A stretch of DNA of 64,000 nt from Craspedostauros australis (Eukaryota; Bacillariophyta; Bacillariophyceae; Mastogloiales; Achnanthaceae): assembly GCA_026770025.1 (NCBI GenBank), contig JAMXDE010000007.1, positions 2,976,001 through 3,040,000 on the forward strand, in the 5' to 3' direction. Every line of letters begins with the position of its first letter. Position 1 is the stretch's first letter. Below are positions 1 to 64,000 of this stretch, in pieces. Below the pieces are notes generated by a model. It was not told the origin of the DNA. It searched no databases and was given only the letters and a program-made list of their open reading frames with translations. Made by a program: the position numbers and the translations under genes.

Positions 1-1
1 A

Positions 2-1119
2 TACATACGAGCCGCCATCAAGATCGTAACAAAGTGGCTCACAGACAGACAGGGGCGCCTCAAAACAAAAGCACCCAGCGTGATACCAAACGGATACCGA
101 CCCGAATTGGATGCAACACCATTGTGCGATGCAGAAGAGATGACATTCTACCAGCAACTAATTGGCATCCTACATTGGACTGTTGAACTGGATCGAATCG
201 ACATCTGCTGTGAAACGTCCATGATGTCCTCATACTGTGCTGCGCCACGTACGGGTCACTTGCGGACGCTCTTCCATATGTTTGCCAATTTGAACTCACA
301 CGATCGTTCTCATCTTGTCTTTGATGATGCATACGTTGACAAACCTGCTGTGATACAACCTGTTGGAACGAAATCAAGGATGGGATTCCGCACCGAAACG
401 TAGAGTGATCAGATCGTTGTTGGGGCGGGGATGAGTGTTGTTATTGAGTATTATTCGTATGAGTAGTAGAATGCGGGCGAGCTCACAAGATGGTTTCTTG
501 AGAACTGTGAGCATGAGAGATACATGACAGGTCTCATGCAAATTGCAAGTGAAATTAACACGGAGACAACACGGCAAATGTGCGTGTTACTGCGTGAAGA
601 TGAGGTGCAAAAGGTCAATGAACAAAACACCACGATACCACTTGTTGTGAATTACATCTTCTCACGATGTTGCTAGTAGTACGATCACACGATTGATCGT
701 ATTCACTTGAGAAGGTCTTGGTAAGATTCGCACGTGTCACACCCAAGATCCAAGTCTGTCCTGATTGGGCAGATTGGTTCATCTTGGCAAGAAATCAATT
801 TCCGCGACATTTTTGGATCTGTGATTGAGGGAAAACGATTCTTGCGACGCGAAATGTGACACAAATTTGACACAACGGATTTTTGACCAAAATTTCCGTT
901 CGGAACAGAAAAGGTAAGAAAAGTGGAGATTTCTGATTGGTTGACAGGTGTCGCTATTGTTAGAGATTTAGCGTTGCGCTAATACAACCAGAGTGGGGCG
1001 ACTTCTACGCCGACGCCCACGAACAGATACCAAATGATATGCCACCACCACGCGGAAAGGAGGTCCAGATGACTTGCTTTGTTGATGCTGACCATACTCT
1101 TCTGGAATCGCTAAATTAA
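2..1119 (+). pseudogene. Ty1/copia polyprotein remnant (RT end to RNase H), split by a solo LTR
   Basis: The frame open from base 2 reads as the C-terminal part of a copia reverse transcriptase and its connection to RNase H (YIRAAIK, FYQQLIGILHW, RTGHLRTLFHMF), ending at a stop at 401-403. The same protein resumes at about 990 with EWGDFYADAHEQIPND and MTCFVDADHT, a typical start of copia RNase H, and stops at 1117-1119. Skipping the intervening LTR and one copy of a 5-bp duplication joins the halves in frame as AVIQP/EWGDFYADA. The closest element in this window is F (56610-62000), which has matching segments (YMSLIGALQW, RAGHMDRVKRIYGYL). The 5' end lies outside the window. No downstream RNase H was found, so the element is dead. 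The family call is firm; lineage is inferred. Confidence 0.8.
361..984 (-). repeat. Solo LTR, F-type termini, with CAACC target duplication
   Basis: A 624-bp block interrupts the copia remnant and is flanked by CAACC at 356-360 and 985-989. On the minus strand it begins TATTAGCGCAACGC and ends in CCAACA. Element F's 3' LTR begins TATTAGCACAACGC and ends in TAACA, so the termini match although the interior does not obviously do so. Removing it with one CAACC restores the host reading frame, which supports the exact boundaries. It has no coding capacity. Confidence 0.75.
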
Positions 1120-1222
1120 AAGGCGTACGTAGACCCAGTAGGTGTTGAATTCACGTAAGAGTCAGTACTGAAACTACGGTTATCGCCAACGGTTTCGGAA
1201 CTCGTGAACGTATGCAAAAATA

Positions 1223-3112
1223 ATGACAAAACACATAAAATTTAAAAGGAAGCAGAGTCTTCACAAGACCAACATGGCGCCAACGACAAAGAGCAAAGAT
1301 GGAGACCCCTACCGCAACAAACAGAAGAAGAAACAAGTGAATTTTGGGGGAGTTACGATCTCAGGCACACCAAATGAGGGTATCGCCAAAAAACAGGCAA
1401 CATGGACGGAAGCGGAAGAGAAAGAAGTCAAGAGGAAGATGACGATGAGCAATGCCAAACCGTACCCGGAATGCGTAGGATCAGGCAACTCCATCAACAC
1501 AGCATGGAGAGTGGTCCGAAACTACCTCAAGTGCGAAAGAGGAGACCTGGAGACAATGGAGGAATGGACCGAGGTATTCATGAAAGGGAAAGCCTGCCAT
1601 TGGGATGCAGCCACGAACCAGAAGGTGCAACAGATGGAAGCTCGACTCCTGGCCACGAAAGCAGACATGTTCCCACCGGTATTCTGGAAAGAAGGGAACA
1701 TTTTGGGCAGCATCATGACCAACCCTTGGATAGCTGCCCGAGTAGTCAACAAGACAACATCGACCAAATCACCGGAGAAACGACGCAGAATCGGCGGCGA
1801 CAACGAGCTGAAAAAGGACGCAACTACGGCAGACGAGGCAGGACCCCAACAAACCAGAAAGACAAAGAAAAAGCCAAAGGCCAAGTCAAGCAAGGCGACA
1901 CAGCGCCAGACCATCAGCACCACAGCAACGGAGAAGCAAGGGAGCACAGCCAAGAACCCATACAAAAAGGATTCCCCAACGTTGGCAGAAGCCTTGAAAT
2001 CAACCCCAATTATGACAGGCAAGGACGGACCAACACTTCTCCCAGCCAACCAGTTCTTCCTAAGCAAGCCAATCGTGAAAAAGGACCACAAACGCAACAT
2101 CAACGAAGCGTTGGGACGAAAGTTCAGTACCTACTGCACCTTCTGTAGCCCCACCTTGAAAGGAAAAGACAAATCCGTAGAGAAAGAGGTGACAGAAGCA
2201 ATGGCCACCTTAATGGAGCACCTATTCACTCAAGACCCAGACCTGATCATCCACCGTTGGGATGGCCAAGGACAAGGCCTGATAGCCGATAGTGACAAAG
2301 TGACCTCGGTATCCAAAATCAGAAACTACGTGAACAAGATGTATACAAAGGCCGACAAGCAAACGTGGTGCCGATTCTACTTCTCACACAACAAGGAGTG
2401 GGCGGAACTGCAGGATGACGGACACCTTCAGGACAATGACATCATGCTCTCCAAGTGCACGGTCCAAGCAAGAGAAGAGGTGCCAGTAGGCTGGTTCTGC
2501 GCCAGCCACAGGTTGACCAACTGCAATGACTTGACAGAAGCCATCAATAACCTGGAGGATATGGTATAGGCCAAAGTCAAAGTGGGCATACGTATGCAAG
2601 CGATCAAACTGGACAAGTATGAAAAGGTGAAGAAAGAGGACCAGGTTTACGCGGCGCACATCCTTGCAAGCAAGGAAGATGCCATCAAATGTGAACAGCT
2701 CATGGGGAAACTGTTCGCAGCAGGCAAGAACAGGATCCTGGGCAAGCGGCTCCGTTTAGTCTCAGACCTCACCGATGAACAACGCCCAGCAACACACGAG
2801 GATCGACGTAATGCGATGCTGTACAAAAGAAACAAAGAGAGTTCCTGGAGAACATGAAGACCACAATTGTATCCTTCATCCACGGTCTCGACTACGTAGA
2901 ACCCAAGAACAAGGTCACCCTACGAAACGTCCTCTCCAAGCTCATGTCGACCTCAGGGGACAAGGACGGGTCAGCGTTATTCCTGGCGGTTGAGAACGGT
3001 AGGAACTGGGGCGACACAGTGTTTGTTTACAACCAAGACATAGCAGAGGAAGCCAGCATGATAATCCCACTTCTGCCCACGGTGGTGTACAAATACTGCG
3101 GCGGCAAAGCAG
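1223..3112 (+). pseudogene. Unrecognised basic protein, TE-associated type, broken and truncated
   Basis: A 448-codon frame runs from 1223 to a TAG at 2567-2569. ATG at 1274 (context AACATGG) is the better start. The same frame continues past the TAG to about 2840, then a frameshift moves the protein to the next frame (FLENMKTTIVSFIHGLD onward) until element A interrupts it at 3112. The protein has a Lys/Arg-rich, Thr/Ser-rich linker (KTKKKPKAKSS, about residues 210-250) and a more conserved-looking second half (PVGWFCASHR, YAAHILASKEDA). Skipping A, the frame continues at 10940 as ATWFTD and stops at the border of the solo LTR (10957). It resembles large hypothetical proteins I recall being repeated in diatom genomes, probably belonging to transposons, but I cannot assign a function. 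One stop and one shift mark it as decaying unless read-through occurs. Confidence 0.6.
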
Positions 3113-3885
3113 TGTTGGCAAGTTCCGCTCACGGTAACCTACGATCGTGGAAGATGGTGTTGGTTGATAGTCGTCTGTTTGCTATTTCATTACGTTGGCA
3201 CTCCGATACTCTCGATGTCCGTTCGTTCTCTTGCCCGATGCTCTCGGCGCTTCAATCTGTTTCGTAGATTCAGTCTCCGACTATGAGTCGGTACGCGAGA
3301 TCCTCTCTCGCTCCTCTCTGTATTCTCTCTCTCTCTCTCTCACCATCGTGTGCTCGTGCTACACGATACTCCGTGTTCGACACTCCGTTCATTCAGTACT
3401 GGCTTCTACTCCATGAGTACTTACCATTTGAAGTTCACCTTCAGTATCCATGATCTTCATGGGTCATCGTATCTTCGCCTCCTGCTCTGACTTGGAGACG
3501 GCTGTCGACGTGGTGACATGTTGACATCCTGTCGACGTCAGTAGGTGTCCTTCTGCTCTCCAGATGTCACGTTCCATTGGTGATGCAGTAGTCTGTCAGA
3601 TGATATTGTCATCTGAGGTTTAGTTGGGAAGTACCTTGAGATTCTCTTGGTACCATTGATGGATGGACGGACGATCTTCTAATTCTCAGAAATCGTTATT
3701 TGCAAATTTCCTCCAGAAATCTTGCCCCTTTTTGTGTGTTCTATTTCCGCTGTAATTCTGACGAATCACAGTATACTATCGACACGAATGTAGTTATACC
3801 GTCCAAGTGCGTATGAGAGAATAACGGGTGAACGATGCACATATACACGTACATCTTGACATATACTCACATGTACATCTCGATA
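3113..3885 (-). repeat. 3' LTR of element A
   Basis: 773 bp, homologous to 10159-10933. In element orientation it starts TATCGAG rather than TGTCGAG, a variant shared with the 3' LTR of C (33113). It carries a CT/GA microsatellite near 3329-3346 and an imperfect palindrome CAGATGA-N5-TCATCTG near 3598-3616. It lies next to the polypurine tract at 3886-3898. Confidence 0.92.
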
Positions 3886-3898
3886 CCCTTCCTGTGTG
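3886..3898 (-). promoter_or_regulatory. Polypurine tract of element A
   Basis: Directly upstream of the 3' LTR in element orientation the sequence is CACACAGGAAGGG, the expected plus-strand primer for a copia element. The same tract precedes the 3' LTRs of C and D. Confidence 0.7.
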
Positions 3899-3905
3899 CA
3901 TTCGG

Positions 3906-6900
3906 TCATTCGAATGTTCTCGATGTGTCAAGGTACGACTTCTCGTGTTCACGTTGCAAGTCGGCCTTGATGTTCTTGGTGAATCCGTCGCTTGTGTTCT
4001 GCTCGGATTTGACGAAAATGATTTCGATGGTTTTGTTGATTACCATGTTCCTCACGTAGTGATGGCGCACGTCGATGTGCCGCGATCGTTGGGATGTTGA
4101 TGGGTTCTTGGCGATGAAGATCGCTCCGATGTTGTCCACACGGACCTTGATCGGTGTCTTCACTGGGACGCCCACACTTTCGAGTAGCTGTACGACGAAG
4201 AAGATTTCCTTTGCCGCTTCGGAAAGGGCAACGTATTCTGCTTCGGATGAGCTGAGTGTGACGGCCTTCTGTGCCTTGGATCGCCAAAGGATTGGTACCT
4301 TGCACAGGTATAGGATGAATCCCCCTACGCTGATTCTCGTGTTCTTGTCTCCTGCATATTCGCTATCGCAGAAGAGCTCCATGTCCCAGCCGTCGTCGTC
4401 TGGACGCGCTGGATGGATTTTCAATCCATAGTCCTTTGTATCGATCACATACTTGATGATCCGATACATCTCCTTCATTGCAGCCTTGGTGGGCCCGATC
4501 AATACCTTGGAGAGTTCCCTCACAGGGTTCGCGATATCTGGTCGCGAGTGCTTGATGAGGAAGAGTAGCATACCGACGCCTCGGCGGTATTCGGCATGTT
4601 CTTCCGGTCCGACCTTCTGCAGTCCGTTGTCTTCGGATGGTCGTACGATGATTTGACCCGGGGTTCCCGGTGTCCCATAGCGCTGCATCTTCTCAACCTT
4701 GGTTCCGAACTCTTTGATGAGATGTCGGATGAGGTGTGGTTGACGCAATGTCGCTCTAGTCTTGTCATGGTTCAGTTCAATGTTGCAGCTGAGGTAGTCT
4801 CCGAGTCCGCGCTCGATTGTCACCTTGAATTTGCTGCCTTGGATGTCCTTCAGGAATGTCTCCAGTGCCTTGGAGTCTCCGCAACAGAAGCAATCGTCCA
4901 CGTAGATGGCCACGATCATGCTTCCTTCGTTCGTCTTCCTGTAGAACAGGCACGGGTCTGCTGCGCTCTGTTCGAAGTTGATATTCTTGAGGGTCGATAC
5001 CAACATCTTGAACCATTGCCTGGCGCTCTGTACAAGTCCGTAGATTGGCTTGTGTAGGGTCAGGGCTTCGTCTGGTTGATGATCCATCCCGTTGGGACAG
5101 TTCATGTAGATCTCCTCGTCGAGGTCTCCATGTAGGAATGCCGTTACGACATCGACGAGTGCGCAGTCCATCTTCTTGATCAGCATGATCACCATCATGA
5201 CCCGATAGGTCACGTCATGGATGACGGGTGAGTAATGCTCTTGGAAGTCTACTCCTGCAACTTGTGAATAGCCACATGCAACGAGTCGCGCTCGATGTGT
5301 GCCGTCGCGCTTCAGCTTGAAGACCCATTTGCACTTGCAGCATCTGCGGCCGCGTGGGATGGCGTCTCGTTTGATCTTGCTATACACTTTCCGTGTATCC
5401 ATGGAGTCGAATTCCTTTTTGATGGCTGCTCGATATCCCTTTCGATGGATAGGATCTGGGTGATTGAAGGCTCCGTCGAATGTTGTAGGTTCGATGTGCT
5501 TCTCTGGTTCCTTGTTCTCGTCCTGCATCGACAATCCAATGTCGATTGCTGGTGATTCGGTAATGATTGCATTCATTCCGTATAGTCCTGTTGTGCTATG
5601 ATGAGTGATCTCGATCTCTTCATCTTTGTCTTCGATTTCTTCATCATCTGTAGTTTCGTTGTTGGAGTCGTCGATCATCTCGTCGCTGAGTTCGTCACTC
5701 ACCTCGTTGGATGATGAATCGCTCTCATAGCCTTCTTCCTTTCGACCTCGTTCGTTGAAGTCTGCGAGCTCGCGCAGAGCTCTGGGAATACTCTTCCCTG
5801 CAGTTGACTTGGGATTAGCTTCTCCCTTCCTGCCTCGTGCTTCGTGACGTCGGATCCTCTCCTTTCTAGCTATGTCACGCTTGCTTGGTTTGCTTGGTGG
5901 AGATCTGGATGGTGTGTCATGTGTAGACCTCGCTGGTGTGTTCGGAGGGGTGACGCCTGTGTCATCGTCGACTTCGTCGCCGGATGGTAGGATCTCATCA
6001 TCCTCATGATTGGATTCGCTCCGATCTTCCTCGTTATTTCGGATTACTTGAGTCACTACTCCGTTGTCCTCATTATCCTCATCATCGCTGTCTGATAGGA
6101 TGTAGTATCTGTTGCTGTCAGCGAAAGATACTCTCTTCGCTTCCGGTGTTTGACGCGTTGCCGTCCTTGGCGTTGCTCCCTTCCGTCCGATGGTTGTGAA
6201 GCCGTCTGCGTCCGTTATTCCTGTTTCATTGGATATGTTCGGTGCTGGTGCCCAGCCACGGAACTGTCCATATGATTGGTTGAGCCACTTGATGTCACGT
6301 GAACAGATGAGTGACTTTGTCGATGGTCTGTACATGTTATAGACTCCTGATGCGTGTTGGTGTGCATATCCGATGAACACCATCTCTTCTCCTCTGTTCT
6401 TGAGCTTGGCGGTAATCCCGCCGTAGGTAGTCTTCACAACACCCACCTCTCCAAACGTGCGCAGTGCATCCGCATATGGTGGATCGTTGCCAAAGAATTG
6501 TCGATGTGGTGACTCCTTCTGGTTCTTCGCTACGGTGATGTTGGCGATGGCGGTAGCAGTGCTAGCAGCCGCTGCCCACAGGCCATGCCTATACTCTTCG
6601 TCAAGCTGTGCTCCGTTGAGCATGGAGCGGACTTTGGTGTAGAGGTACGCGAACTTGCGTTCTACTCTGCCATTCTGTTGCGGCGTGTTCGATGCCGTGT
6701 ATTCGAATTTCACGTTGAGTCCTGCATCGATGAGAATATCCTCCGTGGATTTGTTCTCTCCGCTGTTGTCACCTCGGAAGATGATCTGTTGGTCACCAGT
6801 CTGTGACTTGATCGTCTGGACGAATCGTTTGATGTATCCTGGTTGATCACTTTTGTTCTTGAGAAAGAAACTCCAGCAGTGATCCGTGCAGTCGTCCACG

Positions 6901-9900
6901 ATCAGGGTCCAGTAGCGTTTCTCTCCGAAGCTTATGTGTTTAGTGTAACTAATGTCAATGAAGAGCCGTTCGCCTCGGCGAGTCGCTCTTGGAATGGTTG
7001 CCTTCGGAATATTCTTCACTCTTGCGTTCGCGACCGCGCAATCGCGACATACCGGCATCTCGCCGATAATCTTCCATCCGTACTGAGCGGCCGTCCGCTT
7101 CATGGTTTCGAGTGGCGCGTGCCCGAGCATTCGGTGCAGGTTCACCGCGCTGATCTCCTTGGATGGATTCTTGACGATGGCTGTACAAGCCTTGTCGTCG
7201 TCTGTCGGCATGATGGGATGCATCTGCACTCCCGTGATGAACCCGTTGGATGTAGGGAAGACTCGATCGAACACGATCTTCGTTCCGGATCCGTTGATGA
7301 TGTCCATCAGAATGCCGTTGTTACCAAGCTGGTAACCGTTGTACAGAGCCTTGTTCGTTGAGAAAAGGTTCACCGCCATCTTGGGTGTGTACTTCACATC
7401 ATCGAGCCGGATGATGTGGCCAGTGTTGTCTCGCTGTTTGACCTTCAAGCGAATGGATCCCATCTTGGGAGAGTCTAGCTTTGTGCTGTCTCCCACTTGG
7501 ACGAAGGACTTGATGTGCCGCACGTTGAAGAGAGCGGCGTCCGAGTTGACGATGTGACACGAAGCTCCACTGTCGGCGAGCCAGGTGTCCTTGTTAACCT
7601 TGTCCTTGTACTTGGTGCTCAGCTCGTGGAGTTGCTCCACGGCTGCCGCAGCTATCTCGTCGTTGAAGCTGCCGTCGTCGTCGTCTTCGTGGACTCCATC
7701 TTCGTTGTATGGATGATGATGGTCTCCGTCATCCATGTCGTCGGGTAGTTGCGCGTAGTCCGATGGAATAGTGCTGTTTCGATGTGATCCTGTGGCTGGA
7801 TCGTATGGGTGGACGCGTGGTCGTTCGCGTAAGAGTACGCGCATACATCCTCCAAGGATGTAATGTAGATCCGTCTCTGGGATCGTTTCCGAGTCGTTCC
7901 CTTCCAGTATGCGATTGATCACAACCGAATTGGTCAGAATCTCTTCGATCGATCTGAAGTTCTCGGATAGGATCGATCCCATCATGTTCACCCATATTGG
8001 TCTCAGCACTCCTTGTGCGACTCCTGGGAACAGGCTCACTCCTGCTTCCATCACTGCATCGAAGATGAGTTGCTTCTGGATCACCAATGCTGTTTCTGTT
8101 GCATATGGGACGGTGTCATGACGATGGAGGTAATTGGACCTGTTGGGATCATCGATTGGTGGGAAGTCGATATTCCCTGGGTAGACGACACGCTTGTTTG
8201 GATTGAAGCTGTCGTCTGGATGATTGCCGTTCTCGGATTCGTCGCTGTCATCCTCGTCGAAGATGCCCGATCTGTTGTTCCCCGCTGCTGGAGGAGGAGG
8301 CGCCGCGGCGCGGTTCGCCTCGTCGTCTTCATCTGCGCCGTTCTCGTCGGCGTCGTCGTCGTCGTCATCGCTCATGGCCTCTTCGATGTCGCTATCGTTG
8401 GCCTCGTCCATCTCAGCTTCGTCGCCGTATGAACCGATCAGGTCGTGCGCGTTGAAGCAGCATTCGTAGCTCACTTCGCGTCTTGGATCCACCTCGTGGA
8501 TGATTGGCTCCTCGCTGAGCCACTCCGGGATGATCTCATCATCCTGCACTTCGTCGTCACTCCCGACGTATTCGAAGTTATCGAAGAAGGAGTCTTCGAT
8601 GTAGTCGTCGGACACCAACATGCAGAGCGGCATGTCCTTCGCAGAGAGTACCATCTCGTGCCCGCTCTTGTCGTGTCCTTGCGTTGCTGTGTTGGCCTGT
8701 TCGTCGGCCTTCTTCTTCTCGTTGAACTTCTTCTTTCGGCACTCCGCCTCGCGGTGTCCGAAGATGCCGCAGTAGTTGCACTTGCCCTTGAAGCCGGTTC
8801 CCTTGTTGCGTTTTCCGTTCATCTTGTTGTTGTTGTTGTTGTTTTTCTTGTTGTTCGGTTTCTTGCGTTCTGGGCAATCGGCGGATCTATGGCCATACAC
8901 GCCACAGTTGTGACAAGTACCCTTGAAGTTACCGGTGCTTGTGAAGCCGGTGTCGTTGCTCTTCGTGTTACTGTCTTGGAAGTCGTCGACGTATGCTTTG
9001 CCCCCTCTGTGAGTGGCGTATGCAGTACGGAGTACTCCTCTGATCGAGTTGATGGTGACCAGTTCCGGATTGAACGTGAGTTGGTGTTGGAAGTTCACGA
9101 TGTGAGTTCTGTACTCGTTGCTCACCGTGCTGAGGATTTGCATGACCATTTCCTCGTCCGAGATCTCGTACTTGACATCGTGGAGACGCGATCGTAGACT
9201 CTCGAGTTGCGTGATGTAGATGTCGGGGTCCGTGTCTCTCTTCATCTTTTCGTTGTTGAATTGGCGCTTGAGTTTGATCTTCGTCACTGCGTCGGATGGT
9301 CGGAACTTCTCCGCGAGAACGTTCCACGCTCCGTGTGCGTCTCCTTCGGGGTAGTCGTCGGAGATGCATTGGTTGATGTACTGGATGGCTTGCTTACCTT
9401 TTCCTTTCTCTGCATCCATCATGAGGATCAGATCGCTGAAGCAGTCACATCCCAGTTCGTAGATCTCTTCCATCGCTTCCTTGTCTTCATCGGCGGCTGC
9501 CGCGATCTCGCTCACTGTTGGCACCTTGGTCTTGCCCAACATCACGTCTCTCGTCTTCTGTGCACGAGCGTATGCCTTCGCTTGGGACTCCCATGCGCTG
9601 TAGTCTTCCTGTTCACCGCTGAACATCGGCGCCTTGATGCGTCGCTTGTTCATGTTGGCTGATGTCGCCATGTTGGTTCGTTGTTTCGTTGTTGGTGCGC
9701 TCGCGCCCTTGATTTCCGTCTGTTTCTGTGTTGTCGATTCTTCGATTTTCGCTTGTTGTTTCGCGAGGGTTGATTTGCTCACAAATTCTCCTCCTGGTGG
9801 TGTCTCACTTTTCTCACCCTGTTTGGCTGTGCGAATGCTCTTCGTCACACCAGTCTCCTCTTGCTTGATCGCCTTGAGAATGCTCTTCTCCTCGCGGTGT

Positions 9901-10076
9901 AGTCTTGCAGACCGTTCTTCTTCGGTCTCGTCGATTGCGCTTGCGTATGCGCCTGATAGGACAGTAGCCGCGGCTGCTTCCTTCTCTTGTCGTGATGGAG
10001 TCTCACTCGCACCTTCTTCTCTCTTGATAGTCGGATTGGACAGAGGGATGTCTTTCAATTCCTCTTCCTCGCTCAT
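3906..10076 (-). CDS. Ty1/copia Gag-Pol polyprotein, element A (2056 aa, all catalytic motifs kept)
   Basis: Single-frame Gag-Pol that makes virus-like particles and performs reverse transcription and integration. Domains: copia-type Gag (about 120-370); two CCHC zinc knuckles starting at about 388 and 433; an acidic, Pro/Asn-containing insert of about 385 residues; aspartic protease WLADSGAS (D835); GAG-pre-integrase HRMLGH (about 981); DDE integrase with D1041, D1103 and E1139 (35 residues between the last two); a long acidic linker; RT with DVVTAFLHG (D1642) and YVDD (1725-1728); RNase H with FCDSEYAGD and SSSEAEYVA (about 1940-1950), ending SDGFTKN. No frameshift separates gag and pol. 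Residues around the integrase Glu read FEYTASNTPQQNG, as in element B, whereas C and D carry FKFMASNT. The N-terminal ~860 residues appear identical to D. Confidence 0.95.
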   Translation of the reverse strand: MSEEEELKDIPLSNPTIKREEGASETPSRQEKEAAAATVLSGAYASAIDETEEERSARLHREEKSILKAIKQEETGVTKSIRTAKQGEKSETPPGGEFVSKSTLAKQQAKIEESTTQKQTEIKGASAPTTKQRTNMATSANMNKRRIKAPMFSGEQEDYSAWESQAKAYARAQKTRDVMLGKTKVPTVSEIAAAADEDKEAMEEIYELGCDCFSDLILMMDAEKGKGKQAIQYINQCISDDYPEGDAHGAWNVLAEKFRPSDAVTKIKLKRQFNNEKMKRDTDPDIYITQLESLRSRLHDVKYEISDEEMVMQILSTVSNEYRTHIVNFQHQLTFNPELVTINSIRGVLRTAYATHRGGKAYVDDFQDSNTKSNDTGFTSTGNFKGTCHNCGVYGHRSADCPERKKPNNKKNNNNNNKMNGKRNKGTGFKGKCNYCGIFGHREAECRKKKFNEKKKADEQANTATQGHDKSGHEMVLSAKDMPLCMLVSDDYIEDSFFDNFEYVGSDDEVQDDEIIPEWLSEEPIIHEVDPRREVSYECCFNAHDLIGSYGDEAEMDEANDSDIEEAMSDDDDDDADENGADEDDEANRAAAPPPPAAGNNRSGIFDEDDSDESENGNHPDDSFNPNKRVVYPGNIDFPPIDDPNRSNYLHRHDTVPYATETALVIQKQLIFDAVMEAGVSLFPGVAQGVLRPIWVNMMGSILSENFRSIEEILTNSVVINRILEGNDSETIPETDLHYILGGCMRVLLRERPRVHPYDPATGSHRNSTIPSDYAQLPDDMDDGDHHHPYNEDGVHEDDDDGSFNDEIAAAAVEQLHELSTKYKDKVNKDTWLADSGASCHIVNSDAALFNVRHIKSFVQVGDSTKLDSPKMGSIRLKVKQRDNTGHIIRLDDVKYTPKMAVNLFSTNKALYNGYQLGNNGILMDIINGSGTKIVFDRVFPTSNGFITGVQMHPIMPTDDDKACTAIVKNPSKEISAVNLHRMLGHAPLETMKRTAAQYGWKIIGEMPVCRDCAVANARVKNIPKATIPRATRRGERLFIDISYTKHISFGEKRYWTLIVDDCTDHCWSFFLKNKSDQPGYIKRFVQTIKSQTGDQQIIFRGDNSGENKSTEDILIDAGLNVKFEYTASNTPQQNGRVERKFAYLYTKVRSMLNGAQLDEEYRHGLWAAAASTATAIANITVAKNQKESPHRQFFGNDPPYADALRTFGEVGVVKTTYGGITAKLKNRGEEMVFIGYAHQHASGVYNMYRPSTKSLICSRDIKWLNQSYGQFRGWAPAPNISNETGITDADGFTTIGRKGATPRTATRQTPEAKRVSFADSNRYYILSDSDDEDNEDNGVVTQVIRNNEEDRSESNHEDDEILPSGDEVDDDTGVTPPNTPARSTHDTPSRSPPSKPSKRDIARKERIRRHEARGRKGEANPKSTAGKSIPRALRELADFNERGRKEEGYESDSSSNEVSDELSDEMIDDSNNETTDDEEIEDKDEEIEITHHSTTGLYGMNAIITESPAIDIGLSMQDENKEPEKHIEPTTFDGAFNHPDPIHRKGYRAAIKKEFDSMDTRKVYSKIKRDAIPRGRRCCKCKWVFKLKRDGTHRARLVACGYSQVAGVDFQEHYSPVIHDVTYRVMMVIMLIKKMDCALVDVVTAFLHGDLDEEIYMNCPNGMDHQPDEALTLHKPIYGLVQSARQWFKMLVSTLKNINFEQSAADPCLFYRKTNEGSMIVAIYVDDCFCCGDSKALETFLKDIQGSKFKVTIERGLGDYLSCNIELNHDKTRATLRQPHLIRHLIKEFGTKVEKMQRYGTPGTPGQIIVRPSEDNGLQKVGPEEHAEYRRGVGMLLFLIKHSRPDIANPVRELSKVLIGPTKAAMKEMYRIIKYVIDTKDYGLKIHPARPDDDGWDMELFCDSEYAGDKNTRISVGGFILYLCKVPILWRSKAQKAVTLSSSEAEYVALSEAAKEIFFVVQLLESVGVPVKTPIKVRVDNIGAIFIAKNPSTSQRSRHIDVRHHYVRNMVINKTIEIIFVKSEQNTSDGFTKNIKADLQREHEKSYLDTSRTFE

Positions 10077-10146
10077 TCAGCCTGCTGCTCTTGAATGATG
10101 TTCGTCTTCCTCGCACGATACGATTCGCGGGCTCGCCCTGATCTAT

Positions 10147-10158
10147 CGTTTATAAACG
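10147..10158 (-). promoter_or_regulatory. Palindromic 12-mer at the primer-binding position of element A
   Basis: CGTTTATAAACG abuts the 5' LTR exactly where the primer-binding site should be. It is a perfect palindrome, lacks the TGG needed to pair with a tRNA 3' CCA end, and I could not match it to a tRNA anticodon arm. C and D have the same 12-mer and B has CGTTTCGAAACG. The primer is unknown. Confidence 0.5.
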
Positions 10159-10933
10159 TGTTGGCAAGTTCCGCTCACGGTAACCTACGATCGTGGAAGA
10201 TGGTGTTGGTTGATAGTCGTCTGTTTGCTATTTCATTACGTTGGCACTCCGATACTCTCGGTGTCCGTTCGTTCTCTTGCCCGATGCTCTCGGCGCTTCA
10301 ATCTGTTTCGTAGATTCGGTCTCCGACTATGAGTCGGTACGCGAGATCCTCTCTCGCTCCTCTCTGTATTCTCTCTCTCTCTCTCTCACTATCGTGTGCT
10401 CGTGCTACACGATACTCCGTGTTCGACACTCCGTTCATTCAGTACTGGCTTCTACTCCATGAGTACTTACCATTTGAAGTTCACCTTCAGTATCCATGAT
10501 CTTCATGGGTCATCGTATCTTCGCCTCCTGCTCTGACTTGGAGACGGCTGTCGACGTGGTGACATGTTGACATCCTGTCAACGTCAGTAGGCGTCCTTCT
10601 GTTCTCCAGATGTCACGTTCCATTGGTGATGCAGTAGTCTGTCAGATGATATCGTCATCTGAGGTTTAGTTGGGAAGTACCTCGAGATTCTCTTGGTACC
10701 ATTGATGCATGGACGGACGATCTTCTGATTCTCTCAGAAATCGTTATTTGCAAATTTCCTCCAGAAATCTTGCCCCTTTTTGTGTGTTCCATTTCCCCTG
10801 TAATTCTGACGAATCACAGTATACTATCGACACGAGTATAGTTATACCGTCCAAGTGCGTATGAGAGAATAGCGGGTGAACGATGCACATATACACGTAC
10901 ATTTTGACATATACTCACATGTACATCTCGACA
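10159..10933 (-). repeat. 5' LTR of element A
   Basis: 775 bp. Ends in TGTCGAG in element orientation, canonical TG...CA. Its variants (for example GGGGAAATGG, CATGCATC) match both LTRs of D, unlike the 3' LTR of A, which matches the 3' LTR of C. Confidence 0.92.
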
Positions 10934-10956
10934 AAGCAGCCACCTGGTTCACAGAT

Positions 10957-11483
10957 TAATAGAGCCCAAACATAATGGCTGTTGTCTCGTTGGCTGTTGA
11001 TAGCTGTGGGCAGAGGCTTGATTGGCAAGCGGTCTGAACGTGAGTCTTCAGGATCACAAGTAGTCAATCAAGAATACTAATGATGGGTAAAGAAACGTGC
11101 GGATTATGAGATTAGTGCTATAGTTCTTTCCTGCAGGGAGGATCTCCTGTGGTGTCCTGAGTGACAGTGTGTATGGGTTGTGTAGCCCAAGTACTGTGGG
11201 TCAAGATCCCTTGGCTGAGTTCCATGAGAGACAATAGGCAATGATGCGTGTTGCTGGGGTACTGTTTCCATGTGTCGGCGTTTTGGCAATGGTGGGTGTC
11301 AGTGGCTTGGTTATTGGAACCCTTCTGGTTCCTTGACACAGGTTCCAAAGATCTGCTTCAATGTTCTGGATCTGTCCCCAAACGTGGGGGCTGGTGAAGT
11401 ATTTGTTCACTCTACTGGAATGCTGACGGGTCGGACAATTTGTGGTCTCTCTCTCTAAGGTGGGTACTAGTTCAGCTCTATTA
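10957..11483 (-). repeat. Solo LTR of the E type
   Basis: 527 bp beginning TAATAGAGCCCAAAC and ending CTCTATTA on the plus strand. It is clearly similar to the LTR of E (55653-56268) over its first ~180 bp (AATGGCTGTTGTC, AGGCTTGA, AAACGTGCGGATTATGAG) and again at the end. Neither flank shows a primer-binding site or polypurine tract, so it is a solo LTR or a fragment. No target duplication is visible (ACAGAT versus GGGACA). Confidence 0.7.
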
Positions 11484-12605
11484 GGGACACTGTTTGGCTT
11501 GCTTTTGTGACAAAGACTATCATGTGTGTGTACTATACCCATGCTCAGTGGAACACGAGCACACCCACATGAGTACTGTATATATCTGTGTGCGTGCAGA
11601 GAGCGTTTGCATTGGGGGACGGGCAATTGGTGATGTGTGCGAATCTACAGGGTTCATTCTATGTCCATTGATGCAGTGTGAGTTAAAAGGGGGTCTCAGA
11701 GTATTGGCCCTAGTTGTACTATCCTGCTGGTTCAATGCCGGTAGCAAGTGAAAGGAGAGATCTCTTGTTTCTTTTTCGGTGTCTGAACAAGCTGTTGTGC
11801 CATGTTGGCTCTTGGTTCTTGGTGGATGGTTGTTGGTTGTGGTTGTTGGTTGTTGGTTGTTGGTTGTTGGTTGTTGGTTGTTGGTTGTTGGTTGTTGGTG
11901 GTTGGTGGTTGGTCGTCTCCCATTCTCCATCTGCTCTTCTCGCTCATGATGCCGCAACTTCGAACGCAATCCGCCTCCCTCCAGCAACTCGATTTGCAAC
12001 AGTTCCTTGCATTGGAGTGTCCAGTGTCGCTGTTCCAAGATGAGCTGCAGCAAGGGCGATGATCCGTGTCTTGCACCGTGCGAGTGGCACCAGACGAATC
12101 CACCCCCTTCTGGTAGTGGCGACGACGACGGACAGCAACAGCTGCATTTGTGATGGACAAGGCGATACCGGCTGTCTCGTCAACCGCAAAAACCCACACT
12201 GTGATACGTAAGCTTGATCCTAGTCAGCATGCAGCAATCGGCATCATCTTTTCGTCTTGCAAACGAATGCGACCACGGGTTCCGATGCAATGTCAGCACA
12301 ACGATGGTACTATCAGTACGGCATCATCGGCTGCGGAGAGAACGAGGAAGCGCCACCGAGCGTTCAGCATCGATGCGCCACTGAGGACGGATTCGCAAAA
12401 CCGTGTCTGTTGGAAGTAGCTACGGCAATAGTGGGCGAGAGAAGAGTGCTCTGTGGAGAGAGTTAGTGATTTTACAGTGAATTCCTCACTCTCCATTGCT
12501 GCGCCCACTGATCCGACTGCAATCCTCGCAGCTCAATCTCCTGATCGTGCAGCTCTCTAGTTCTTAACTCCATGGTGAATGATGTCGCTATTGCGTCGTG
12601 CGGCC
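11484..12605. other. Intergenic, no gene recognised; contains a GGTTGTT minisatellite
   Basis: The stretch between the solo LTR and the 3' end of the acyl-AMP ligase gene has only short frames without recognisable domains. About 11827-11913 is a tandem array of GGTTGTT units decaying into GGTTGGTGGTT. The part next to 12605 presumably holds the 3' untranslated region of the neighbouring minus-strand gene. Confidence 0.6.
11827..11913. repeat. GGTTGTT-type minisatellite
   Basis: About a dozen heptamer units of GGTTGTT with minor variants. It produces long artificial frames on both strands (Gln/Asn/Thr/Pro-rich on minus, Leu/Val/Gly-rich on plus), which should not be read as genes. Confidence 0.85.
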
Positions 12606-15600
12606 TCAAGCTGTATCTGAATGGACCATCTCCTGGGAGGCTTGCGATTGCCCTCCACCCAGCGATTGCTCCGAGTTCATGAGGAGATGCTGAGGTCCGT
12701 GTTCAGCCAACCTTGCATTGTCCGCGGTTGCTGCTGTCTTCGCCACCATCATGACAGCACAATTTTGATGCAACACTCCGCTGACGTACGACTTCCCCAA
12801 AGTCAGTTGGGAGAATATACCACAGTGACCAGTGATCCAACATTCATCGACGACGCATCCATCCGCGAAGGTGACGTAGGTCGGCTCGAAGAGGCGGAAG
12901 CCGAAGTAGAGCAAGCGACCTTCCACGGTGACCCCGTGAAAGCGGAGAACGCTGTTGATCATCGGTGTTCCCGAGAGGATGGGATACAGCGACCAATTGT
13001 GGACTGAGTAAGCGAACGATTGGTACACCATGTACAGCGGCAAGCACCATGGCGTCGTTCGATCATTGCTTCCCACGAACGCCATTGATATGTGGACACG
13101 CAAGAGCATGGTCCACACGATGGTCTGGATGATGACCGATAGCACAACCAATGGGGCCGACTCGAATGATGACTGCGGCTTGACGACATTCATCCATAGC
13201 TCAAAGGCTGGGATGAAGCTGATTGCTGCAACGAGCAAAACGACAGCGTACAGCAATGTGCTCGCCACCATGATCCCGGTCAGTTTCAAATCTGATATGC
13301 TCTCATTGCGCGGATCGGGCTTTGGATGGATGGCGCTCTCCGTGATGTGTGTCTGTGGCGAGACCAAAGCGTTGCGGACTGTCACACCCGGCGCGCAGGT
13401 CGTCAGCATCCCAATGCTGCTATCCTCGATCGTGACTCTCCCGTATTTACTGTTTTCCTTCGTGTGGAAGGTGACGACGGATACGAACGATCGTCGGATG
13501 GTGATGAGGTCGACTCCGGATGGATCGAAGCTGTTTCTGAAGATCTTTGATCGCAGATCGATGTCCAATCCATGAGCCATGTGGACCAGGTTCCAAATGA
13601 TCGAATTGGTGGTCAGTCCGTCGAGTATCAAGCATGCTCGGTCGAAGTGATAGTCGCATGCCCAGTCTGCGAATTCACTCCAGATACCGGTCCTGGCTTG
13701 GCCCGGTCTCTTCTTGCCGATCATCACCCACTTGAGTATGATGCTGGATATCACCAGCAGTACTGATGACAGACCGATGGATACAACCCAATATTGTAGT
13801 TTGGAGTATCTCCAGTCTCGGAGGTCATCGCGGACCAAGATATCGGAAATGAGGAAGCAACAGAAGGTCATGTACAGCTCAACGAGCAGCCATGTCATCT
13901 TCATGCCACCCAGGATGATCCATCTGCCATCGTTGTCGCTTGGTGTTACCCTTCCGGCAATGTCTGCAGCTGTGCTTGCATCTGCTTGTTGCGGATCGTC
14001 GTCGTTGTTGTCGTTGTCGTTGTCATTGTCACCATCGTCGCTGTCGTCAATGATAATGCTGTTGCGGCTACGTGACACTGCCGCGCTTTCGACATATCCA
14101 GGATTGCCTCGGACGACGGTGTTGGGCGGTGCTTGGGCACCCTCCACCAGCACAGAAACGTGCTGTACGTAGCAGTTGGAACCGACCTTGACACCTGGAC
14201 TGAGAATGCCCTTGATCGTCGCATTCGATCCCACCTGGATCGTGCGAAACCGCAAGCTGGGACCTTCTTCATCTTTCCATGGTCCAAACATTCGACAACG
14301 GATCGGCTTGCTGACCAAGGCATTGGCATCAACCTTCGCCAGATCGAACTCCCGAATGAAGGAATCGATGTTGCACGAACGATGGACATGCGCTCCCATG
14401 AGGTAGCAGAATGCTGTCATCAATGGTGTGCCCACGATGAAACGTCCGACGAAGTTTTCCCACATATCCACGAGTCGGTCCACGAACCACCATCGAAGAT
14501 AGTAGGAGTACGCGAGGTTGGTGTATCCCTCTTGGTACCTGCCAATGATGATCCACTTCGACAGGATGACCTCCAGCGTGAGCGTGATCATCCAGAATGG
14601 GATGACCAGCGGGTAGCACATCCAGATGAAAGCTGACGAATCGATGAAGAAGACAACGCGGGTGCGATTGTCATTGGCCAGGACTTTGCCGATTTCATAG
14701 GCTGGGATGATGGACAAAGCGAACATGAAGAGGATGATGAGCACGCCGATGGCCTGGGTGATGGTGGATGTTGTTTGGGGGAACTGTTTCTCGTTGCGCA
14801 TGGTGGTAAGTCTCTTGAGCATTGGGAGACGCGTTGGGAGTGGTTCTCCGTGCGATGTCTCGAGGAAGGTTTCGAGATCCATGAGCGTTGGGAACATCTG
14901 GAAGCAATTCGGAGGGAGGGTGGTGCTGTACCGTTTTGACAGTGATTGCCGGAGCTCCAGTTCCCCCATGGATGACAGTCCAATATCTTTCCACGTGTCT
15001 TCGGTCTTCACGTCAGAACCAATGCATCTCTTCACAAGCTCGTAGAAGTCCATGTCTCTGATGTCGAAGTCTTCGATGATGGATTTCCTCAATGAGAGGC
15101 GCTTGGATTGGCTTGCGAGGCTGCCAATTTGTGTGCTGAAGAAATGTGTCTTTCCGATCACGTCAAGCACCACCTTCTGCGCTCCATCATGCAGGCGTTG
15201 TCGATTTTGGCGTCTCTGGATCTTCCCGCTTGTTGTTTTGGAGATGGTGCGTTCTTTGACGGCTGCGATTGCTGCCGGTGTCAACCCGATGTGTTCGATC
15301 ACAGCCTTTCTGACCTCCCGACACACCGATTCTGCATCATCCGCACAGCTCGCTCGAATCTCAAATACGATCTCGAGCTGTCCATCGTTGCCTGAATCGT
15401 CGGACGAGAAGGCAGCGACGCAGCCTGGACGGACAGCGGATGATGCCTCCTCGACTGTGTGCTCGATATCTTGCGGGTAGTAGTTGACACCGTTGACGAT
15501 GATGATGTCCTTCTTGCGGCCGCAGATGTAGAGGTAGTCATCTTGGTAGAATCCGTAGTCACCTGTGCGCAAGTACATCTTGCTGCCAGCATCGGATGAT

Positions 15601-17159
15601 GCATCGCCTTGGAGTGTAGCTTGGAAGGTTTCAGCGGTGAGCTGGGCTTGGTTATAGTATCCGGCTGTCACAGAGGCCCCGGCGACCCAGATCTCTCCTG
15701 TGACGCTGTCTGGACGTTGGACGCAGGTGTCCGGGTCCACGATGATGATATCGATGGAGCTGTGCAGATTGCTGCGTTCGGCGATAGCCACAAACGGGTG
15801 GAGATCTTCACCTTCGCGGATGGTTGAGAGATAAAAGTCGTGATTGTAGCAGGTGCCAACGACGTTCTCAGCTAGTCCGTACGCCACGAGGAACCAATCC
15901 TTGCGCAGGCCGTATGGGCAGAATGCGTCAGCGAACTCCTTTTTCGTGTCAAGTCGGATTGGCTCTGCGGCATTCTGGAGATGAAGGACACTTGAGAGGT
16001 CCAGATTGGGGATGAAATTAGCCTTTCTGTTGGCTTGTTTGTTGGCTTCGTTGAATTTGCGGACGACCAGACGATACGCAAAGTCAGGGGCGGCGCTGAA
16101 ATGGCACTTGTGCTGGGACATGAGGTCCACCCAGAGCAACGGGTTGCGGATGAATGTGACAGGGGATATCATGTGGACTCGGGAATTCGATGCCAGAGGC
16201 ACAATCACCATCTGAATGAGGCCCATGTCATGGTACTGAGGCAACCATGAAAAGGTGGTAAATCGCTCCAGGATTTGCATCTCGTTTGCACCTTTTTCAA
16301 AGCATGTGAGGAAACTGCTGTGAAACAGTTCAATGTTGGCTCTCAGGGCGTCGTGGGTCACCATGACGCCCTTGGGGTTGCCGGTACTGCCAGACGTGTA
16401 CTGAAGGAACGCCAGATCCGATCCCACCATGTTGGGTTCATCGAATGAAGGCGGTGGCGACGATGAACGGCCAGAGATGAGGCTGGAAAGGAAGCTTTTC
16501 TTGGCTCGCTTGTTCTTGCCGTTGGTCTTGTCCGTGATGAAGCCATCATGGCGAATGATGCGATCGGTGACTTGGTACTTCACCCCGCTTGGCCACATGG
16601 CGCGGCTCTTGGATGTTGGGTTGGCACGATCGGCGGCTCGAAGGAGGTTGATGGATGTTTGGGTGAGGATGAGTGACGGAGCGCAATCCTCGATCACCTT
16701 GTTCATCTTGGTGAGCGACTTGACAAGCGGAGGTCCGGGAGGATAGACCAGCACGGCAGTCACTCCTGCACGGAGGCATCCCAGGAAGATGGCGAAGAAG
16801 TGCAGACCGAAGTCGTAGCAGAGGACGACACGGTCGCCTTTGTTGATGCCCCATTTGTTGCGGAGGAGGTGAGCGCATTGGCCGGCTTCATCCCAGAGCT
16901 GCTGGAAGGTGTAGTTGTTGATTGCCTTTCCCTTGTCGTTGTACCAGGTGGAGAAGACGGTGTGGGCCTTGAGTTCGACGATGTACTTGATGTGTTCGAT
17001 GAAGGACTTGGTTTGGATGGACTTGTGGATGATCTCGTGCTCAGTGGTGTTGGTGTTGGTGATGTCTGTCAGGAATCGGGGGTACGACTTTGCAAAGATA
17101 CCGTATTCTACCGCAGCTCCCATGAGGACTGACTGGAACCGGAATGGTATTAAGTGCAA
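12606..17159 (-). CDS. Fatty acyl-AMP ligase + carrier domain + membrane/beta-helix protein, 5' end displaced by element B
   Basis: Numbering follows the 1517-codon open frame. Residues 1-31 (MHLIPFRFQ onward) are LTR sequence of element B; host sequence starts at 17066 with DITNTN. Residues ~45-680 form an adenylating enzyme of the fatty-acyl-AMP ligase type: YTSGSTGNPKG at ~254, GRKKDIIIVNG at ~540, and TTSGKIQRRQ, with the catalytic Lys, at ~640. A phosphopantetheine carrier follows (~705-775, DIGLSSM, attachment Ser ~729-730). The C-terminal half alternates hydrophobic membrane segments (~800, ~850, ~1085, ~1123, ~1290, ~1330) with left-handed beta-helix stretches (~960-1020, ~1216-1270, ~1408-1456), the layout of the NRPS terminal domain (TIGR02353/Pls-like). 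Likely role: activates an acyl group and passes it to its own carrier in a membrane. The product is unknown. The true first codons are at 24452-24520. Confidence 0.85.
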   Translation of the reverse strand: MHLIPFRFQSVLMGAAVEYGIFAKSYPRFLTDITNTNTTEHEIIHKSIQTKSFIEHIKYIVELKAHTVFSTWYNDKGKAINNYTFQQLWDEAGQCAHLLRNKWGINKGDRVVLCYDFGLHFFAIFLGCLRAGVTAVLVYPPGPPLVKSLTKMNKVIEDCAPSLILTQTSINLLRAADRANPTSKSRAMWPSGVKYQVTDRIIRHDGFITDKTNGKNKRAKKSFLSSLISGRSSSPPPSFDEPNMVGSDLAFLQYTSGSTGNPKGVMVTHDALRANIELFHSSFLTCFEKGANEMQILERFTTFSWLPQYHDMGLIQMVIVPLASNSRVHMISPVTFIRNPLLWVDLMSQHKCHFSAAPDFAYRLVVRKFNEANKQANRKANFIPNLDLSSVLHLQNAAEPIRLDTKKEFADAFCPYGLRKDWFLVAYGLAENVVGTCYNHDFYLSTIREGEDLHPFVAIAERSNLHSSIDIIIVDPDTCVQRPDSVTGEIWVAGASVTAGYYNQAQLTAETFQATLQGDASSDAGSKMYLRTGDYGFYQDDYLYICGRKKDIIIVNGVNYYPQDIEHTVEEASSAVRPGCVAAFSSDDSGNDGQLEIVFEIRASCADDAESVCREVRKAVIEHIGLTPAAIAAVKERTISKTTSGKIQRRQNRQRLHDGAQKVVLDVIGKTHFFSTQIGSLASQSKRLSLRKSIIEDFDIRDMDFYELVKRCIGSDVKTEDTWKDIGLSSMGELELRQSLSKRYSTTLPPNCFQMFPTLMDLETFLETSHGEPLPTRLPMLKRLTTMRNEKQFPQTTSTITQAIGVLIILFMFALSIIPAYEIGKVLANDNRTRVVFFIDSSAFIWMCYPLVIPFWMITLTLEVILSKWIIIGRYQEGYTNLAYSYYLRWWFVDRLVDMWENFVGRFIVGTPLMTAFCYLMGAHVHRSCNIDSFIREFDLAKVDANALVSKPIRCRMFGPWKDEEGPSLRFRTIQVGSNATIKGILSPGVKVGSNCYVQHVSVLVEGAQAPPNTVVRGNPGYVESAAVSRSRNSIIIDDSDDGDNDNDNDNNDDDPQQADASTAADIAGRVTPSDNDGRWIILGGMKMTWLLVELYMTFCCFLISDILVRDDLRDWRYSKLQYWVVSIGLSSVLLVISSIILKWVMIGKKRPGQARTGIWSEFADWACDYHFDRACLILDGLTTNSIIWNLVHMAHGLDIDLRSKIFRNSFDPSGVDLITIRRSFVSVVTFHTKENSKYGRVTIEDSSIGMLTTCAPGVTVRNALVSPQTHITESAIHPKPDPRNESISDLKLTGIMVASTLLYAVVLLVAAISFIPAFELWMNVVKPQSSFESAPLVVLSVIIQTIVWTMLLRVHISMAFVGSNDRTTPWCLPLYMVYQSFAYSVHNWSLYPILSGTPMINSVLRFHGVTVEGRLLYFGFRLFEPTYVTFADGCVVDECWITGHCGIFSQLTLGKSYVSGVLHQNCAVMMVAKTAATADNARLAEHGPQHLLMNSEQSLGGGQSQASQEMVHSDTA

Positions 17160-17844
17160 AGATACCCCACGATTGCCGCAACCCCCAATAGCATCTCCCA
17201 GACAAACCGCAACCTAGCAATCGACCAGTTGCACTCGGACAGCCCAATGGCCTTACCTGTCTTATGCGACATCCAAGCACCCTCATCCAGTGGCCTACTC
17301 GGCCATGTCCCGATAACGGTCGGGAACGGAGAGATCTATGAGGATGGCAACACACCAGCCCTGAGTGAATCAAATGAGCGCGACAACCAATATATCTGAA
17401 CAAGTCGACGCGTCCCTGAGAACCTAATGTGAGAAAGCGAAACAGAGGCGATCCCTACTCACCCAAGACCACGATCCAGATGACAATAAGTCCCAAGCAT
17501 CCAAAGGCAACCATCGCGATGACCGGAGGGAGGAACTGAAATGAAGTGGGACCAGTGAGGTGACAGGAGACCGAAGGAGAGGTACCTGCAGGTCTACAAG
17601 TATGAACTTGACGAATGTAGGTGCTCTCCAATCCTCAGCCAAGCAAACGATGAACCACGGTGAAAGCAAGATGAAGATGCAGACGAAAGGAGCCAAGCTA
17701 AAGGGTGTAACCTCGGGTGGCTACTGCGGATCATGCTTGTTGTGAATTGGAATTGAAAGGAGATGAGCATGTTGTACTCACAGTTCTAAAACGGTACAGA
17801 CTGATAACAGATTGGTCTACTACTATAACCCCGGATTTCCAACA
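17067..17844 (+). repeat. 5' LTR of element B
   Basis: 778 bp, starts TGTCAGGAATCGGGG and ends GATTTCCAACA. Its antisense strand supplies an ATG at 17159 and 31 in-frame codons running into the host acyl-AMP ligase gene. Confidence 0.95.
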
Positions 17845-17856
17845 CGTTTCGAAACG
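17845..17856 (+). promoter_or_regulatory. Palindromic 12-mer at the primer-binding position of element B
   Basis: CGTTTCGAAACG lies directly after the 5' LTR. It shares the frame CGTTTNNAAACG with elements A, C and D although the surrounding sequence is unrelated. There is no complement to a tRNA CCA end. Confidence 0.5.
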
Positions 17857-17925
17857 TTACGATTGAAATCCAACGTTTCCATCACCCACCAACACAGCAA
17901 CAAACACCACCACCACCACACCACC

Positions 17926-20900
17926 ATGAGCTCCTATCTCCGCAAGAACGACTGCGTCGTCATCTTCGACGGCAAGCGTTCCAGCTGGACAGGTTGGAGC
18001 ATCAAGTTCCTATCTCGCGCTGCGGGCAGGGGCCTTGAGGACCTGTATCTCATGGATCTAGACAAGGTGGAGGTGAAGCCAGCTCCCTTCGGCCCCAGCG
18101 CCCTCGTTTCCGATGTGAAGATCGAAGAGGGTGAGTCTATCGCGAAGAAGATAGCCTCGATGACTGCTGAGGAGAAGGAGGTATACAAGAATGGGCTGGC
18201 TAAGTGCGCGTTTGAAGAACTGGCCATGGCGATCAACCATGAAACTACGGAAGGCAATGTCGCCTTCATGGCTGTGGTGGGAACCAAGGGCGGGCCCACT
18301 GATAGTGGAGACCCACGCAAGGCGTGGAAGGCCCTTGAACGCATCTATGAGCAACGTACTGCGCCTGTCAAGGCAAAGTTGTTGGCTCAACTCAACGGGA
18401 TGCGGTTGAAGAAAGGCGAGCACCCAGACATGTTCCTGACCGAGATGGAAGTGCTGCGTAATCGCCTCAGTAGTACTGGTATCGAGATAGATATGCAACA
18501 GTACCACATGCTCGTACTCAACGCCCTCGGAAGGGAATACGAGACGGACATCAAGCTCTTGGAGCTCAAGTTCGACGGTATGGAGGATACCATGACCCTC
18601 GAAGACATCCGCAAGGCTGTCAGTGCCACCTACGACGGCCGATACCTCAAACTCGGCGGCAACAGACGTGAGAACAACAGTAACAAGGAAGAGACTGCAT
18701 TCGCTGCAGTAGGAGGCTTCAAAGGTCACTGCCGCAACTGTGGAGCCTACGGCCACAAGAAGGCAGATTGCCGCTCCGCCCCCAAGAAAGGCAACGGCAA
18801 GAACAAGAAGAGTGGCCAAGGAGACAACAACAGTAAGCCCAAGTTCAACGGGGAGTGTAAGTACTGCGGTAAGAAGGGACACAAGATCCTACAGTGCTTC
18901 AAGCTGAAGGCAGCCATGAAAGAGGCAGACTCGGCTAATGTGGCAACTGATGGGATGGAGGGAAATAACGACGTAGCTCTTGTGATGACAGACGAATTAA
19001 TTTGTGTGCCCACCTCGGAAAACACGAACGAATTGGAAAATGTGACCAACTTGTCTGTGAACACAGGCGAGACGAAAACACGCGACAACGACAGCAACTA
19101 CCAAGCTGACTCCAAGGTAATGGAGGACGTCGCCTTTGCAGCCATCGTCGAACAGACTGACACATCTCCCATTGTTTCCTTGAGACCACACAACGTCAAC
19201 AACAAGATGAGCAACTCCAACCAAGGACAAGAATCCTACTACGACGCAAGCCTCACCAACGAAGGGGCCACCGACACCGAGGACGTGGATGACGACATGG
19301 GCGATGCCAACCAAGGAGAAGCGGCACGTCGCCCTATCTTCAACTTCGCCCCAGAGCTCTCTCGTGTGGACCGCATGATCGGGAACTCGACAGGACTCGT
19401 CACCAACACGGCCTGGTGCCCTCTGTGCCTCAAGCGAGGACCACTCTACGCATGGTGCGTGGAATGCCCCCAAGTTCCTTTCTTCATCCAGCTCCACAAT
19501 GAGCCGCGTGGCAATGTGCCACCCAACGACGAAGAGCGCGCGGAGCGACGCACCAGACTTGAGAGAGCTGGCTCCCTCCGCAATGTGGTTCGAGCATCGC
19601 TCAGCAACGTGCTCAAAGCGGATGATGTGCGAAGTGAGCTCGCCTTACTGTGCTACGACGCTGTGGCCACCCACAATGGGGACCGCACTCCACTGATCGA
19701 GCCACGCACGGTGTACTTCAAACTGCACGAGATCGGGATGCACACCACACTGGGAGTGTGCCGCAACCCATGCAACATCAACAACAGCTTGGAATCCCGT
19801 CGCTTCGACCCCTTCCCCAGCGATCTGATTTCGCGCATGACACACCATGCCGCGAACTCCATCGTTTGGACCTACCATCCAGGTGATGGCGGAGTCCGAA
19901 ACCCAAGTCCGGAGCACTGGGTGCTGCCAATCTACTCTGAACGCGAAGAGCAACACGAAGTGGCAATGGTGGTCGGCAACACCGACAACGTCAGCGCAAG
20001 GCGCTCCTCCGTCGCACCGGACAACTACGAGGCCAACACCTGGTTGGGCGATTCTGGCGCATCGTGCCATCTCACCAACAACGATGAAGGGATGACCAAC
20101 GTTCGCGTCTCTGATCAAAATGTGAAGATCGGGAGCGGGCGCTTCCTCAAGGTGACCAAGGTGGGCGACAAGCGCATGACCGTCATGCAAAGAAACGGAA
20201 GGAAGTACAACGTGGTGCTCAAGTCGGTGAAGTACGTGCCCAAGTTGTGGGTTAATCTACTGAGCATCAACAAGGCTCTCGAAAGCGGATTCAACATCAG
20301 CAACCTCGGCGTCATCATGACCCTGAAGAAAGGCAAGGCCCGCATCACCTTTGACCGCATCATGGCAACTCATAGCGGGTTCGTTTGTGGAGTGACCATG
20401 GTGAGCAATACCAAGACGGACGACCAAGCTCATGTTGGCGTGTCAACCGTCGCACCAGTCGACATCAACACAATCCATAAAAAGTTAGGCCACGTTGACG
20501 CGTACACCATCTCTCGAACAGCAGGGAGGTACGGCTGGAACGTGACAGGAAAACTGAACGTGTGTGTTGACTGCGCGATTGGGAAATCGCGACAGAGACC
20601 GATGTCGAAAGCGACTCAACAACGAGCGAAAAGAGTCGGGGATCGATTGTTCATGGACACATCAAGCGTTCAGACACACAGCCTGGGAAGGGGCAAATAC
20701 TGGCTTCTTGTGATCGACGATTACAGTGACTACTGCTGGAGTTACTTCATCACAGAGAAAAGCAACGTGGGGTCGAAGATGCTTTTGTTGTTCCAATGGC
20801 TCGAAGCGAATCAGCGAGTAACGGTTCAAAATGTCAGATGTGATAACGCAGGAGAGAATCGTTCTGCAGAGAAACTCTTACTTAACAAGGGATTCGCCCC

Positions 20901-23577
20901 AACCTTCGAGTACACTGCGGCATCGACTCCCCAACAGAACGGTCGCGTCGAAAGGAAATTCGCGACACTCTACGGCAAAGTACGCGCCATGCTGAACCAA
21001 ACCCATCTACCAAAAACAACGCGAGGGAAGCTGTGGGCAGAGGCTGCTCACACAGCGACGCAGCTGGAGAACATCATTGGCACGAAGTCAAGGGAACCAG
21101 CATGTATACTGTTAAATGGAAAAATCCCGAAGTATGCAAATGACCTGCGTGTGTTCGGTGAAATGGGGATGGTACACATCGGTGGACAGACTATCAAGGC
21201 CAAGCTAGACGACCGCTCCAAACCTGCCATGTTCGTGGGATACGGACAGTCGCACGCGAAAGGAGTGTATCGCATGATGAACCTTGCTACCTCGAGAATC
21301 CTGATGACTCGAGACGTAACATGGTTGAACAAGTCATATGGAGAGTTCAAGGGTATCAAGGATGCCAATATATCCAGAATGATGAACGCGGACGACGACT
21401 CGTCATCAAGAGACTCGTCTCCAGAGAGAGGAGTGACTTGGGTTCGTCAATCGGACAGTATGAGTAATATAGAGACCGATGACGATGAGCAACGCAGCAG
21501 AACCGGAGAACAAGGAGATTCAGAAGATGCTGCGCTAGAGCAGGACGACCTGCTACCCGTCCAGGAGGATCAGGAACCAGACGATGACGTCGGCGATGAA
21601 TCCGGAAGGGACGAGGATGGAAGAAGTGAGGAAAGAACGGCAGAAAAAGAACCGCCCTCGACTCCAGTCGCAACACCTGTTGCGTACGTACCGAGAATGG
21701 TCAGAGATCTCGCAGGGTATAACAACTCGCCCGTTCCTAAGGAGGACAGAGACTACGGATCCAGCGAGACATCGGAATCTAACGATGAGAAGCAAGAGAC
21801 TGCCCAAGAGACAGAAGCCGAAACAGCGGCGACAAAGGGGCCAAGCTTCCATACAGACGGGTCGATGTTCAACAGAGAGGTCGCAGGGATGATGATAGAC
21901 ACCACTCACGGAAAGATGAGATTGGATGACTTCATCGCTGCGAGCCAAGTAACGAATGATCGAATCAGACCCGAGCAAGCAAGCGTAGCTATGATGCTAG
22001 ACCCTACCACCTTTGAAGAATGCTGGGACCATGCAGATCCCGAGAAGAGAAAGAAGTGGAGAGAGGCAATCAATAAGGAGTTCAACGATATGACCAGAAG
22101 AGGAGTATGGGAGAAGATCAAGAGGAACCGAATGCCGAGGGATTGGCGATGCGTGAAGACCAAGTGGGTGTTCAAGGAGAAGAGGAACGGAGTCTTCCGA
22201 GCCAGACTCGTCGCCTGCGGCTACTCACAGATTGCAGGAGTGGACTTCTCAGCACACCACGCACCAGTGATTCATGATGCAACCTACCGCATCATGCTCA
22301 CTATGAAGATGCTACTGCACATGGATAGTATGATCATCGACTTCAAGACAGCATTCTTGCATGGAGAACTTGACGAAGAGATCTACATGCAATGCCCAAA
22401 GGGCATGAGGCATGAGGCCGACGAATGCTTGCTGCTCAAGAAGACCATCTATGGATTAGTGCAGAGTGCCAGACAATGGAACAAAAAGCTGGTCGACATT
22501 CTACTCAACCTGGGATTTCGACAGAGCAAAGTGGATCCATGCCTTCTGATTTGGAATCAGGAAGGGAAACTGCTGCTGATAGGCACCTACGTCGATGACT
22601 GTCTATGCATCAGAGAGAAGGAGGAATTGAAGCAACTGACGATCGACATCAAAGCTGAGCAATTCGGAATCAAGGTGGAGAACGACCTCGAAGACTACCT
22701 CAGCTGCAAGATCATCTTCAACAACGAACAGTCGAACTGCTGGGTGAACCAGCCACACATCATCAAGAACATCATCGACACATTCAAGGATGACGTGCTG
22801 ACTCTACAACGATACGGAACTCCAGGAACACCAGGACAAGGTATCCAGAGAAACAGCAACTTACCCAAAGTGGACAGTGACCGACACAGCAGATACCGAA
22901 GCGGAGTAGGTATGCTGCTATACTTGGTGAAGCACTCGCGACCAGACATTGCGAATGCGGTGCGCGAACTTACCAAGGTACTGGACGGACCATCAGCTGC
23001 AGCATACAAGGAGATGCTGCGAGTTATGAAGTTCGTATCGGACACGAGGGACTACGGACTACGAATGCAACCAACCCCGCTGGAGAACGACGCATGGAAG
23101 ATCGAGATCTACGCAGACAGCGAGTTTGCGGGAGACAAGGATAACCGGATCAGTGTCGGGGGACATCTCGTCCTACTGCAAGGGGTGCCCATCGTATGGA
23201 GATCGAAAGCACAACAAAGCGTAACTCTCAGCTCAACAGAGGCGGAATACGTCGCCCTGTCAGAAGCAGGAAAGGAGATTCGCTTCCTCACGCAGCTAAT
23301 GGAGGACATCGGCTTGACGATGACCAAACCAGTGGATGTGTATGTGGACAATGTGGGAGCTATCTTCATTGCCTCCAATCCATCGACATCAGCGCGGACG
23401 AGACACATCGATATACGACATCATTTCACTTGGGAGCTGATAGACAACGGAGAGGCACGAATTCAATTTGTGCGCTTAGAGGACAACATCGCAGACGGCT
23501 TCACCAAGAACACAAAGAAGGAGATCTACGACAGACACAAAGGGAGCATCATTCAATTGAGATCGACCATGGATTAA
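17926..23577 (+). CDS. Ty1/copia Gag-Pol polyprotein, element B (1883 aa)
   Basis: The start chosen is the ATG in CACCACCATGAGC, the first internal to the element; the frame is open 114 bases upstream but that part is LTR. Domains: Gag (~1-250), CCHC knuckles at 269 (CRNCGAYGHKKADC) and 311 (CKYCGKKGHKILQC), an insert of about 385 residues with a CxxC-x9-CxxC pattern (C498, C501, C511, C514), protease WLGDSGAS (D709), HKKLGH (~851), integrase D911, D973, E1009 (35 residues between the last two), acidic linker, RT DFKTAFLHG (D1472) and YVDD (1555-1558), RNase H YADSEFAGD (~1729) and SSTEAEYVA (~1768), ending ADGFTKN (~1856). Same overall plan as A, C and D but only moderately similar, so a separate family. 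Every catalytic residue checked is present and the copy is plausibly active. Confidence 0.95.
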   Translation: MSSYLRKNDCVVIFDGKRSSWTGWSIKFLSRAAGRGLEDLYLMDLDKVEVKPAPFGPSALVSDVKIEEGESIAKKIASMTAEEKEVYKNGLAKCAFEELAMAINHETTEGNVAFMAVVGTKGGPTDSGDPRKAWKALERIYEQRTAPVKAKLLAQLNGMRLKKGEHPDMFLTEMEVLRNRLSSTGIEIDMQQYHMLVLNALGREYETDIKLLELKFDGMEDTMTLEDIRKAVSATYDGRYLKLGGNRRENNSNKEETAFAAVGGFKGHCRNCGAYGHKKADCRSAPKKGNGKNKKSGQGDNNSKPKFNGECKYCGKKGHKILQCFKLKAAMKEADSANVATDGMEGNNDVALVMTDELICVPTSENTNELENVTNLSVNTGETKTRDNDSNYQADSKVMEDVAFAAIVEQTDTSPIVSLRPHNVNNKMSNSNQGQESYYDASLTNEGATDTEDVDDDMGDANQGEAARRPIFNFAPELSRVDRMIGNSTGLVTNTAWCPLCLKRGPLYAWCVECPQVPFFIQLHNEPRGNVPPNDEERAERRTRLERAGSLRNVVRASLSNVLKADDVRSELALLCYDAVATHNGDRTPLIEPRTVYFKLHEIGMHTTLGVCRNPCNINNSLESRRFDPFPSDLISRMTHHAANSIVWTYHPGDGGVRNPSPEHWVLPIYSEREEQHEVAMVVGNTDNVSARRSSVAPDNYEANTWLGDSGASCHLTNNDEGMTNVRVSDQNVKIGSGRFLKVTKVGDKRMTVMQRNGRKYNVVLKSVKYVPKLWVNLLSINKALESGFNISNLGVIMTLKKGKARITFDRIMATHSGFVCGVTMVSNTKTDDQAHVGVSTVAPVDINTIHKKLGHVDAYTISRTAGRYGWNVTGKLNVCVDCAIGKSRQRPMSKATQQRAKRVGDRLFMDTSSVQTHSLGRGKYWLLVIDDYSDYCWSYFITEKSNVGSKMLLLFQWLEANQRVTVQNVRCDNAGENRSAEKLLLNKGFAPTFEYTAASTPQQNGRVERKFATLYGKVRAMLNQTHLPKTTRGKLWAEAAHTATQLENIIGTKSREPACILLNGKIPKYANDLRVFGEMGMVHIGGQTIKAKLDDRSKPAMFVGYGQSHAKGVYRMMNLATSRILMTRDVTWLNKSYGEFKGIKDANISRMMNADDDSSSRDSSPERGVTWVRQSDSMSNIETDDDEQRSRTGEQGDSEDAALEQDDLLPVQEDQEPDDDVGDESGRDEDGRSEERTAEKEPPSTPVATPVAYVPRMVRDLAGYNNSPVPKEDRDYGSSETSESNDEKQETAQETEAETAATKGPSFHTDGSMFNREVAGMMIDTTHGKMRLDDFIAASQVTNDRIRPEQASVAMMLDPTTFEECWDHADPEKRKKWREAINKEFNDMTRRGVWEKIKRNRMPRDWRCVKTKWVFKEKRNGVFRARLVACGYSQIAGVDFSAHHAPVIHDATYRIMLTMKMLLHMDSMIIDFKTAFLHGELDEEIYMQCPKGMRHEADECLLLKKTIYGLVQSARQWNKKLVDILLNLGFRQSKVDPCLLIWNQEGKLLLIGTYVDDCLCIREKEELKQLTIDIKAEQFGIKVENDLEDYLSCKIIFNNEQSNCWVNQPHIIKNIIDTFKDDVLTLQRYGTPGTPGQGIQRNSNLPKVDSDRHSRYRSGVGMLLYLVKHSRPDIANAVRELTKVLDGPSAAAYKEMLRVMKFVSDTRDYGLRMQPTPLENDAWKIEIYADSEFAGDKDNRISVGGHLVLLQGVPIVWRSKAQQSVTLSSTEAEYVALSEAGKEIRFLTQLMEDIGLTMTKPVDVYVDNVGAIFIASNPSTSARTRHIDIRHHFTWELIDNGEARIQFVRLEDNIADGFTKNTKKEIYDRHKGSIIQLRSTMD

Positions 23578-23673
23578 TGGAACAGAAGAGATGAGTGCAA
23601 GAGCGAGACAAGGGAGTGAGACGAGAGACGATTTGTGTGTGTGAGTGAGTATGGTGGTGCGACAATGGAAGGG

Positions 23674-24451
23674 TGTCAGGAATCGGGGGTACGACTTTGC
23701 AAAGATACCGTATTCTACCGCAGCTCCCATGAGGACTGACTGGAACCGGAATGGTATTAAGTGCAAAGATACCCCACGATTGCCGCAACCCCCAATAGCA
23801 TCTCCCAGACAAACCGCAACCTAGCAATCGACCAGTTGCACTCGGACAGCCCAATGGCCTTACCTGTCTTATGCGACATCCAAGCACCCTCATCCAGTGG
23901 CCTACTCGGCCATGTCCCGATAACGGTCGGGAACGGAGAGATCTATGAGGATGGCAACACACCAGCCCTGAGTGAATCAAATGAGCGCGACAACCAATAT
24001 ATCTGAACAAGTCGACGCGTCCCTGAGAACCTAATGTGAGAAAGCGAAACAGAGGCGATCCCTACTCACCCAAGACCACGATCCAGATGACAATAAGTCC
24101 CAAGCATCCAAAGGCAACCATCGCGATGACCGGAGGGAGGAACTGAAATGAAGTGGGACCAGTGAGGTGACAGGAGACCGAAGGAGAGGTACCTGCAGGT
24201 CTACAAGTATGAACTTGACGAATGTAGGTGCTCTCCAATCCTCAGCCAAGCAAACGATGAACCACGGTGAAAGCAAGATGAAGATGCAGACGAAAGGAGC
24301 CAAGCTAAAGGGTGTAACCTCGGGTGGCTACTGCGGATCATGCTTGTTGTGAATTGGAATTGAAAGGAGATGAGCATGTTGTACTCACAGTTCTAAAACG
24401 GTACAGACTGATAACAGATTAGTCTACTACTATAACCCCGGATTTCCAACA
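23674..24451 (+). repeat. 3' LTR of element B
   Basis: 778 bp, one difference from the 5' LTR by eye. It is preceded by the short purine tract AATGGAAGGG (23664-23673), the likely plus-strand primer, and followed by the second GATGTC. Confidence 0.95.
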
Positions 24452-24520
24452 GATGTCGGCTTCGATATCATCGGCAGCAATGGCGGGGTTGATATTGGAG
24501 GGAGGTGATGGGGTACTCAT
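24452..24520 (-). CDS. Original N-terminal codons of the acyl-AMP ligase gene
   Basis: On the minus strand an ATG at 24520 opens a frame (MSTPSPPSNINPAIAADD onward) that reaches the target duplication GATGTC, where GAC ATC encodes Asp-Ile. The far side of element B continues in the same frame as DITNTNTTEHEI. The uninterrupted gene would therefore encode about 1507 residues: 21 codons here before Asp-Ile, then 1486 from the left side. The Pro/Asn/Ala-rich N-terminus looks like a disordered leader. I see no convincing transit peptide. The promoter should lie to the right of 24520. Confidence 0.8.
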
Positions 24521-26049
24521 GTTTGTTAACCAAAACACTTGGCGAAAATTCAGAGTCCTTTTTTCACACAAATTGTTTGTTGCTGTTGTTGGTCTCGATG
24601 GCAAATTATGAGACCAAGATTTGCATCTTGTCACACAATTTCCCGTCTCCATTTTGTATTCATACTTTACATTCTTTGTTCCACTTGTACAGTTCTCCTC
24701 ACCTGGTGTGCGACTGGCGTGCTGCTTTTCTTCTTTGCGTGTGCCACTGACATGCTGCTGTTCTTCGCACAGTTTCATAGCAGAGACTTAGTTGAAGTTC
24801 ATCTAAAGAACTGACTACTTTCCACTTAGTGCATCCCATGTCGCACCATGAAATTGTTTTTGGCGCGTCAATTTTGGAGCGAAACCTTCCGCCCACAAAT
24901 ACGGAAAACCCTATTCTCCCTCTTTCTCCCACTCTCACTCATGAATCACTGCTGACTCAAGCTCACTTGAGTCATCGAGATCTATGCACTCCGGGAACTA
25001 TATGCTCCTCTGAACTCACGTATTGCAGCTAGCCCTGATTCCATTGTCAGCCATGCCAGCTAACAACTCTACATGACAACAGCAAGGAGATCCTCCCTGC
25101 TTCAACATGAGCAGGGAATCCAACAAAAATTCCCATCGCCTGAAAACCTGTGTTCTCAACCATGACTTCAATCAAGATGTCAAGCCTTTGTACTCGAACA
25201 TAGAACAACTACCACAGATAGTGGAGAAAGAGAGAGAAAGGAAGAGATCATCCGTCCTCAACACTGAACCTCTAACGGTCAGTGCAGAGCCGCACTATCC
25301 AACTGAATATCGTTTCTTCATCCTACACCTCAAACTGATCAACTCATAATCCAGACTATTCAATATAACAAATAGCACAACTCAAGATCAGCACAACAAC
25401 TCTAATCTACTCATTGTCAACTACTACAATCTTCCCAGACGGTCATCCTTCGCCAACTGCAACCCCAGCCTCATTGAAACTGGCAGTCGGCGAGGCCTTC
25501 CCTTCCAGATCGTGTCACAACGTTACATGAAAATCCAACTAGACTATTAACTTTCATCGAGGTCTCCTTTGCTTTGACACTCGTATGCGCTCTTCTTCGG
25601 AGAGACATGCGGATAACGATCCCGCGAGCGCGAATAGCGATCGGTTTCTGTGGCTAGCACCGACACTGAGAATAGGTAGAGTGCTCCACAAATACTTCCG
25701 TCGATTCCACTGTCGTCGTATTCCACGTGGAACTTTGTGAGACCAACGACTATGTTGTGACACTTGATCTCAATTTTTTCGTTTCGCGATATGCGACAAA
25801 ACCCAGATGCGCCAACCAACAAGGAACAGCCACAAACACTGTTCATGTTCACGCTTGTGCATCGTCAGGATCACAGCTTCGGACAGGGAGGATCGCCATC
25901 ACCATCATTGCCATTGTTGCCAACATCGCTACCGCCATCAATATTACCACAGCTATCGTCAAGGCCGCCATCATCAACAACAGTGCCATGATGTCGCGGC
26001 ACATCATCTTCATTGCTGCGTGCGTGTCAGTCGCGTTGCTCATCACAAG
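24521..26049. other. Host flank upstream of the acyl-AMP ligase gene; no gene recognised
   Basis: Presumed promoter region of the minus-strand gene, followed by about 1.2 kb with only short frames lacking recognisable domains. A 101-codon minus-strand frame at 25547-25852 and a hydrophobic frame over 25849-26068 (Ile/Ala/Thr codon repeats) could be chance products. I found no RNA gene or repeat. Confidence 0.5.
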
Positions 26050-26843
26050 TGTCGAGATGTACATGTGAGTATATGTCGAGATGTACGTGTATATGTGCAT
26101 CGTTCACCCGTTATTCTCTCATACGCACTTGGACGGTATAACTACATTCGTGTTGATAGTATGCTGTGATTCGTCAGAATTACAGCAGAAATGGAACACA
26201 CGAAAATGAGCAGAATTTCTGGAGGAAATTTGCAAATAATGATTTCTGAGAATTAGAAGATCGTCCGTCCATCCATCAATGGTACCAAGAGAATCTCGAG
26301 GTACTTCCCAACTAAACCTCAGATGACGATATCATCTGACAGACTACTGCATCACCAATGGAACGTGACATCTGGAGAGCAGAAGGACGCCTACTGACGT
26401 TGACAGGATGTCATCATGTCACCACGTCGACATCTGTCTCCAAGTCAGAGCAGGAGGCGAAGATCCGAATGACCGAAGGACATCAGGATCATGGATACTG
26501 AAGGTGAACTTCAAATGGTAAGTACTCATGGAGTAGGAGCCAGTACTGAATGAACGGAGTGTCAAATGCGGAGCACGCATTGAACACGGAGTATCATGTA
26601 GCACGAGCACGCGATGTTGAGAGAGAGAGAGAATACAGAGAGGAGCGAGAGATAGTCTCGCGTACCGACTCATAGTCGGAGACCAAATCTACAAAACAGA
26701 TTGAAGCACTGAGAGCATTGTGCAAGAGAACGGGTGTACACCGAGAGGATCGGAGTAGCCAAGTAATGAAATAGCAAATGAACGACTATCAACCAATACC
26801 ATCTTCCACGATCGTAGGCTTCCAATAATGGAACTTGCCAACA
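26050..26843 (+). repeat. 5' LTR of element C
   Basis: 794 bp, TGTCGAG...CCAACA, homologous to the LTRs of A and D but carrying private changes (for example GAAAATGAGCAGAATTTC in place of the GGGGCAAG segment). Confidence 0.9.
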
Positions 26844-26855
26844 CGTTTATAAACG
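26844..26855 (+). promoter_or_regulatory. Palindromic 12-mer at the primer-binding position of element C
   Basis: CGTTTATAAACG directly after the 5' LTR, identical to A and D. Confidence 0.5.
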
Positions 26856-26924
26856 ATAGATCAGGGCGAGCCCGCGGATCGGATCGTGCAAGGAAGACGA
26901 ACATCATTCAAAGCAACAGGCTGA

Positions 26925-29900
26925 ATGAGCAAGGAAGAGGAATTGAAAGACATCCCTCTGTTCAATCTGGCTATCAAGCAAGAAGAAGGTGCGAGTGAGA
27001 CTCGACCACGAAAAGAGAAGGAAGCAGCCGCGGCTACTGTCCTATCAGGCGCATACGCAAGCGCAATCGACGAGACCAAAGAGGAACGGTCTGCAAGACT
27101 ACACCGTGAGGAGGAGAGGATTCTCAAGGCGGTCAAGCAAGAGGAGACTGGTGTGACAGAGAGCATTCGCACAGCCAAACAGGGTGAGAAAAGTGAGACA
27201 CCACCAGGAGGAGAATTTGTGAGGAAATCAATCCTCGCGAAACAACAAGCGAAAATCGAAGAATCGGCAACACAGAAACAGACGGAAACTAAGGGCGCGA
27301 GCGCACCAACAACGAAACAACGAACCAACATGGCGACATCAGCCAACATGAACAAGCGACGCATCAAGGCGCCGATGTTCAGCGGTGAACAGGAAGACTA
27401 CAGCGCATGGGAGTCCCAAGCGAAGGCATACGCTCGTGCACAGAAGACGAGAGACGTGATGTTGGGCAAGACTAAGGTGCCAACAGTGAGTGAGATCGCG
27501 GCAGCCACCGCTGAAGCCAAGGAAGCGATGGAAGAGATCTACGAGTTGGGATGCGACTGCTTCAGCGATCTGATCCTCATGATGGATGCAGAGAAAGGAA
27601 AAGGTAAGCAGGCCATCCAGTACATCAACCAATGCATCTCCGACGACTACCCCGAAGGAGACGCACACGGAGCGTGGAACGTTCTCGCGGAGAAGTTCCG
27701 ACCATCCGACGCGGTGACGAAGATCAAACTCAAGCGCCAATTCAACAACGAAAAGATGAAGAGAGACACGGACCCCGACATCTACATCACGCAACTCGAG
27801 AGTCTACGATCGCGTCTCCACGATGTCAAGTACGAGATCTCGGACGAGGAAATGGTCATGCAAATCCTCAGCACGGTGAGCAACGAGTACAGAACTCACA
27901 TCGTGAACTTCCAACACCAACTCACGTTCAATCCGGAACTGGTCACCATCAACTCGATCAGAGGAGTACTCCGTACTGCATACGCCACTCACAGAGGGGG
28001 CAAAGCATACGTCGACGACTTCCAAGACAGTAACACGAAGAGCAACGACACCGGCTTCACAAGCACCGGTAACTTCAAGGGTACTTGTCACAACTGTGGC
28101 GTGTATGGCCATAGATCCGCCGATTGCCCAGAACGCAAGAAACCGAACAACAAGAAAAACAACAACAACAACAACAAGATGAACGGAAAACGCAACAAGG
28201 GAACCGGCTTCAAGGGCAAGTGCAACTACTGCGGCATCTTCGGACATCGCGAGGCGGAGTGCCGAAAGAAGAAGTTCAACGAAAGCAAGAAGAACAACGA
28301 ACAAGCCAACGCGGCTACGGAAGGACACGACAAGAGCGGGCACGAGATGGTACTCTCTGCGAAAGACATGCCGCTCTGCATGTTGGTGTCCAACGACTAC
28401 ATCGAAGACTCCTTCTTCGATAACTTCGAGTACGTCGGGAGTGACGACGAAGTACAGGACGATGAGATCGTCCCGGAGTGGCTCAGTGAGGAGCCAATCA
28501 TCCACGAGGTGGATCCAAGACGCGAAGTGAGCTACGAATGCTGCTTCAACGCGCACGACCTGATCGGTTCATACGGCGACGAAGCTGAGATGGACGACGA
28601 GGCCAATGATAGCGACATCGAAGAGGCCATGAGCGATGACGACGACGACGACGACGAGGATGGCGTAAATGAAGACGATGAGGCGGACCGCGGCGCGGCG
28701 CCTCCTCCTCCAGCGGCGGGGAACAACAGATCGGGCATTTTCGACGAGGATGACAGCGACGAATCCGAGGACGGCAATCATCCAGACGACAGCTTCAATC
28801 CAAACGAGCGTGTCGTTTACCCAGGGAACATCGACTTCCCACCTATTGAGGATCCCAACAGCGTCGATTACCTCCTCCGTCACAGCACCATCCCAAATGC
28901 AACAGCAACAGCATTGATAATCCAAAAGCAGCTCATCTTTGACGCCGTAATGGAAGCGGGGATGCGAATGTTCCCAGGAACAACACGAGGAGCACTCATG
29001 CCAATATGGGTGAACATGATGGGATCCATCCTATCCGAGCACTTCGAATCAATCGAAGAGATCCTCGCCAATGCGATCATCATCAACCGCATACTGGAAG
29101 CGAACAACTCGGAAACGATCCCAGAGACGGATCTGCATTACATCCTTGGAGGATGCATGCGTGTACTCTTGCAAGAGCGATCACGCGTCCACCCATACGA
29201 TCCAGCCACAGGATCTCATCGGAACAGTACAATTCCATCGGACTACGCGCAACTACCCAATGACATGGATGACAGAGATCATCATCCTCCATACAACGAA
29301 GATGGAGTTCACGAAGACGACGACGACGGCAGCTTCAACGACGAGATAGCTGCAGCAGCCGTGGAGCAGCTCCACGAGCTGAGCACCAAGTACAAGGACA
29401 AGGTCAACAAGGACACCTGGCTCGCCGACAGTGGAGCTTCGTGTCACATCGTCAATTCAGACGCCGCTCTCTTCAACGTGCGGCACATCAAGTCCTTCGT
29501 CCAAGTGGGAGACAGCACGAAGCTGGACTCTCCCAAGATAGGATCCATTCGCTTGAAGGTCAAGCAGCGAGACAACACTGGCCACATCATCCGGCTCGAT
29601 GATGTGAAGTACACACCCAAGATGGCGGTGAACCTTTTCTCCACGAACAAGGCTCTGTACAACGGTTACCAGCTTGGTAACAACGGCATTCTGATGGACA
29701 TCATCAATGGATCCGGAACGAAGATCGTGTTCGATCGAGTCTTCCCCACATCCAACGGATTCATCACGGGAGTGCAGATGCATCCCATCATGCCATCGAA
29801 CGACGACAAGGCTTGCACAGCCATCGTCAAGAATCCATCCAAGGAGATCAGCGCGGTAAACCTGCATCGAATGCTCGGCCACGCACCACTCGAGACCATG

Positions 29901-32900
29901 AAGCGGACAGCCGCCCAATACGGATGGAAGATTATCGGCGAGATGCCGGTATGTCGCGACTGCGCGGTCGCGAACGCAAGAGTGAAGAACATTCCGAAGG
30001 CAACCATTCCCAGAGCAACTCGCCGTGGCGAACGGCTCTTCATTGACATTAGTTACACTAAACACATAAGCTTCGGAGAGAAACGCTACTGGACTCTGAT
30101 TGTGGACGACTGCATGGATCACTGCTGGAGTTTCTTTCTCAAGAACAAGAGTGACCAACCAGGATACATCAAACGATTCGTCCAGACGATCAAATCACAG
30201 ACTGGTGACCAACAGATCATCTTCCGAGGTGACAACAGCGGAGAGAACAAATCCACGCAGGATATTCTCATCGATGCAGGACTCAACGTGAAATTCAAAT
30301 TCATGGCATCGAACACGCCGCAACAGAACGGCAGAGTGGAACGCAAGTTCGCGTATCTCTACACCAAGATCCGCTCCATGCTCAACGGAGCACAGCTCGA
30401 TGAAGAGTATAGGCATGGCCTGTGGGCAGCAGCTGCTAGCACTGCCACCGCCATCGCCAACATCACCGTAGCGAAGAACCAGAAGGAGTCACCACATCAA
30501 CAATTCTTCGGCAACGATCCACCATATGCGGATGCACTCCGCACATTTGGAGAGGTAGGTGTTGTGAAGACCACCTACGGCGGGATCACCACCAAACTCA
30601 AGAACAGAGGAGAAGAGATGGTGTTCATCGGATATGCACACCACCATGCATCAGGGGTCTACAACATGTACAGACCATCAACCAAATCACTGGTCTGCTC
30701 TCGTGACATCAAGTGGCTCAACCAATCATACAGACAGTTCTGTGGCTGGGCACCAGCACCGAACATATCCATCGAAGCAGGAACGACGGATGCAGACGGC
30801 TTCACAACCATTGGACGGAAGGGAGCAATGCCAAAGACGGCAACGCGTCAGGCATCAGAAGCGAAGAGAGTATCTTTCGCTGACAGCAACAGCTATTACA
30901 TCCTATCGGATAGCGACGATGAGGATGATGAGGACGATGGAGCAGTAACCCAACTAATCCATAACGACGAGGAAGATCGGAGCGAATCCAACCATAAGGA
31001 TGACGAGATCACACCATCCGGCGACGAAGCCGACGATGATACAGGCGTCACTCCTCCGAACACACCAGCGAGGTCTACACATGACACACCATCCAGACCT
31101 CCACCAAGCAAACCAAGCAAGCGTGACATAGCTAGAAAGGAGAGGATCCGACGTCACGAAGCACAAGGCAGGAAGGGAGAAGCTAATCCCAAGCCAACTG
31201 CAGGGAAGAATATTCCCAGAGTTCTGCGTGAGCTCGCAGACTTCAATGAACGAGGACGAAAGGAAGAAGGCTATGAGAGTAAATCATCATCCAATGAGGC
31301 GAGTGACGAACTCAGCGACGAGATGATCGATGATTCCAACAACGAGACTACAGATGATGAAGAAATCATGGATGAAGGAGAGATCGAAATCATCCATCAT
31401 AGCACAACAGGACTATATGGGATGAACGCAATCATCACCAAGGCACCAGCGATTGACATCGGACTGTCGATGCAGGACGAGAACAAGGAACCAGAGAAGC
31501 ACATCGAACCAACAACATTCGATGGAGCCTTTAATCATCCAAATCCCATCCATCGAAAGGGATATCGAGCAGCCATCAAAAAGGAATTCAACTCCATGGA
31601 TACACGCAAGGTGTACAACAAGATCAAACGAGACGCCATTCCACGCGGCCACAGATGCTGCAAGTGCAAATGGGTCTTCAAGCTGAAACGCGACGGCACA
31701 CATCGAGCGCGACTTGTTGCATGTGGCTACTCACAAATCGCAGGAGTAGACTTCCAAGAGCATTACTCACCCGTCATCCATGACGTGACCTATCGGGTCA
31801 TGATGGTGATCATGCTAATCAAGAAGATGGACTGCGCACTCATCGATGTCGTAACGGCATTCCTACATGGAGACCTCGACGAGGAGATCTACATGAACTG
31901 TCCCAACAGGATGGATCATCAACCAGACGAAGCCCTGACCCTACACAAGCCAATCTACGGACTTGTGCAGAGCGCCAGGCAATGGTTCAAGATGTTGGTA
32001 TCGACCCTCAAGAATATCAACTTCGAACAGAGCGCAGCAGACCCGTGCCTGTTCTACAGGAAGACGAACGAAGGAAGCATGATCGTGGCCATCTACGTGG
32101 ACGGTTGCTTCTGTTGCGGAGACTCCAAGGCACTGGAGACATTCCTGAAGGACATCCAAGGCAGCAAATTCAAGGTAACAATCGAGCGCGGACTCGGAGA
32201 CTACCTCAGCTGCAACATTGAACTGAACCATGACAAGACTAGAGCGACATTGCGTCAACCACATCTCATCCGACACCTCATCGAAGAGTTCGGAACCAAG
32301 GTTGAGAAGATGCAACGCTACGGGACACTGGGAACCCTGGGTCAAATCATCGTACGACCATCCGAAGATAACAGACTACAGAAGGTCGGACCGGAAGAAC
32401 ATGCCGAATACCGCCGAGGCGTCGGTATGCTACTCTTCCTCATCAAGCACTCGCGACCAGATATCGCGAACCCTGTGAGGGAACTCTCCAAGGTATTGAT
32501 CGGGCCCACCAAGGCCGCAATGAAGGAGATGTATCGGATCATCAAGCATGTGATCGATACAAAGAACTATGGATTGAAGATCCATCCAGCGCGTCCAGAC
32601 GACGACGGCTGGGACATGGAGCTCTTCTGCGATAGCGAATATGCAGGAGACAAGAACACGAGAATCAGCGTAGGGGGATTCATCCTATACCTGTGCAAGG
32701 TGCCAATCCTTTGGCGATCCAAGGCACAGAAGGCCGTCACACTCAGCTCATCCGAAGCAGAATACGTTGCCCTTTCCAAAGCGGCAAAGGAAATCTTCTT
32801 CGTTGTGCAGCTACTCGAAAGTGTGGGCATCCCAGTGAAGACACCGATCAAGGTCCGCGTGGACAACATCGGAGCGATCTTCATCGCCAAGAACCCATCA

Positions 32901-33092
32901 ACATCCCAACGATCGCGGCACATCGACGTGCGCCATCACTACGTGAGGAACATGGTAATCAACAAAACCATCGAAATCATTTTCGTCAAATCCGAGCAGA
33001 ACACAAGCGACGGATTCACCAAGAACATCAAGGCCGACTTGCAACGTGAACATGAGAAGTCGTACCTTGACACATCGAGAACATTCGAATGA
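26925..33092 (+). CDS. Ty1/copia Gag-Pol polyprotein, element C (2055 aa), RT motif YVDG
   Basis: Same domain order as the A polyprotein: Gag, two CCHC knuckles, acidic insert, protease WLADSGAS, HRMLGH, DDE integrase, RT and RNase H. The second aspartate of the RT YVDD box is glycine (codon GGT at 32103-32105, residue 1727), which removes a metal-binding residue required for polymerase chemistry, so this copy should be unable to reverse transcribe on its own. RNase H keeps SSSEAEYVA. Other changes cluster in the insert (residues ~590-790, for example SVDYLLRHSTIPN) and in the integrase-RT linker. The intact 2055-codon frame could still give Gag, integrase or dominant-negative products. Confidence 0.93.
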   Translation: MSKEEELKDIPLFNLAIKQEEGASETRPRKEKEAAAATVLSGAYASAIDETKEERSARLHREEERILKAVKQEETGVTESIRTAKQGEKSETPPGGEFVRKSILAKQQAKIEESATQKQTETKGASAPTTKQRTNMATSANMNKRRIKAPMFSGEQEDYSAWESQAKAYARAQKTRDVMLGKTKVPTVSEIAAATAEAKEAMEEIYELGCDCFSDLILMMDAEKGKGKQAIQYINQCISDDYPEGDAHGAWNVLAEKFRPSDAVTKIKLKRQFNNEKMKRDTDPDIYITQLESLRSRLHDVKYEISDEEMVMQILSTVSNEYRTHIVNFQHQLTFNPELVTINSIRGVLRTAYATHRGGKAYVDDFQDSNTKSNDTGFTSTGNFKGTCHNCGVYGHRSADCPERKKPNNKKNNNNNNKMNGKRNKGTGFKGKCNYCGIFGHREAECRKKKFNESKKNNEQANAATEGHDKSGHEMVLSAKDMPLCMLVSNDYIEDSFFDNFEYVGSDDEVQDDEIVPEWLSEEPIIHEVDPRREVSYECCFNAHDLIGSYGDEAEMDDEANDSDIEEAMSDDDDDDDEDGVNEDDEADRGAAPPPPAAGNNRSGIFDEDDSDESEDGNHPDDSFNPNERVVYPGNIDFPPIEDPNSVDYLLRHSTIPNATATALIIQKQLIFDAVMEAGMRMFPGTTRGALMPIWVNMMGSILSEHFESIEEILANAIIINRILEANNSETIPETDLHYILGGCMRVLLQERSRVHPYDPATGSHRNSTIPSDYAQLPNDMDDRDHHPPYNEDGVHEDDDDGSFNDEIAAAAVEQLHELSTKYKDKVNKDTWLADSGASCHIVNSDAALFNVRHIKSFVQVGDSTKLDSPKIGSIRLKVKQRDNTGHIIRLDDVKYTPKMAVNLFSTNKALYNGYQLGNNGILMDIINGSGTKIVFDRVFPTSNGFITGVQMHPIMPSNDDKACTAIVKNPSKEISAVNLHRMLGHAPLETMKRTAAQYGWKIIGEMPVCRDCAVANARVKNIPKATIPRATRRGERLFIDISYTKHISFGEKRYWTLIVDDCMDHCWSFFLKNKSDQPGYIKRFVQTIKSQTGDQQIIFRGDNSGENKSTQDILIDAGLNVKFKFMASNTPQQNGRVERKFAYLYTKIRSMLNGAQLDEEYRHGLWAAAASTATAIANITVAKNQKESPHQQFFGNDPPYADALRTFGEVGVVKTTYGGITTKLKNRGEEMVFIGYAHHHASGVYNMYRPSTKSLVCSRDIKWLNQSYRQFCGWAPAPNISIEAGTTDADGFTTIGRKGAMPKTATRQASEAKRVSFADSNSYYILSDSDDEDDEDDGAVTQLIHNDEEDRSESNHKDDEITPSGDEADDDTGVTPPNTPARSTHDTPSRPPPSKPSKRDIARKERIRRHEAQGRKGEANPKPTAGKNIPRVLRELADFNERGRKEEGYESKSSSNEASDELSDEMIDDSNNETTDDEEIMDEGEIEIIHHSTTGLYGMNAIITKAPAIDIGLSMQDENKEPEKHIEPTTFDGAFNHPNPIHRKGYRAAIKKEFNSMDTRKVYNKIKRDAIPRGHRCCKCKWVFKLKRDGTHRARLVACGYSQIAGVDFQEHYSPVIHDVTYRVMMVIMLIKKMDCALIDVVTAFLHGDLDEEIYMNCPNRMDHQPDEALTLHKPIYGLVQSARQWFKMLVSTLKNINFEQSAADPCLFYRKTNEGSMIVAIYVDGCFCCGDSKALETFLKDIQGSKFKVTIERGLGDYLSCNIELNHDKTRATLRQPHLIRHLIEEFGTKVEKMQRYGTLGTLGQIIVRPSEDNRLQKVGPEEHAEYRRGVGMLLFLIKHSRPDIANPVRELSKVLIGPTKAAMKEMYRIIKHVIDTKNYGLKIHPARPDDDGWDMELFCDSEYAGDKNTRISVGGFILYLCKVPILWRSKAQKAVTLSSSEAEYVALSKAAKEIFFVVQLLESVGIPVKTPIKVRVDNIGAIFIAKNPSTSQRSRHIDVRHHYVRNMVINKTIEIIFVKSEQNTSDGFTKNIKADLQREHEKSYLDTSRTFE

Positions 33093-33112
33093 CCGAATGC
33101 ACACAGGAAGGG

Positions 33113-33907
33113 TATCGAGATGTACATGTGAGTATATGTCAAAATGTACGTGTATATGTGCATCGTTCACCCGTTATTCTCTCATACGCACTTGGACGGT
33201 ATAACTACATTCGTGTCGATAGTATACTGTGATTCGTCAGAATTACAGCGGAAATAGAACACACAAAAAGGGGCAAGATTTCTGGAGGAAATTTGCAAAT
33301 AACGATTTCTGAGAATTAGAAGATCGTCCGTCCATCCATCAATGGTACCAAGAGAATCTCAAGGTACTTCCCAACTAAACCTCAGATGACAATATCATCT
33401 GACAGACTACTGCATCACCAATGGAACGTGACATCTGGAGAGCAGAAGGACACCTACTGACGTCGACAGGATGTCAACATGTCACCACGTCGACATCTGT
33501 CTCCAAGTCAGAGCAGGAGGCGAAGATCCGATGACCGAAGAGGATCAGCATCATGGATACAGGAGATGAACTTCAAATGACGAGTACTCATGGAGTAGGA
33601 GCCAGTACTGAATGAACGGACTGTCGAATGCGGAGTACGTATCGAACACGGAGCATCGTGTGGCATGAGCACACGATGTTGAGAGAGAGAGAGAGAATAC
33701 AGAGAGGAGCGAGAGAGCATCTCGCGTACCGACTCATAGTCGGAGACTGAATCTACGAAACAGATCGAACCACCGAGAGCATTGGGCAAGAGAGCTGTTG
33801 TACACCGAGAGGATCGGAGTAGCCAACTAATGAAATAGCAAACGAACGACTATCAACCAACACCATCTTCCACGATCGTAGGTTACCGTGAGCGGAACTT
33901 GCCAACA
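33113..33907 (+). repeat. 3' LTR of element C
   Basis: 795 bp, starts TATCGAG (non-canonical second base) and ends TTGCCAACA. It shares many variants with the 3' LTR of A (AAATAGAACACACAAAAAGG, CATCCATC, GACAATATC) rather than with its own 5' LTR. Confidence 0.9.
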
Positions 33908-34201
33908 GCCAACACCACTCTCCATCATCGCCGTGCTCTTTGAGTGGGGCATGGACTGGGGCACCACTCGTGCATGAGCGGTTATTCCTCCCCCATACAC
34001 TATATTGAGACAACCCAAACAAAGATGAGCGTTGGAAGAGCAGTTGAAGCACATGGAGCAGTTGTGCACGGTGGCTGCTTTGTTTCGCGACGTTGAGTGT
34101 GTCGCGAAATTGTGTCGTCTGCCCGTGAGTACGTTTCATTCACAAATGTTTGGCCCAAAATCAAGTTCGAGATGTGCAGGTTTTTCACGTGACCGGAGGT
34201 G

Positions 34202-34239
<38 letters not shown>

Positions 34240-34448
34240 GAAACCTGTCTGTTCTGAAAATTATGTCCGTGCAGGGCGGTCATTTGCTCACCGTGGATCC
34301 TACGCGTGGTTTGTGCGGTACCGTCTGTCCATCGACACTCATCGTTCGGATTCGGCCAGATTCGGGAATTGGCACTAAATCTGCACACGAGAGGGTCTCG
34401 GATCCGTGAACCAACCAGAAATGTACCGACTCAGTCTCATTGACAAAA
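33908..34448. other. Unassigned spacer with a 35-nt G homopolymer
   Basis: Sequence between element C and the TRIM. No gene recognised. An uninterrupted run of 35 G lies at 34204-34238; it could fold as a G-quadruplex or be an assembly or consensus artefact. Confidence 0.6.
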
Positions 34449-34654
34449 TATCAGCACAAAATCGAATAGTGCTAAGTACGTTACTCCCGTAGCCCCCATT
34501 ATCTATAAATTTCACTTGTGTTCGGATCAGCAATCGCATCGCCTGTAGCTCAACGGTAGAGCACCAGTAATTCTCACTGAGGTTCCGGGTTCGAATCCCG
34601 GCATGGTACTTTGCTTTTGCTCTCCCCTCGTGATTTTTCGATAGTGCTCTAATA
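34449..34654 (+). repeat. 5' LTR of the TRIM
   Basis: 206 bp. TATAAAT at 34504-34510 lies about 37 bp before the tRNA-like region (34541-34609). Runs of T at 34615-34618 and 34634-34638 could stop pol III inside the LTR. It ends in CTCTAATA, not CA. Confidence 0.88.
34541..34609 (+). ncRNA. tRNA-like sequence with pol III A and B boxes (LTR copy 1)
   Basis: A box TAGCTCAACGG at 34546-34556 and B box GGTTCGAATCC at 34588-34598 match the internal pol III promoter consensus. The D arm (GCTC/GAGC), a 4-bp anticodon stem (CAGT/ACTG) with loop AATTCTC, and a perfect 5-bp T arm (CCGGG/CCCGG) can be drawn. The acceptor stem pairs poorly and position 33 is A, not U, so this is a tRNA-derived element rather than a working tRNA gene. 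TTTT follows at 34615. Confidence 0.75.
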
Positions 34655-34667
34655 GATTAACAGTCGC
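34655..34667 (+). promoter_or_regulatory. Primer-binding site complementary to the tRNA-Asn anticodon arm (TRIM)
   Basis: GATTAACAGTCGC directly follows the 5' LTR. Its reverse complement GCGACTGTTAATC equals positions 28-40 of a tRNA-Asn(GUU) anticodon arm (loop CTGTTAA). This fits a half-tRNA primer, as known for Drosophila copia with initiator tRNA-Met. Confidence 0.7.
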
Positions 34668-34892
34668 AGCTAGTTCTACATCGCTGAGTTAGGACAACCT
34701 TGCACAACACGCCTTCGTGGGCGCGTTGCGATCACCGGATTTCGACCCAGTCTCACACTTGTCTGCTACGGCAGCACTCCCACTTCGTCTGGCAGTATTA
34801 GCCACCCAGCAATGAGGGTGCCCCGAGATGGGGAGACGCGGGAGATGACAACTTTCCGTCATAGTGCTCTTGAGCAGGTGGTCCACGGTCGT

Positions 34893-34904
34893 AGCGTAGG
34901 GGAG
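34893..34904 (+). promoter_or_regulatory. Polypurine tract of the TRIM
   Basis: AGCGTAGGGGAG immediately before the 3' LTR, sharing GGGGAG with element F at 62020-62025. Confidence 0.65.
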
Positions 34905-35110
34905 TATCAGCACAAAATCGAATAGTGCTAAGTACGTTACTCCCGTAGCCCCCATTATCTATAAATTTCACTTGTGTTCGGATCAGCAATCGCATCGCCT
35001 GTAGCTCAACGGTAGAGCACCAGTAATTCTCACTGAGGTTCCGGGTTCGAATCCCGGCATGGTACTTTGCTTTTGCTCTCCCCTCGTGATTTTTCGATAG
35101 TGCTCTAATA
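34905..35110 (+). repeat. 3' LTR of the TRIM
   Basis: 206 bp, identical to the 5' LTR as far as I can read, which indicates a very recent insertion. Confidence 0.88.
34997..35065 (+). ncRNA. tRNA-like sequence with pol III A and B boxes (LTR copy 2)
   Basis: Exact copy of 34541-34609, 456 bp downstream. Transcription from this copy would run into flanking DNA. Confidence 0.75.
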
Positions 35111-35828
35111 CAAAAACACACAAGAAGAAGAACAACGCAAAAAACGCACTCACAAAGGCCCTATTAGAGATAGCTTGGCCATTTTCATCACCTCATAACT
35201 TTATAACCAAAGGCTGGACTCACTGTTTAGCACCTGGTCCTTATTACCAATTTGTTAAAGTATATATGGTTAGATTTTAGTCTCCATAGGAGCCCACTTT
35301 TTCAGAATCCTGCCGTGGTCGTACGGTCATTGGCTAACGTGGGTCTTTTGGTAGTCCTCAAATTAAAAATCGGCACGAACGTACTACTACTGCGCTCAGC
35401 AATAATTTACAACACAGTAACGCTGTTTGTTGCCGAATGAGAGTTTTTTGTTGTCACGACCAGTTCTTTTGGGTCTCCGGTAATTCAACTTTTTCATTAG
35501 TTTCGAGATTTGAACATCCCCGACTCAGCCATTGTCATGTCCACGCTCGCCCTCACGAAACACAAGTCGGCTGCCATCATCACTTTGCCCAATACAATTG
35601 ATTGACTCCTTGCCTTGACCAACCCTACTATTATGAAATTCATGCTTCTAAATTGTGTAGCTTCAGCTTCATAGTGCATCTGCCTTCGTTTTTGCAGATC
35701 TCAGGTACCTGCATTGGAGTGCGTCTGGATTCAGTTTCCTTCTTTGCTTGTTTGCGTTTGGGTTTCGAGTTCATCATTTCTCGTTTGGCTTTCTGCGTTG
35801 CTTCGTATCGGGTATCGTAGAGCTTGGC
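35111..35828. other. Spacer without recognised gene
   Basis: About 0.7 kb of AT-rich sequence between the TRIM and the mariner-like pseudogene. Only short frames, no recognised motif. Confidence 0.5.
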
Positions 35829-35831
35829 AAG

Positions 35832-37115
35832 TCATTTCTTCTTCTCTTGTTTGCCTTCAAGGTTGTCCACCAAGAATTTGAGTTCGGTTAGATCCATGGT
35901 TCCCACCACATCAGAGTGAAAGTGTTGCACATTCGGTTTTGGATATTTGAGCGAGCATTCAGTCTTTCCTTTTGGTGATGTCAATGCTGTTCCCGTCTCT
36001 TCTTCATCATCTTCGTTGAGGACCATGATGGCAGACACAACCTCTACCCCAATTGGCTTGCCCTGTTTGTTGGCTATTGGCATGCAACATTTCTGAACAT
36101 TCATATCTTTGTCCCATGCCCATGAACAAATTGATCACCTCCCTTGTATTTCACAAGTGCGCAAGTCACTTGGGAATGGCGCACGTACGCCTGGGCAACT
36201 TTGGTGAGAGGGAATTGTTCCCAGCAGAGTAATGCTGCATCCCAGATCTCGTCTGGAGCCAGAACTTGACTCGCTTTCGATACATCTTGCTGATCCAAGA
36301 AGTGCCAAGACATGGCTGGAAAGACGCAGTCGTCCTTCACATTCGTGATGGGTGAGTTGGGTGGCTGTCTCCGAAAATTCCTCAGTGCCCAAATTCAGTT
36401 CCAAACAACTCTTGCAATTCTCCATCTTGATGTGGACCTGCTCCGTCCATTTGATAGCGTACTACAACTTTTCTCGCGGTTGAGTCTGCGATTTGCAGAG
36501 CAATCCTATTCAATGACAGGATCTCCTTCTCCTCAAAGTACGTCTTCAGGCTGTACTTTGCCTTTCCCCACCATCTCCTTGCTTCCAGCGATCTCAAGAC
36601 TGTGGAAGTACATCTTGCCTTTCACACAGAGGATGTTCTCAGGGGTTGGTGGGTGGTGATATGTACCACCATATTGATAGACATGGCAGTAAGATCCCTT
36701 TTGCGCTGGCATGAAACAACCAACACGCTCAAAGCTGATCAGATATGCATCACCTCCTTCCACAATACAATTATTCTTGGGCACAAATGCTGTGGATGCA
36801 AACACCACCGGCTTGTCCAAGTGGCATTTGTGGTGCACCCCATGTTGCACAGGTTCAATGACCAAGGCAGGAATTAGTTTGAGGTTCTGCCAAACCATGA
36901 TAGACCAAAACCACTTCTCGTCCATGTAGACCAGAACAACCTGGACCTTGTGGAATTTCATTGCGGACTCCCAGAACACCCAGAGCTCTATGGCCCAGTT
37001 GTAGTTGGCTGTGGAGGAAATGATTGCCTGAACGACATGCAGATCCAAATGTGCAAGGCATCAGCGATGCGAAGAGCATGGTAATTTTGGAACTACCCAC
37101 AACATGATCAATCAT
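35832..37115 (-). pseudogene. Tc1/mariner-like transposase pseudogene
   Basis: On the minus strand, in several frames, are the landmarks of an IS630/Tc1/mariner DDE transposase in the right order: VYMDEKWFW (first catalytic Asp, about 36920), YQMDGAGPHQDG (second Asp, about 36440) and NVKDDCVFPAMSW (third acidic region, about 36340). The pieces lie at about 36533-37048, 36382-36597 and 36101-36340, with a C-terminal piece at 35832-36104, so at least two or three frame breaks separate them. The helix-turn-helix N-terminus is not recognisable. I did not find terminal inverted repeats or a TA duplication. The family is inferred from the motifs; the copy is inactive. Confidence 0.65.
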
Positions 37116-37334
37116 GGGACAAAAAAATAACTCAGTGATTACATTAGCAATGTGCCATAAGGCTTTACCCTCGCCGCCATAGGCCCCGTAGGACCATGCT
37201 TTGAGCGAGCTTTCATGTGTACCTTCTCAAGCTAATCCCAGCCACGACGCCATTGCCTGTCTCTCAGCGTGCATCGTCCGTGATCGTTGTCTCGCTCTAA
37301 CCGCCGCATGAACGGCGACCATAGAATTCACCCA

Positions 37335-37766
37335 CTATTGCATTTGCCCCTTGGTTCCGTACTCGATACTACGGCCTTCCCGGAGCAAGCACAACTCCGA
37401 TTCATTCATATCCTGACTCGCACCCTGTGTCAGTTGACGGACCTGTCTGAGCAAGTCCTGCACTGTGGGATGCCCTTCCTCATCATGAACTTTGGCATTG
37501 CTGGCCAGCCACGCCTCCCAGGGTATTTTCCAGATCCAACGCACTATCTCCCTAGCCCAAGCATTTGTGTTGGGGTATCGACACCCGTGCGTCACCATCC
37601 ACTGAGCTTGCTGGTGGATCCAATCCTCATGAATAAATTCCAACAGGAGAGGGTACCACCCAATGGCACTTTGCAAGTTGTTGGAACACACATTCCTCCT
37701 CCAACTCACCAATCCAACTCTCATGCCCTGCACCAGCTGTGGGGAGGTTCCAATCTGATCAATCAT
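37335..37766 (-). pseudogene. Fragment resembling the C-terminus of a LINE reverse transcriptase
   Basis: A 143-codon minus-strand frame with GWYPLLLEFIHEDWIHQQAQW and IVRWIWKIPWEAWLASNAKVH. The spacing of Trp, Gln and the final W-x2-W-x2-N-x3-H follows the conserved tail I recall from stramenopile LINE-type reverse transcriptases (pattern ...LW..AW..W..RN..LH). No RT palm motif is present, so this would be a 5'-truncated copy, as is usual for LINEs. A plus-strand frame over the same bases (37287-37808) has no such features. Identification is tentative. Confidence 0.4.
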
Positions 37767-37809
37767 GGGATAGTCAATGACTTATTCAGAGAGAAACTTT
37801 GTACGTGAG

Positions 37810-39477
37810 CTTCAGGAGGACAGGGGACGAGCATAAGATACTTGTTGGGACCAACACTGGCCGGGATGCACACCAACATGAGGGACGAAACTGGTGCAGC
37901 AGGAAGGTAACTCAACAAGTGAATACATTTGGTAACAAATGGACTGATACACATGAAAGAAAGGGTTGTCCAAAATAGAATCTGAATAAAAGGTCAATAT
38001 GAGCTGGAGTCTGTTTGTAGAGTGTGCTAATTAGTTGTTGAAATTGGAGACTTTTAGATGTAATATTACATGTAAAGGTGTTGATGGCTTTGTTTTGAAG
38101 TTCTGAGTGTTGGCAGGCCTCAGAATGTGGTGGACGCGCTCAAGAAGCGAGATTAACTCATGGCACCGGCATCGGGTGTGGATGGACATCTGGTTTGTGG
38201 TGGAGGTTTGGAGGCATTCGTTGGAATTCTGTTGGAATCCCCCATACCCCAGCAGCAACAAAAGACCGTCACCAAGAAACCCCACACAACAACACGACAA
38301 TGAGGAAACAAAACAAGACTCAGCAAGGACCCTCAAATGCCATGAACGGCATCGCAACAACCATCAACCCAATTCCAAACCCAAGCACATCGATGGAACC
38401 GCCATGGGAATATTGGTGGATGGACAAGAGGGCGCTGTCAGAGTGGTCCAATTGAGAGATCGATAGCGCAAAGAGCGAAAGGCGCAAAAAGGTGGCAAAT
38501 TTGCACGTTGGGTACAGGTTGCGCGTGGACGATGCAAGCCATTCCGACAACCATGGCTGGCAAGACGCATCGAAAAGATCAAGATGAAGGTACCCACGAA
38601 GTTTGAGGCTCATGGATGGCCTGGAAGGTGTCGATGGAGGGGAACAAGTGGAGGGCAAGAGTTTTTTGGGGGGTGCTCATGCACCCATCGCGTGGCTTTG
38701 CTGGTGTGGTGGCGCATGTGAACATCCATCATATCGCCATCCCACCCATACAAGATATCTTCATCATCAAGTCAGGAATGGGGTGGAGAAGTGTGTCTCA
38801 ATCTGATTGAGTGGAAGAGGTTGAAATGAAGCAAATGTGGCAGTCGCATTTTTTCGACATGAAGAACAACTGGCTGTGGCGTCAGCATCAGGATGGATAA
38901 AAATGTGGAGATCCATCTTGAGGCAATTTGGGATGCATCAACGTGTCCCCAACGAATCAGGGATCGAGGTGTGCTGCATGGGGGGAACAGAGATGGTTGT
39001 GAACAGGAGATATGATGGGACAAAGCGGCTGCTTCTGGACTGTTCTGCATTGTCAAAAATGTTGGTTTTCAGCAATGGGCCAAAAAGGTGCATTGAAGCG
39101 GCATCGATCTGAGCATTCTTGTCAGGGATGGATACATATGGAGTGTATGGAGACAATGAGGTGTGCAGGCGGACGAAACGAGATGGTTATGGGCATCATC
39201 TTGGATGGCAAAGTGATGGCAGCATGGTGCCATCCAGAGTTTTGTGCCGCACACAATCGCACGCGATCAACAAAAATGATGTTAAATTTAAAGTTAATTT
39301 AAATTTAAATTCAATATTCCTCTACTTGGCAAGTGAGTTGTTCACATGGTACACTTATTTTTAAATATAAATGATATGGTGTTGTGATATAGCATCATAA
39401 GCACTTTTTGCAATTTTGCTCTAGACTGGGCTACGAAATGTGACAATTTCCGTGTTGGAGGGCAACAACCAGCGTTA
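37810..39477. other. Spacer without recognised gene
   Basis: About 1.7 kb with short frames only. The frame at 38107-38466 and its antisense partners show no domain. AT-rich stretch near 39280-39380. Confidence 0.5.
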
Positions 39478-41314
39478 CTAGTGTCTCGTGGCTAATTTCC
39501 GGTTTTTTGGTAATTATTGGTAACCATTGGCATATCGCCGACGGCACAAGCAACCATTCGATGAGTTGACGGCCGTTGACCGAAATCTTTGCATAATTAG
39601 AAAGAGGAGAGTGAGAGCTCTCTGTTGATGTGTTCATTGTAGGCAAACGGTCTCCGCTTCATGTTCATCTCGATGCCTCTTTTTACCCTTTATCGGCCTT
39701 TTTCACACGGACGACGTACGGACGTGATTTCGGAATTTTTTCGTTGGTAACCATTGGTAACCACGTAGAGTCTACGACGTTCTGGTACAATAATTTATTG
39801 CTTCTTGGTCCAATCTCGGCCGACGGCCTTCCAAAGACCCGCATCCAATTCTGTTTCGTCTATTGCTCAAGTGAATGGCATGGTTGTATTCGTCGCTTCA
39901 TTCTGCTTCGGGTGGTGTGCTGGTCAGCGGTGCAGGATGCCTTTGTGTGTTGCTTTGGGTGTTTAAAGTTAGTCACTAATGCTCGTGACAGCCATGATCA
40001 TCGATCCGTGAACGCACAAAAGTTGGCGCCAAAAATTATCGTGCGTTTTTACGTGTTGTTGAGTCGGACTGTGTTTCTCACCTGAGTCTCTCTACTTGAT
40101 ACAAGGTTGTGCATCGCCCTGACGTCGGATCATCGTGATTCTTCTTGCAATCGACGCAATATCCTCTCTTGCACCTGACCGTGTAGTGTTAGCCTTCGAA
40201 TCTCACTTCCTCCAAAGATATACCAACTGCAAGTTCATCTCGTCGCTGTATCGCGTGCTATCATTGCTGGGAAACATCGCTTTCTGATCACGCGCCACAA
40301 CTGTTTTCGTTGGCGCCGATTGCTACACTCTCGCGAAGACTAGCCACCTATCCTGCGCTCATGCGATGGGTGGGGTCGTTGACGCAGTCGCTGTCCGTGC
40401 TCTATCAAACCGCGTTCGAACCGTTCTGTGCAGGTAGCCTAATGTTCTATACGATCTCCAGCGCAACTATGGCCAATCGAACATTGGCCTCTACATTGCG
40501 CGCGTGGCACATGCTAAAATGCGCGCACATGGCGTGGACATTTTGCGCGGCGCAGTTGCAGATGCTCAGCGATGCGGAAGATCCAAAGAAGAGCGGTGAG
40601 ACAATGGCGAGGTTGAACTCCTCAGTGTGAAACAGTCGACTCTGCTCTATTCTGGACTGCTATTGTGTGCTGCTGCTAACCAAGGGATCATTGCTCTCCC
40701 AAACAGGAAGGGCGCAACGATACACATGCATCCAAGTTGTTGTTGCCAAGACGGTTCCTACGGTATTCCGAAGTAGAACTAAAACGCTATTGCAGAACTT
40801 ATCAACCATAATCAACTACAACGCAATGCGATGAACGAAGTCGCAATGGATGATATCAGGATATAAGGAACTGATCATAGCATGTGAAGAACACATCGGT
40901 TGGCACCACAATGTTTTGTGATCATTTCCACCGCGTGTTAACACGCGCTGGGGCACACAGAAATTCGCCACGATACATCGCGGTGATTGGCATTCGTGAA
41001 TGGGATCAACGAGTGCCTGCTCCAAAGAAACAAACAGATCTCAACCACTACCCAACCAACCGCCATCAAAGTTGGAGAGGATGATTACAAGCCACACATG
41101 ATAGTGCTCACCAAAGGAGAGCTCAAACAAACGGAGCGGCATGGACTTGCCGAGGAGGTTTGTGTCAAAAATGGTAGTTTTGGGGCCACTTCGTGTGGGA
41201 CTGACGTACAAAATGTACCAGCGTCTACGGCGAAATTGACTCATACGACTAGTTCCCAATTGTTACCAATGGTTACCAAAAAAATTGGCCTCCACCCAAG
41301 CCACGAGACACTAG
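39478..41314. mobile_element. Candidate DNA transposon or MITE-like element bounded by inverted repeats
   Basis: CTAGTGTCTCGTGGCT at 39478-39493 recurs inverted at 41299-41314. Inside both ends lies GGTAAYYATTGGTAAC (39508-39526 and, inverted, 41260-41277), and GGTAACCATTGGTAACC recurs near 39745. The arms therefore match imperfectly for about 55 bp. The interior (1.8 kb) has no recognised transposase; the longest frame, 40310-40630, is not identifiable. Flanking 8-9 bp do not match, so boundaries may be off or the target duplication lost. Confidence 0.45.
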
Positions 41315-42057
41315 AGGGATATCGCATTTCACATTCATACCCCTCCATTCATGTCACATGTGGCACTCACGTTCGGATTTCACATTGGTACTCGTGACTC
41401 GTTCGTGACCTACACAGAAAGGCGACCAATATGACTGAATCGGCTTCTCTTCTGTAGAATATAGTTCGAGTTTAGACTGTTCTGATCTGAATGCTTCGTT
41501 GCAGGTTATCGCATCACTTGTTGAGACCAAAGGATGGTAGGATCGTTAATGGGTGTGCTCTGAGTTGTACGCAACACACATCCCTCTTTCTCCTCTTAGG
41601 AGTTTCGTGTTGTGAGAGGTTCGTTGCCATCTCTTCTGTCTCAACTTTGCCACCAACAGAGGTCCGGCAACAGATGCGCAAGCACTTTGTCCCTGCTAAT
41701 TCACGGCTTGTTCAAGGCTCTGTTGCCAATGTCGATGGCAGAGACCTCTTGATCACTGTATTATGGAGATAGATCAGCAGTTTGTTGTCCAATAGAAGCT
41801 CTTCACGCAGTCTACACAGAACTATTGCGATTGCATGTTGGGGTGATTGGAGACCACCAACGACTTCTGATATGGCATTCAGGATCTCCAAAGGATGCAA
41901 AATGTCCGTTGGTCGAAGTCCCTGGTCGTATCTGACTACACTAATCCTCAGAGCATCAGGAACACGCCGCGGATGTTGCATCGGGTGAAATAGGATATGA
42001 GCAAAGATTCCTCAGCTGTATCATGAAGGGGGCCTTTGATACTTGCGCGCAGATATC
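41315..42057. other. Spacer without recognised gene
   Basis: Short frames only (for example 41712-41981, minus), no recognisable domain. Ends at the left LTR of D. Confidence 0.5.
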
Positions 42058-42850
42058 TGTCGAGATGTACATGTGAGTATATGTCAAAATGTACGTGTAT
42101 ATGTGCATCGTTCACCCGCTATTCTCTCATACGCACTTGGACGGTATAACTACACTCGTGTCGATAGTATACTGTGATTCGTCAGAATTACAGGGGAAAT
42201 GGAACACACGAAAAGGGGCAAGATTTCTGGAGGAAATTTGCAAATAACGATTTCTGGGAGAATCAGAAGATCGTCCGTCCATGCATCAATGGTACCAAGA
42301 GAATCTCGAGGTACTTCCCAACTAAACCTCAGATGACGATATCATCTGACAGGCTGCTGCATCACCAATGGAACGTGACATCTGGAGAGCAGAAGGACGC
42401 CTACTGACGTCGACAGGATGTCAACATGTCACCACGTCGACAGCTGTCTCCAAGTCAGAGCAGGAGACGAAGATACGATGACCCATGAAGATCATGGATA
42501 CTGAAGGTGAACTTCAAATGGTAAGTACTCATGGAGTAGAAGTCAGTACTGAATGAACGGAATGTCGAATGCGGAGCACGCATCGAACACGGAGTATCGT
42601 GTAGCACGAGCACACGATAGTGAGAGAGAGAGAGAGAGAATACAGAGAGGAGCGAGAGAGGATCTCGCGTACCGACTCATAGTCGGAGACCGAATCTACG
42701 AAACAGATTGAAGCGCCGAGAGCATCGGGCAAGAGAACGAACGGACACCGAGAGTATCGGAGTGCCAACGTAATGAAATAGCAAACAGACGACTATCAAC
42801 CAACACCATCTTCCACGATCGTAGGTTACCGTGAGCGGAACTTGCCAACA
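42058..42850 (+). repeat. 5' LTR of element D
   Basis: 793 bp, TGTCGAG...CCAACA, with a GA microsatellite near 42622-42639. A block from about 42311 to 42480 (TACTTCCCAACTAAACCT onward) has a counterpart in the LTR of unrelated element F. Confidence 0.92.
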
Positions 42851-42862
42851 CGTTTATAAACG
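42851..42862 (+). promoter_or_regulatory. Palindromic 12-mer at the primer-binding position of element D
   Basis: CGTTTATAAACG, as in A and C, directly after the 5' LTR. Confidence 0.5.
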
Positions 42863-42932
42863 ATAGATCAGGGCGAGCCCGCGAATCGTATCGTGCGAGG
42901 AAGACGAACATCATTCAAGAGCAGCAGGCTGA

Positions 42933-45900
42933 ATGAGCGAGGAAGAGGAATTGAAAGACATCCCTCTGTCCAATCCGACTATCAAGAGAGAAGAAGGTGC
43001 GAGTGAGACTCCATCACGACAAGAGAAGGAAGCAGCCGCGGCTACTGTCCTATCAGGCGCATACGCAAGCGCAATCGACGAGACCGAAGAAGAACGGTCT
43101 GCAAGACTACACCGCGAGGAGAAGAGCATTCTCAAGGCGATCAAGCAAGAGGAGACTGGTGTGACGAAGAGCATTCGCACAGCCAAACAGGGTGAGAAAA
43201 GTGAGACACCACCAGGAGGAGAATTTGTGAGCAAATCAACCCTCGCGAAACAACAAGCGAAAATCGAAGAATCGACAACACAGAAACAGACGGAAATCAA
43301 GGGCGCGAGCGCACCAACAACGAAACAACGAACCAACATGGCGACATCAGCCAACATGAACAAGCGACGCATCAAGGCGCCGATGTTCAGCGGTGAACAG
43401 GAAGACTACAGCGCATGGGAGTCCCAAGCGAAGGCATACGCTCGTGCACAGAAGACGAGAGACGTGATGTTAGGCAAGACCAAGGTGCCAACAGTGAGCG
43501 AGATCGCGGCAGCCGCCGATGAAGACAAGGAAGCGATGGAGGAGATCTACGAACTGGGATGTGACTGCTTCAGCGATCTGATCCTCATGATGGATGCAGA
43601 GAAAGGAAAAGGTAAGCAAGCCATCCAGTACATCAACCAATGCATCTCCGACGACTACCCCGAAGGAGACGCACACGGAGCGTGGAACGTTCTCGCGGAG
43701 AAGTTCCGACCATCCGACGCAGTGACGAAGATCAAACTCAAGCGCCAATTCAACAACGAAAAGATGAAGAGAGACACGGACCCCGACATCTACATCACGC
43801 AACTCGAGAGTCTACGATCGCGTCTCCACGATGTCAAGTACGAGATCTCGGACGAGGAAATGGTCATGCAAATCCTCAGCACGGTGAGCAACGAGTACAG
43901 AACTCACATCGTGAACTTCCAACACCAACTCACGTTCAATCCGGAACTGGTCACCATCAACTCGATCAGAGGAGTACTCCGTACTGCATACGCCACTCAC
44001 AGAGGGGGCAAAGCATACGTCGACGACTTCCAAGACAGTAACACGAAGAGCAACGACACCGGCTTCACAAGCACCGGTAACTTCAAGGGTACTTGTCACA
44101 ACTGTGGCGTGTATGGCCATAGATCCGCCGATTGCCCAGAACGCAAGAAACCGAACAACAAGAAAAACAACAACAACAACAACAAGATGAACGGAAAACG
44201 CAACAAGGGAACCGGCTTCAAGGGCAAGTGCAACTACTGCGGCATCTTCGGACACCGCGAGGCGGAGTGCCGAAAGAAGAAGTTCAACGAGAAGAAGAAG
44301 GCCGACGAACAGGCCAACACAGCAACGCAAGGACACGACAAGAGCGGGCACGAGATGGTACTCTCTGCGAAGGACATGCCGCTCTGCATGTTGGTGTCCG
44401 ACGACTACATCGAAGACTCCTTCTTCGATAACTTCGAATACGTCGGGAGTGACGACGAAGTGCAGGATGATGAGATCATCCCGGAGTGGCTCAGCGAGGA
44501 GCCAATCATCCACGAGGTGGATCCAAGACGCGAAGTGAGCTACGAATGCTGCTTCAACGCGCACGACCTGATCGGTTCATACGGCGACGAAGCTGAGATG
44601 GACGAGGCCAACGATAGCGACATCGAAGAGGCCATGAGCGATGACGACGACGACGACGCCGACGAGAACGGCGCAGATGAAGACGACGAGGCGAACCGCG
44701 CCGCGGCGCCTCCTCCTCCAGCAGCGGGGAACAACAGATCGGGCATCTTCGACGAGGATGACAGCGACGAATCCGAGAACGGCAATCATCCAGACGACAG
44801 CTTCAATCCAAACAAGCGTGTCGTCTACCCAGGGAATATCGACTTCCCACCAATCGATGATCCCAACAGGTCCAATTACCTCCATCGTCATGACACCGTC
44901 CCATATGCAACAGAAACAGCATTGGTGATCCAGAAGCAACTCATCTTCGATGCAGTGATGGAAGCAGGAGTGAGCCTGTTCCCAGGAGTCGCACAAGGAG
45001 TGCTGAGACCAATATGGGTGAACATGATGGGATCGATCCTATCCGAGAACTTCAGATCGATCGAAGAGATTCTGACCAATTCGGTTGTGATCAATCGCAT
45101 ACTGGAAGGGAACGACTCGGAAACGATCCCAGAGACGGATCTACATTACATCCTTGGAGGATGTATGCGCGTACTCTTACGCGAACGACCACGCGTCCAC
45201 CCATACGATCCAGCCACAGGATCACATCGAAACAGCACTATTCCATCGGACTACGCGCAACTACCCGACGACATGGATGACGGAGACCATCATCATCCAT
45301 ACAACGAAGATGGAGTCCACGAAGACGACGACGACGGCAGCTTCAACGACGAGATAGCTGCGGCAGCCGTGGAGCAACTCCACGAGCTGAGCACCAAGTA
45401 CAAGGACAAGGTCAACAAGGACACCTGGCTCGCCGACAGTGGAGCTTCGTGTCACATCGTCAACTCGGACGCCGCTCTCTTCAACGTGCGGCACATCAAG
45501 TCCTTCGTCCAAGTGGGAGACAGCACAAAGCTAGACTCTCCCAAGATGGGATCCATTCGCTTGAAGGTCAAGCAACGAAACAACACTGGCCACGTCATCC
45601 GGCTCGATGATGTGAAGTACACACCCAAGATGGCGGTGAACCTTTTCTCCACGAACAAGGCTCTGTACAACGGTTACCAGCTTGGTAACAACGGCATTCT
45701 GATGGACATCATCAACGGATCGGGAACGAAGATCGTGTTCGATCGAGTCTTCCCCACATCCAACGGATTCATCACGGGAGTGCAGATGCATCCCATCATG
45801 CCAACAGACGACGACAAGGCTTCAACAGCCATCGTCAAGAATCCATCCAAGGAGATCAGCGCGGTGAACCTGCACCGAATGCTCGGCCACGCGCCACTCG

Positions 45901-48900
45901 AGACCATGAAGCGAACGGCCGCTCAATATGGATGGAAGATTATCGGCGAGATGCCGGTATGTCGCGACTGCGCGGTCGCGAACGCAAGAGTGAAGAATAT
46001 TCCGAAGGCAACCATTCCAAGAGCGACTCGCCGAGGCGAACGGCTCTTCATTGACATTAGTTACACTAAACACATAAGCTTCGGAGATAAACGCTACTGG
46101 ACCCTGATCGTGGACGACTGCACGGATCACTGCTGGAGTTTCTTTCTCAAGAACAAAAGTGATCAACCAGGATACATCAAACAATTCGTCCAGACGATCA
46201 AGTCACAGACTGGTGACCAACAGATCATCTTCCGAGGTGACAACAGCGGAGAGAACAAATCCACGGAGGATATTCTCATCGATGCAGGACTCAACGTGAA
46301 ATTCAAATTCATGGCATCGAACACGCCGCAACAGAATGGCAGAGTAGAACGCAAGTTCGCGTACCTCTACACCAAAGTCCGCTCCATGCTCAACGGAGCA
46401 CAGCTTGACGAAGAGTATAGGCATGGCCTGTGGGCAGCGGCTGCTAGCACTGCCACCGCCATCGCCAACATCACCGTAGCGAAGAACCAGAAGGAATCAC
46501 CACATCGACAATTCTTCAGCAACGATCCACCATATGCGGACGCGCTCCGCACGTTTGGAGAGGTAGGTGTTGTGAAGACCACCTACGGCGGAATCACCGC
46601 CAAACTCAAGAACAGAGGAGAAGAGATGGTGTTCATCGGATATGCACACCAACACGCATCAGGAGTCTATAACATGTACAGACCATCGACAAAGTCACTC
46701 ATCTGTTCACGTGACATCAAGTGGCTCAACCAATCATATGGACAGTTCCGTGGCTGGGCACCAGCACCGAACATATCCAATGAAACAGGAATAACGGACG
46801 CAGACGGCTTCACAACCATCGGACGGAAGGGAGCAACGCCAAGGACGGCAACGCGTCAAACACCGGAAGCGAAGAGAGTATCTTTCGCTGACAGCAACAG
46901 ATACTACATCCTATCAGACAGCGATGATGAGGATAATGAGGACAACGGAGTAGTGACTCAAGTAATCCGAAATAACGAGGAAGATCGGAGCGAATCCAAT
47001 CATGAGGATGATGAGATCCTACCATCCGGCGACGAAGTCGATGATGAGACAGGTGTCACCCCTCCAAATACACCAGCGAGGTCTACACATGACACACCAT
47101 CCAGATCTCCACCAAGCAAACCAAACAAGCGTGACATAGCTAGAAAGGAGAGAATCCGACGTCACAAAGCACGAGGCAGGAAGGGAGAAGCTAATCCCAA
47201 GTCAACTGCAGGGAAGAGTATTCCCAGAGCTCTGCGCGAGCTCGCAGACTTCAACGAACGAGGTCGAAAGGAAGAAGGCTATGAGAGCGATCCATCATCC
47301 AACGAGGTGAGTGACGAACTCAGCGACGAGATGATCGACGACTCCAACAACGAAACTACAGATGATGAAGAAATTGAAGACGAAGATGAAGAGATCGAGA
47401 TTATTCATCATAGCACAACAGGACTATACGGAATGAATGCAATCATTACCGAATCACCAGCGATCGACATCGGACTGTCGATGCAGGACGAGAACAAGGA
47501 ACCAGAGAAGCACATCGAACCCACAACGTTCGACGGAGCCTTCAATCACCCAGATCCTATCCATCGAAAGGGATATCGAGCAGCCATCAAGAAGGAGTTC
47601 GACTCTATGGATACACGCAAGGTGTACAGCAAGATCAAACGAGACGCCATCCCACGCGGCCGCAGATGCTGCAAGTGCAAATGGGTCTTCAAGCTGAAGC
47701 GTGACGGCACACATCGAGCGCGGCTCGTTGCATGTGGGTATTCACAAGTCGCAGGAGTAGACTTCCAAGAGCATTACTCACCCGTCATCCATGACGTGAC
47801 CTATCGGGTCATGATGGTGATCATGCTAATCAAGAAGATGGACTGCGCACTCGTCGATGTCGTAACGGCATTCCTACATGGAGACCTCGACGAGGAGATC
47901 TATATGAACTGTCCCAACGGGATGGATCATCAAGCAGACGAAGCCCTGACCCTACACAAGCCAATCTACGGACTTGTGCAGAGCGCCAGGCAATGGTTCA
48001 AGATGTTGGTATCGACCCTCAAGAATATCAACTTCGAACAGAGCGCAGCAGACCTGTGCCTGTTCTACAGGAAGACGAACGAAGGAAGCATAATCGTGGC
48101 CATCTACGTGGACGATTGCTTCTGTTGCGGAGACTCCAAGGCACTGGAGACATTCCTGAAGGACATCCAAGGCAGCAAATTCAAGGTGACAATCGAGCGC
48201 GGACTCGGAGACTACCTCAGCTGCAACATCGAACTGAACCATGACAAGACTAGAGCGACATTGCGTCAACCACACCTCATCCGACATCTCATCAAAGATT
48301 TCGGAACCAAGGTTGAGAAGATGCAGCGCTATGTGACACCGGGAACCCCGGGTCAAATCATCGTACGACCATCCGAAGATAACGGACTGCAAAAGGTCGG
48401 ACCAGAAGAACATGCCGAATATCGCCGAGGCGTCGGTATGCTACTCTTCCTCATCAAGCACTCGCGACCAGATATCGCGAACCCTGTGAGGGAACTCTCC
48501 AAGGTATTGATCGGGCCCACCAAGGCTGCAATGAAGGAGATGTATCGAATCATCAAGTATGTGATCGATACAAAGGACTATGGATTGAAGATCCATCCAG
48601 CGCGTCCAGACGACGACGGCTGGGACATGGAGCTCTTCTGCGATAGCGAATATGCAGGAGACAAGAACACGAGAATCAGCGTAGGAGGGTTCATCCTATA
48701 CCTGTGCAAGGTACCAATCCTTTGGCGATCCAAGGCACAGAAGGCCGTCACACTCAGCTCATCCGAAGCAGCATACGTTGCCCTTTCCGAAGCGGCAAAG
48801 GAAATCTTCTTCGTCATGCAGCTACTCGAAAGTGTGGGCGTCCCAGTGAAGACACCGATCAAGGTCCGAGTGGACAATATCGGAGCGATCTTCATCGCCA

Positions 48901-49103
48901 AGAACCCATCAACATCCCAACGATCGCGGCACATCGACGTGCGCCATCACTATGTGAGGAACATGGTAATCAACAAAACCATCGAAATCATTTTCGTCAA
49001 ATCCGAGCAGAACACAAGCGACGGATTCACCAAGAACATCAAGGCCAACTTGCAACGTGAACACGAGAAGTCGTACCTTGACACATCGAGAACATTCGAA
49101 TGA
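42933..49103 (+). CDS. Ty1/copia Gag-Pol polyprotein, element D (2056 aa), RNase H Glu lost
   Basis: Domain order and numbering as in A: CCHC knuckles at 388 and 433, protease D835, integrase D1041/D1103/E1139, RT D1642 and YVDD 1725-1728. In RNase H the second Glu of SEAEY is Ala (codon GCA at 48771-48773, residue 1947); by alignment with cellular RNase H this is the catalytic glutamate, so template RNA removal should fail. Other changes relative to A are few and lie after residue ~860 (for example FKFMASNT in integrase, ADLCLFY and RYVTPGTPG in RT). Two of these, the integrase change included, are shared with C, hinting at gene conversion. The frame is otherwise intact. Confidence 0.94.
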   Translation: MSEEEELKDIPLSNPTIKREEGASETPSRQEKEAAAATVLSGAYASAIDETEEERSARLHREEKSILKAIKQEETGVTKSIRTAKQGEKSETPPGGEFVSKSTLAKQQAKIEESTTQKQTEIKGASAPTTKQRTNMATSANMNKRRIKAPMFSGEQEDYSAWESQAKAYARAQKTRDVMLGKTKVPTVSEIAAAADEDKEAMEEIYELGCDCFSDLILMMDAEKGKGKQAIQYINQCISDDYPEGDAHGAWNVLAEKFRPSDAVTKIKLKRQFNNEKMKRDTDPDIYITQLESLRSRLHDVKYEISDEEMVMQILSTVSNEYRTHIVNFQHQLTFNPELVTINSIRGVLRTAYATHRGGKAYVDDFQDSNTKSNDTGFTSTGNFKGTCHNCGVYGHRSADCPERKKPNNKKNNNNNNKMNGKRNKGTGFKGKCNYCGIFGHREAECRKKKFNEKKKADEQANTATQGHDKSGHEMVLSAKDMPLCMLVSDDYIEDSFFDNFEYVGSDDEVQDDEIIPEWLSEEPIIHEVDPRREVSYECCFNAHDLIGSYGDEAEMDEANDSDIEEAMSDDDDDDADENGADEDDEANRAAAPPPPAAGNNRSGIFDEDDSDESENGNHPDDSFNPNKRVVYPGNIDFPPIDDPNRSNYLHRHDTVPYATETALVIQKQLIFDAVMEAGVSLFPGVAQGVLRPIWVNMMGSILSENFRSIEEILTNSVVINRILEGNDSETIPETDLHYILGGCMRVLLRERPRVHPYDPATGSHRNSTIPSDYAQLPDDMDDGDHHHPYNEDGVHEDDDDGSFNDEIAAAAVEQLHELSTKYKDKVNKDTWLADSGASCHIVNSDAALFNVRHIKSFVQVGDSTKLDSPKMGSIRLKVKQRNNTGHVIRLDDVKYTPKMAVNLFSTNKALYNGYQLGNNGILMDIINGSGTKIVFDRVFPTSNGFITGVQMHPIMPTDDDKASTAIVKNPSKEISAVNLHRMLGHAPLETMKRTAAQYGWKIIGEMPVCRDCAVANARVKNIPKATIPRATRRGERLFIDISYTKHISFGDKRYWTLIVDDCTDHCWSFFLKNKSDQPGYIKQFVQTIKSQTGDQQIIFRGDNSGENKSTEDILIDAGLNVKFKFMASNTPQQNGRVERKFAYLYTKVRSMLNGAQLDEEYRHGLWAAAASTATAIANITVAKNQKESPHRQFFSNDPPYADALRTFGEVGVVKTTYGGITAKLKNRGEEMVFIGYAHQHASGVYNMYRPSTKSLICSRDIKWLNQSYGQFRGWAPAPNISNETGITDADGFTTIGRKGATPRTATRQTPEAKRVSFADSNRYYILSDSDDEDNEDNGVVTQVIRNNEEDRSESNHEDDEILPSGDEVDDETGVTPPNTPARSTHDTPSRSPPSKPNKRDIARKERIRRHKARGRKGEANPKSTAGKSIPRALRELADFNERGRKEEGYESDPSSNEVSDELSDEMIDDSNNETTDDEEIEDEDEEIEIIHHSTTGLYGMNAIITESPAIDIGLSMQDENKEPEKHIEPTTFDGAFNHPDPIHRKGYRAAIKKEFDSMDTRKVYSKIKRDAIPRGRRCCKCKWVFKLKRDGTHRARLVACGYSQVAGVDFQEHYSPVIHDVTYRVMMVIMLIKKMDCALVDVVTAFLHGDLDEEIYMNCPNGMDHQADEALTLHKPIYGLVQSARQWFKMLVSTLKNINFEQSAADLCLFYRKTNEGSIIVAIYVDDCFCCGDSKALETFLKDIQGSKFKVTIERGLGDYLSCNIELNHDKTRATLRQPHLIRHLIKDFGTKVEKMQRYVTPGTPGQIIVRPSEDNGLQKVGPEEHAEYRRGVGMLLFLIKHSRPDIANPVRELSKVLIGPTKAAMKEMYRIIKYVIDTKDYGLKIHPARPDDDGWDMELFCDSEYAGDKNTRISVGGFILYLCKVPILWRSKAQKAVTLSSSEAAYVALSEAAKEIFFVMQLLESVGVPVKTPIKVRVDNIGAIFIAKNPSTSQRSRHIDVRHHYVRNMVINKTIEIIFVKSEQNTSDGFTKNIKANLQREHEKSYLDTSRTFE

Positions 49104-49110
49104 CCGAATG

Positions 49111-49123
49111 CACACAGGAAGGG
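49111..49123 (+). promoter_or_regulatory. Polypurine tract of element D
   Basis: CACACAGGAAGGG immediately before the 3' LTR. Confidence 0.7.
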
Positions 49124-49910
49124 TGTCGAGATGTACATGTGAGTATATGTCAAGATGTACGTGTATATGTGCATCGTTCACCCGCTATTCTCTCATACGC
49201 ACTTGGACGGTATAACTATACTCGTGTCGATAGTATACTGTGATTCGTCAGAATTACAGGGGAAATGGAACACACGAAAAGGGGCAAGATTTCTGGAGGA
49301 AATTTGCAAATAACGATTTCTGAGAGAATCAGAAGATCGTCCGTCCATGCATCAATGGTACCAAGAGAATCTCGAGGTACTTCCCAACTAAACCTCAGAT
49401 GACGATATCATCTGACAGACTACTGCATCACCAATGGAACGTGACATCTGGAGAGCAGAAGGACGCCTACTGACGTCAACAGGATGTCAGCATGTCACCA
49501 CGTTGACAGCTGTCTCCAAGTCAGAGCAGGAGGCGAAGATACGATGACCCATGAAGATCATGGGTACTGAAGGTGAACTTCAAATGGTAAGTACTCATGG
49601 AGTAGAAGCCAGTACTGAATGAACGGAGTGTCGAATGCGGAGCACGCATCGAACACGGAGTATCGTGTAGCACGAACACACGATGTTGAGAGAGAGAAAA
49701 TACAGAGAGGAGCGAGAGAGGATCTCGCGTACCGACTCATAGTTGGAGACCGAATCTACGAAACAGATTGAAGCGCCGAGAGCATCGGGCAAGAGAACGA
49801 ACGGACACCGAGAGTATCGGAGTGCCAATGTAATGAAATAGCAAACAGACGACTATCAACCAACACCATCTTCCACGATCGTAGGTTACCGTGAGCGGAA
49901 CTTGCCAACA
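49124..49910 (+). repeat. 3' LTR of element D
   Basis: 787 bp, ends TTGCCAACA at the border with element E. Its antisense strand adds about 57 codons to the truncated E frame. Confidence 0.92.
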
Positions 49911-52900
49911 TTGGGTGGCTTGGTCCGATCTGGGATCAGTGCGGGGGACTGCTCTGATCTTGTTGGTAGGGTCAAGGATGGACAGATGGTTGGGCATGTA
50001 GTTCATGGCTGTCGTTCGTGCCCTTGGCATGACGTTGCAGGATTGGAGTCGCCTTGGGGATGGGGATGGCTCTGGCATGGGAAGGTCCATTCTGGTCCTC
50101 TTCCTTGGGTTGGTGGCCTCCTTGGCACCTGGTTCCGTCATGGAGAACGATCTTCCGGTCACCGACCCGTCTTGCGGGGTCAATGGCATTGGGTGCATAT
50201 CCAAATGCTCCTCTCCCAGCCTTGGTCTGGTTGCTGGGCGTAGAGATGGGCTCGTCACGATCTTCCTGGGCTGATTGGGAGCATCGAAGATCCTCACCAT
50301 GATCTCTGGGCTCCTGGGTGGTAATGGTGTTCCCACTGATTCATCAAGGGTCTCTCTTTCATCTGGGGAGTCGCCACAGTCGTCGATGTGGTTGCTGGCA
50401 TGGGTGGTTTGGGTATGCGCCTGGTTTGGGTTGATCTTGTCTGGTCGGTAGATGGGTGTCGACTCCTCGATGCCCAGAGATTCTGACTCTGGCATGTCCT
50501 TCTTGTTGGAAGGATCTGGGGCCTTCTGGAGTGGTCTATACTTGTCAATGTAGACTCCCCTATCATGAGTACCGGCCAAGATCTTGGGTGGTGGCGACGT
50601 GTGTTGGGAGCGTTGGACTGATGGCCTGGGGATGGGCAGTGAGCTGGTGACAATTCCTTGTGCAATTGCAGCTTCTGTGTCAGTGGTTTCCCTTGGCTTG
50701 GCTGCGCTGGTTGCTGCGGGTTCCTGATCGATGTACCCTTCTGGAACCTCTGATAGGAATTTCCCATTGACTGTCTCTCCTTCCTTGAGGCAGGGTTGTC
50801 GGTCATCGATTTCAGGGATGCCGTTGACTATCTCATCCTCGGTGATGGGTAGACTAGGATCCTGTTTGAGTGCTGCCTGTGTCCGTTCCAAGTTCACTGC
50901 GATGGGGTCGCTCTGGTTCTGGATACTTTGTGTCTGCTTCGCTCGTGCGAGGATGACAGGAATGCAGTTCTTCCTCAAACTGAAGAAGTGGCAGGTCGAT
51001 GATCTCAGATTCGTGGATCTGTCCATGCTGGGTTTCTCTGCCCATGCGCCATCGTCAGCTGGGTAGAAATACTGTCCATCAGCGATCGCGATGCTGGGGG
51101 CCTCGGTATCCTTGAGGTCTTCATCGAGATATTCATAGAGGGAAAGCGGAAATACGGATTGGCTGTCTGCATAGGACATGGTGTCAGCATGGACCTTCCT
51201 GTTGCCCTTGGTACAGGTGATACAGGCCCTGTGACCACTGTAGCCTGTGACAATTCCACGGAAGGTTCCCTTCTTCCTTGTAGGGTACAGTACCTGAGAG
51301 CTGGCAACGTGTTCCGGCGTGATGAAAATCCGAGGCGTCAAACTTCCCGATGTCAATGAATAATTGGTGTCTGGCAGTGGGCTGGATTCTGTTGCGGGAT
51401 CCGTTGGTGATGCGTCGACGGGTTGGTGACGAAAATTGTCACGTGGTCCATTACTCGGCTCGTAATTGTTAGTCGTGGCAAGGATATCGGGCATGTCGCA
51501 TGCGACAACAAAACTCGGTGGGGCCCGTCGGTTGGATTCGGCCAACGTGATTGCGATCGGTGTGACAGGTCTGGGTGGCCTTCTCCGGGACCTCTCTAGA
51601 GGGGTCGGCTCCCGTCGAGTTCTCGCGAGCCAGAGGGTAGTTGACGATGTGCTGATGTCCATGCGTGTTTGTTGGTACCGGATGACATTGATGTTTCTTG
51701 TATCGGTGCGTCTCTTGCTGTGGCATGATTGCTCCTCTGGTCGATCGGTTGGCAGGTCGGGGTCGTCTTCCGCTCTGGTGACCTTGGCGCGCGGTTTCGC
51801 GGGGGATACGATTTCATGGTAGGGCCCTGGTTCGTATATTAAGTTCCTGAGGACCGTCTTCGATGCGATGTGACGGAAGGGGGTTTTGGAGAGTGGTTTG
51901 GTGTGCATGTCAGCGGTGTTGTTGATTGAAGTAATGCACCAGAGTACGATGATACCTGCGGCGATGCACTCTCGGACCTGGTGGAATGCCAAGGAGCAGT
52001 GTTTCTTCTTCAAGGGCAATGGAGGGGCCGTGGTGTTCAGTAACATTGCCTTGTTGTCTCTCATCATGATTGCTGGTCCATCAATGGGTAGTGCGAGGTC
52101 CATCAGTGTATGTCGTAGCCCGGTTTTTGACTTCGTGGCACTCCTAGCAGCGCCCAGGTTCGATCCATGCGTGGGGTTCTCCACAGCGTCCTGTCGTTTG
52201 CAGATGGTCTTGATTTTAGATTGGTTCGTCCTGTGGGAATTGATCCTCCAAGGGATGTCCTTTCTGGCGTTGATGGTAAAGGGGGGTCGCTTCTCTTGCC
52301 TGTTCCTCCCATTCCCTCCCCTTTCTTCGGGGCCGTCATCCATTTGTTGGTAGGATGGTGGTCCCGACGAACAAAGAAGGTGCGATGGCCCTGGATTGGA
52401 GTCGTCCTCCTCATGGGGCTTGTGTGCCATTGGTTCGATGGAGCCGGCTGTCATCATGAGCTCCCCTGTCGCGGGAGGTTCCTCTTCGATGGTGGGTGCT
52501 GCATGCGGTGGGGTTCCGGCATCGTCATGCGTCGGGGCCAGACCATTCTCCTCTGGGGTTGCTGGCGAAAGGTCGTATTGGTCATCATGGAAACCACTCC
52601 AATCGAAGGTCTTGTTGCCTCCGTTCGGATTCTTGGTGAGATAGCAACTCATGGGGACGTTGCATTCAAGCCCACCCTGGTGGTCTGGTGGGTTCCATTC
52701 CTGTTTCGAGGTGATGTCATGCGGAGGGAGGTCCTCGTCATCTTTCATGATAGGAATCACGTAGAATGTCATCAATGCATCCCTCATCTCCAGGTTGATG
52801 ATCATGTTTTCATCAGGCATTCGATACTGTCTTCCTGTTCCTGATGTGGGGAATGATGCCCAATGTTCCGTGGAGACCGTGTCGAGGACAGTTCCGCTTG

Positions 52901-55607
52901 TCCGGGTTTGGTGGTTCACCACTTGGAGGGAAACCGCATCGCCCGTGAACTTGATGGAGTCCAGGGTGGGTCGCTGTTTCGCCAGCTTGGCTGACACAGA
53001 CGGGGTTTCACCATGGTTGGCTTCCTGATGGCGAGAGTACCCAGGTACATGTTGCCCACAGCGAGTACTGGGTGCCTCAATGTGCGGTCCTGGCCCTGGC
53101 CCTCCATGGTGGGTTCCATGGTCGGTTGCCTGGTGTCCGTATCCAGTTAGTCTTGGAGGGTACCCTGATTGGAGGTTTCCAATAGGTGCGAAGGCACCTG
53201 GTGCTGTTTGGTTGTCTTCACTTCCATTTGGCACGTATCCCATGCGAACAGGGACTCCAATAGGCGGGAATCCTTCTGGGTGGGGTTGCGCATACGCCGT
53301 ATGTGGTTGGCCATATGCGTGAGGAGGCCCCATGTTAGGTGGGTATCCATGGCACACTGTGTTGTCATATCTGTAGATGCCATAGGGATTGAGAAAATGG
53401 CAGTGTATTTGTCCCGTTCCATGGTTCATGCCTGCGTTCGCAGTTGGGTTTTGGTTCGTCGGTTCGCGTCTGCCGTTGCCATGGTTACTGGCCATCCCAT
53501 GGGGTGGCAGGTAGCCCATGGTACCATGATGGTTCCATGAGTTCCGGTTGTCCGCGGGGCGGTTCCCACTGCTCTCTGAGTGGGTCACTCGGGGTCCGGC
53601 AGGATCTCCTGGGTCCCTGGTGGTTGTCTTGGGGGTGAAGGTTGCCACCTTGGCGTCGGGTGGCCTGCGATCATGTCCGCCAATAGTAGCGGGGTTCACG
53701 TCGAGGAACAGTCCGCTCCTTTCGTCGGGTCCGCGCTCGTTGGTTGATCCAGTAGCTTTGCTGGTGATGCTGTGCAGGTTGTGGTCGTCATTGGGACTGG
53801 TGCTCGTGGCGTTCGGGTTGGGGCGCCGCTTCGTCAGCTTGGCGGGAGGAGTTGGGGTATCACCATGGGTGCCTCCCTGATGGGGTGCGTCCCCAAATGC
53901 GTGGTGCCCATGGTGGGTGTCAGGACCTAAGACGTGTGGGTCTGGTCCCATTCGGTTCGCGCCATGACCTGTCGCTTGGTTCCCGTGTCCTGGTGGTCTT
54001 GGGGGGTACCCAGGTTGGGGAATTCCAACAGGCATGAAAGCTCTCAGGGCAGTCGGGTAGCCTACATTTCCGTTTGGGGGGTATCCCATGTGGACAGGGA
54101 TTCCGATGGATGGGAATCCTCCTGGATGTGGATGTGGGTATGCTGGGCGTGGGCTCCTATGTGCGTGGAAGGTATCCATGCGGGGTGGGTATCCATGGGG
54201 TCCGTCGTTGGTGTGACCATGGTTACCATTGGGTCCAGGGTCTTGGTGATGCAGATGATCTGTTCCATGGTTCGCTCCTGTGTTGGCGGTTGGGTTTCGG
54301 ATTGTTGGTTCGCGTCCGTCGTGGTTATGGTAGCTGGCCATACCGTGAGGTGGTGGGTTGCCCATGGTACCATGATGGTCCCATGAGCTTCGGTTGCTCG
54401 CTGGACGGTTCCCACCTTTCTCCTGGTGGGTCATCCGAGATGTGGCAGTGTCTCCTGGATCTCTGGTAGTCGTCCCATGGGCGAAGGTTACTGCCTTGGC
54501 TTCAGGTGGTCTGCGACCGTGACCGTCAATAGTCGTGGGGCAAACGTTGGGGGACATTCTGATCCTTCCATCGGGTCCACATTTGGTGGCTGGTCCGGTA
54601 GTTTCGTTGGTGTCCGGGTGCTGGTCGTTGTCGTTGCTGGGGCTGGTACCTGCAGCATTTGGGTTGTCGCTGTAGGCATCGGTTGCTGTTGGGGATGTCG
54701 TCATGGATCCACGCTCAGCAATACCAGAGAGTTGGGTTTCGTCAGGGAGGGTGCCCGAGGTGCACTCCGGGGCGGCTCCACCGGCTAGGGATGAGAACCC
54801 AAAGGGGGTACCTCCTGGGCGGCTGTCGCTGTCTCGTCCTGTCTTGAGGATTGAGGTTTCAGATCTGGTCGAGGTGCTGGTGGCATTGGGGTTAGAGAGA
54901 AATGTCTTGTACTCCACGACAGCAGTTAGCCACTCACCATTGTGCGTGCGCCTGCCGCGTCTTTCGAATCGGTCGAAGGCCATCATCGTTTTCTCGGTGC
55001 TTTCTGCGTCGATGAACATCCTATTGAGAGTTTGGTCGAGGGATGAGTCTCTGTTGACTTTGATAAATCCTACCCACTCGGCGATGTGGTAGACGAGGAG
55101 TCCTGTCTCGAAGTGTCTTGCGACGTCGTCCGGGTCCGTGAAGTTGATCATGATGGCTCCAGGGACCATGGTTGGGGTCCCTTCGTGGATGGTGGTCAGT
55201 AGTTCGGGGAGTGTCTTCTCGATCGCGAGTGCGCTGGTTTTAAAGAGGCCAAAAACCGTGGCAGTCTCGATGCTAATCCCAAAGTACTGCTTGAGGTCGG
55301 TGAATGCGTCCCAGGTGGTCTTGTGGACATGGCACACCACTTCGTCGTCGTGGGTCTTCTCCTTTCGGTTCCACGCGTCGACGATGATGGGGTGTCCGAA
55401 GGTTGCTTCGATGAACTTCTTTCCCATCTCAGTGGGGAAGAGTGACGAAGGTCCATCCATCAGGGCGCCTGCCGTGTCATTGAGGAGGACAGAGAGGCTG
55501 GGGTCCTTCGGGTCCTTGGGGTCGGTCTCGAAGGCATCGGTCAAATCACCTGGGCTCCTCTTGGAGGGTCCCCTGGTGGAGGGAACGATGCGGTTGGTAC
55601 GAGTCAT
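49911..55607 (-). CDS. Element E chimeric protein: Gag-like domain, duplicated His/Gly/Pro/Asn-rich region, RNase H remnant, tail
   Basis: About 1899 element codons; the frame runs on 57 codons into D's LTR to a stop at 49737. Residues ~1-235 look like a Gag domain (no CCHC). Residues ~239-590 and ~598-905 are a tandem duplication of a His/Gly/Pro/Asn/Met-rich low-complexity unit (both begin NPNATSTS; HHGTMGNPPPHGMAS and HHGTMGYLPPHGMAS). Near 927 GRQYRMPDEN...PPHDITSKQEWNPPD matches the post-protease connector of F (GRQTIIVPDG...YPHVDFTADEEWDPS). RT is missing. Residues ~1160-1245 are a copia RNase H C-terminus (MRDNKAMLLNTT, HCSLAFHQVRECIA, ADMHTKPLSKTPFRH). A ~650-residue tail follows, with GTFRGIVTGYSGHRACITC, possibly from an integrase C-terminal region. 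Such a long open frame without enzymes suggests selection or youth. Confidence 0.7.
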
Positions 55608-55639
55608 CTTGCAGAGGTCTAAGAGCTTGACAATCTTTT

Positions 55640-55652
55640 GCCACTGTTAATC
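55640..55652 (-). promoter_or_regulatory. Primer-binding site of element E (tRNA-Asn type)
   Basis: On the minus strand GATTAACAGTGGC follows the LTR, one mismatch from GATTAACAGTCGC of F and the TRIM. It can pair with the tRNA-Asn(GUU) anticodon arm. Confidence 0.6.
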
Positions 55653-56268
55653 TAATAGAGCCCAAACGTAATGGCTGTTGTCTTGTTGGCTGTTCTTTAG
55701 CTGTAGGCAGAGGCTTGACTGGCAAGAGATCCGGACGAGAGTCTTCTGTTCCACAAGTAGTCAATTTAGAATACTGGTAGATGGTGAAGAAACGTGCGGA
55801 TTATGAGATTAGTGCAATTATTCTTGTTCGTGTGACACCCTGTGTGGGTTGCCCTGGAAAAGGGTCGTAGGGTTTGCGTAGCCCAAGTACCACAGGAGGG
55901 GGCCCTTTTGTTGGGTTGCTGTCAGAAAAGGGGTGTAGGGTTTGCGTAGCTCCAGTACCAGGGGAAAGTTTCCCTCCATCAAGTTGGAAGCTGGGCGAAG
56001 GTCATCTTGCGTGTATTCCCACGTGGAACTGTACCGTGGATCCAGCAGTCTTGTATTGGCATCAAGTTGTTGGTGGGGAGGGGTTCCGATGACCCAGTCA
56101 TTGGGACCCTTTTTCCATGGGTCCTGGACTCCAAAGAGGTTCTTCGAAGACTTGTGCCTGCTCCAAACGTGGTTATGTCCAAAACGTGGTTCAGACCGAT
56201 TCGTGGGAAAACGAGTCATGTGTTCCAGGAAATCCTTCCTTAGCCTAACTGCTAGTTTAGCTCTATTA
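55653..56268 (-). repeat. 5' LTR of element E
   Basis: 616 bp with inverted termini TAATAGAG...CTCTATTA, no TG...CA. It contains an internal duplication (AGGGTYGTAGGGTTTGCGTAGC near 55861 and GGGTGTAGGGTTTGCGTAGC near 55931). Related to the solo LTR at 10957-11483. Confidence 0.75.
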
Positions 56269-56325
56269 ACTTGATCTCTCTTGAAGGAATCGTGTGATTT
56301 CGCTGTGTACGATAACGAGATAACA
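56269..56325 (+). repeat. 5' LTR remnant of element F
   Basis: ACTTGATCTCTCTTGAAGG to GAGATAACA, collinear with 62502-62558. The left part was displaced when E inserted. Confidence 0.85.
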
Positions 56326-56338
56326 GATTAACAGTCGC
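56326..56338 (+). promoter_or_regulatory. Primer-binding site of element F (tRNA-Asn type)
   Basis: GATTAACAGTCGC, identical to the TRIM. Its reverse complement is the tRNA-Asn(GUU) anticodon arm, positions 28-40. Confidence 0.7.
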
Positions 56339-56439
56339 AAGCACTACGTCCTGACCTGACTGAGTGAACCCCCCTCCAACCCACCGAGCTGATCCCATCA
56401 GCACCGAACCGATTGCATCACGTGACGACGTGAAGCAAG

Positions 56440-56592
56440 AACCGAACAAGAACAAGAGCCTTCTAAGGCAGCGCACATGAACACACCGAGCACAGCGTAT
56501 CCGCTTCTCCGTACCGAACCGAACAACAGCAAGAGCCACCAAAGGCATCGCAAACGAACACACCGAGCACAGCGTATCCGCTTCTCCGTGAC
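56440..56592 (+). repeat. Tandem 77-bp duplication in the leader of element F
   Basis: ACCGAACAA...AAGAGCC and ACACCGAGCACAGCGTATCC recur 77 bp apart just before the polyprotein start. Possibly part of a packaging or translation leader; function unknown. Confidence 0.7.
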
Positions 56593-56609
56593 GAACCGAA
56601 CCGAACAAG

Positions 56610-59600
56610 ATGACAGAACCCACCGAACCCATCACCATCCTGAACCACGTCCTCAAGGCCGTGGGTATCTCCGACGACTCCGACCATCGCCGCGTTATCA
56701 TCGACGCAGCGGTGGAGAATGTTGACGACCTCACCTTCCTCACCAAGGAAGACCTCGACGGTCTTCATCGCGACATCACTCCCACCTCGGGAGACCCATA
56801 CTCATGTCGATTGACTGCGTTGCACATTCGCAAGATCCTCGCACTCCCAATGTGGTATGACGCGCAAGCTGACGACGACGACTCCGTCTGGCTTGACCTG
56901 AATGCTGCGAGGCTCCAGAGCTTCATGAGAGCTGAACTCAAGAAACGCGTGGAAGCCTCCACACCGACACCCGAACCCACCATGTCATCCATGGTGACAC
57001 CACCACCACCTACTGAACCTGTCTCTGATGGAGCCGCTGCCTTCGACAAGGGCATCAAGCGAAACCTCAGCGACTATCCGATCCTGAAGAGTGATGACCA
57101 GTTCATGGTCTTCGACCGACGTCTCCGAGCCACCGCTGCAGCGCACGGTGTGAAGAACGTCGTAGACCCCGAGTACCTCCCGACCCAAGACGAGGCTGAG
57201 CTGTTCGACAAACAGCGCACCTTCCTCTTCTACGTCTTGACCCACTGTCTCAGGACCACGAAGAGCCGCAACTGTCTCCAGGCATACGCCGATGACGAGA
57301 ACGGTCATGGGGTGTATACCATGCTCCGTGAAGAGTATGCAACCGGAGTAGCTGCAGCCAACAAGGCTCAGCTGATCCAAGAGGAGATCCGGAACCTCAA
57401 GATGAACCACTCGTGGAACAGCAGCCGCGAAGCCTTCGTGAACAGCTGGCTCAGCAAGATCAACGACCTCGAAGAGATCCAGGATGCACCTGTCTCTGAG
57501 GACTGGAAGCTTCAGTGGCTCAAGGAGGCCATCACCCCTGATGCTGACCTCTTCCGTTCCCTTGACGACGCCGATGCTCTCCAGAGCAACTTGGCGTTGG
57601 CGACAGGAAAGACCAACTTCAGGTTGGACTTCGATGCCTTCCTTGGTGTTGTGCGCAGATCCGCACAGCGCAATGACCTGCGCATCCCACGCAACAAGGC
57701 CAAGCGCAGAGTCAATAACACAAACAAGGAAGCAAGTAACAACGAGAACAAGACCAACCAATCCAAGAACAAGAACACGAACAAGCGAATCCCAGACAAC
57801 GAATGGAAGCAAATGACCTGGGATCAGAAGAAGGCTCACATGCAGTCCAAGGGTACTTGGGACCCCAAGTACACCAGGGATGCATCGAACAGACAGGCCA
57901 ACAAGACATCCGCCACTGGCAATGGGGGTGGTGGGCAGACCAAGTCCACCTCAACCTCAGGCAGCGCCGGTTCTGACGAACTCCCCGGCGATGCCATCAA
58001 GCGCATGTTGGCCAATGCCACGACCAACACCAACACTTCCGACGAAGTCGCCATCCAGGGCAAGATCTACCATGCTGTTCAGGCCATAGTCCTGCAATAC
58101 AGCTTCAACAAGACCGATGTTGCGAAGGCCGGTTCCCTGATCGACAGCGGTGCGAATGGAGGATTGGCAGGCGATGATGTGACTATCATCAGCCGTACCA
58201 ACCATACCACCGACATCAGCGGAATTGGAGACACCGCAATCGTCAACCTGGACATTGGAACGGTCGCTGGACTCGTCATGTCCACCGAGGGACCTATCAT
58301 TGCGAAGTTTCACCAATACGCCCTCTATGGCAAGGGCAAGACGATTCACTCGACGAATCAGCTCGGTGCATTCGGTCTCGATGTCAACGAGCGTCCTCGC
58401 GAACTCCCTGGAGGGAGACAGACAATCATCGTGCCTGATGGGCATGTGATCCCTCTCTCCATCCGACAGGACCTGTCCTACATGGACATGAGACCTCTCA
58501 CACGCAAGGAGATTGACACGTACCCTCACGTGGATTTCACTGCCGACGAAGAGTGGGACCCATCCACTCTCGACCACGAGTTCACTTTGCTGGACGAGAC
58601 CTCCGATGGTGCCCCAGACGACGGCGTCCACTCACCGGACTCCATCGAAGTGTTCACCAGTGAGACCGGTGCCTCACAGCAGGGCGCTATCACTCGCGTG
58701 AAGCCAAAGATCGACTATGAGGCCCTCCGTCCGTACTTTGGATGGATCTCGGCCAGAAGAGTCCAAGACACTCTCAAGTGCACATCCCAATGGTACCGCA
58801 CCTCCGAGCGGTTCACCATGAGGAAGCACTTCAAGACCAGATTCCCTGCCGCGAACGTGGACAGACTCCACAAGACTGTTGCCATGGACACGTTGTTCTC
58901 TGACACACCTGCACACGACGATGGTGTGCCAGGCCATGGTGGCAGCACGATGATGCAAGTATACGTGGCCGTGGATTCTCGCTTCACCGCAGGATTCCCC
59001 ATGACATCGGAGAAGCAAGTCGCTTCCACTCTCCAAGACTTCATCCGGTGTCATGGAGCTCCTGACCTCCTGATGTCCGATAACGCGAAATCCGAGATCG
59101 GATTCAAGGTCCAAGACATCCTCCGACAGTACTCCATCGCTGATCATCAGAGCGAGCCGGAGCACCAGCACCAGAACGCCGCAGAGAGGCGTATCCAAGA
59201 CATCAAGCGCATGACGAACGGCATCATGGATAGGACGGGCACACCTGCTCGCTTCTGGCTCATATGCACCATGTATGTCATTGTGCTCTTCAACCACTTG
59301 GCTCAACGCACAGCGGGTAACGTCACGCCGATGCAGGCAGCCTACGGACACCGTCCCGATGTGAGCAAGTTCCTTGCCTACCGATGGTGGCAGCCGGTGT
59401 ACTACCGCGTGGAGAAACCTGGCTTTCCCAGCCAGTCCAAGGAGCGGAAGGGGAGATGGGCCGGACCCTGTCTCCACAAGGGTGACGAACTCACCTTCTG
59501 GGTGTTGGACGATGACACCCAACAGCTCCTCCCTCGATCCTCGATCCGTGCAGCCGACGAGCACGGCTCCTGCAACCTGCGTGTCGACTTTCCCCTGGCC

Positions 59601-62000
59601 GACGTTGGGAAGGAGGACGGCTCGGACACGAACCCATCTGATGATGGGGAGCTTGAAGACGACGTCCCAGTGCCTGATGGAATGCAACCAGTTGTACATT
59701 CCCTAGGAGACGCCGTTCTTTTCGCTTCTGCGGAGTCCGATCCTGAAACGGCGGACATGGCAAGAGTCTCCATCCCTCGATTCACACCAGAGGATCTCAT
59801 CGGCAAGACCTTCCTATACGACCGTGACGGACAGAGAGTCAAGGCCGAAGTCATCCAACGCGTCAACGATGCAGATGCAGCGAACCACCAGCGAATCAAG
59901 ATGTTGCTCGCCTTTGACGATGGAGCCACCAACGAACTCATCTCCTACGTCCAGCTGTCCGACATCATCGAACAGCAGCTCGAACGCAACGAAGACAACG
60001 AAGACGGAGTATGGGGATTCCAAGGCATCATCGGACACGAAGGACCTCTCGCTCCGAACGCCAAGACCTACAAGGGGTCCCGATACAATGTCATTGTACA
60101 ATGGGATGACGGATCAACAACATCCGAACCACTCTCCACCATGTTGCAAGATGATCCTGTATCATGTGCGGCATACGGCCGGAAGAACGGATTGCTCGAT
60201 CAGCCTGGATGGAAACAGCTGAAGAAGCTCTCTGACCGACAGGCTCGAATGGAGCGCAAGACCTCCATCAACAAGGCCAAGAAGCACACCAACGCACCCA
60301 TCTACCAGTTCGGTGTTCAGGTACCACGCAATCACCAAGAAGCCGTACGCCTCGACAAACGCAACGGCAATACGCTCTGGGCAGATGCAGAACGTACCGA
60401 GATGGAACAGCTCTTCGGATATGAGACATTCCGATCGCTCGGCAAGACCAAGACCGTTCCAGACGGATACCAACAGATCCGGCTGCAATGGGTCTACGCG
60501 GTCAAGCACGACCTCCGACACCGAGCACGATGTGTGGCAGGTGGCCACCTGACGGACCCATGCAAGGACTCCTCCTACGCCGGAGTTGTCAGTTTGCAGT
60601 CACTCAGAATCGCCCTACTCGCTGGCGAACTGAACGGACTCAAGACCATGGTCGGCGACATTGGAAACGCCTACCTGGAGGCATACACGAAGGAGAAGAT
60701 TCGCTTCGTAGCCGGCGACGAGTTCGGGGAGCATGCAGGCCACATGCTCACGATTGTCAAGGCGCTCTACGGCCTCCCGACATCCGGAGCTCGCTTCCAC
60801 GAAGCGCTGGCAGATACCCTTCGAGACATGGGCTTCCAGCAGTGCAGGTCTGACCCCGACGTATGGATGCGTGATGCAGGTCCGCACTGGGAATACGTAT
60901 GTGTATACGTAGACGATCTCATGGCGGTCATGTCTGACCCACGTTCCTTCTTCGACACTCTCACTTCGCAGTACGGCTACAAGCTCAAAGGTGTCGGTTC
61001 CATCTCCTACCATCTAGGAGCAGACTTCGGAAGAGACAGCGACGGCACAATGAAGATCAGCGCGCGTTCCTACATCAAGCGCATGCTCACGAACTACGAA
61101 CAGATGTTCGACGGACCACCCAACAAGACCAGCTGCCCCATGGACAAGGACGACAGTCCTGAGCTCGATACGACACCCGAGCTCGGGGAGATCGATCGAA
61201 CCAAGTACATGTCGTTGATCGGAGCACTCCAATGGTGTGTGTCTCTGGGAAGGATCGACATACATGTGGCGGTCATGACTCTTTCCCGTTTCCGTGCATC
61301 ACCAAGAGCAGGACACATGGACAGAGTGAAACGCATCTACGGGTATCTTCGAAAATACCCAGACGCTTCCATCCGCTTCCGAACCGGAATCCCCAACCAT
61401 GAAGAACACTACGACATCCCACAGCACAAATGGATGTACTCTGTGTACGGACCCAACCGAGAGGAGCTGCCGGCGGATGCACCGACAGCCAAAGGCAAAC
61501 CAGTACGTACCACGACTTTCGTTGATGCGAATCTCATGCACTGCAAGGTGACTGGGAAATCAGCAACTGGTATCGTGCATCTCATCAACCAAACACCCAT
61601 CGAATGGTTCTCGAAGCGACAGTCCACCGTGGAGACGGCCACCTACGGATCAGAATTCGTGGCAGCACGGTTGGCAACCGAACAGATCATGTCCATCCGC
61701 TTGATGCTGTGCGAAATGGGAATACCAGTGGACGGACCAAGCTGGCTCTTTGGTGACAACCAGAGCGTAGTCACATCCTCCACCATCCCAACCAGTGTAC
61801 TATCCAAGAGACACAACGCACTGGCCTACCACCGAGTCCGATCGGCCATCGCCGCTGGGACAATGTACTTCATCAAGATCAAGGGAAACCAGAACATCGC
61901 CGACATCCTCACGAAATTCCTTCCACGATCGGTTTTCTGGGACCTCATCCAACCACTGTTGTTCTGGAAGGGCAACACCGATCCCAACCACATCAAGTGA
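56610..62000 (+). CDS. Ty1/copia Gag-Pol polyprotein, element F (1796 aa), no zinc knuckle, chromodomain-like segment
   Basis: ATG in AACAAGATGACAG; frame intact to TGA. Gag ~1-480 starts with a small helical domain (ILNHVLKAVGI) and has a Lys/Asn-rich basic stretch (~365-400) but no CCHC. Protease LIDSGANGG (D512). Integrase D760, D824, E859 (34 residues between the last two; the Glu is in NAAERR). A segment at ~1157-1208 (YNVIVQWDDGSTTSEPL, then PGWKQL) resembles a chromo-type fold: aromatic, WDDG turn, EPL. RT D1350 (GDIGNAYLEAY) and YVDD (1433-1436). RNase H D1639 (FVDANLMH), E1682 (YGSEFVAA), D1716 (FGDNQS), ending NIADILTK. All catalytic residues looked for are present. The RNase H part is the closest relative here of the remnants at 2-1119 and in E. 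Confidence 0.93.
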   Translation: MTEPTEPITILNHVLKAVGISDDSDHRRVIIDAAVENVDDLTFLTKEDLDGLHRDITPTSGDPYSCRLTALHIRKILALPMWYDAQADDDDSVWLDLNAARLQSFMRAELKKRVEASTPTPEPTMSSMVTPPPPTEPVSDGAAAFDKGIKRNLSDYPILKSDDQFMVFDRRLRATAAAHGVKNVVDPEYLPTQDEAELFDKQRTFLFYVLTHCLRTTKSRNCLQAYADDENGHGVYTMLREEYATGVAAANKAQLIQEEIRNLKMNHSWNSSREAFVNSWLSKINDLEEIQDAPVSEDWKLQWLKEAITPDADLFRSLDDADALQSNLALATGKTNFRLDFDAFLGVVRRSAQRNDLRIPRNKAKRRVNNTNKEASNNENKTNQSKNKNTNKRIPDNEWKQMTWDQKKAHMQSKGTWDPKYTRDASNRQANKTSATGNGGGGQTKSTSTSGSAGSDELPGDAIKRMLANATTNTNTSDEVAIQGKIYHAVQAIVLQYSFNKTDVAKAGSLIDSGANGGLAGDDVTIISRTNHTTDISGIGDTAIVNLDIGTVAGLVMSTEGPIIAKFHQYALYGKGKTIHSTNQLGAFGLDVNERPRELPGGRQTIIVPDGHVIPLSIRQDLSYMDMRPLTRKEIDTYPHVDFTADEEWDPSTLDHEFTLLDETSDGAPDDGVHSPDSIEVFTSETGASQQGAITRVKPKIDYEALRPYFGWISARRVQDTLKCTSQWYRTSERFTMRKHFKTRFPAANVDRLHKTVAMDTLFSDTPAHDDGVPGHGGSTMMQVYVAVDSRFTAGFPMTSEKQVASTLQDFIRCHGAPDLLMSDNAKSEIGFKVQDILRQYSIADHQSEPEHQHQNAAERRIQDIKRMTNGIMDRTGTPARFWLICTMYVIVLFNHLAQRTAGNVTPMQAAYGHRPDVSKFLAYRWWQPVYYRVEKPGFPSQSKERKGRWAGPCLHKGDELTFWVLDDDTQQLLPRSSIRAADEHGSCNLRVDFPLADVGKEDGSDTNPSDDGELEDDVPVPDGMQPVVHSLGDAVLFASAESDPETADMARVSIPRFTPEDLIGKTFLYDRDGQRVKAEVIQRVNDADAANHQRIKMLLAFDDGATNELISYVQLSDIIEQQLERNEDNEDGVWGFQGIIGHEGPLAPNAKTYKGSRYNVIVQWDDGSTTSEPLSTMLQDDPVSCAAYGRKNGLLDQPGWKQLKKLSDRQARMERKTSINKAKKHTNAPIYQFGVQVPRNHQEAVRLDKRNGNTLWADAERTEMEQLFGYETFRSLGKTKTVPDGYQQIRLQWVYAVKHDLRHRARCVAGGHLTDPCKDSSYAGVVSLQSLRIALLAGELNGLKTMVGDIGNAYLEAYTKEKIRFVAGDEFGEHAGHMLTIVKALYGLPTSGARFHEALADTLRDMGFQQCRSDPDVWMRDAGPHWEYVCVYVDDLMAVMSDPRSFFDTLTSQYGYKLKGVGSISYHLGADFGRDSDGTMKISARSYIKRMLTNYEQMFDGPPNKTSCPMDKDDSPELDTTPELGEIDRTKYMSLIGALQWCVSLGRIDIHVAVMTLSRFRASPRAGHMDRVKRIYGYLRKYPDASIRFRTGIPNHEEHYDIPQHKWMYSVYGPNREELPADAPTAKGKPVRTTTFVDANLMHCKVTGKSATGIVHLINQTPIEWFSKRQSTVETATYGSEFVAARLATEQIMSIRLMLCEMGIPVDGPSWLFGDNQSVVTSSTIPTSVLSKRHNALAYHRVRSAIAAGTMYFIKIKGNQNIADILTKFLPRSVFWDLIQPLLFWKGNTDPNHIK

Positions 62001-62019
62001 CTACGAAAAGATACGTTTC

Positions 62020-62025
62020 GGGGAG
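62020..62025 (+). promoter_or_regulatory. Polypurine tract of element F
   Basis: GGGGAG directly before the 3' LTR, the same hexamer as in the TRIM at 34899-34904. Confidence 0.6.
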
Positions 62026-62558
62026 TATTAGCACAACGCTTTATTCACCTGATTCGTTTTCTGATTAGTCTGTCCTGGTATGTGCTGAAACGATGCTTTA
62101 CTCCGACACATGATTTTCGGCATAAGAGGGACACACTAGGGAGAACATCAGAGATTCGGTCTGGCCATCGCCCGGAAAAAAGGTGATGCCCAATTTGACC
62201 TGATATACTTCCCAACTAAACCTGAAATGACAACACACCCGACGACCTCAAGCATCATCAATGGAATGTGGAATCGACAGAGCCATGGAACGGTGATGAG
62301 TGACGTCGACACAGAAGACATCATCGCCACATCATGGGTCATCTCCACATCAGAACAAGATCGGATTCGAGGTGCAATGACTGAGAGCTGACCTTGAAGA
62401 CAGCAACATGAGATACAACTCAATGAAGATAACATAAGAGCAGAAGTCACTCAACCCAAACAGTGTCTTCACTTACCAGCTTGTCACCCTCGTCCTGAAA
62501 GACTTGATCTCTCTTGAAGGACTCGTGTGATTTCGCTGTGTACGATAACGAGATAACA
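62026..62558 (+). repeat. 3' LTR of element F
   Basis: 533 bp, TATTAGCACAACGC...GAGATAACA, non-canonical start. Bases ~62206-62375 resemble the LTR of the A/C/D family (TACTTCCCAACTAAACCT, CATCAATGGAATGTG, GACGTCGACA). The right flank is GCAGT; the left duplication is lost. Confidence 0.8.
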
Positions 62559-62842
62559 GCAGTTGTGTCGCAACACCACATCAGCATGTGACGTCATTTC
62601 TCTGGGACACCCGGCAAGTGCATCAAATACATCAGTTTACGACTAGTACGACCCCAAAGTGCTTTTTGTCATTTTTTGTGTTTCTTCGTTGTTTGTGAGA
62701 TGTTGACAAAGCAATGTCGCAGCGACGTCTTCGTTTGATTCATCGATATTACCACTTTATCAATAGGTGTTACTCGGACAAATTTAGTCATTACTTCCGT
62801 TTGGTTGAAGTGTCATCGAGTCCCGTCGAACCTGCTTCCTTT

Positions 62843-62941
62843 TGCATTTAATGCACTTGGAGTGCATTAAATGCATTTGGGGTTCAAAAAATGCACTTGA
62901 AGTGCATTAAATGCATTTGGAGTGCATTAAATGCACTTCAT
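62843..62941. repeat. Palindromic ATGCAYTT repeat cluster
   Basis: Alternating TGCATTTAATGCACTT, GGAGTGCATTAA and GAAGTGCATTAA units form a ~20-bp tandem pattern in which TGCACTT and AAGTGCA-type arms pair, so the whole cluster can fold into hairpins. Confidence 0.75.
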
Positions 62942-63101
62942 CGGTTTTGCTGTCAACAATTCGTGAATGGATCCTCCTGGCGTGAACTCGCCACATCCAA
63001 CCGCTGGGCGCAAAACTGGTGGTTGCATGAGCCAGACGACTGTTTCACAAACGGAAGGTGGTCGTAGTGAGCAAGAACAATTCTCCTGCTGCCAATTCAG
63101 T

Positions 63102-63172
63102 GGTTCTTGTAAGCCCCATGCTGCGTACCATCGTGGTTTCTGTAAACCCCATGCTGGGTACCATCGTGTTTT
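63102..63172 (+). repeat. 33-bp tandem duplication
   Basis: GGTTCTTGTAAGCCCCATG / CTGCGTACCATCGT is followed directly by a near copy (GGTTTCTGTAAACCCCATG / CTGGGTACCATCGT) and a partial third unit. Confidence 0.7.
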
Positions 63173-64000
63173 CCTGAAGATACATAATCGGACAACTCTA
63201 CTTTCTTAGATAGCGATGTACCGTGTTGTCAACTAGGGTTAGACATATTTAGCTATATGTCTACGACACCGATACTGGCTGGCTTGTCCTCAACGCGGAC
63301 AAAAATCATGACGTCATTGACGGTCGATGACAGACCGAAATTGTATTCAATGGTGTGGATGGTGATGTTGTGACAGGTCTGGTGACAGGTCCGGTGTCAC
63401 GCTGTTGGTGATTTGGCTCCTTTGGGTGTTTCCTCCTCCCGGTGTTGTGTCAAGCAGCAAAGCATTGGTGGTGTCATCCCTACATGTCGGCCACACCAGC
63501 CACACGTGTGAATGCTACACAACATAATATTATGTAATGTAATGGAGGGCAGTGACTTATCCTTTGCTATGCACAACAAAATACAATACTAAATAATACT
63601 TGGCTAGTTTGTGAATGTTCTACAAAGTCCTGTGCAATCTGCTTTGTCCCCCTTGGACATGGGATGCCATGATCATCTGCTGAGCTGTTGACATGGTGCA
63701 GAAAAGGACTGGTGACAGTAGTGTTGTTATCCTTGTTGTTTCTTGCATCATGATTCAAGTGCTTGTGGATTCAATACCACTAAAACAAAAAGTATAGAGG
63801 GGGAGCAGATGAGCAACGGTTCGAAGCCAATGATGGCCATTGGCAACGACGAGCAGAGAGGAGGTCCAAACACACAGGCAGGGAATAGACCTGAAGCAAG
63901 GACAAGGCTGTACTATAGAGTAGGTATATGGAGGGAAGGCAGCATGTGCTGATTGAGATGTGGACAAAGCTGAACGTCCTGGACCATGAACAGCAGCAGA

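Follow-up and report, generated by a model that had tools for sequence, protein, structure and literature searches.

What kind of element carries a tRNA-like promoter in both of its LTRs, which polymerase would transcribe it, and whose proteins would move it? The locus that raises these questions lies in a 64,000-nt stretch of the genome of the diatom Craspedostauros australis (the window, by which we mean the whole stretch analysed). Two 206-bp LTRs, 34449–34654 and 34905–35110, are 100% identical and spaced 456 bp apart, and the A box, B box, TATAAAT and T runs of the 5′ LTR recur as a second set 456 bp downstream. The element they delimit, 662 bp at 34449–35110, has a CAAAA duplication on both sides, and no ORF of at least 200 aa overlaps either the whole element or its 250-bp internal region. 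An earlier sequence-only reading had described it as a miniature LTR retrotransposon (TRIM) by its 206-bp LTRs, CAAAA duplication, primer site, polypurine tract and lack of coding capacity, all of which were confirmed. The features of the element, and those of a related Copia element elsewhere in the window, are as follows.

34444–34448, no strand: left copy of the 5-bp target site duplication (TSD) CAAAA, from the window sequence
34449–34654, plus strand: 5′ LTR, 206 bp, TATCAG...CTCTAATA, a direct repeat with copies elsewhere in the genome
34504–34510, plus strand: TATAAAT of the 5′ LTR, 35 bp upstream of position 1 of the tRNA-like unit, by LTR alignment positions
34539–34611, plus strand: tRNA-like unit with D and T arms intact and acceptor stem lost (Rfam match 34544–34603)
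34546–34556, plus strand: A box TAGCTCAACGG, by LTR alignment
34588–34598, plus strand: B box GGTTCGAATCC, by LTR alignment
34615–34618, plus strand: T4 run just 3′ of the tRNA-like unit, a predicted Pol III terminator
34634–34638, plus strand: T5 run, a second predicted Pol III terminator
34655–34904, plus strand: internal region, 250 bp, non-coding, with no ORF of at least 200 aa (21 genome matches)
34655–34668, plus strand: primer binding site (PBS) GATTAACAGTCGCA, complement of tRNA-Asn(GTT) positions 27–40, anticodon arm
34898–34904, plus strand: polypurine tract (PPT) AGGGGAG abutting the 3′ LTR (Copia elements have GGGGAG in the corresponding position)
34905–35110, plus strand: 3′ LTR, a copy of the 5′ LTR, with tRNA-like match 35000–35059, T4 at 35071–35074 and T5 at 35090–35094
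35111–35115, no strand: right copy of the 5-bp TSD CAAAA, from the window sequence
56326–56339, plus strand: the same PBS preceding a Copia frame, by 14-mer match
56610–62000, plus strand: ORF of 1796 aa for a Copia polyprotein related to the candidate helpers (RVT_2 in 60309–61508)

Other retrotransposons lie elsewhere in the window. A 7.9-kb Copia family is present in three window copies (3112–10933, 26049–33907 and 42058–49910; 94–98% identical), with one open frame of 2055–2056 aa in every copy, and a second Copia occupies 17067–24451 with 778-bp LTRs that are 99.9% identical and a 1921-aa frame. The 5′ LTR of this second Copia overlaps the start of an AMP-binding (FadD21-like) ORF at 12606–17159, whose best named match is from Seminavis robusta (54% over residues 100–600). 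The plastid RbcL of the same assembly has its best named matches, at 92–93%, in Pleurosigma, Paralia and Sellaphora, the first at 93%. About 200 bp upstream of the TRIM, at 34204–34238, lies a run of 35 G.

Both LTRs were said to hold an A box and a B box within a tRNA-like fold, and a covariance-model scan bears this out: the Rfam tRNA model matches 34544–34603 and 35000–35059 with 35 bits each (E 2e-5; gathering score 29). The match spans model positions 6–65 of 71 and lacks positions 1–5 and 66–71, so that the D, anticodon and T arms are present and a full acceptor stem is absent; the anticodon arm is weak. ARAGORN calls no complete tRNA gene with an acceptor stem in the window, and an Rfam scan of 34300–35300 at E values up to 1 returned tRNA only, with no 5S rRNA sequence in the LTR. 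The unit is a tRNA-derived putative promoter and not a tRNA gene.

Searches of the 74.8-Mb genome place the element in a family with some 20 full-length copies and LTRs at roughly 128 sites. The expectation that further copies would exist was borne out at every level: the whole element gave at least 18 matches including the window copy (95–100% over 658–662 bp), the internal region gave 21, and a search with a 28-mer taken from the tRNA-like part, allowing up to 3 mismatches, hit 128 sites, and none with the reversed control. A subset of all copies was examined, the window copy and 37 further loci: a perfect 5-bp TSD flanks 37 of these 38 insertions, the exception being a truncated old copy (L020), and this rejects the idea, raised with the sequence-only reading itself, that the 456-bp repeat is an assembly duplication. 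Solo LTRs are present among the insertions, and the empty sites of two insertions (L010 and L006) are seen in paralogous Copia copies, where the 5 bp are present once. The LTR pair shows no difference at all in 16 of the 20 copies with two LTRs, and the remaining pairs differ at 8 (L014), 6 (L017), 2 (L018) and 1 (L019) positions; L018 and L019 are two-LTR copies split by other DNA. Judged by these LTR pairs and insertion sites, the family is young and recently active, as had been proposed. Two of the sampled loci, L033 and L034, represent a single insertion that occurs twice: their left flanks are 100% identical and their right flanks 96%. The DNA that splits L019 (C13:1590730–1597588) is probably a DNA transposon, a 5.4-kb insert whose inverted ends look similar by eye and which is accompanied by a duplicated GTA.

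The tRNA-like unit is retained across this family. Its score reaches the Rfam gathering score in 35 of the 38 insertions and falls below it in three (L030, L033 and L034), and, on a point by which the sequence-only reading could have been refuted, no A-box or B-box column is intact in fewer than 35 of the 37 insertions compared. This is no significant excess of conservation: with one LTR from each of 37 insertions (L034 dropped as a duplicate), variable columns number 4/22 in the boxes versus 44/184 elsewhere (Fisher p 0.79), and 12/72 in the whole tRNA-like part versus 36/134 elsewhere (p 0.12). The family is too young for this column test to give evidence of selection on the A and B boxes. 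The old copy L020 still scores 30.5 bits despite CpG-type changes in both boxes. In this copy, the oldest, four CpG sites of the unit have been lost through C-to-T and G-to-A changes, a pattern resembling methylation decay.

As to origin, the nearest of 21 tRNAs compared are Arg-TCT and Thr-AGT, with 51 and 52 of 73 positions identical. The tRNA genes examined numbered 25, made up of 20 of 63 listed rows plus five tRNA-Asn genes, and contigs C83, C89 and C90 and further nuclear rows lay outside this sample, so the parent tRNA may be missing among those compared. Contigs C83 and C89 agree in their series of tRNA matches, score for score, and are probably an organelle genome assembled twice. A search for other families with a B box followed after 30–60 nt by the same PBS returned 21 sites, all of this TRIM. 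An exact 26-mer of the A-box region matched no prokaryote genome and two IMG/VR viral contigs (L125 and L126). These were rejected as carriers of the TRIM: they are phage-type tRNA arrays, one with 27 tRNA genes in 14 kb and the other with 19 in 8 kb, in which the matching 26-mer sits in a stretch with no ARAGORN tRNA call.

The primer site ties the TRIM to Copia elements of the same genome. Its 14 bases, the first of the internal region, are the exact complement of positions 27–40 of the host tRNA-Asn(GTT), in the anticodon arm; of six pattern matches, five are tRNA-Asn(GTT) genes. The genome contains the 14-mer 293 times, counting those in tRNA-Asn genes and in TRIM copies, and its reversed control nowhere. 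At 30 loci, two of them TRIM copies, the bases preceding it end in TAACA, TATCA, TATTA or TAATA. Ten longer loci were fetched; four show an LTR pair within the fetched stretch, and all four have the PBS as well as GGGGAG before the 3′ LTR. The ends of the TRIM LTR, TATCAG..TCTAATA, resemble TATTAG..TCTAACA in two of these (L094 and L098) and TATCAG..TCTATCA in L099, an LTR whose first bases lie outside the fetched stretch, and the LTR of L100 starts TAATAA. The Copia RVT_2 domain was present in all three pieces tested. No Rfam tRNA match was found in any of the ten Copia-region loci, so the tRNA-like unit is not common to the helpers seen here, and because the PBS is common to several Copia families it does not single out one helper. 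The candidate Copia helpers of this genome are presumably of the diatom CoDi kind. A further repeat family with the same tRNA-Asn PBS was met at L058, L065, L066, L067, L077, L086 and L101, with the LTR end GGGCTCTATTA; at L101, two long frames of 1229 and 1701 codons lie 3′ of the PBS, with no LTR pair in 9.5 kb.

At three loci (L018, L127/L128 and L020), TRIM sequence is joined to three Copia families exactly at the PBS. In L018 the order is TRIM LTR, PBS, Copia-Y internal region, Copia-Y LTR, PBS, TRIM internal region and TRIM LTR, flanked by the TSD TCCAG, with an uninterrupted Copia-Y stop-to-stop frame of 1849 codons; the outer TRIM LTRs have 2 differences, both within 3 bases of the 3′ end of the 5′ LTR, beside the junction. 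In L127/L128 a TRIM LTR with both boxes intact is followed by the PBS and a Copia-X internal region with broken frames, the Copia similarity stopping after about 3.7 kb. L020 has an L094-type Copia LTR (76–77% identical to L094 and L102), next a PBS with one changed base, and then an old TRIM internal region and 3′ LTR. Since one side is truncated in both L127 and L020, only L018 is a complete, TSD-flanked hybrid. By count, 2 of 21 TRIM-LTR/PBS junctions run into Copia internal regions and 2 of 21 TRIM internal regions are preceded by a Copia LTR. We also considered L127 as an autonomous Copia owning a tRNA-like LTR, and rejected this from the other Copia-X copies: of the 23 other genome places 20 were fetched; the TRIM LTR finds no match in any of these 20, and in 19 of them an exact PBS lies 3′ of the Copia-X LTR.

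During reverse transcription, plus-strand strong-stop DNA (U3-R-U5-PBS) pairs with the minus strand via the PBS, and strong-stop annealing between co-packaged TRIM and Copia templates would thus yield joins exactly at the PBS. We infer that the joins are what strand transfer within a shared particle would be expected to leave behind, and that they represent independent events. The last 3′ bases of TRIM LTRs vary (AATA, TTTCA, ATTA and CATG, each with a correct TSD). In L018 the ATCA beside the PBS equals the Copia-Y end, so some of these LTR-end variants may stem from PBS exchange.

The elements of the LTR stand in the right order for a Pol III unit, TATAAAT, A box, B box and T4 run, and the distance of the TATA, estimated earlier at about 37 bp, measures 35 bp from position 1 of the tRNA-like unit. 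Such spacing would suit a Pol II TATA box and, equally, the positioning of TFIIIB. With one LTR taken from each insertion, the T4 run is retained in all 38 and a T5 or longer run in 34. Real tRNA genes of this genome have a T4 or longer run within 25 nt downstream in 24 of 25 cases, and 13 of the 25 have no run longer than T4 within 40 nt. T4 is probably a working terminator in this genome, and from the T4 and T5 runs after the B box, together with the T4-only tRNA genes, Pol III should mostly stop within the 5′ LTR, short of the internal region, which speaks against Pol III as the source of the genomic RNA. The next T4 after the 5′ LTR terminators is at 35071, in the 3′ LTR; the 432 nt between without a T4 are not significant as a T-run-free interval (P 0.30). 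Nor is CAA within 12 nt upstream a general feature of tRNA genes here (12/25, versus 11/25 at −60 to −49). Pol III is a candidate polymerase for the predicted LTR promoter, as is Pol II starting at the TATA box; the TRIM/SINE hybrid with two possible polymerases that the sequence-only reading envisaged is a proposal.

What can be seen directly at this locus and its relatives are the LTRs, the TSDs, the family with its recent insertions, the PBS and PPT shared with Copia, and the hybrids joined at the PBS. We conclude with good confidence that the element is a young diatom TRIM of the Helenus (TRIMp3) kind, with a predicted tRNA-derived Pol III promoter in its LTRs, and that it is probably carried by Copia. 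Copia proteins would package and copy the TRIM RNA, a 3′-truncated tRNA-Asn(GTT) would prime minus-strand DNA at GATTAACAGTCGCA, plus-strand DNA would start at AGGGGAG, and the Copia integrase would insert the product, leaving the 5-bp TSD. Occasional annealing of strong-stop DNA, via the shared PBS, to a co-packaged Copia minus strand, or the reverse, would give rise to the hybrids. Pol III would start just upstream of the tRNA-like unit and make mostly short RNA up to the T4 or T5 of the 5′ LTR. The full-length RNA could come from rare Pol III read-through that ends at the matching 3′-LTR T runs, in which case the tRNA-like unit would serve as R, or it could be a Pol II transcript from the TATA box. 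The boldest form of the proposal, which we offer tentatively and would not yet favour, is a Pol III-driven ‘LTR-SINE’, in which the copied RNA is the read-through, R is the tRNA-like unit, several Copia carriers are used through the shared half-tRNA-Asn primer, and the hybrids record two RNAs reverse-transcribed in one particle.

An ordinary Pol II TRIM, in which the tRNA-like unit is the inert relic of an insertion and transcription starts from the TATA near the tRNA-like 5′ end, is a serious possibility, if one we rate below even. The TATAAAT stands at a fitting distance, the A and B boxes are not significantly better conserved than the rest of the LTR, and the T4 and T5 runs would halt Pol III inside the 5′ LTR. 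A TATAAA with at most 1 mismatch at −42 to −24 occurs in just 3 of the 25 tRNA genes, against a shuffled mean of 5.3 (a count of at least 3 came up in 940 of 1000 shuffles). The tRNA genes examined thus do not typically carry a strict TATA, which also speaks for Pol II. Against an inert relic, however, most copies keep the columns of both boxes, the D and T arms and the T4 run, and L020 retains its tRNA score. The upstream regions of the tRNA genes are AT-rich (71–75% at −48 to −31 over 25 genes), which matches a TFIIIB-type context, and none of five Copia LTRs, presumably driven by Pol II, has TATAAA, TATATA or TATAAT (the L099 LTR taken without its first bases); the TATA of the TRIM may therefore have arrived with the tRNA-derived unit.

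The hybrids, too, can be read in another way, as products of recombination at the PBS between chromosomal copies or Copia DNA circles, in which case they would tell us nothing about the helper. A one-LTR Copia circle recombining with a chromosomal TRIM at 15 bp of PBS would, on this model, produce the L018 order. We consider this unlikely: the shared stretch is 14–15 bp, which counts as short for ectopic recombination, three separate loci and three Copia families are all joined at the PBS, and L018 combines a 5-bp TSD with outer LTRs only 2 bases apart. A SINE moved by a LINE, its direct duplication arising by chance, would account for a tRNA-derived unit with A and B boxes, but is refuted to near certainty by the two LTRs, the 5-bp TSDs, the solo LTRs, the PBS and the PPT. 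The predicted terminators give the polymerase question a sharper form, setting a short RNA that would end at 34618 or 34638 against a full-length RNA that would end at 35074 or 35094.

TRIMs with tRNA-like LTRs were described as Helenus (TRIMp3) from fungi, animals and the lycophyte Selaginella (Kojima 2024, PMC10886601). That description gives a TSD of 4 bp in animals and 5 bp in fungi and the plant. Most fungal families, among them a lineage that uses tRNA-Asn-GTT, are primed by an anticodon-loop half-tRNA, and Copia is proposed as helper of the fungal elements on the strength of similarity in the PBS and internal region; Pol III promoter function is stated as unproven (PMC10886601). The diatom element is Helenus-like in being under 1 kb and non-coding, in its PBS, PPT and 5-bp TSD (as in fungal and plant Helenus), in its box A of the form TRGCY/YGG (TAGCTCAACGG) and box B GGTTC (GGTTCGAATCC) in both LTRs, in its half-tRNA anticodon-loop primer and likely Copia helper, and in that the tRNA-like unit and PBS share no complementary run of 5 or more bases, as Kojima 2024 reports (PMC10886601). 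The assignment rests on these structural features. It differs in its host, Table 1 of PMC10886601 covering fungi, animals and Selaginella only, and in the Copia hybrids found here, which may set it apart from Helenus as described there. The words diatom, stramenopile and oomycete are absent from the main text of that paper, and we found no earlier report of such a TRIM in a diatom or stramenopile among search listings of the open-licence PMC literature. With a diatom member, the range of tRNA-LTR TRIMs would reach a further branch of eukaryotes, and its occurrence suggests that capture of Pol III promoters by TRIMs recurs; the PBS-joined hybrids offer more direct evidence for Copia helpers, from more than one family, than the PBS and internal similarity available for Helenus.

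Cassandra likewise carries a Pol III gene with terminators inside a TRIM LTR; it differs in that the gene is 5S rRNA where ours is tRNA-like, in its PBS (TGGTATCAGAGC), and in its occurrence in vascular plants (PMC7215508). The CoDi Copia elements described from diatoms belong to the same superfamily as the probable helper type and, unlike the TRIM, are autonomous and coding (Maumus 2009, PMC2806351). For complexes formed during reverse transcription, a TSD and near-identical outer LTRs are among the criteria used (Sabot and Schulman 2007, PMC1950507), and L018 resembles the template-switch complexes of Triticeae in its three LTRs, two internal regions, 5-bp TSD and near-identical outer LTRs; those complexes pair like elements and homology in R is invoked for them, whereas L018 joins a TRIM and a Copia at the PBS (PMC1950507). 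The tRNA-LTR TRIM as such has been known since 2024; the present case adds a diatom host and, above all, PBS hybrids with three Copia families.
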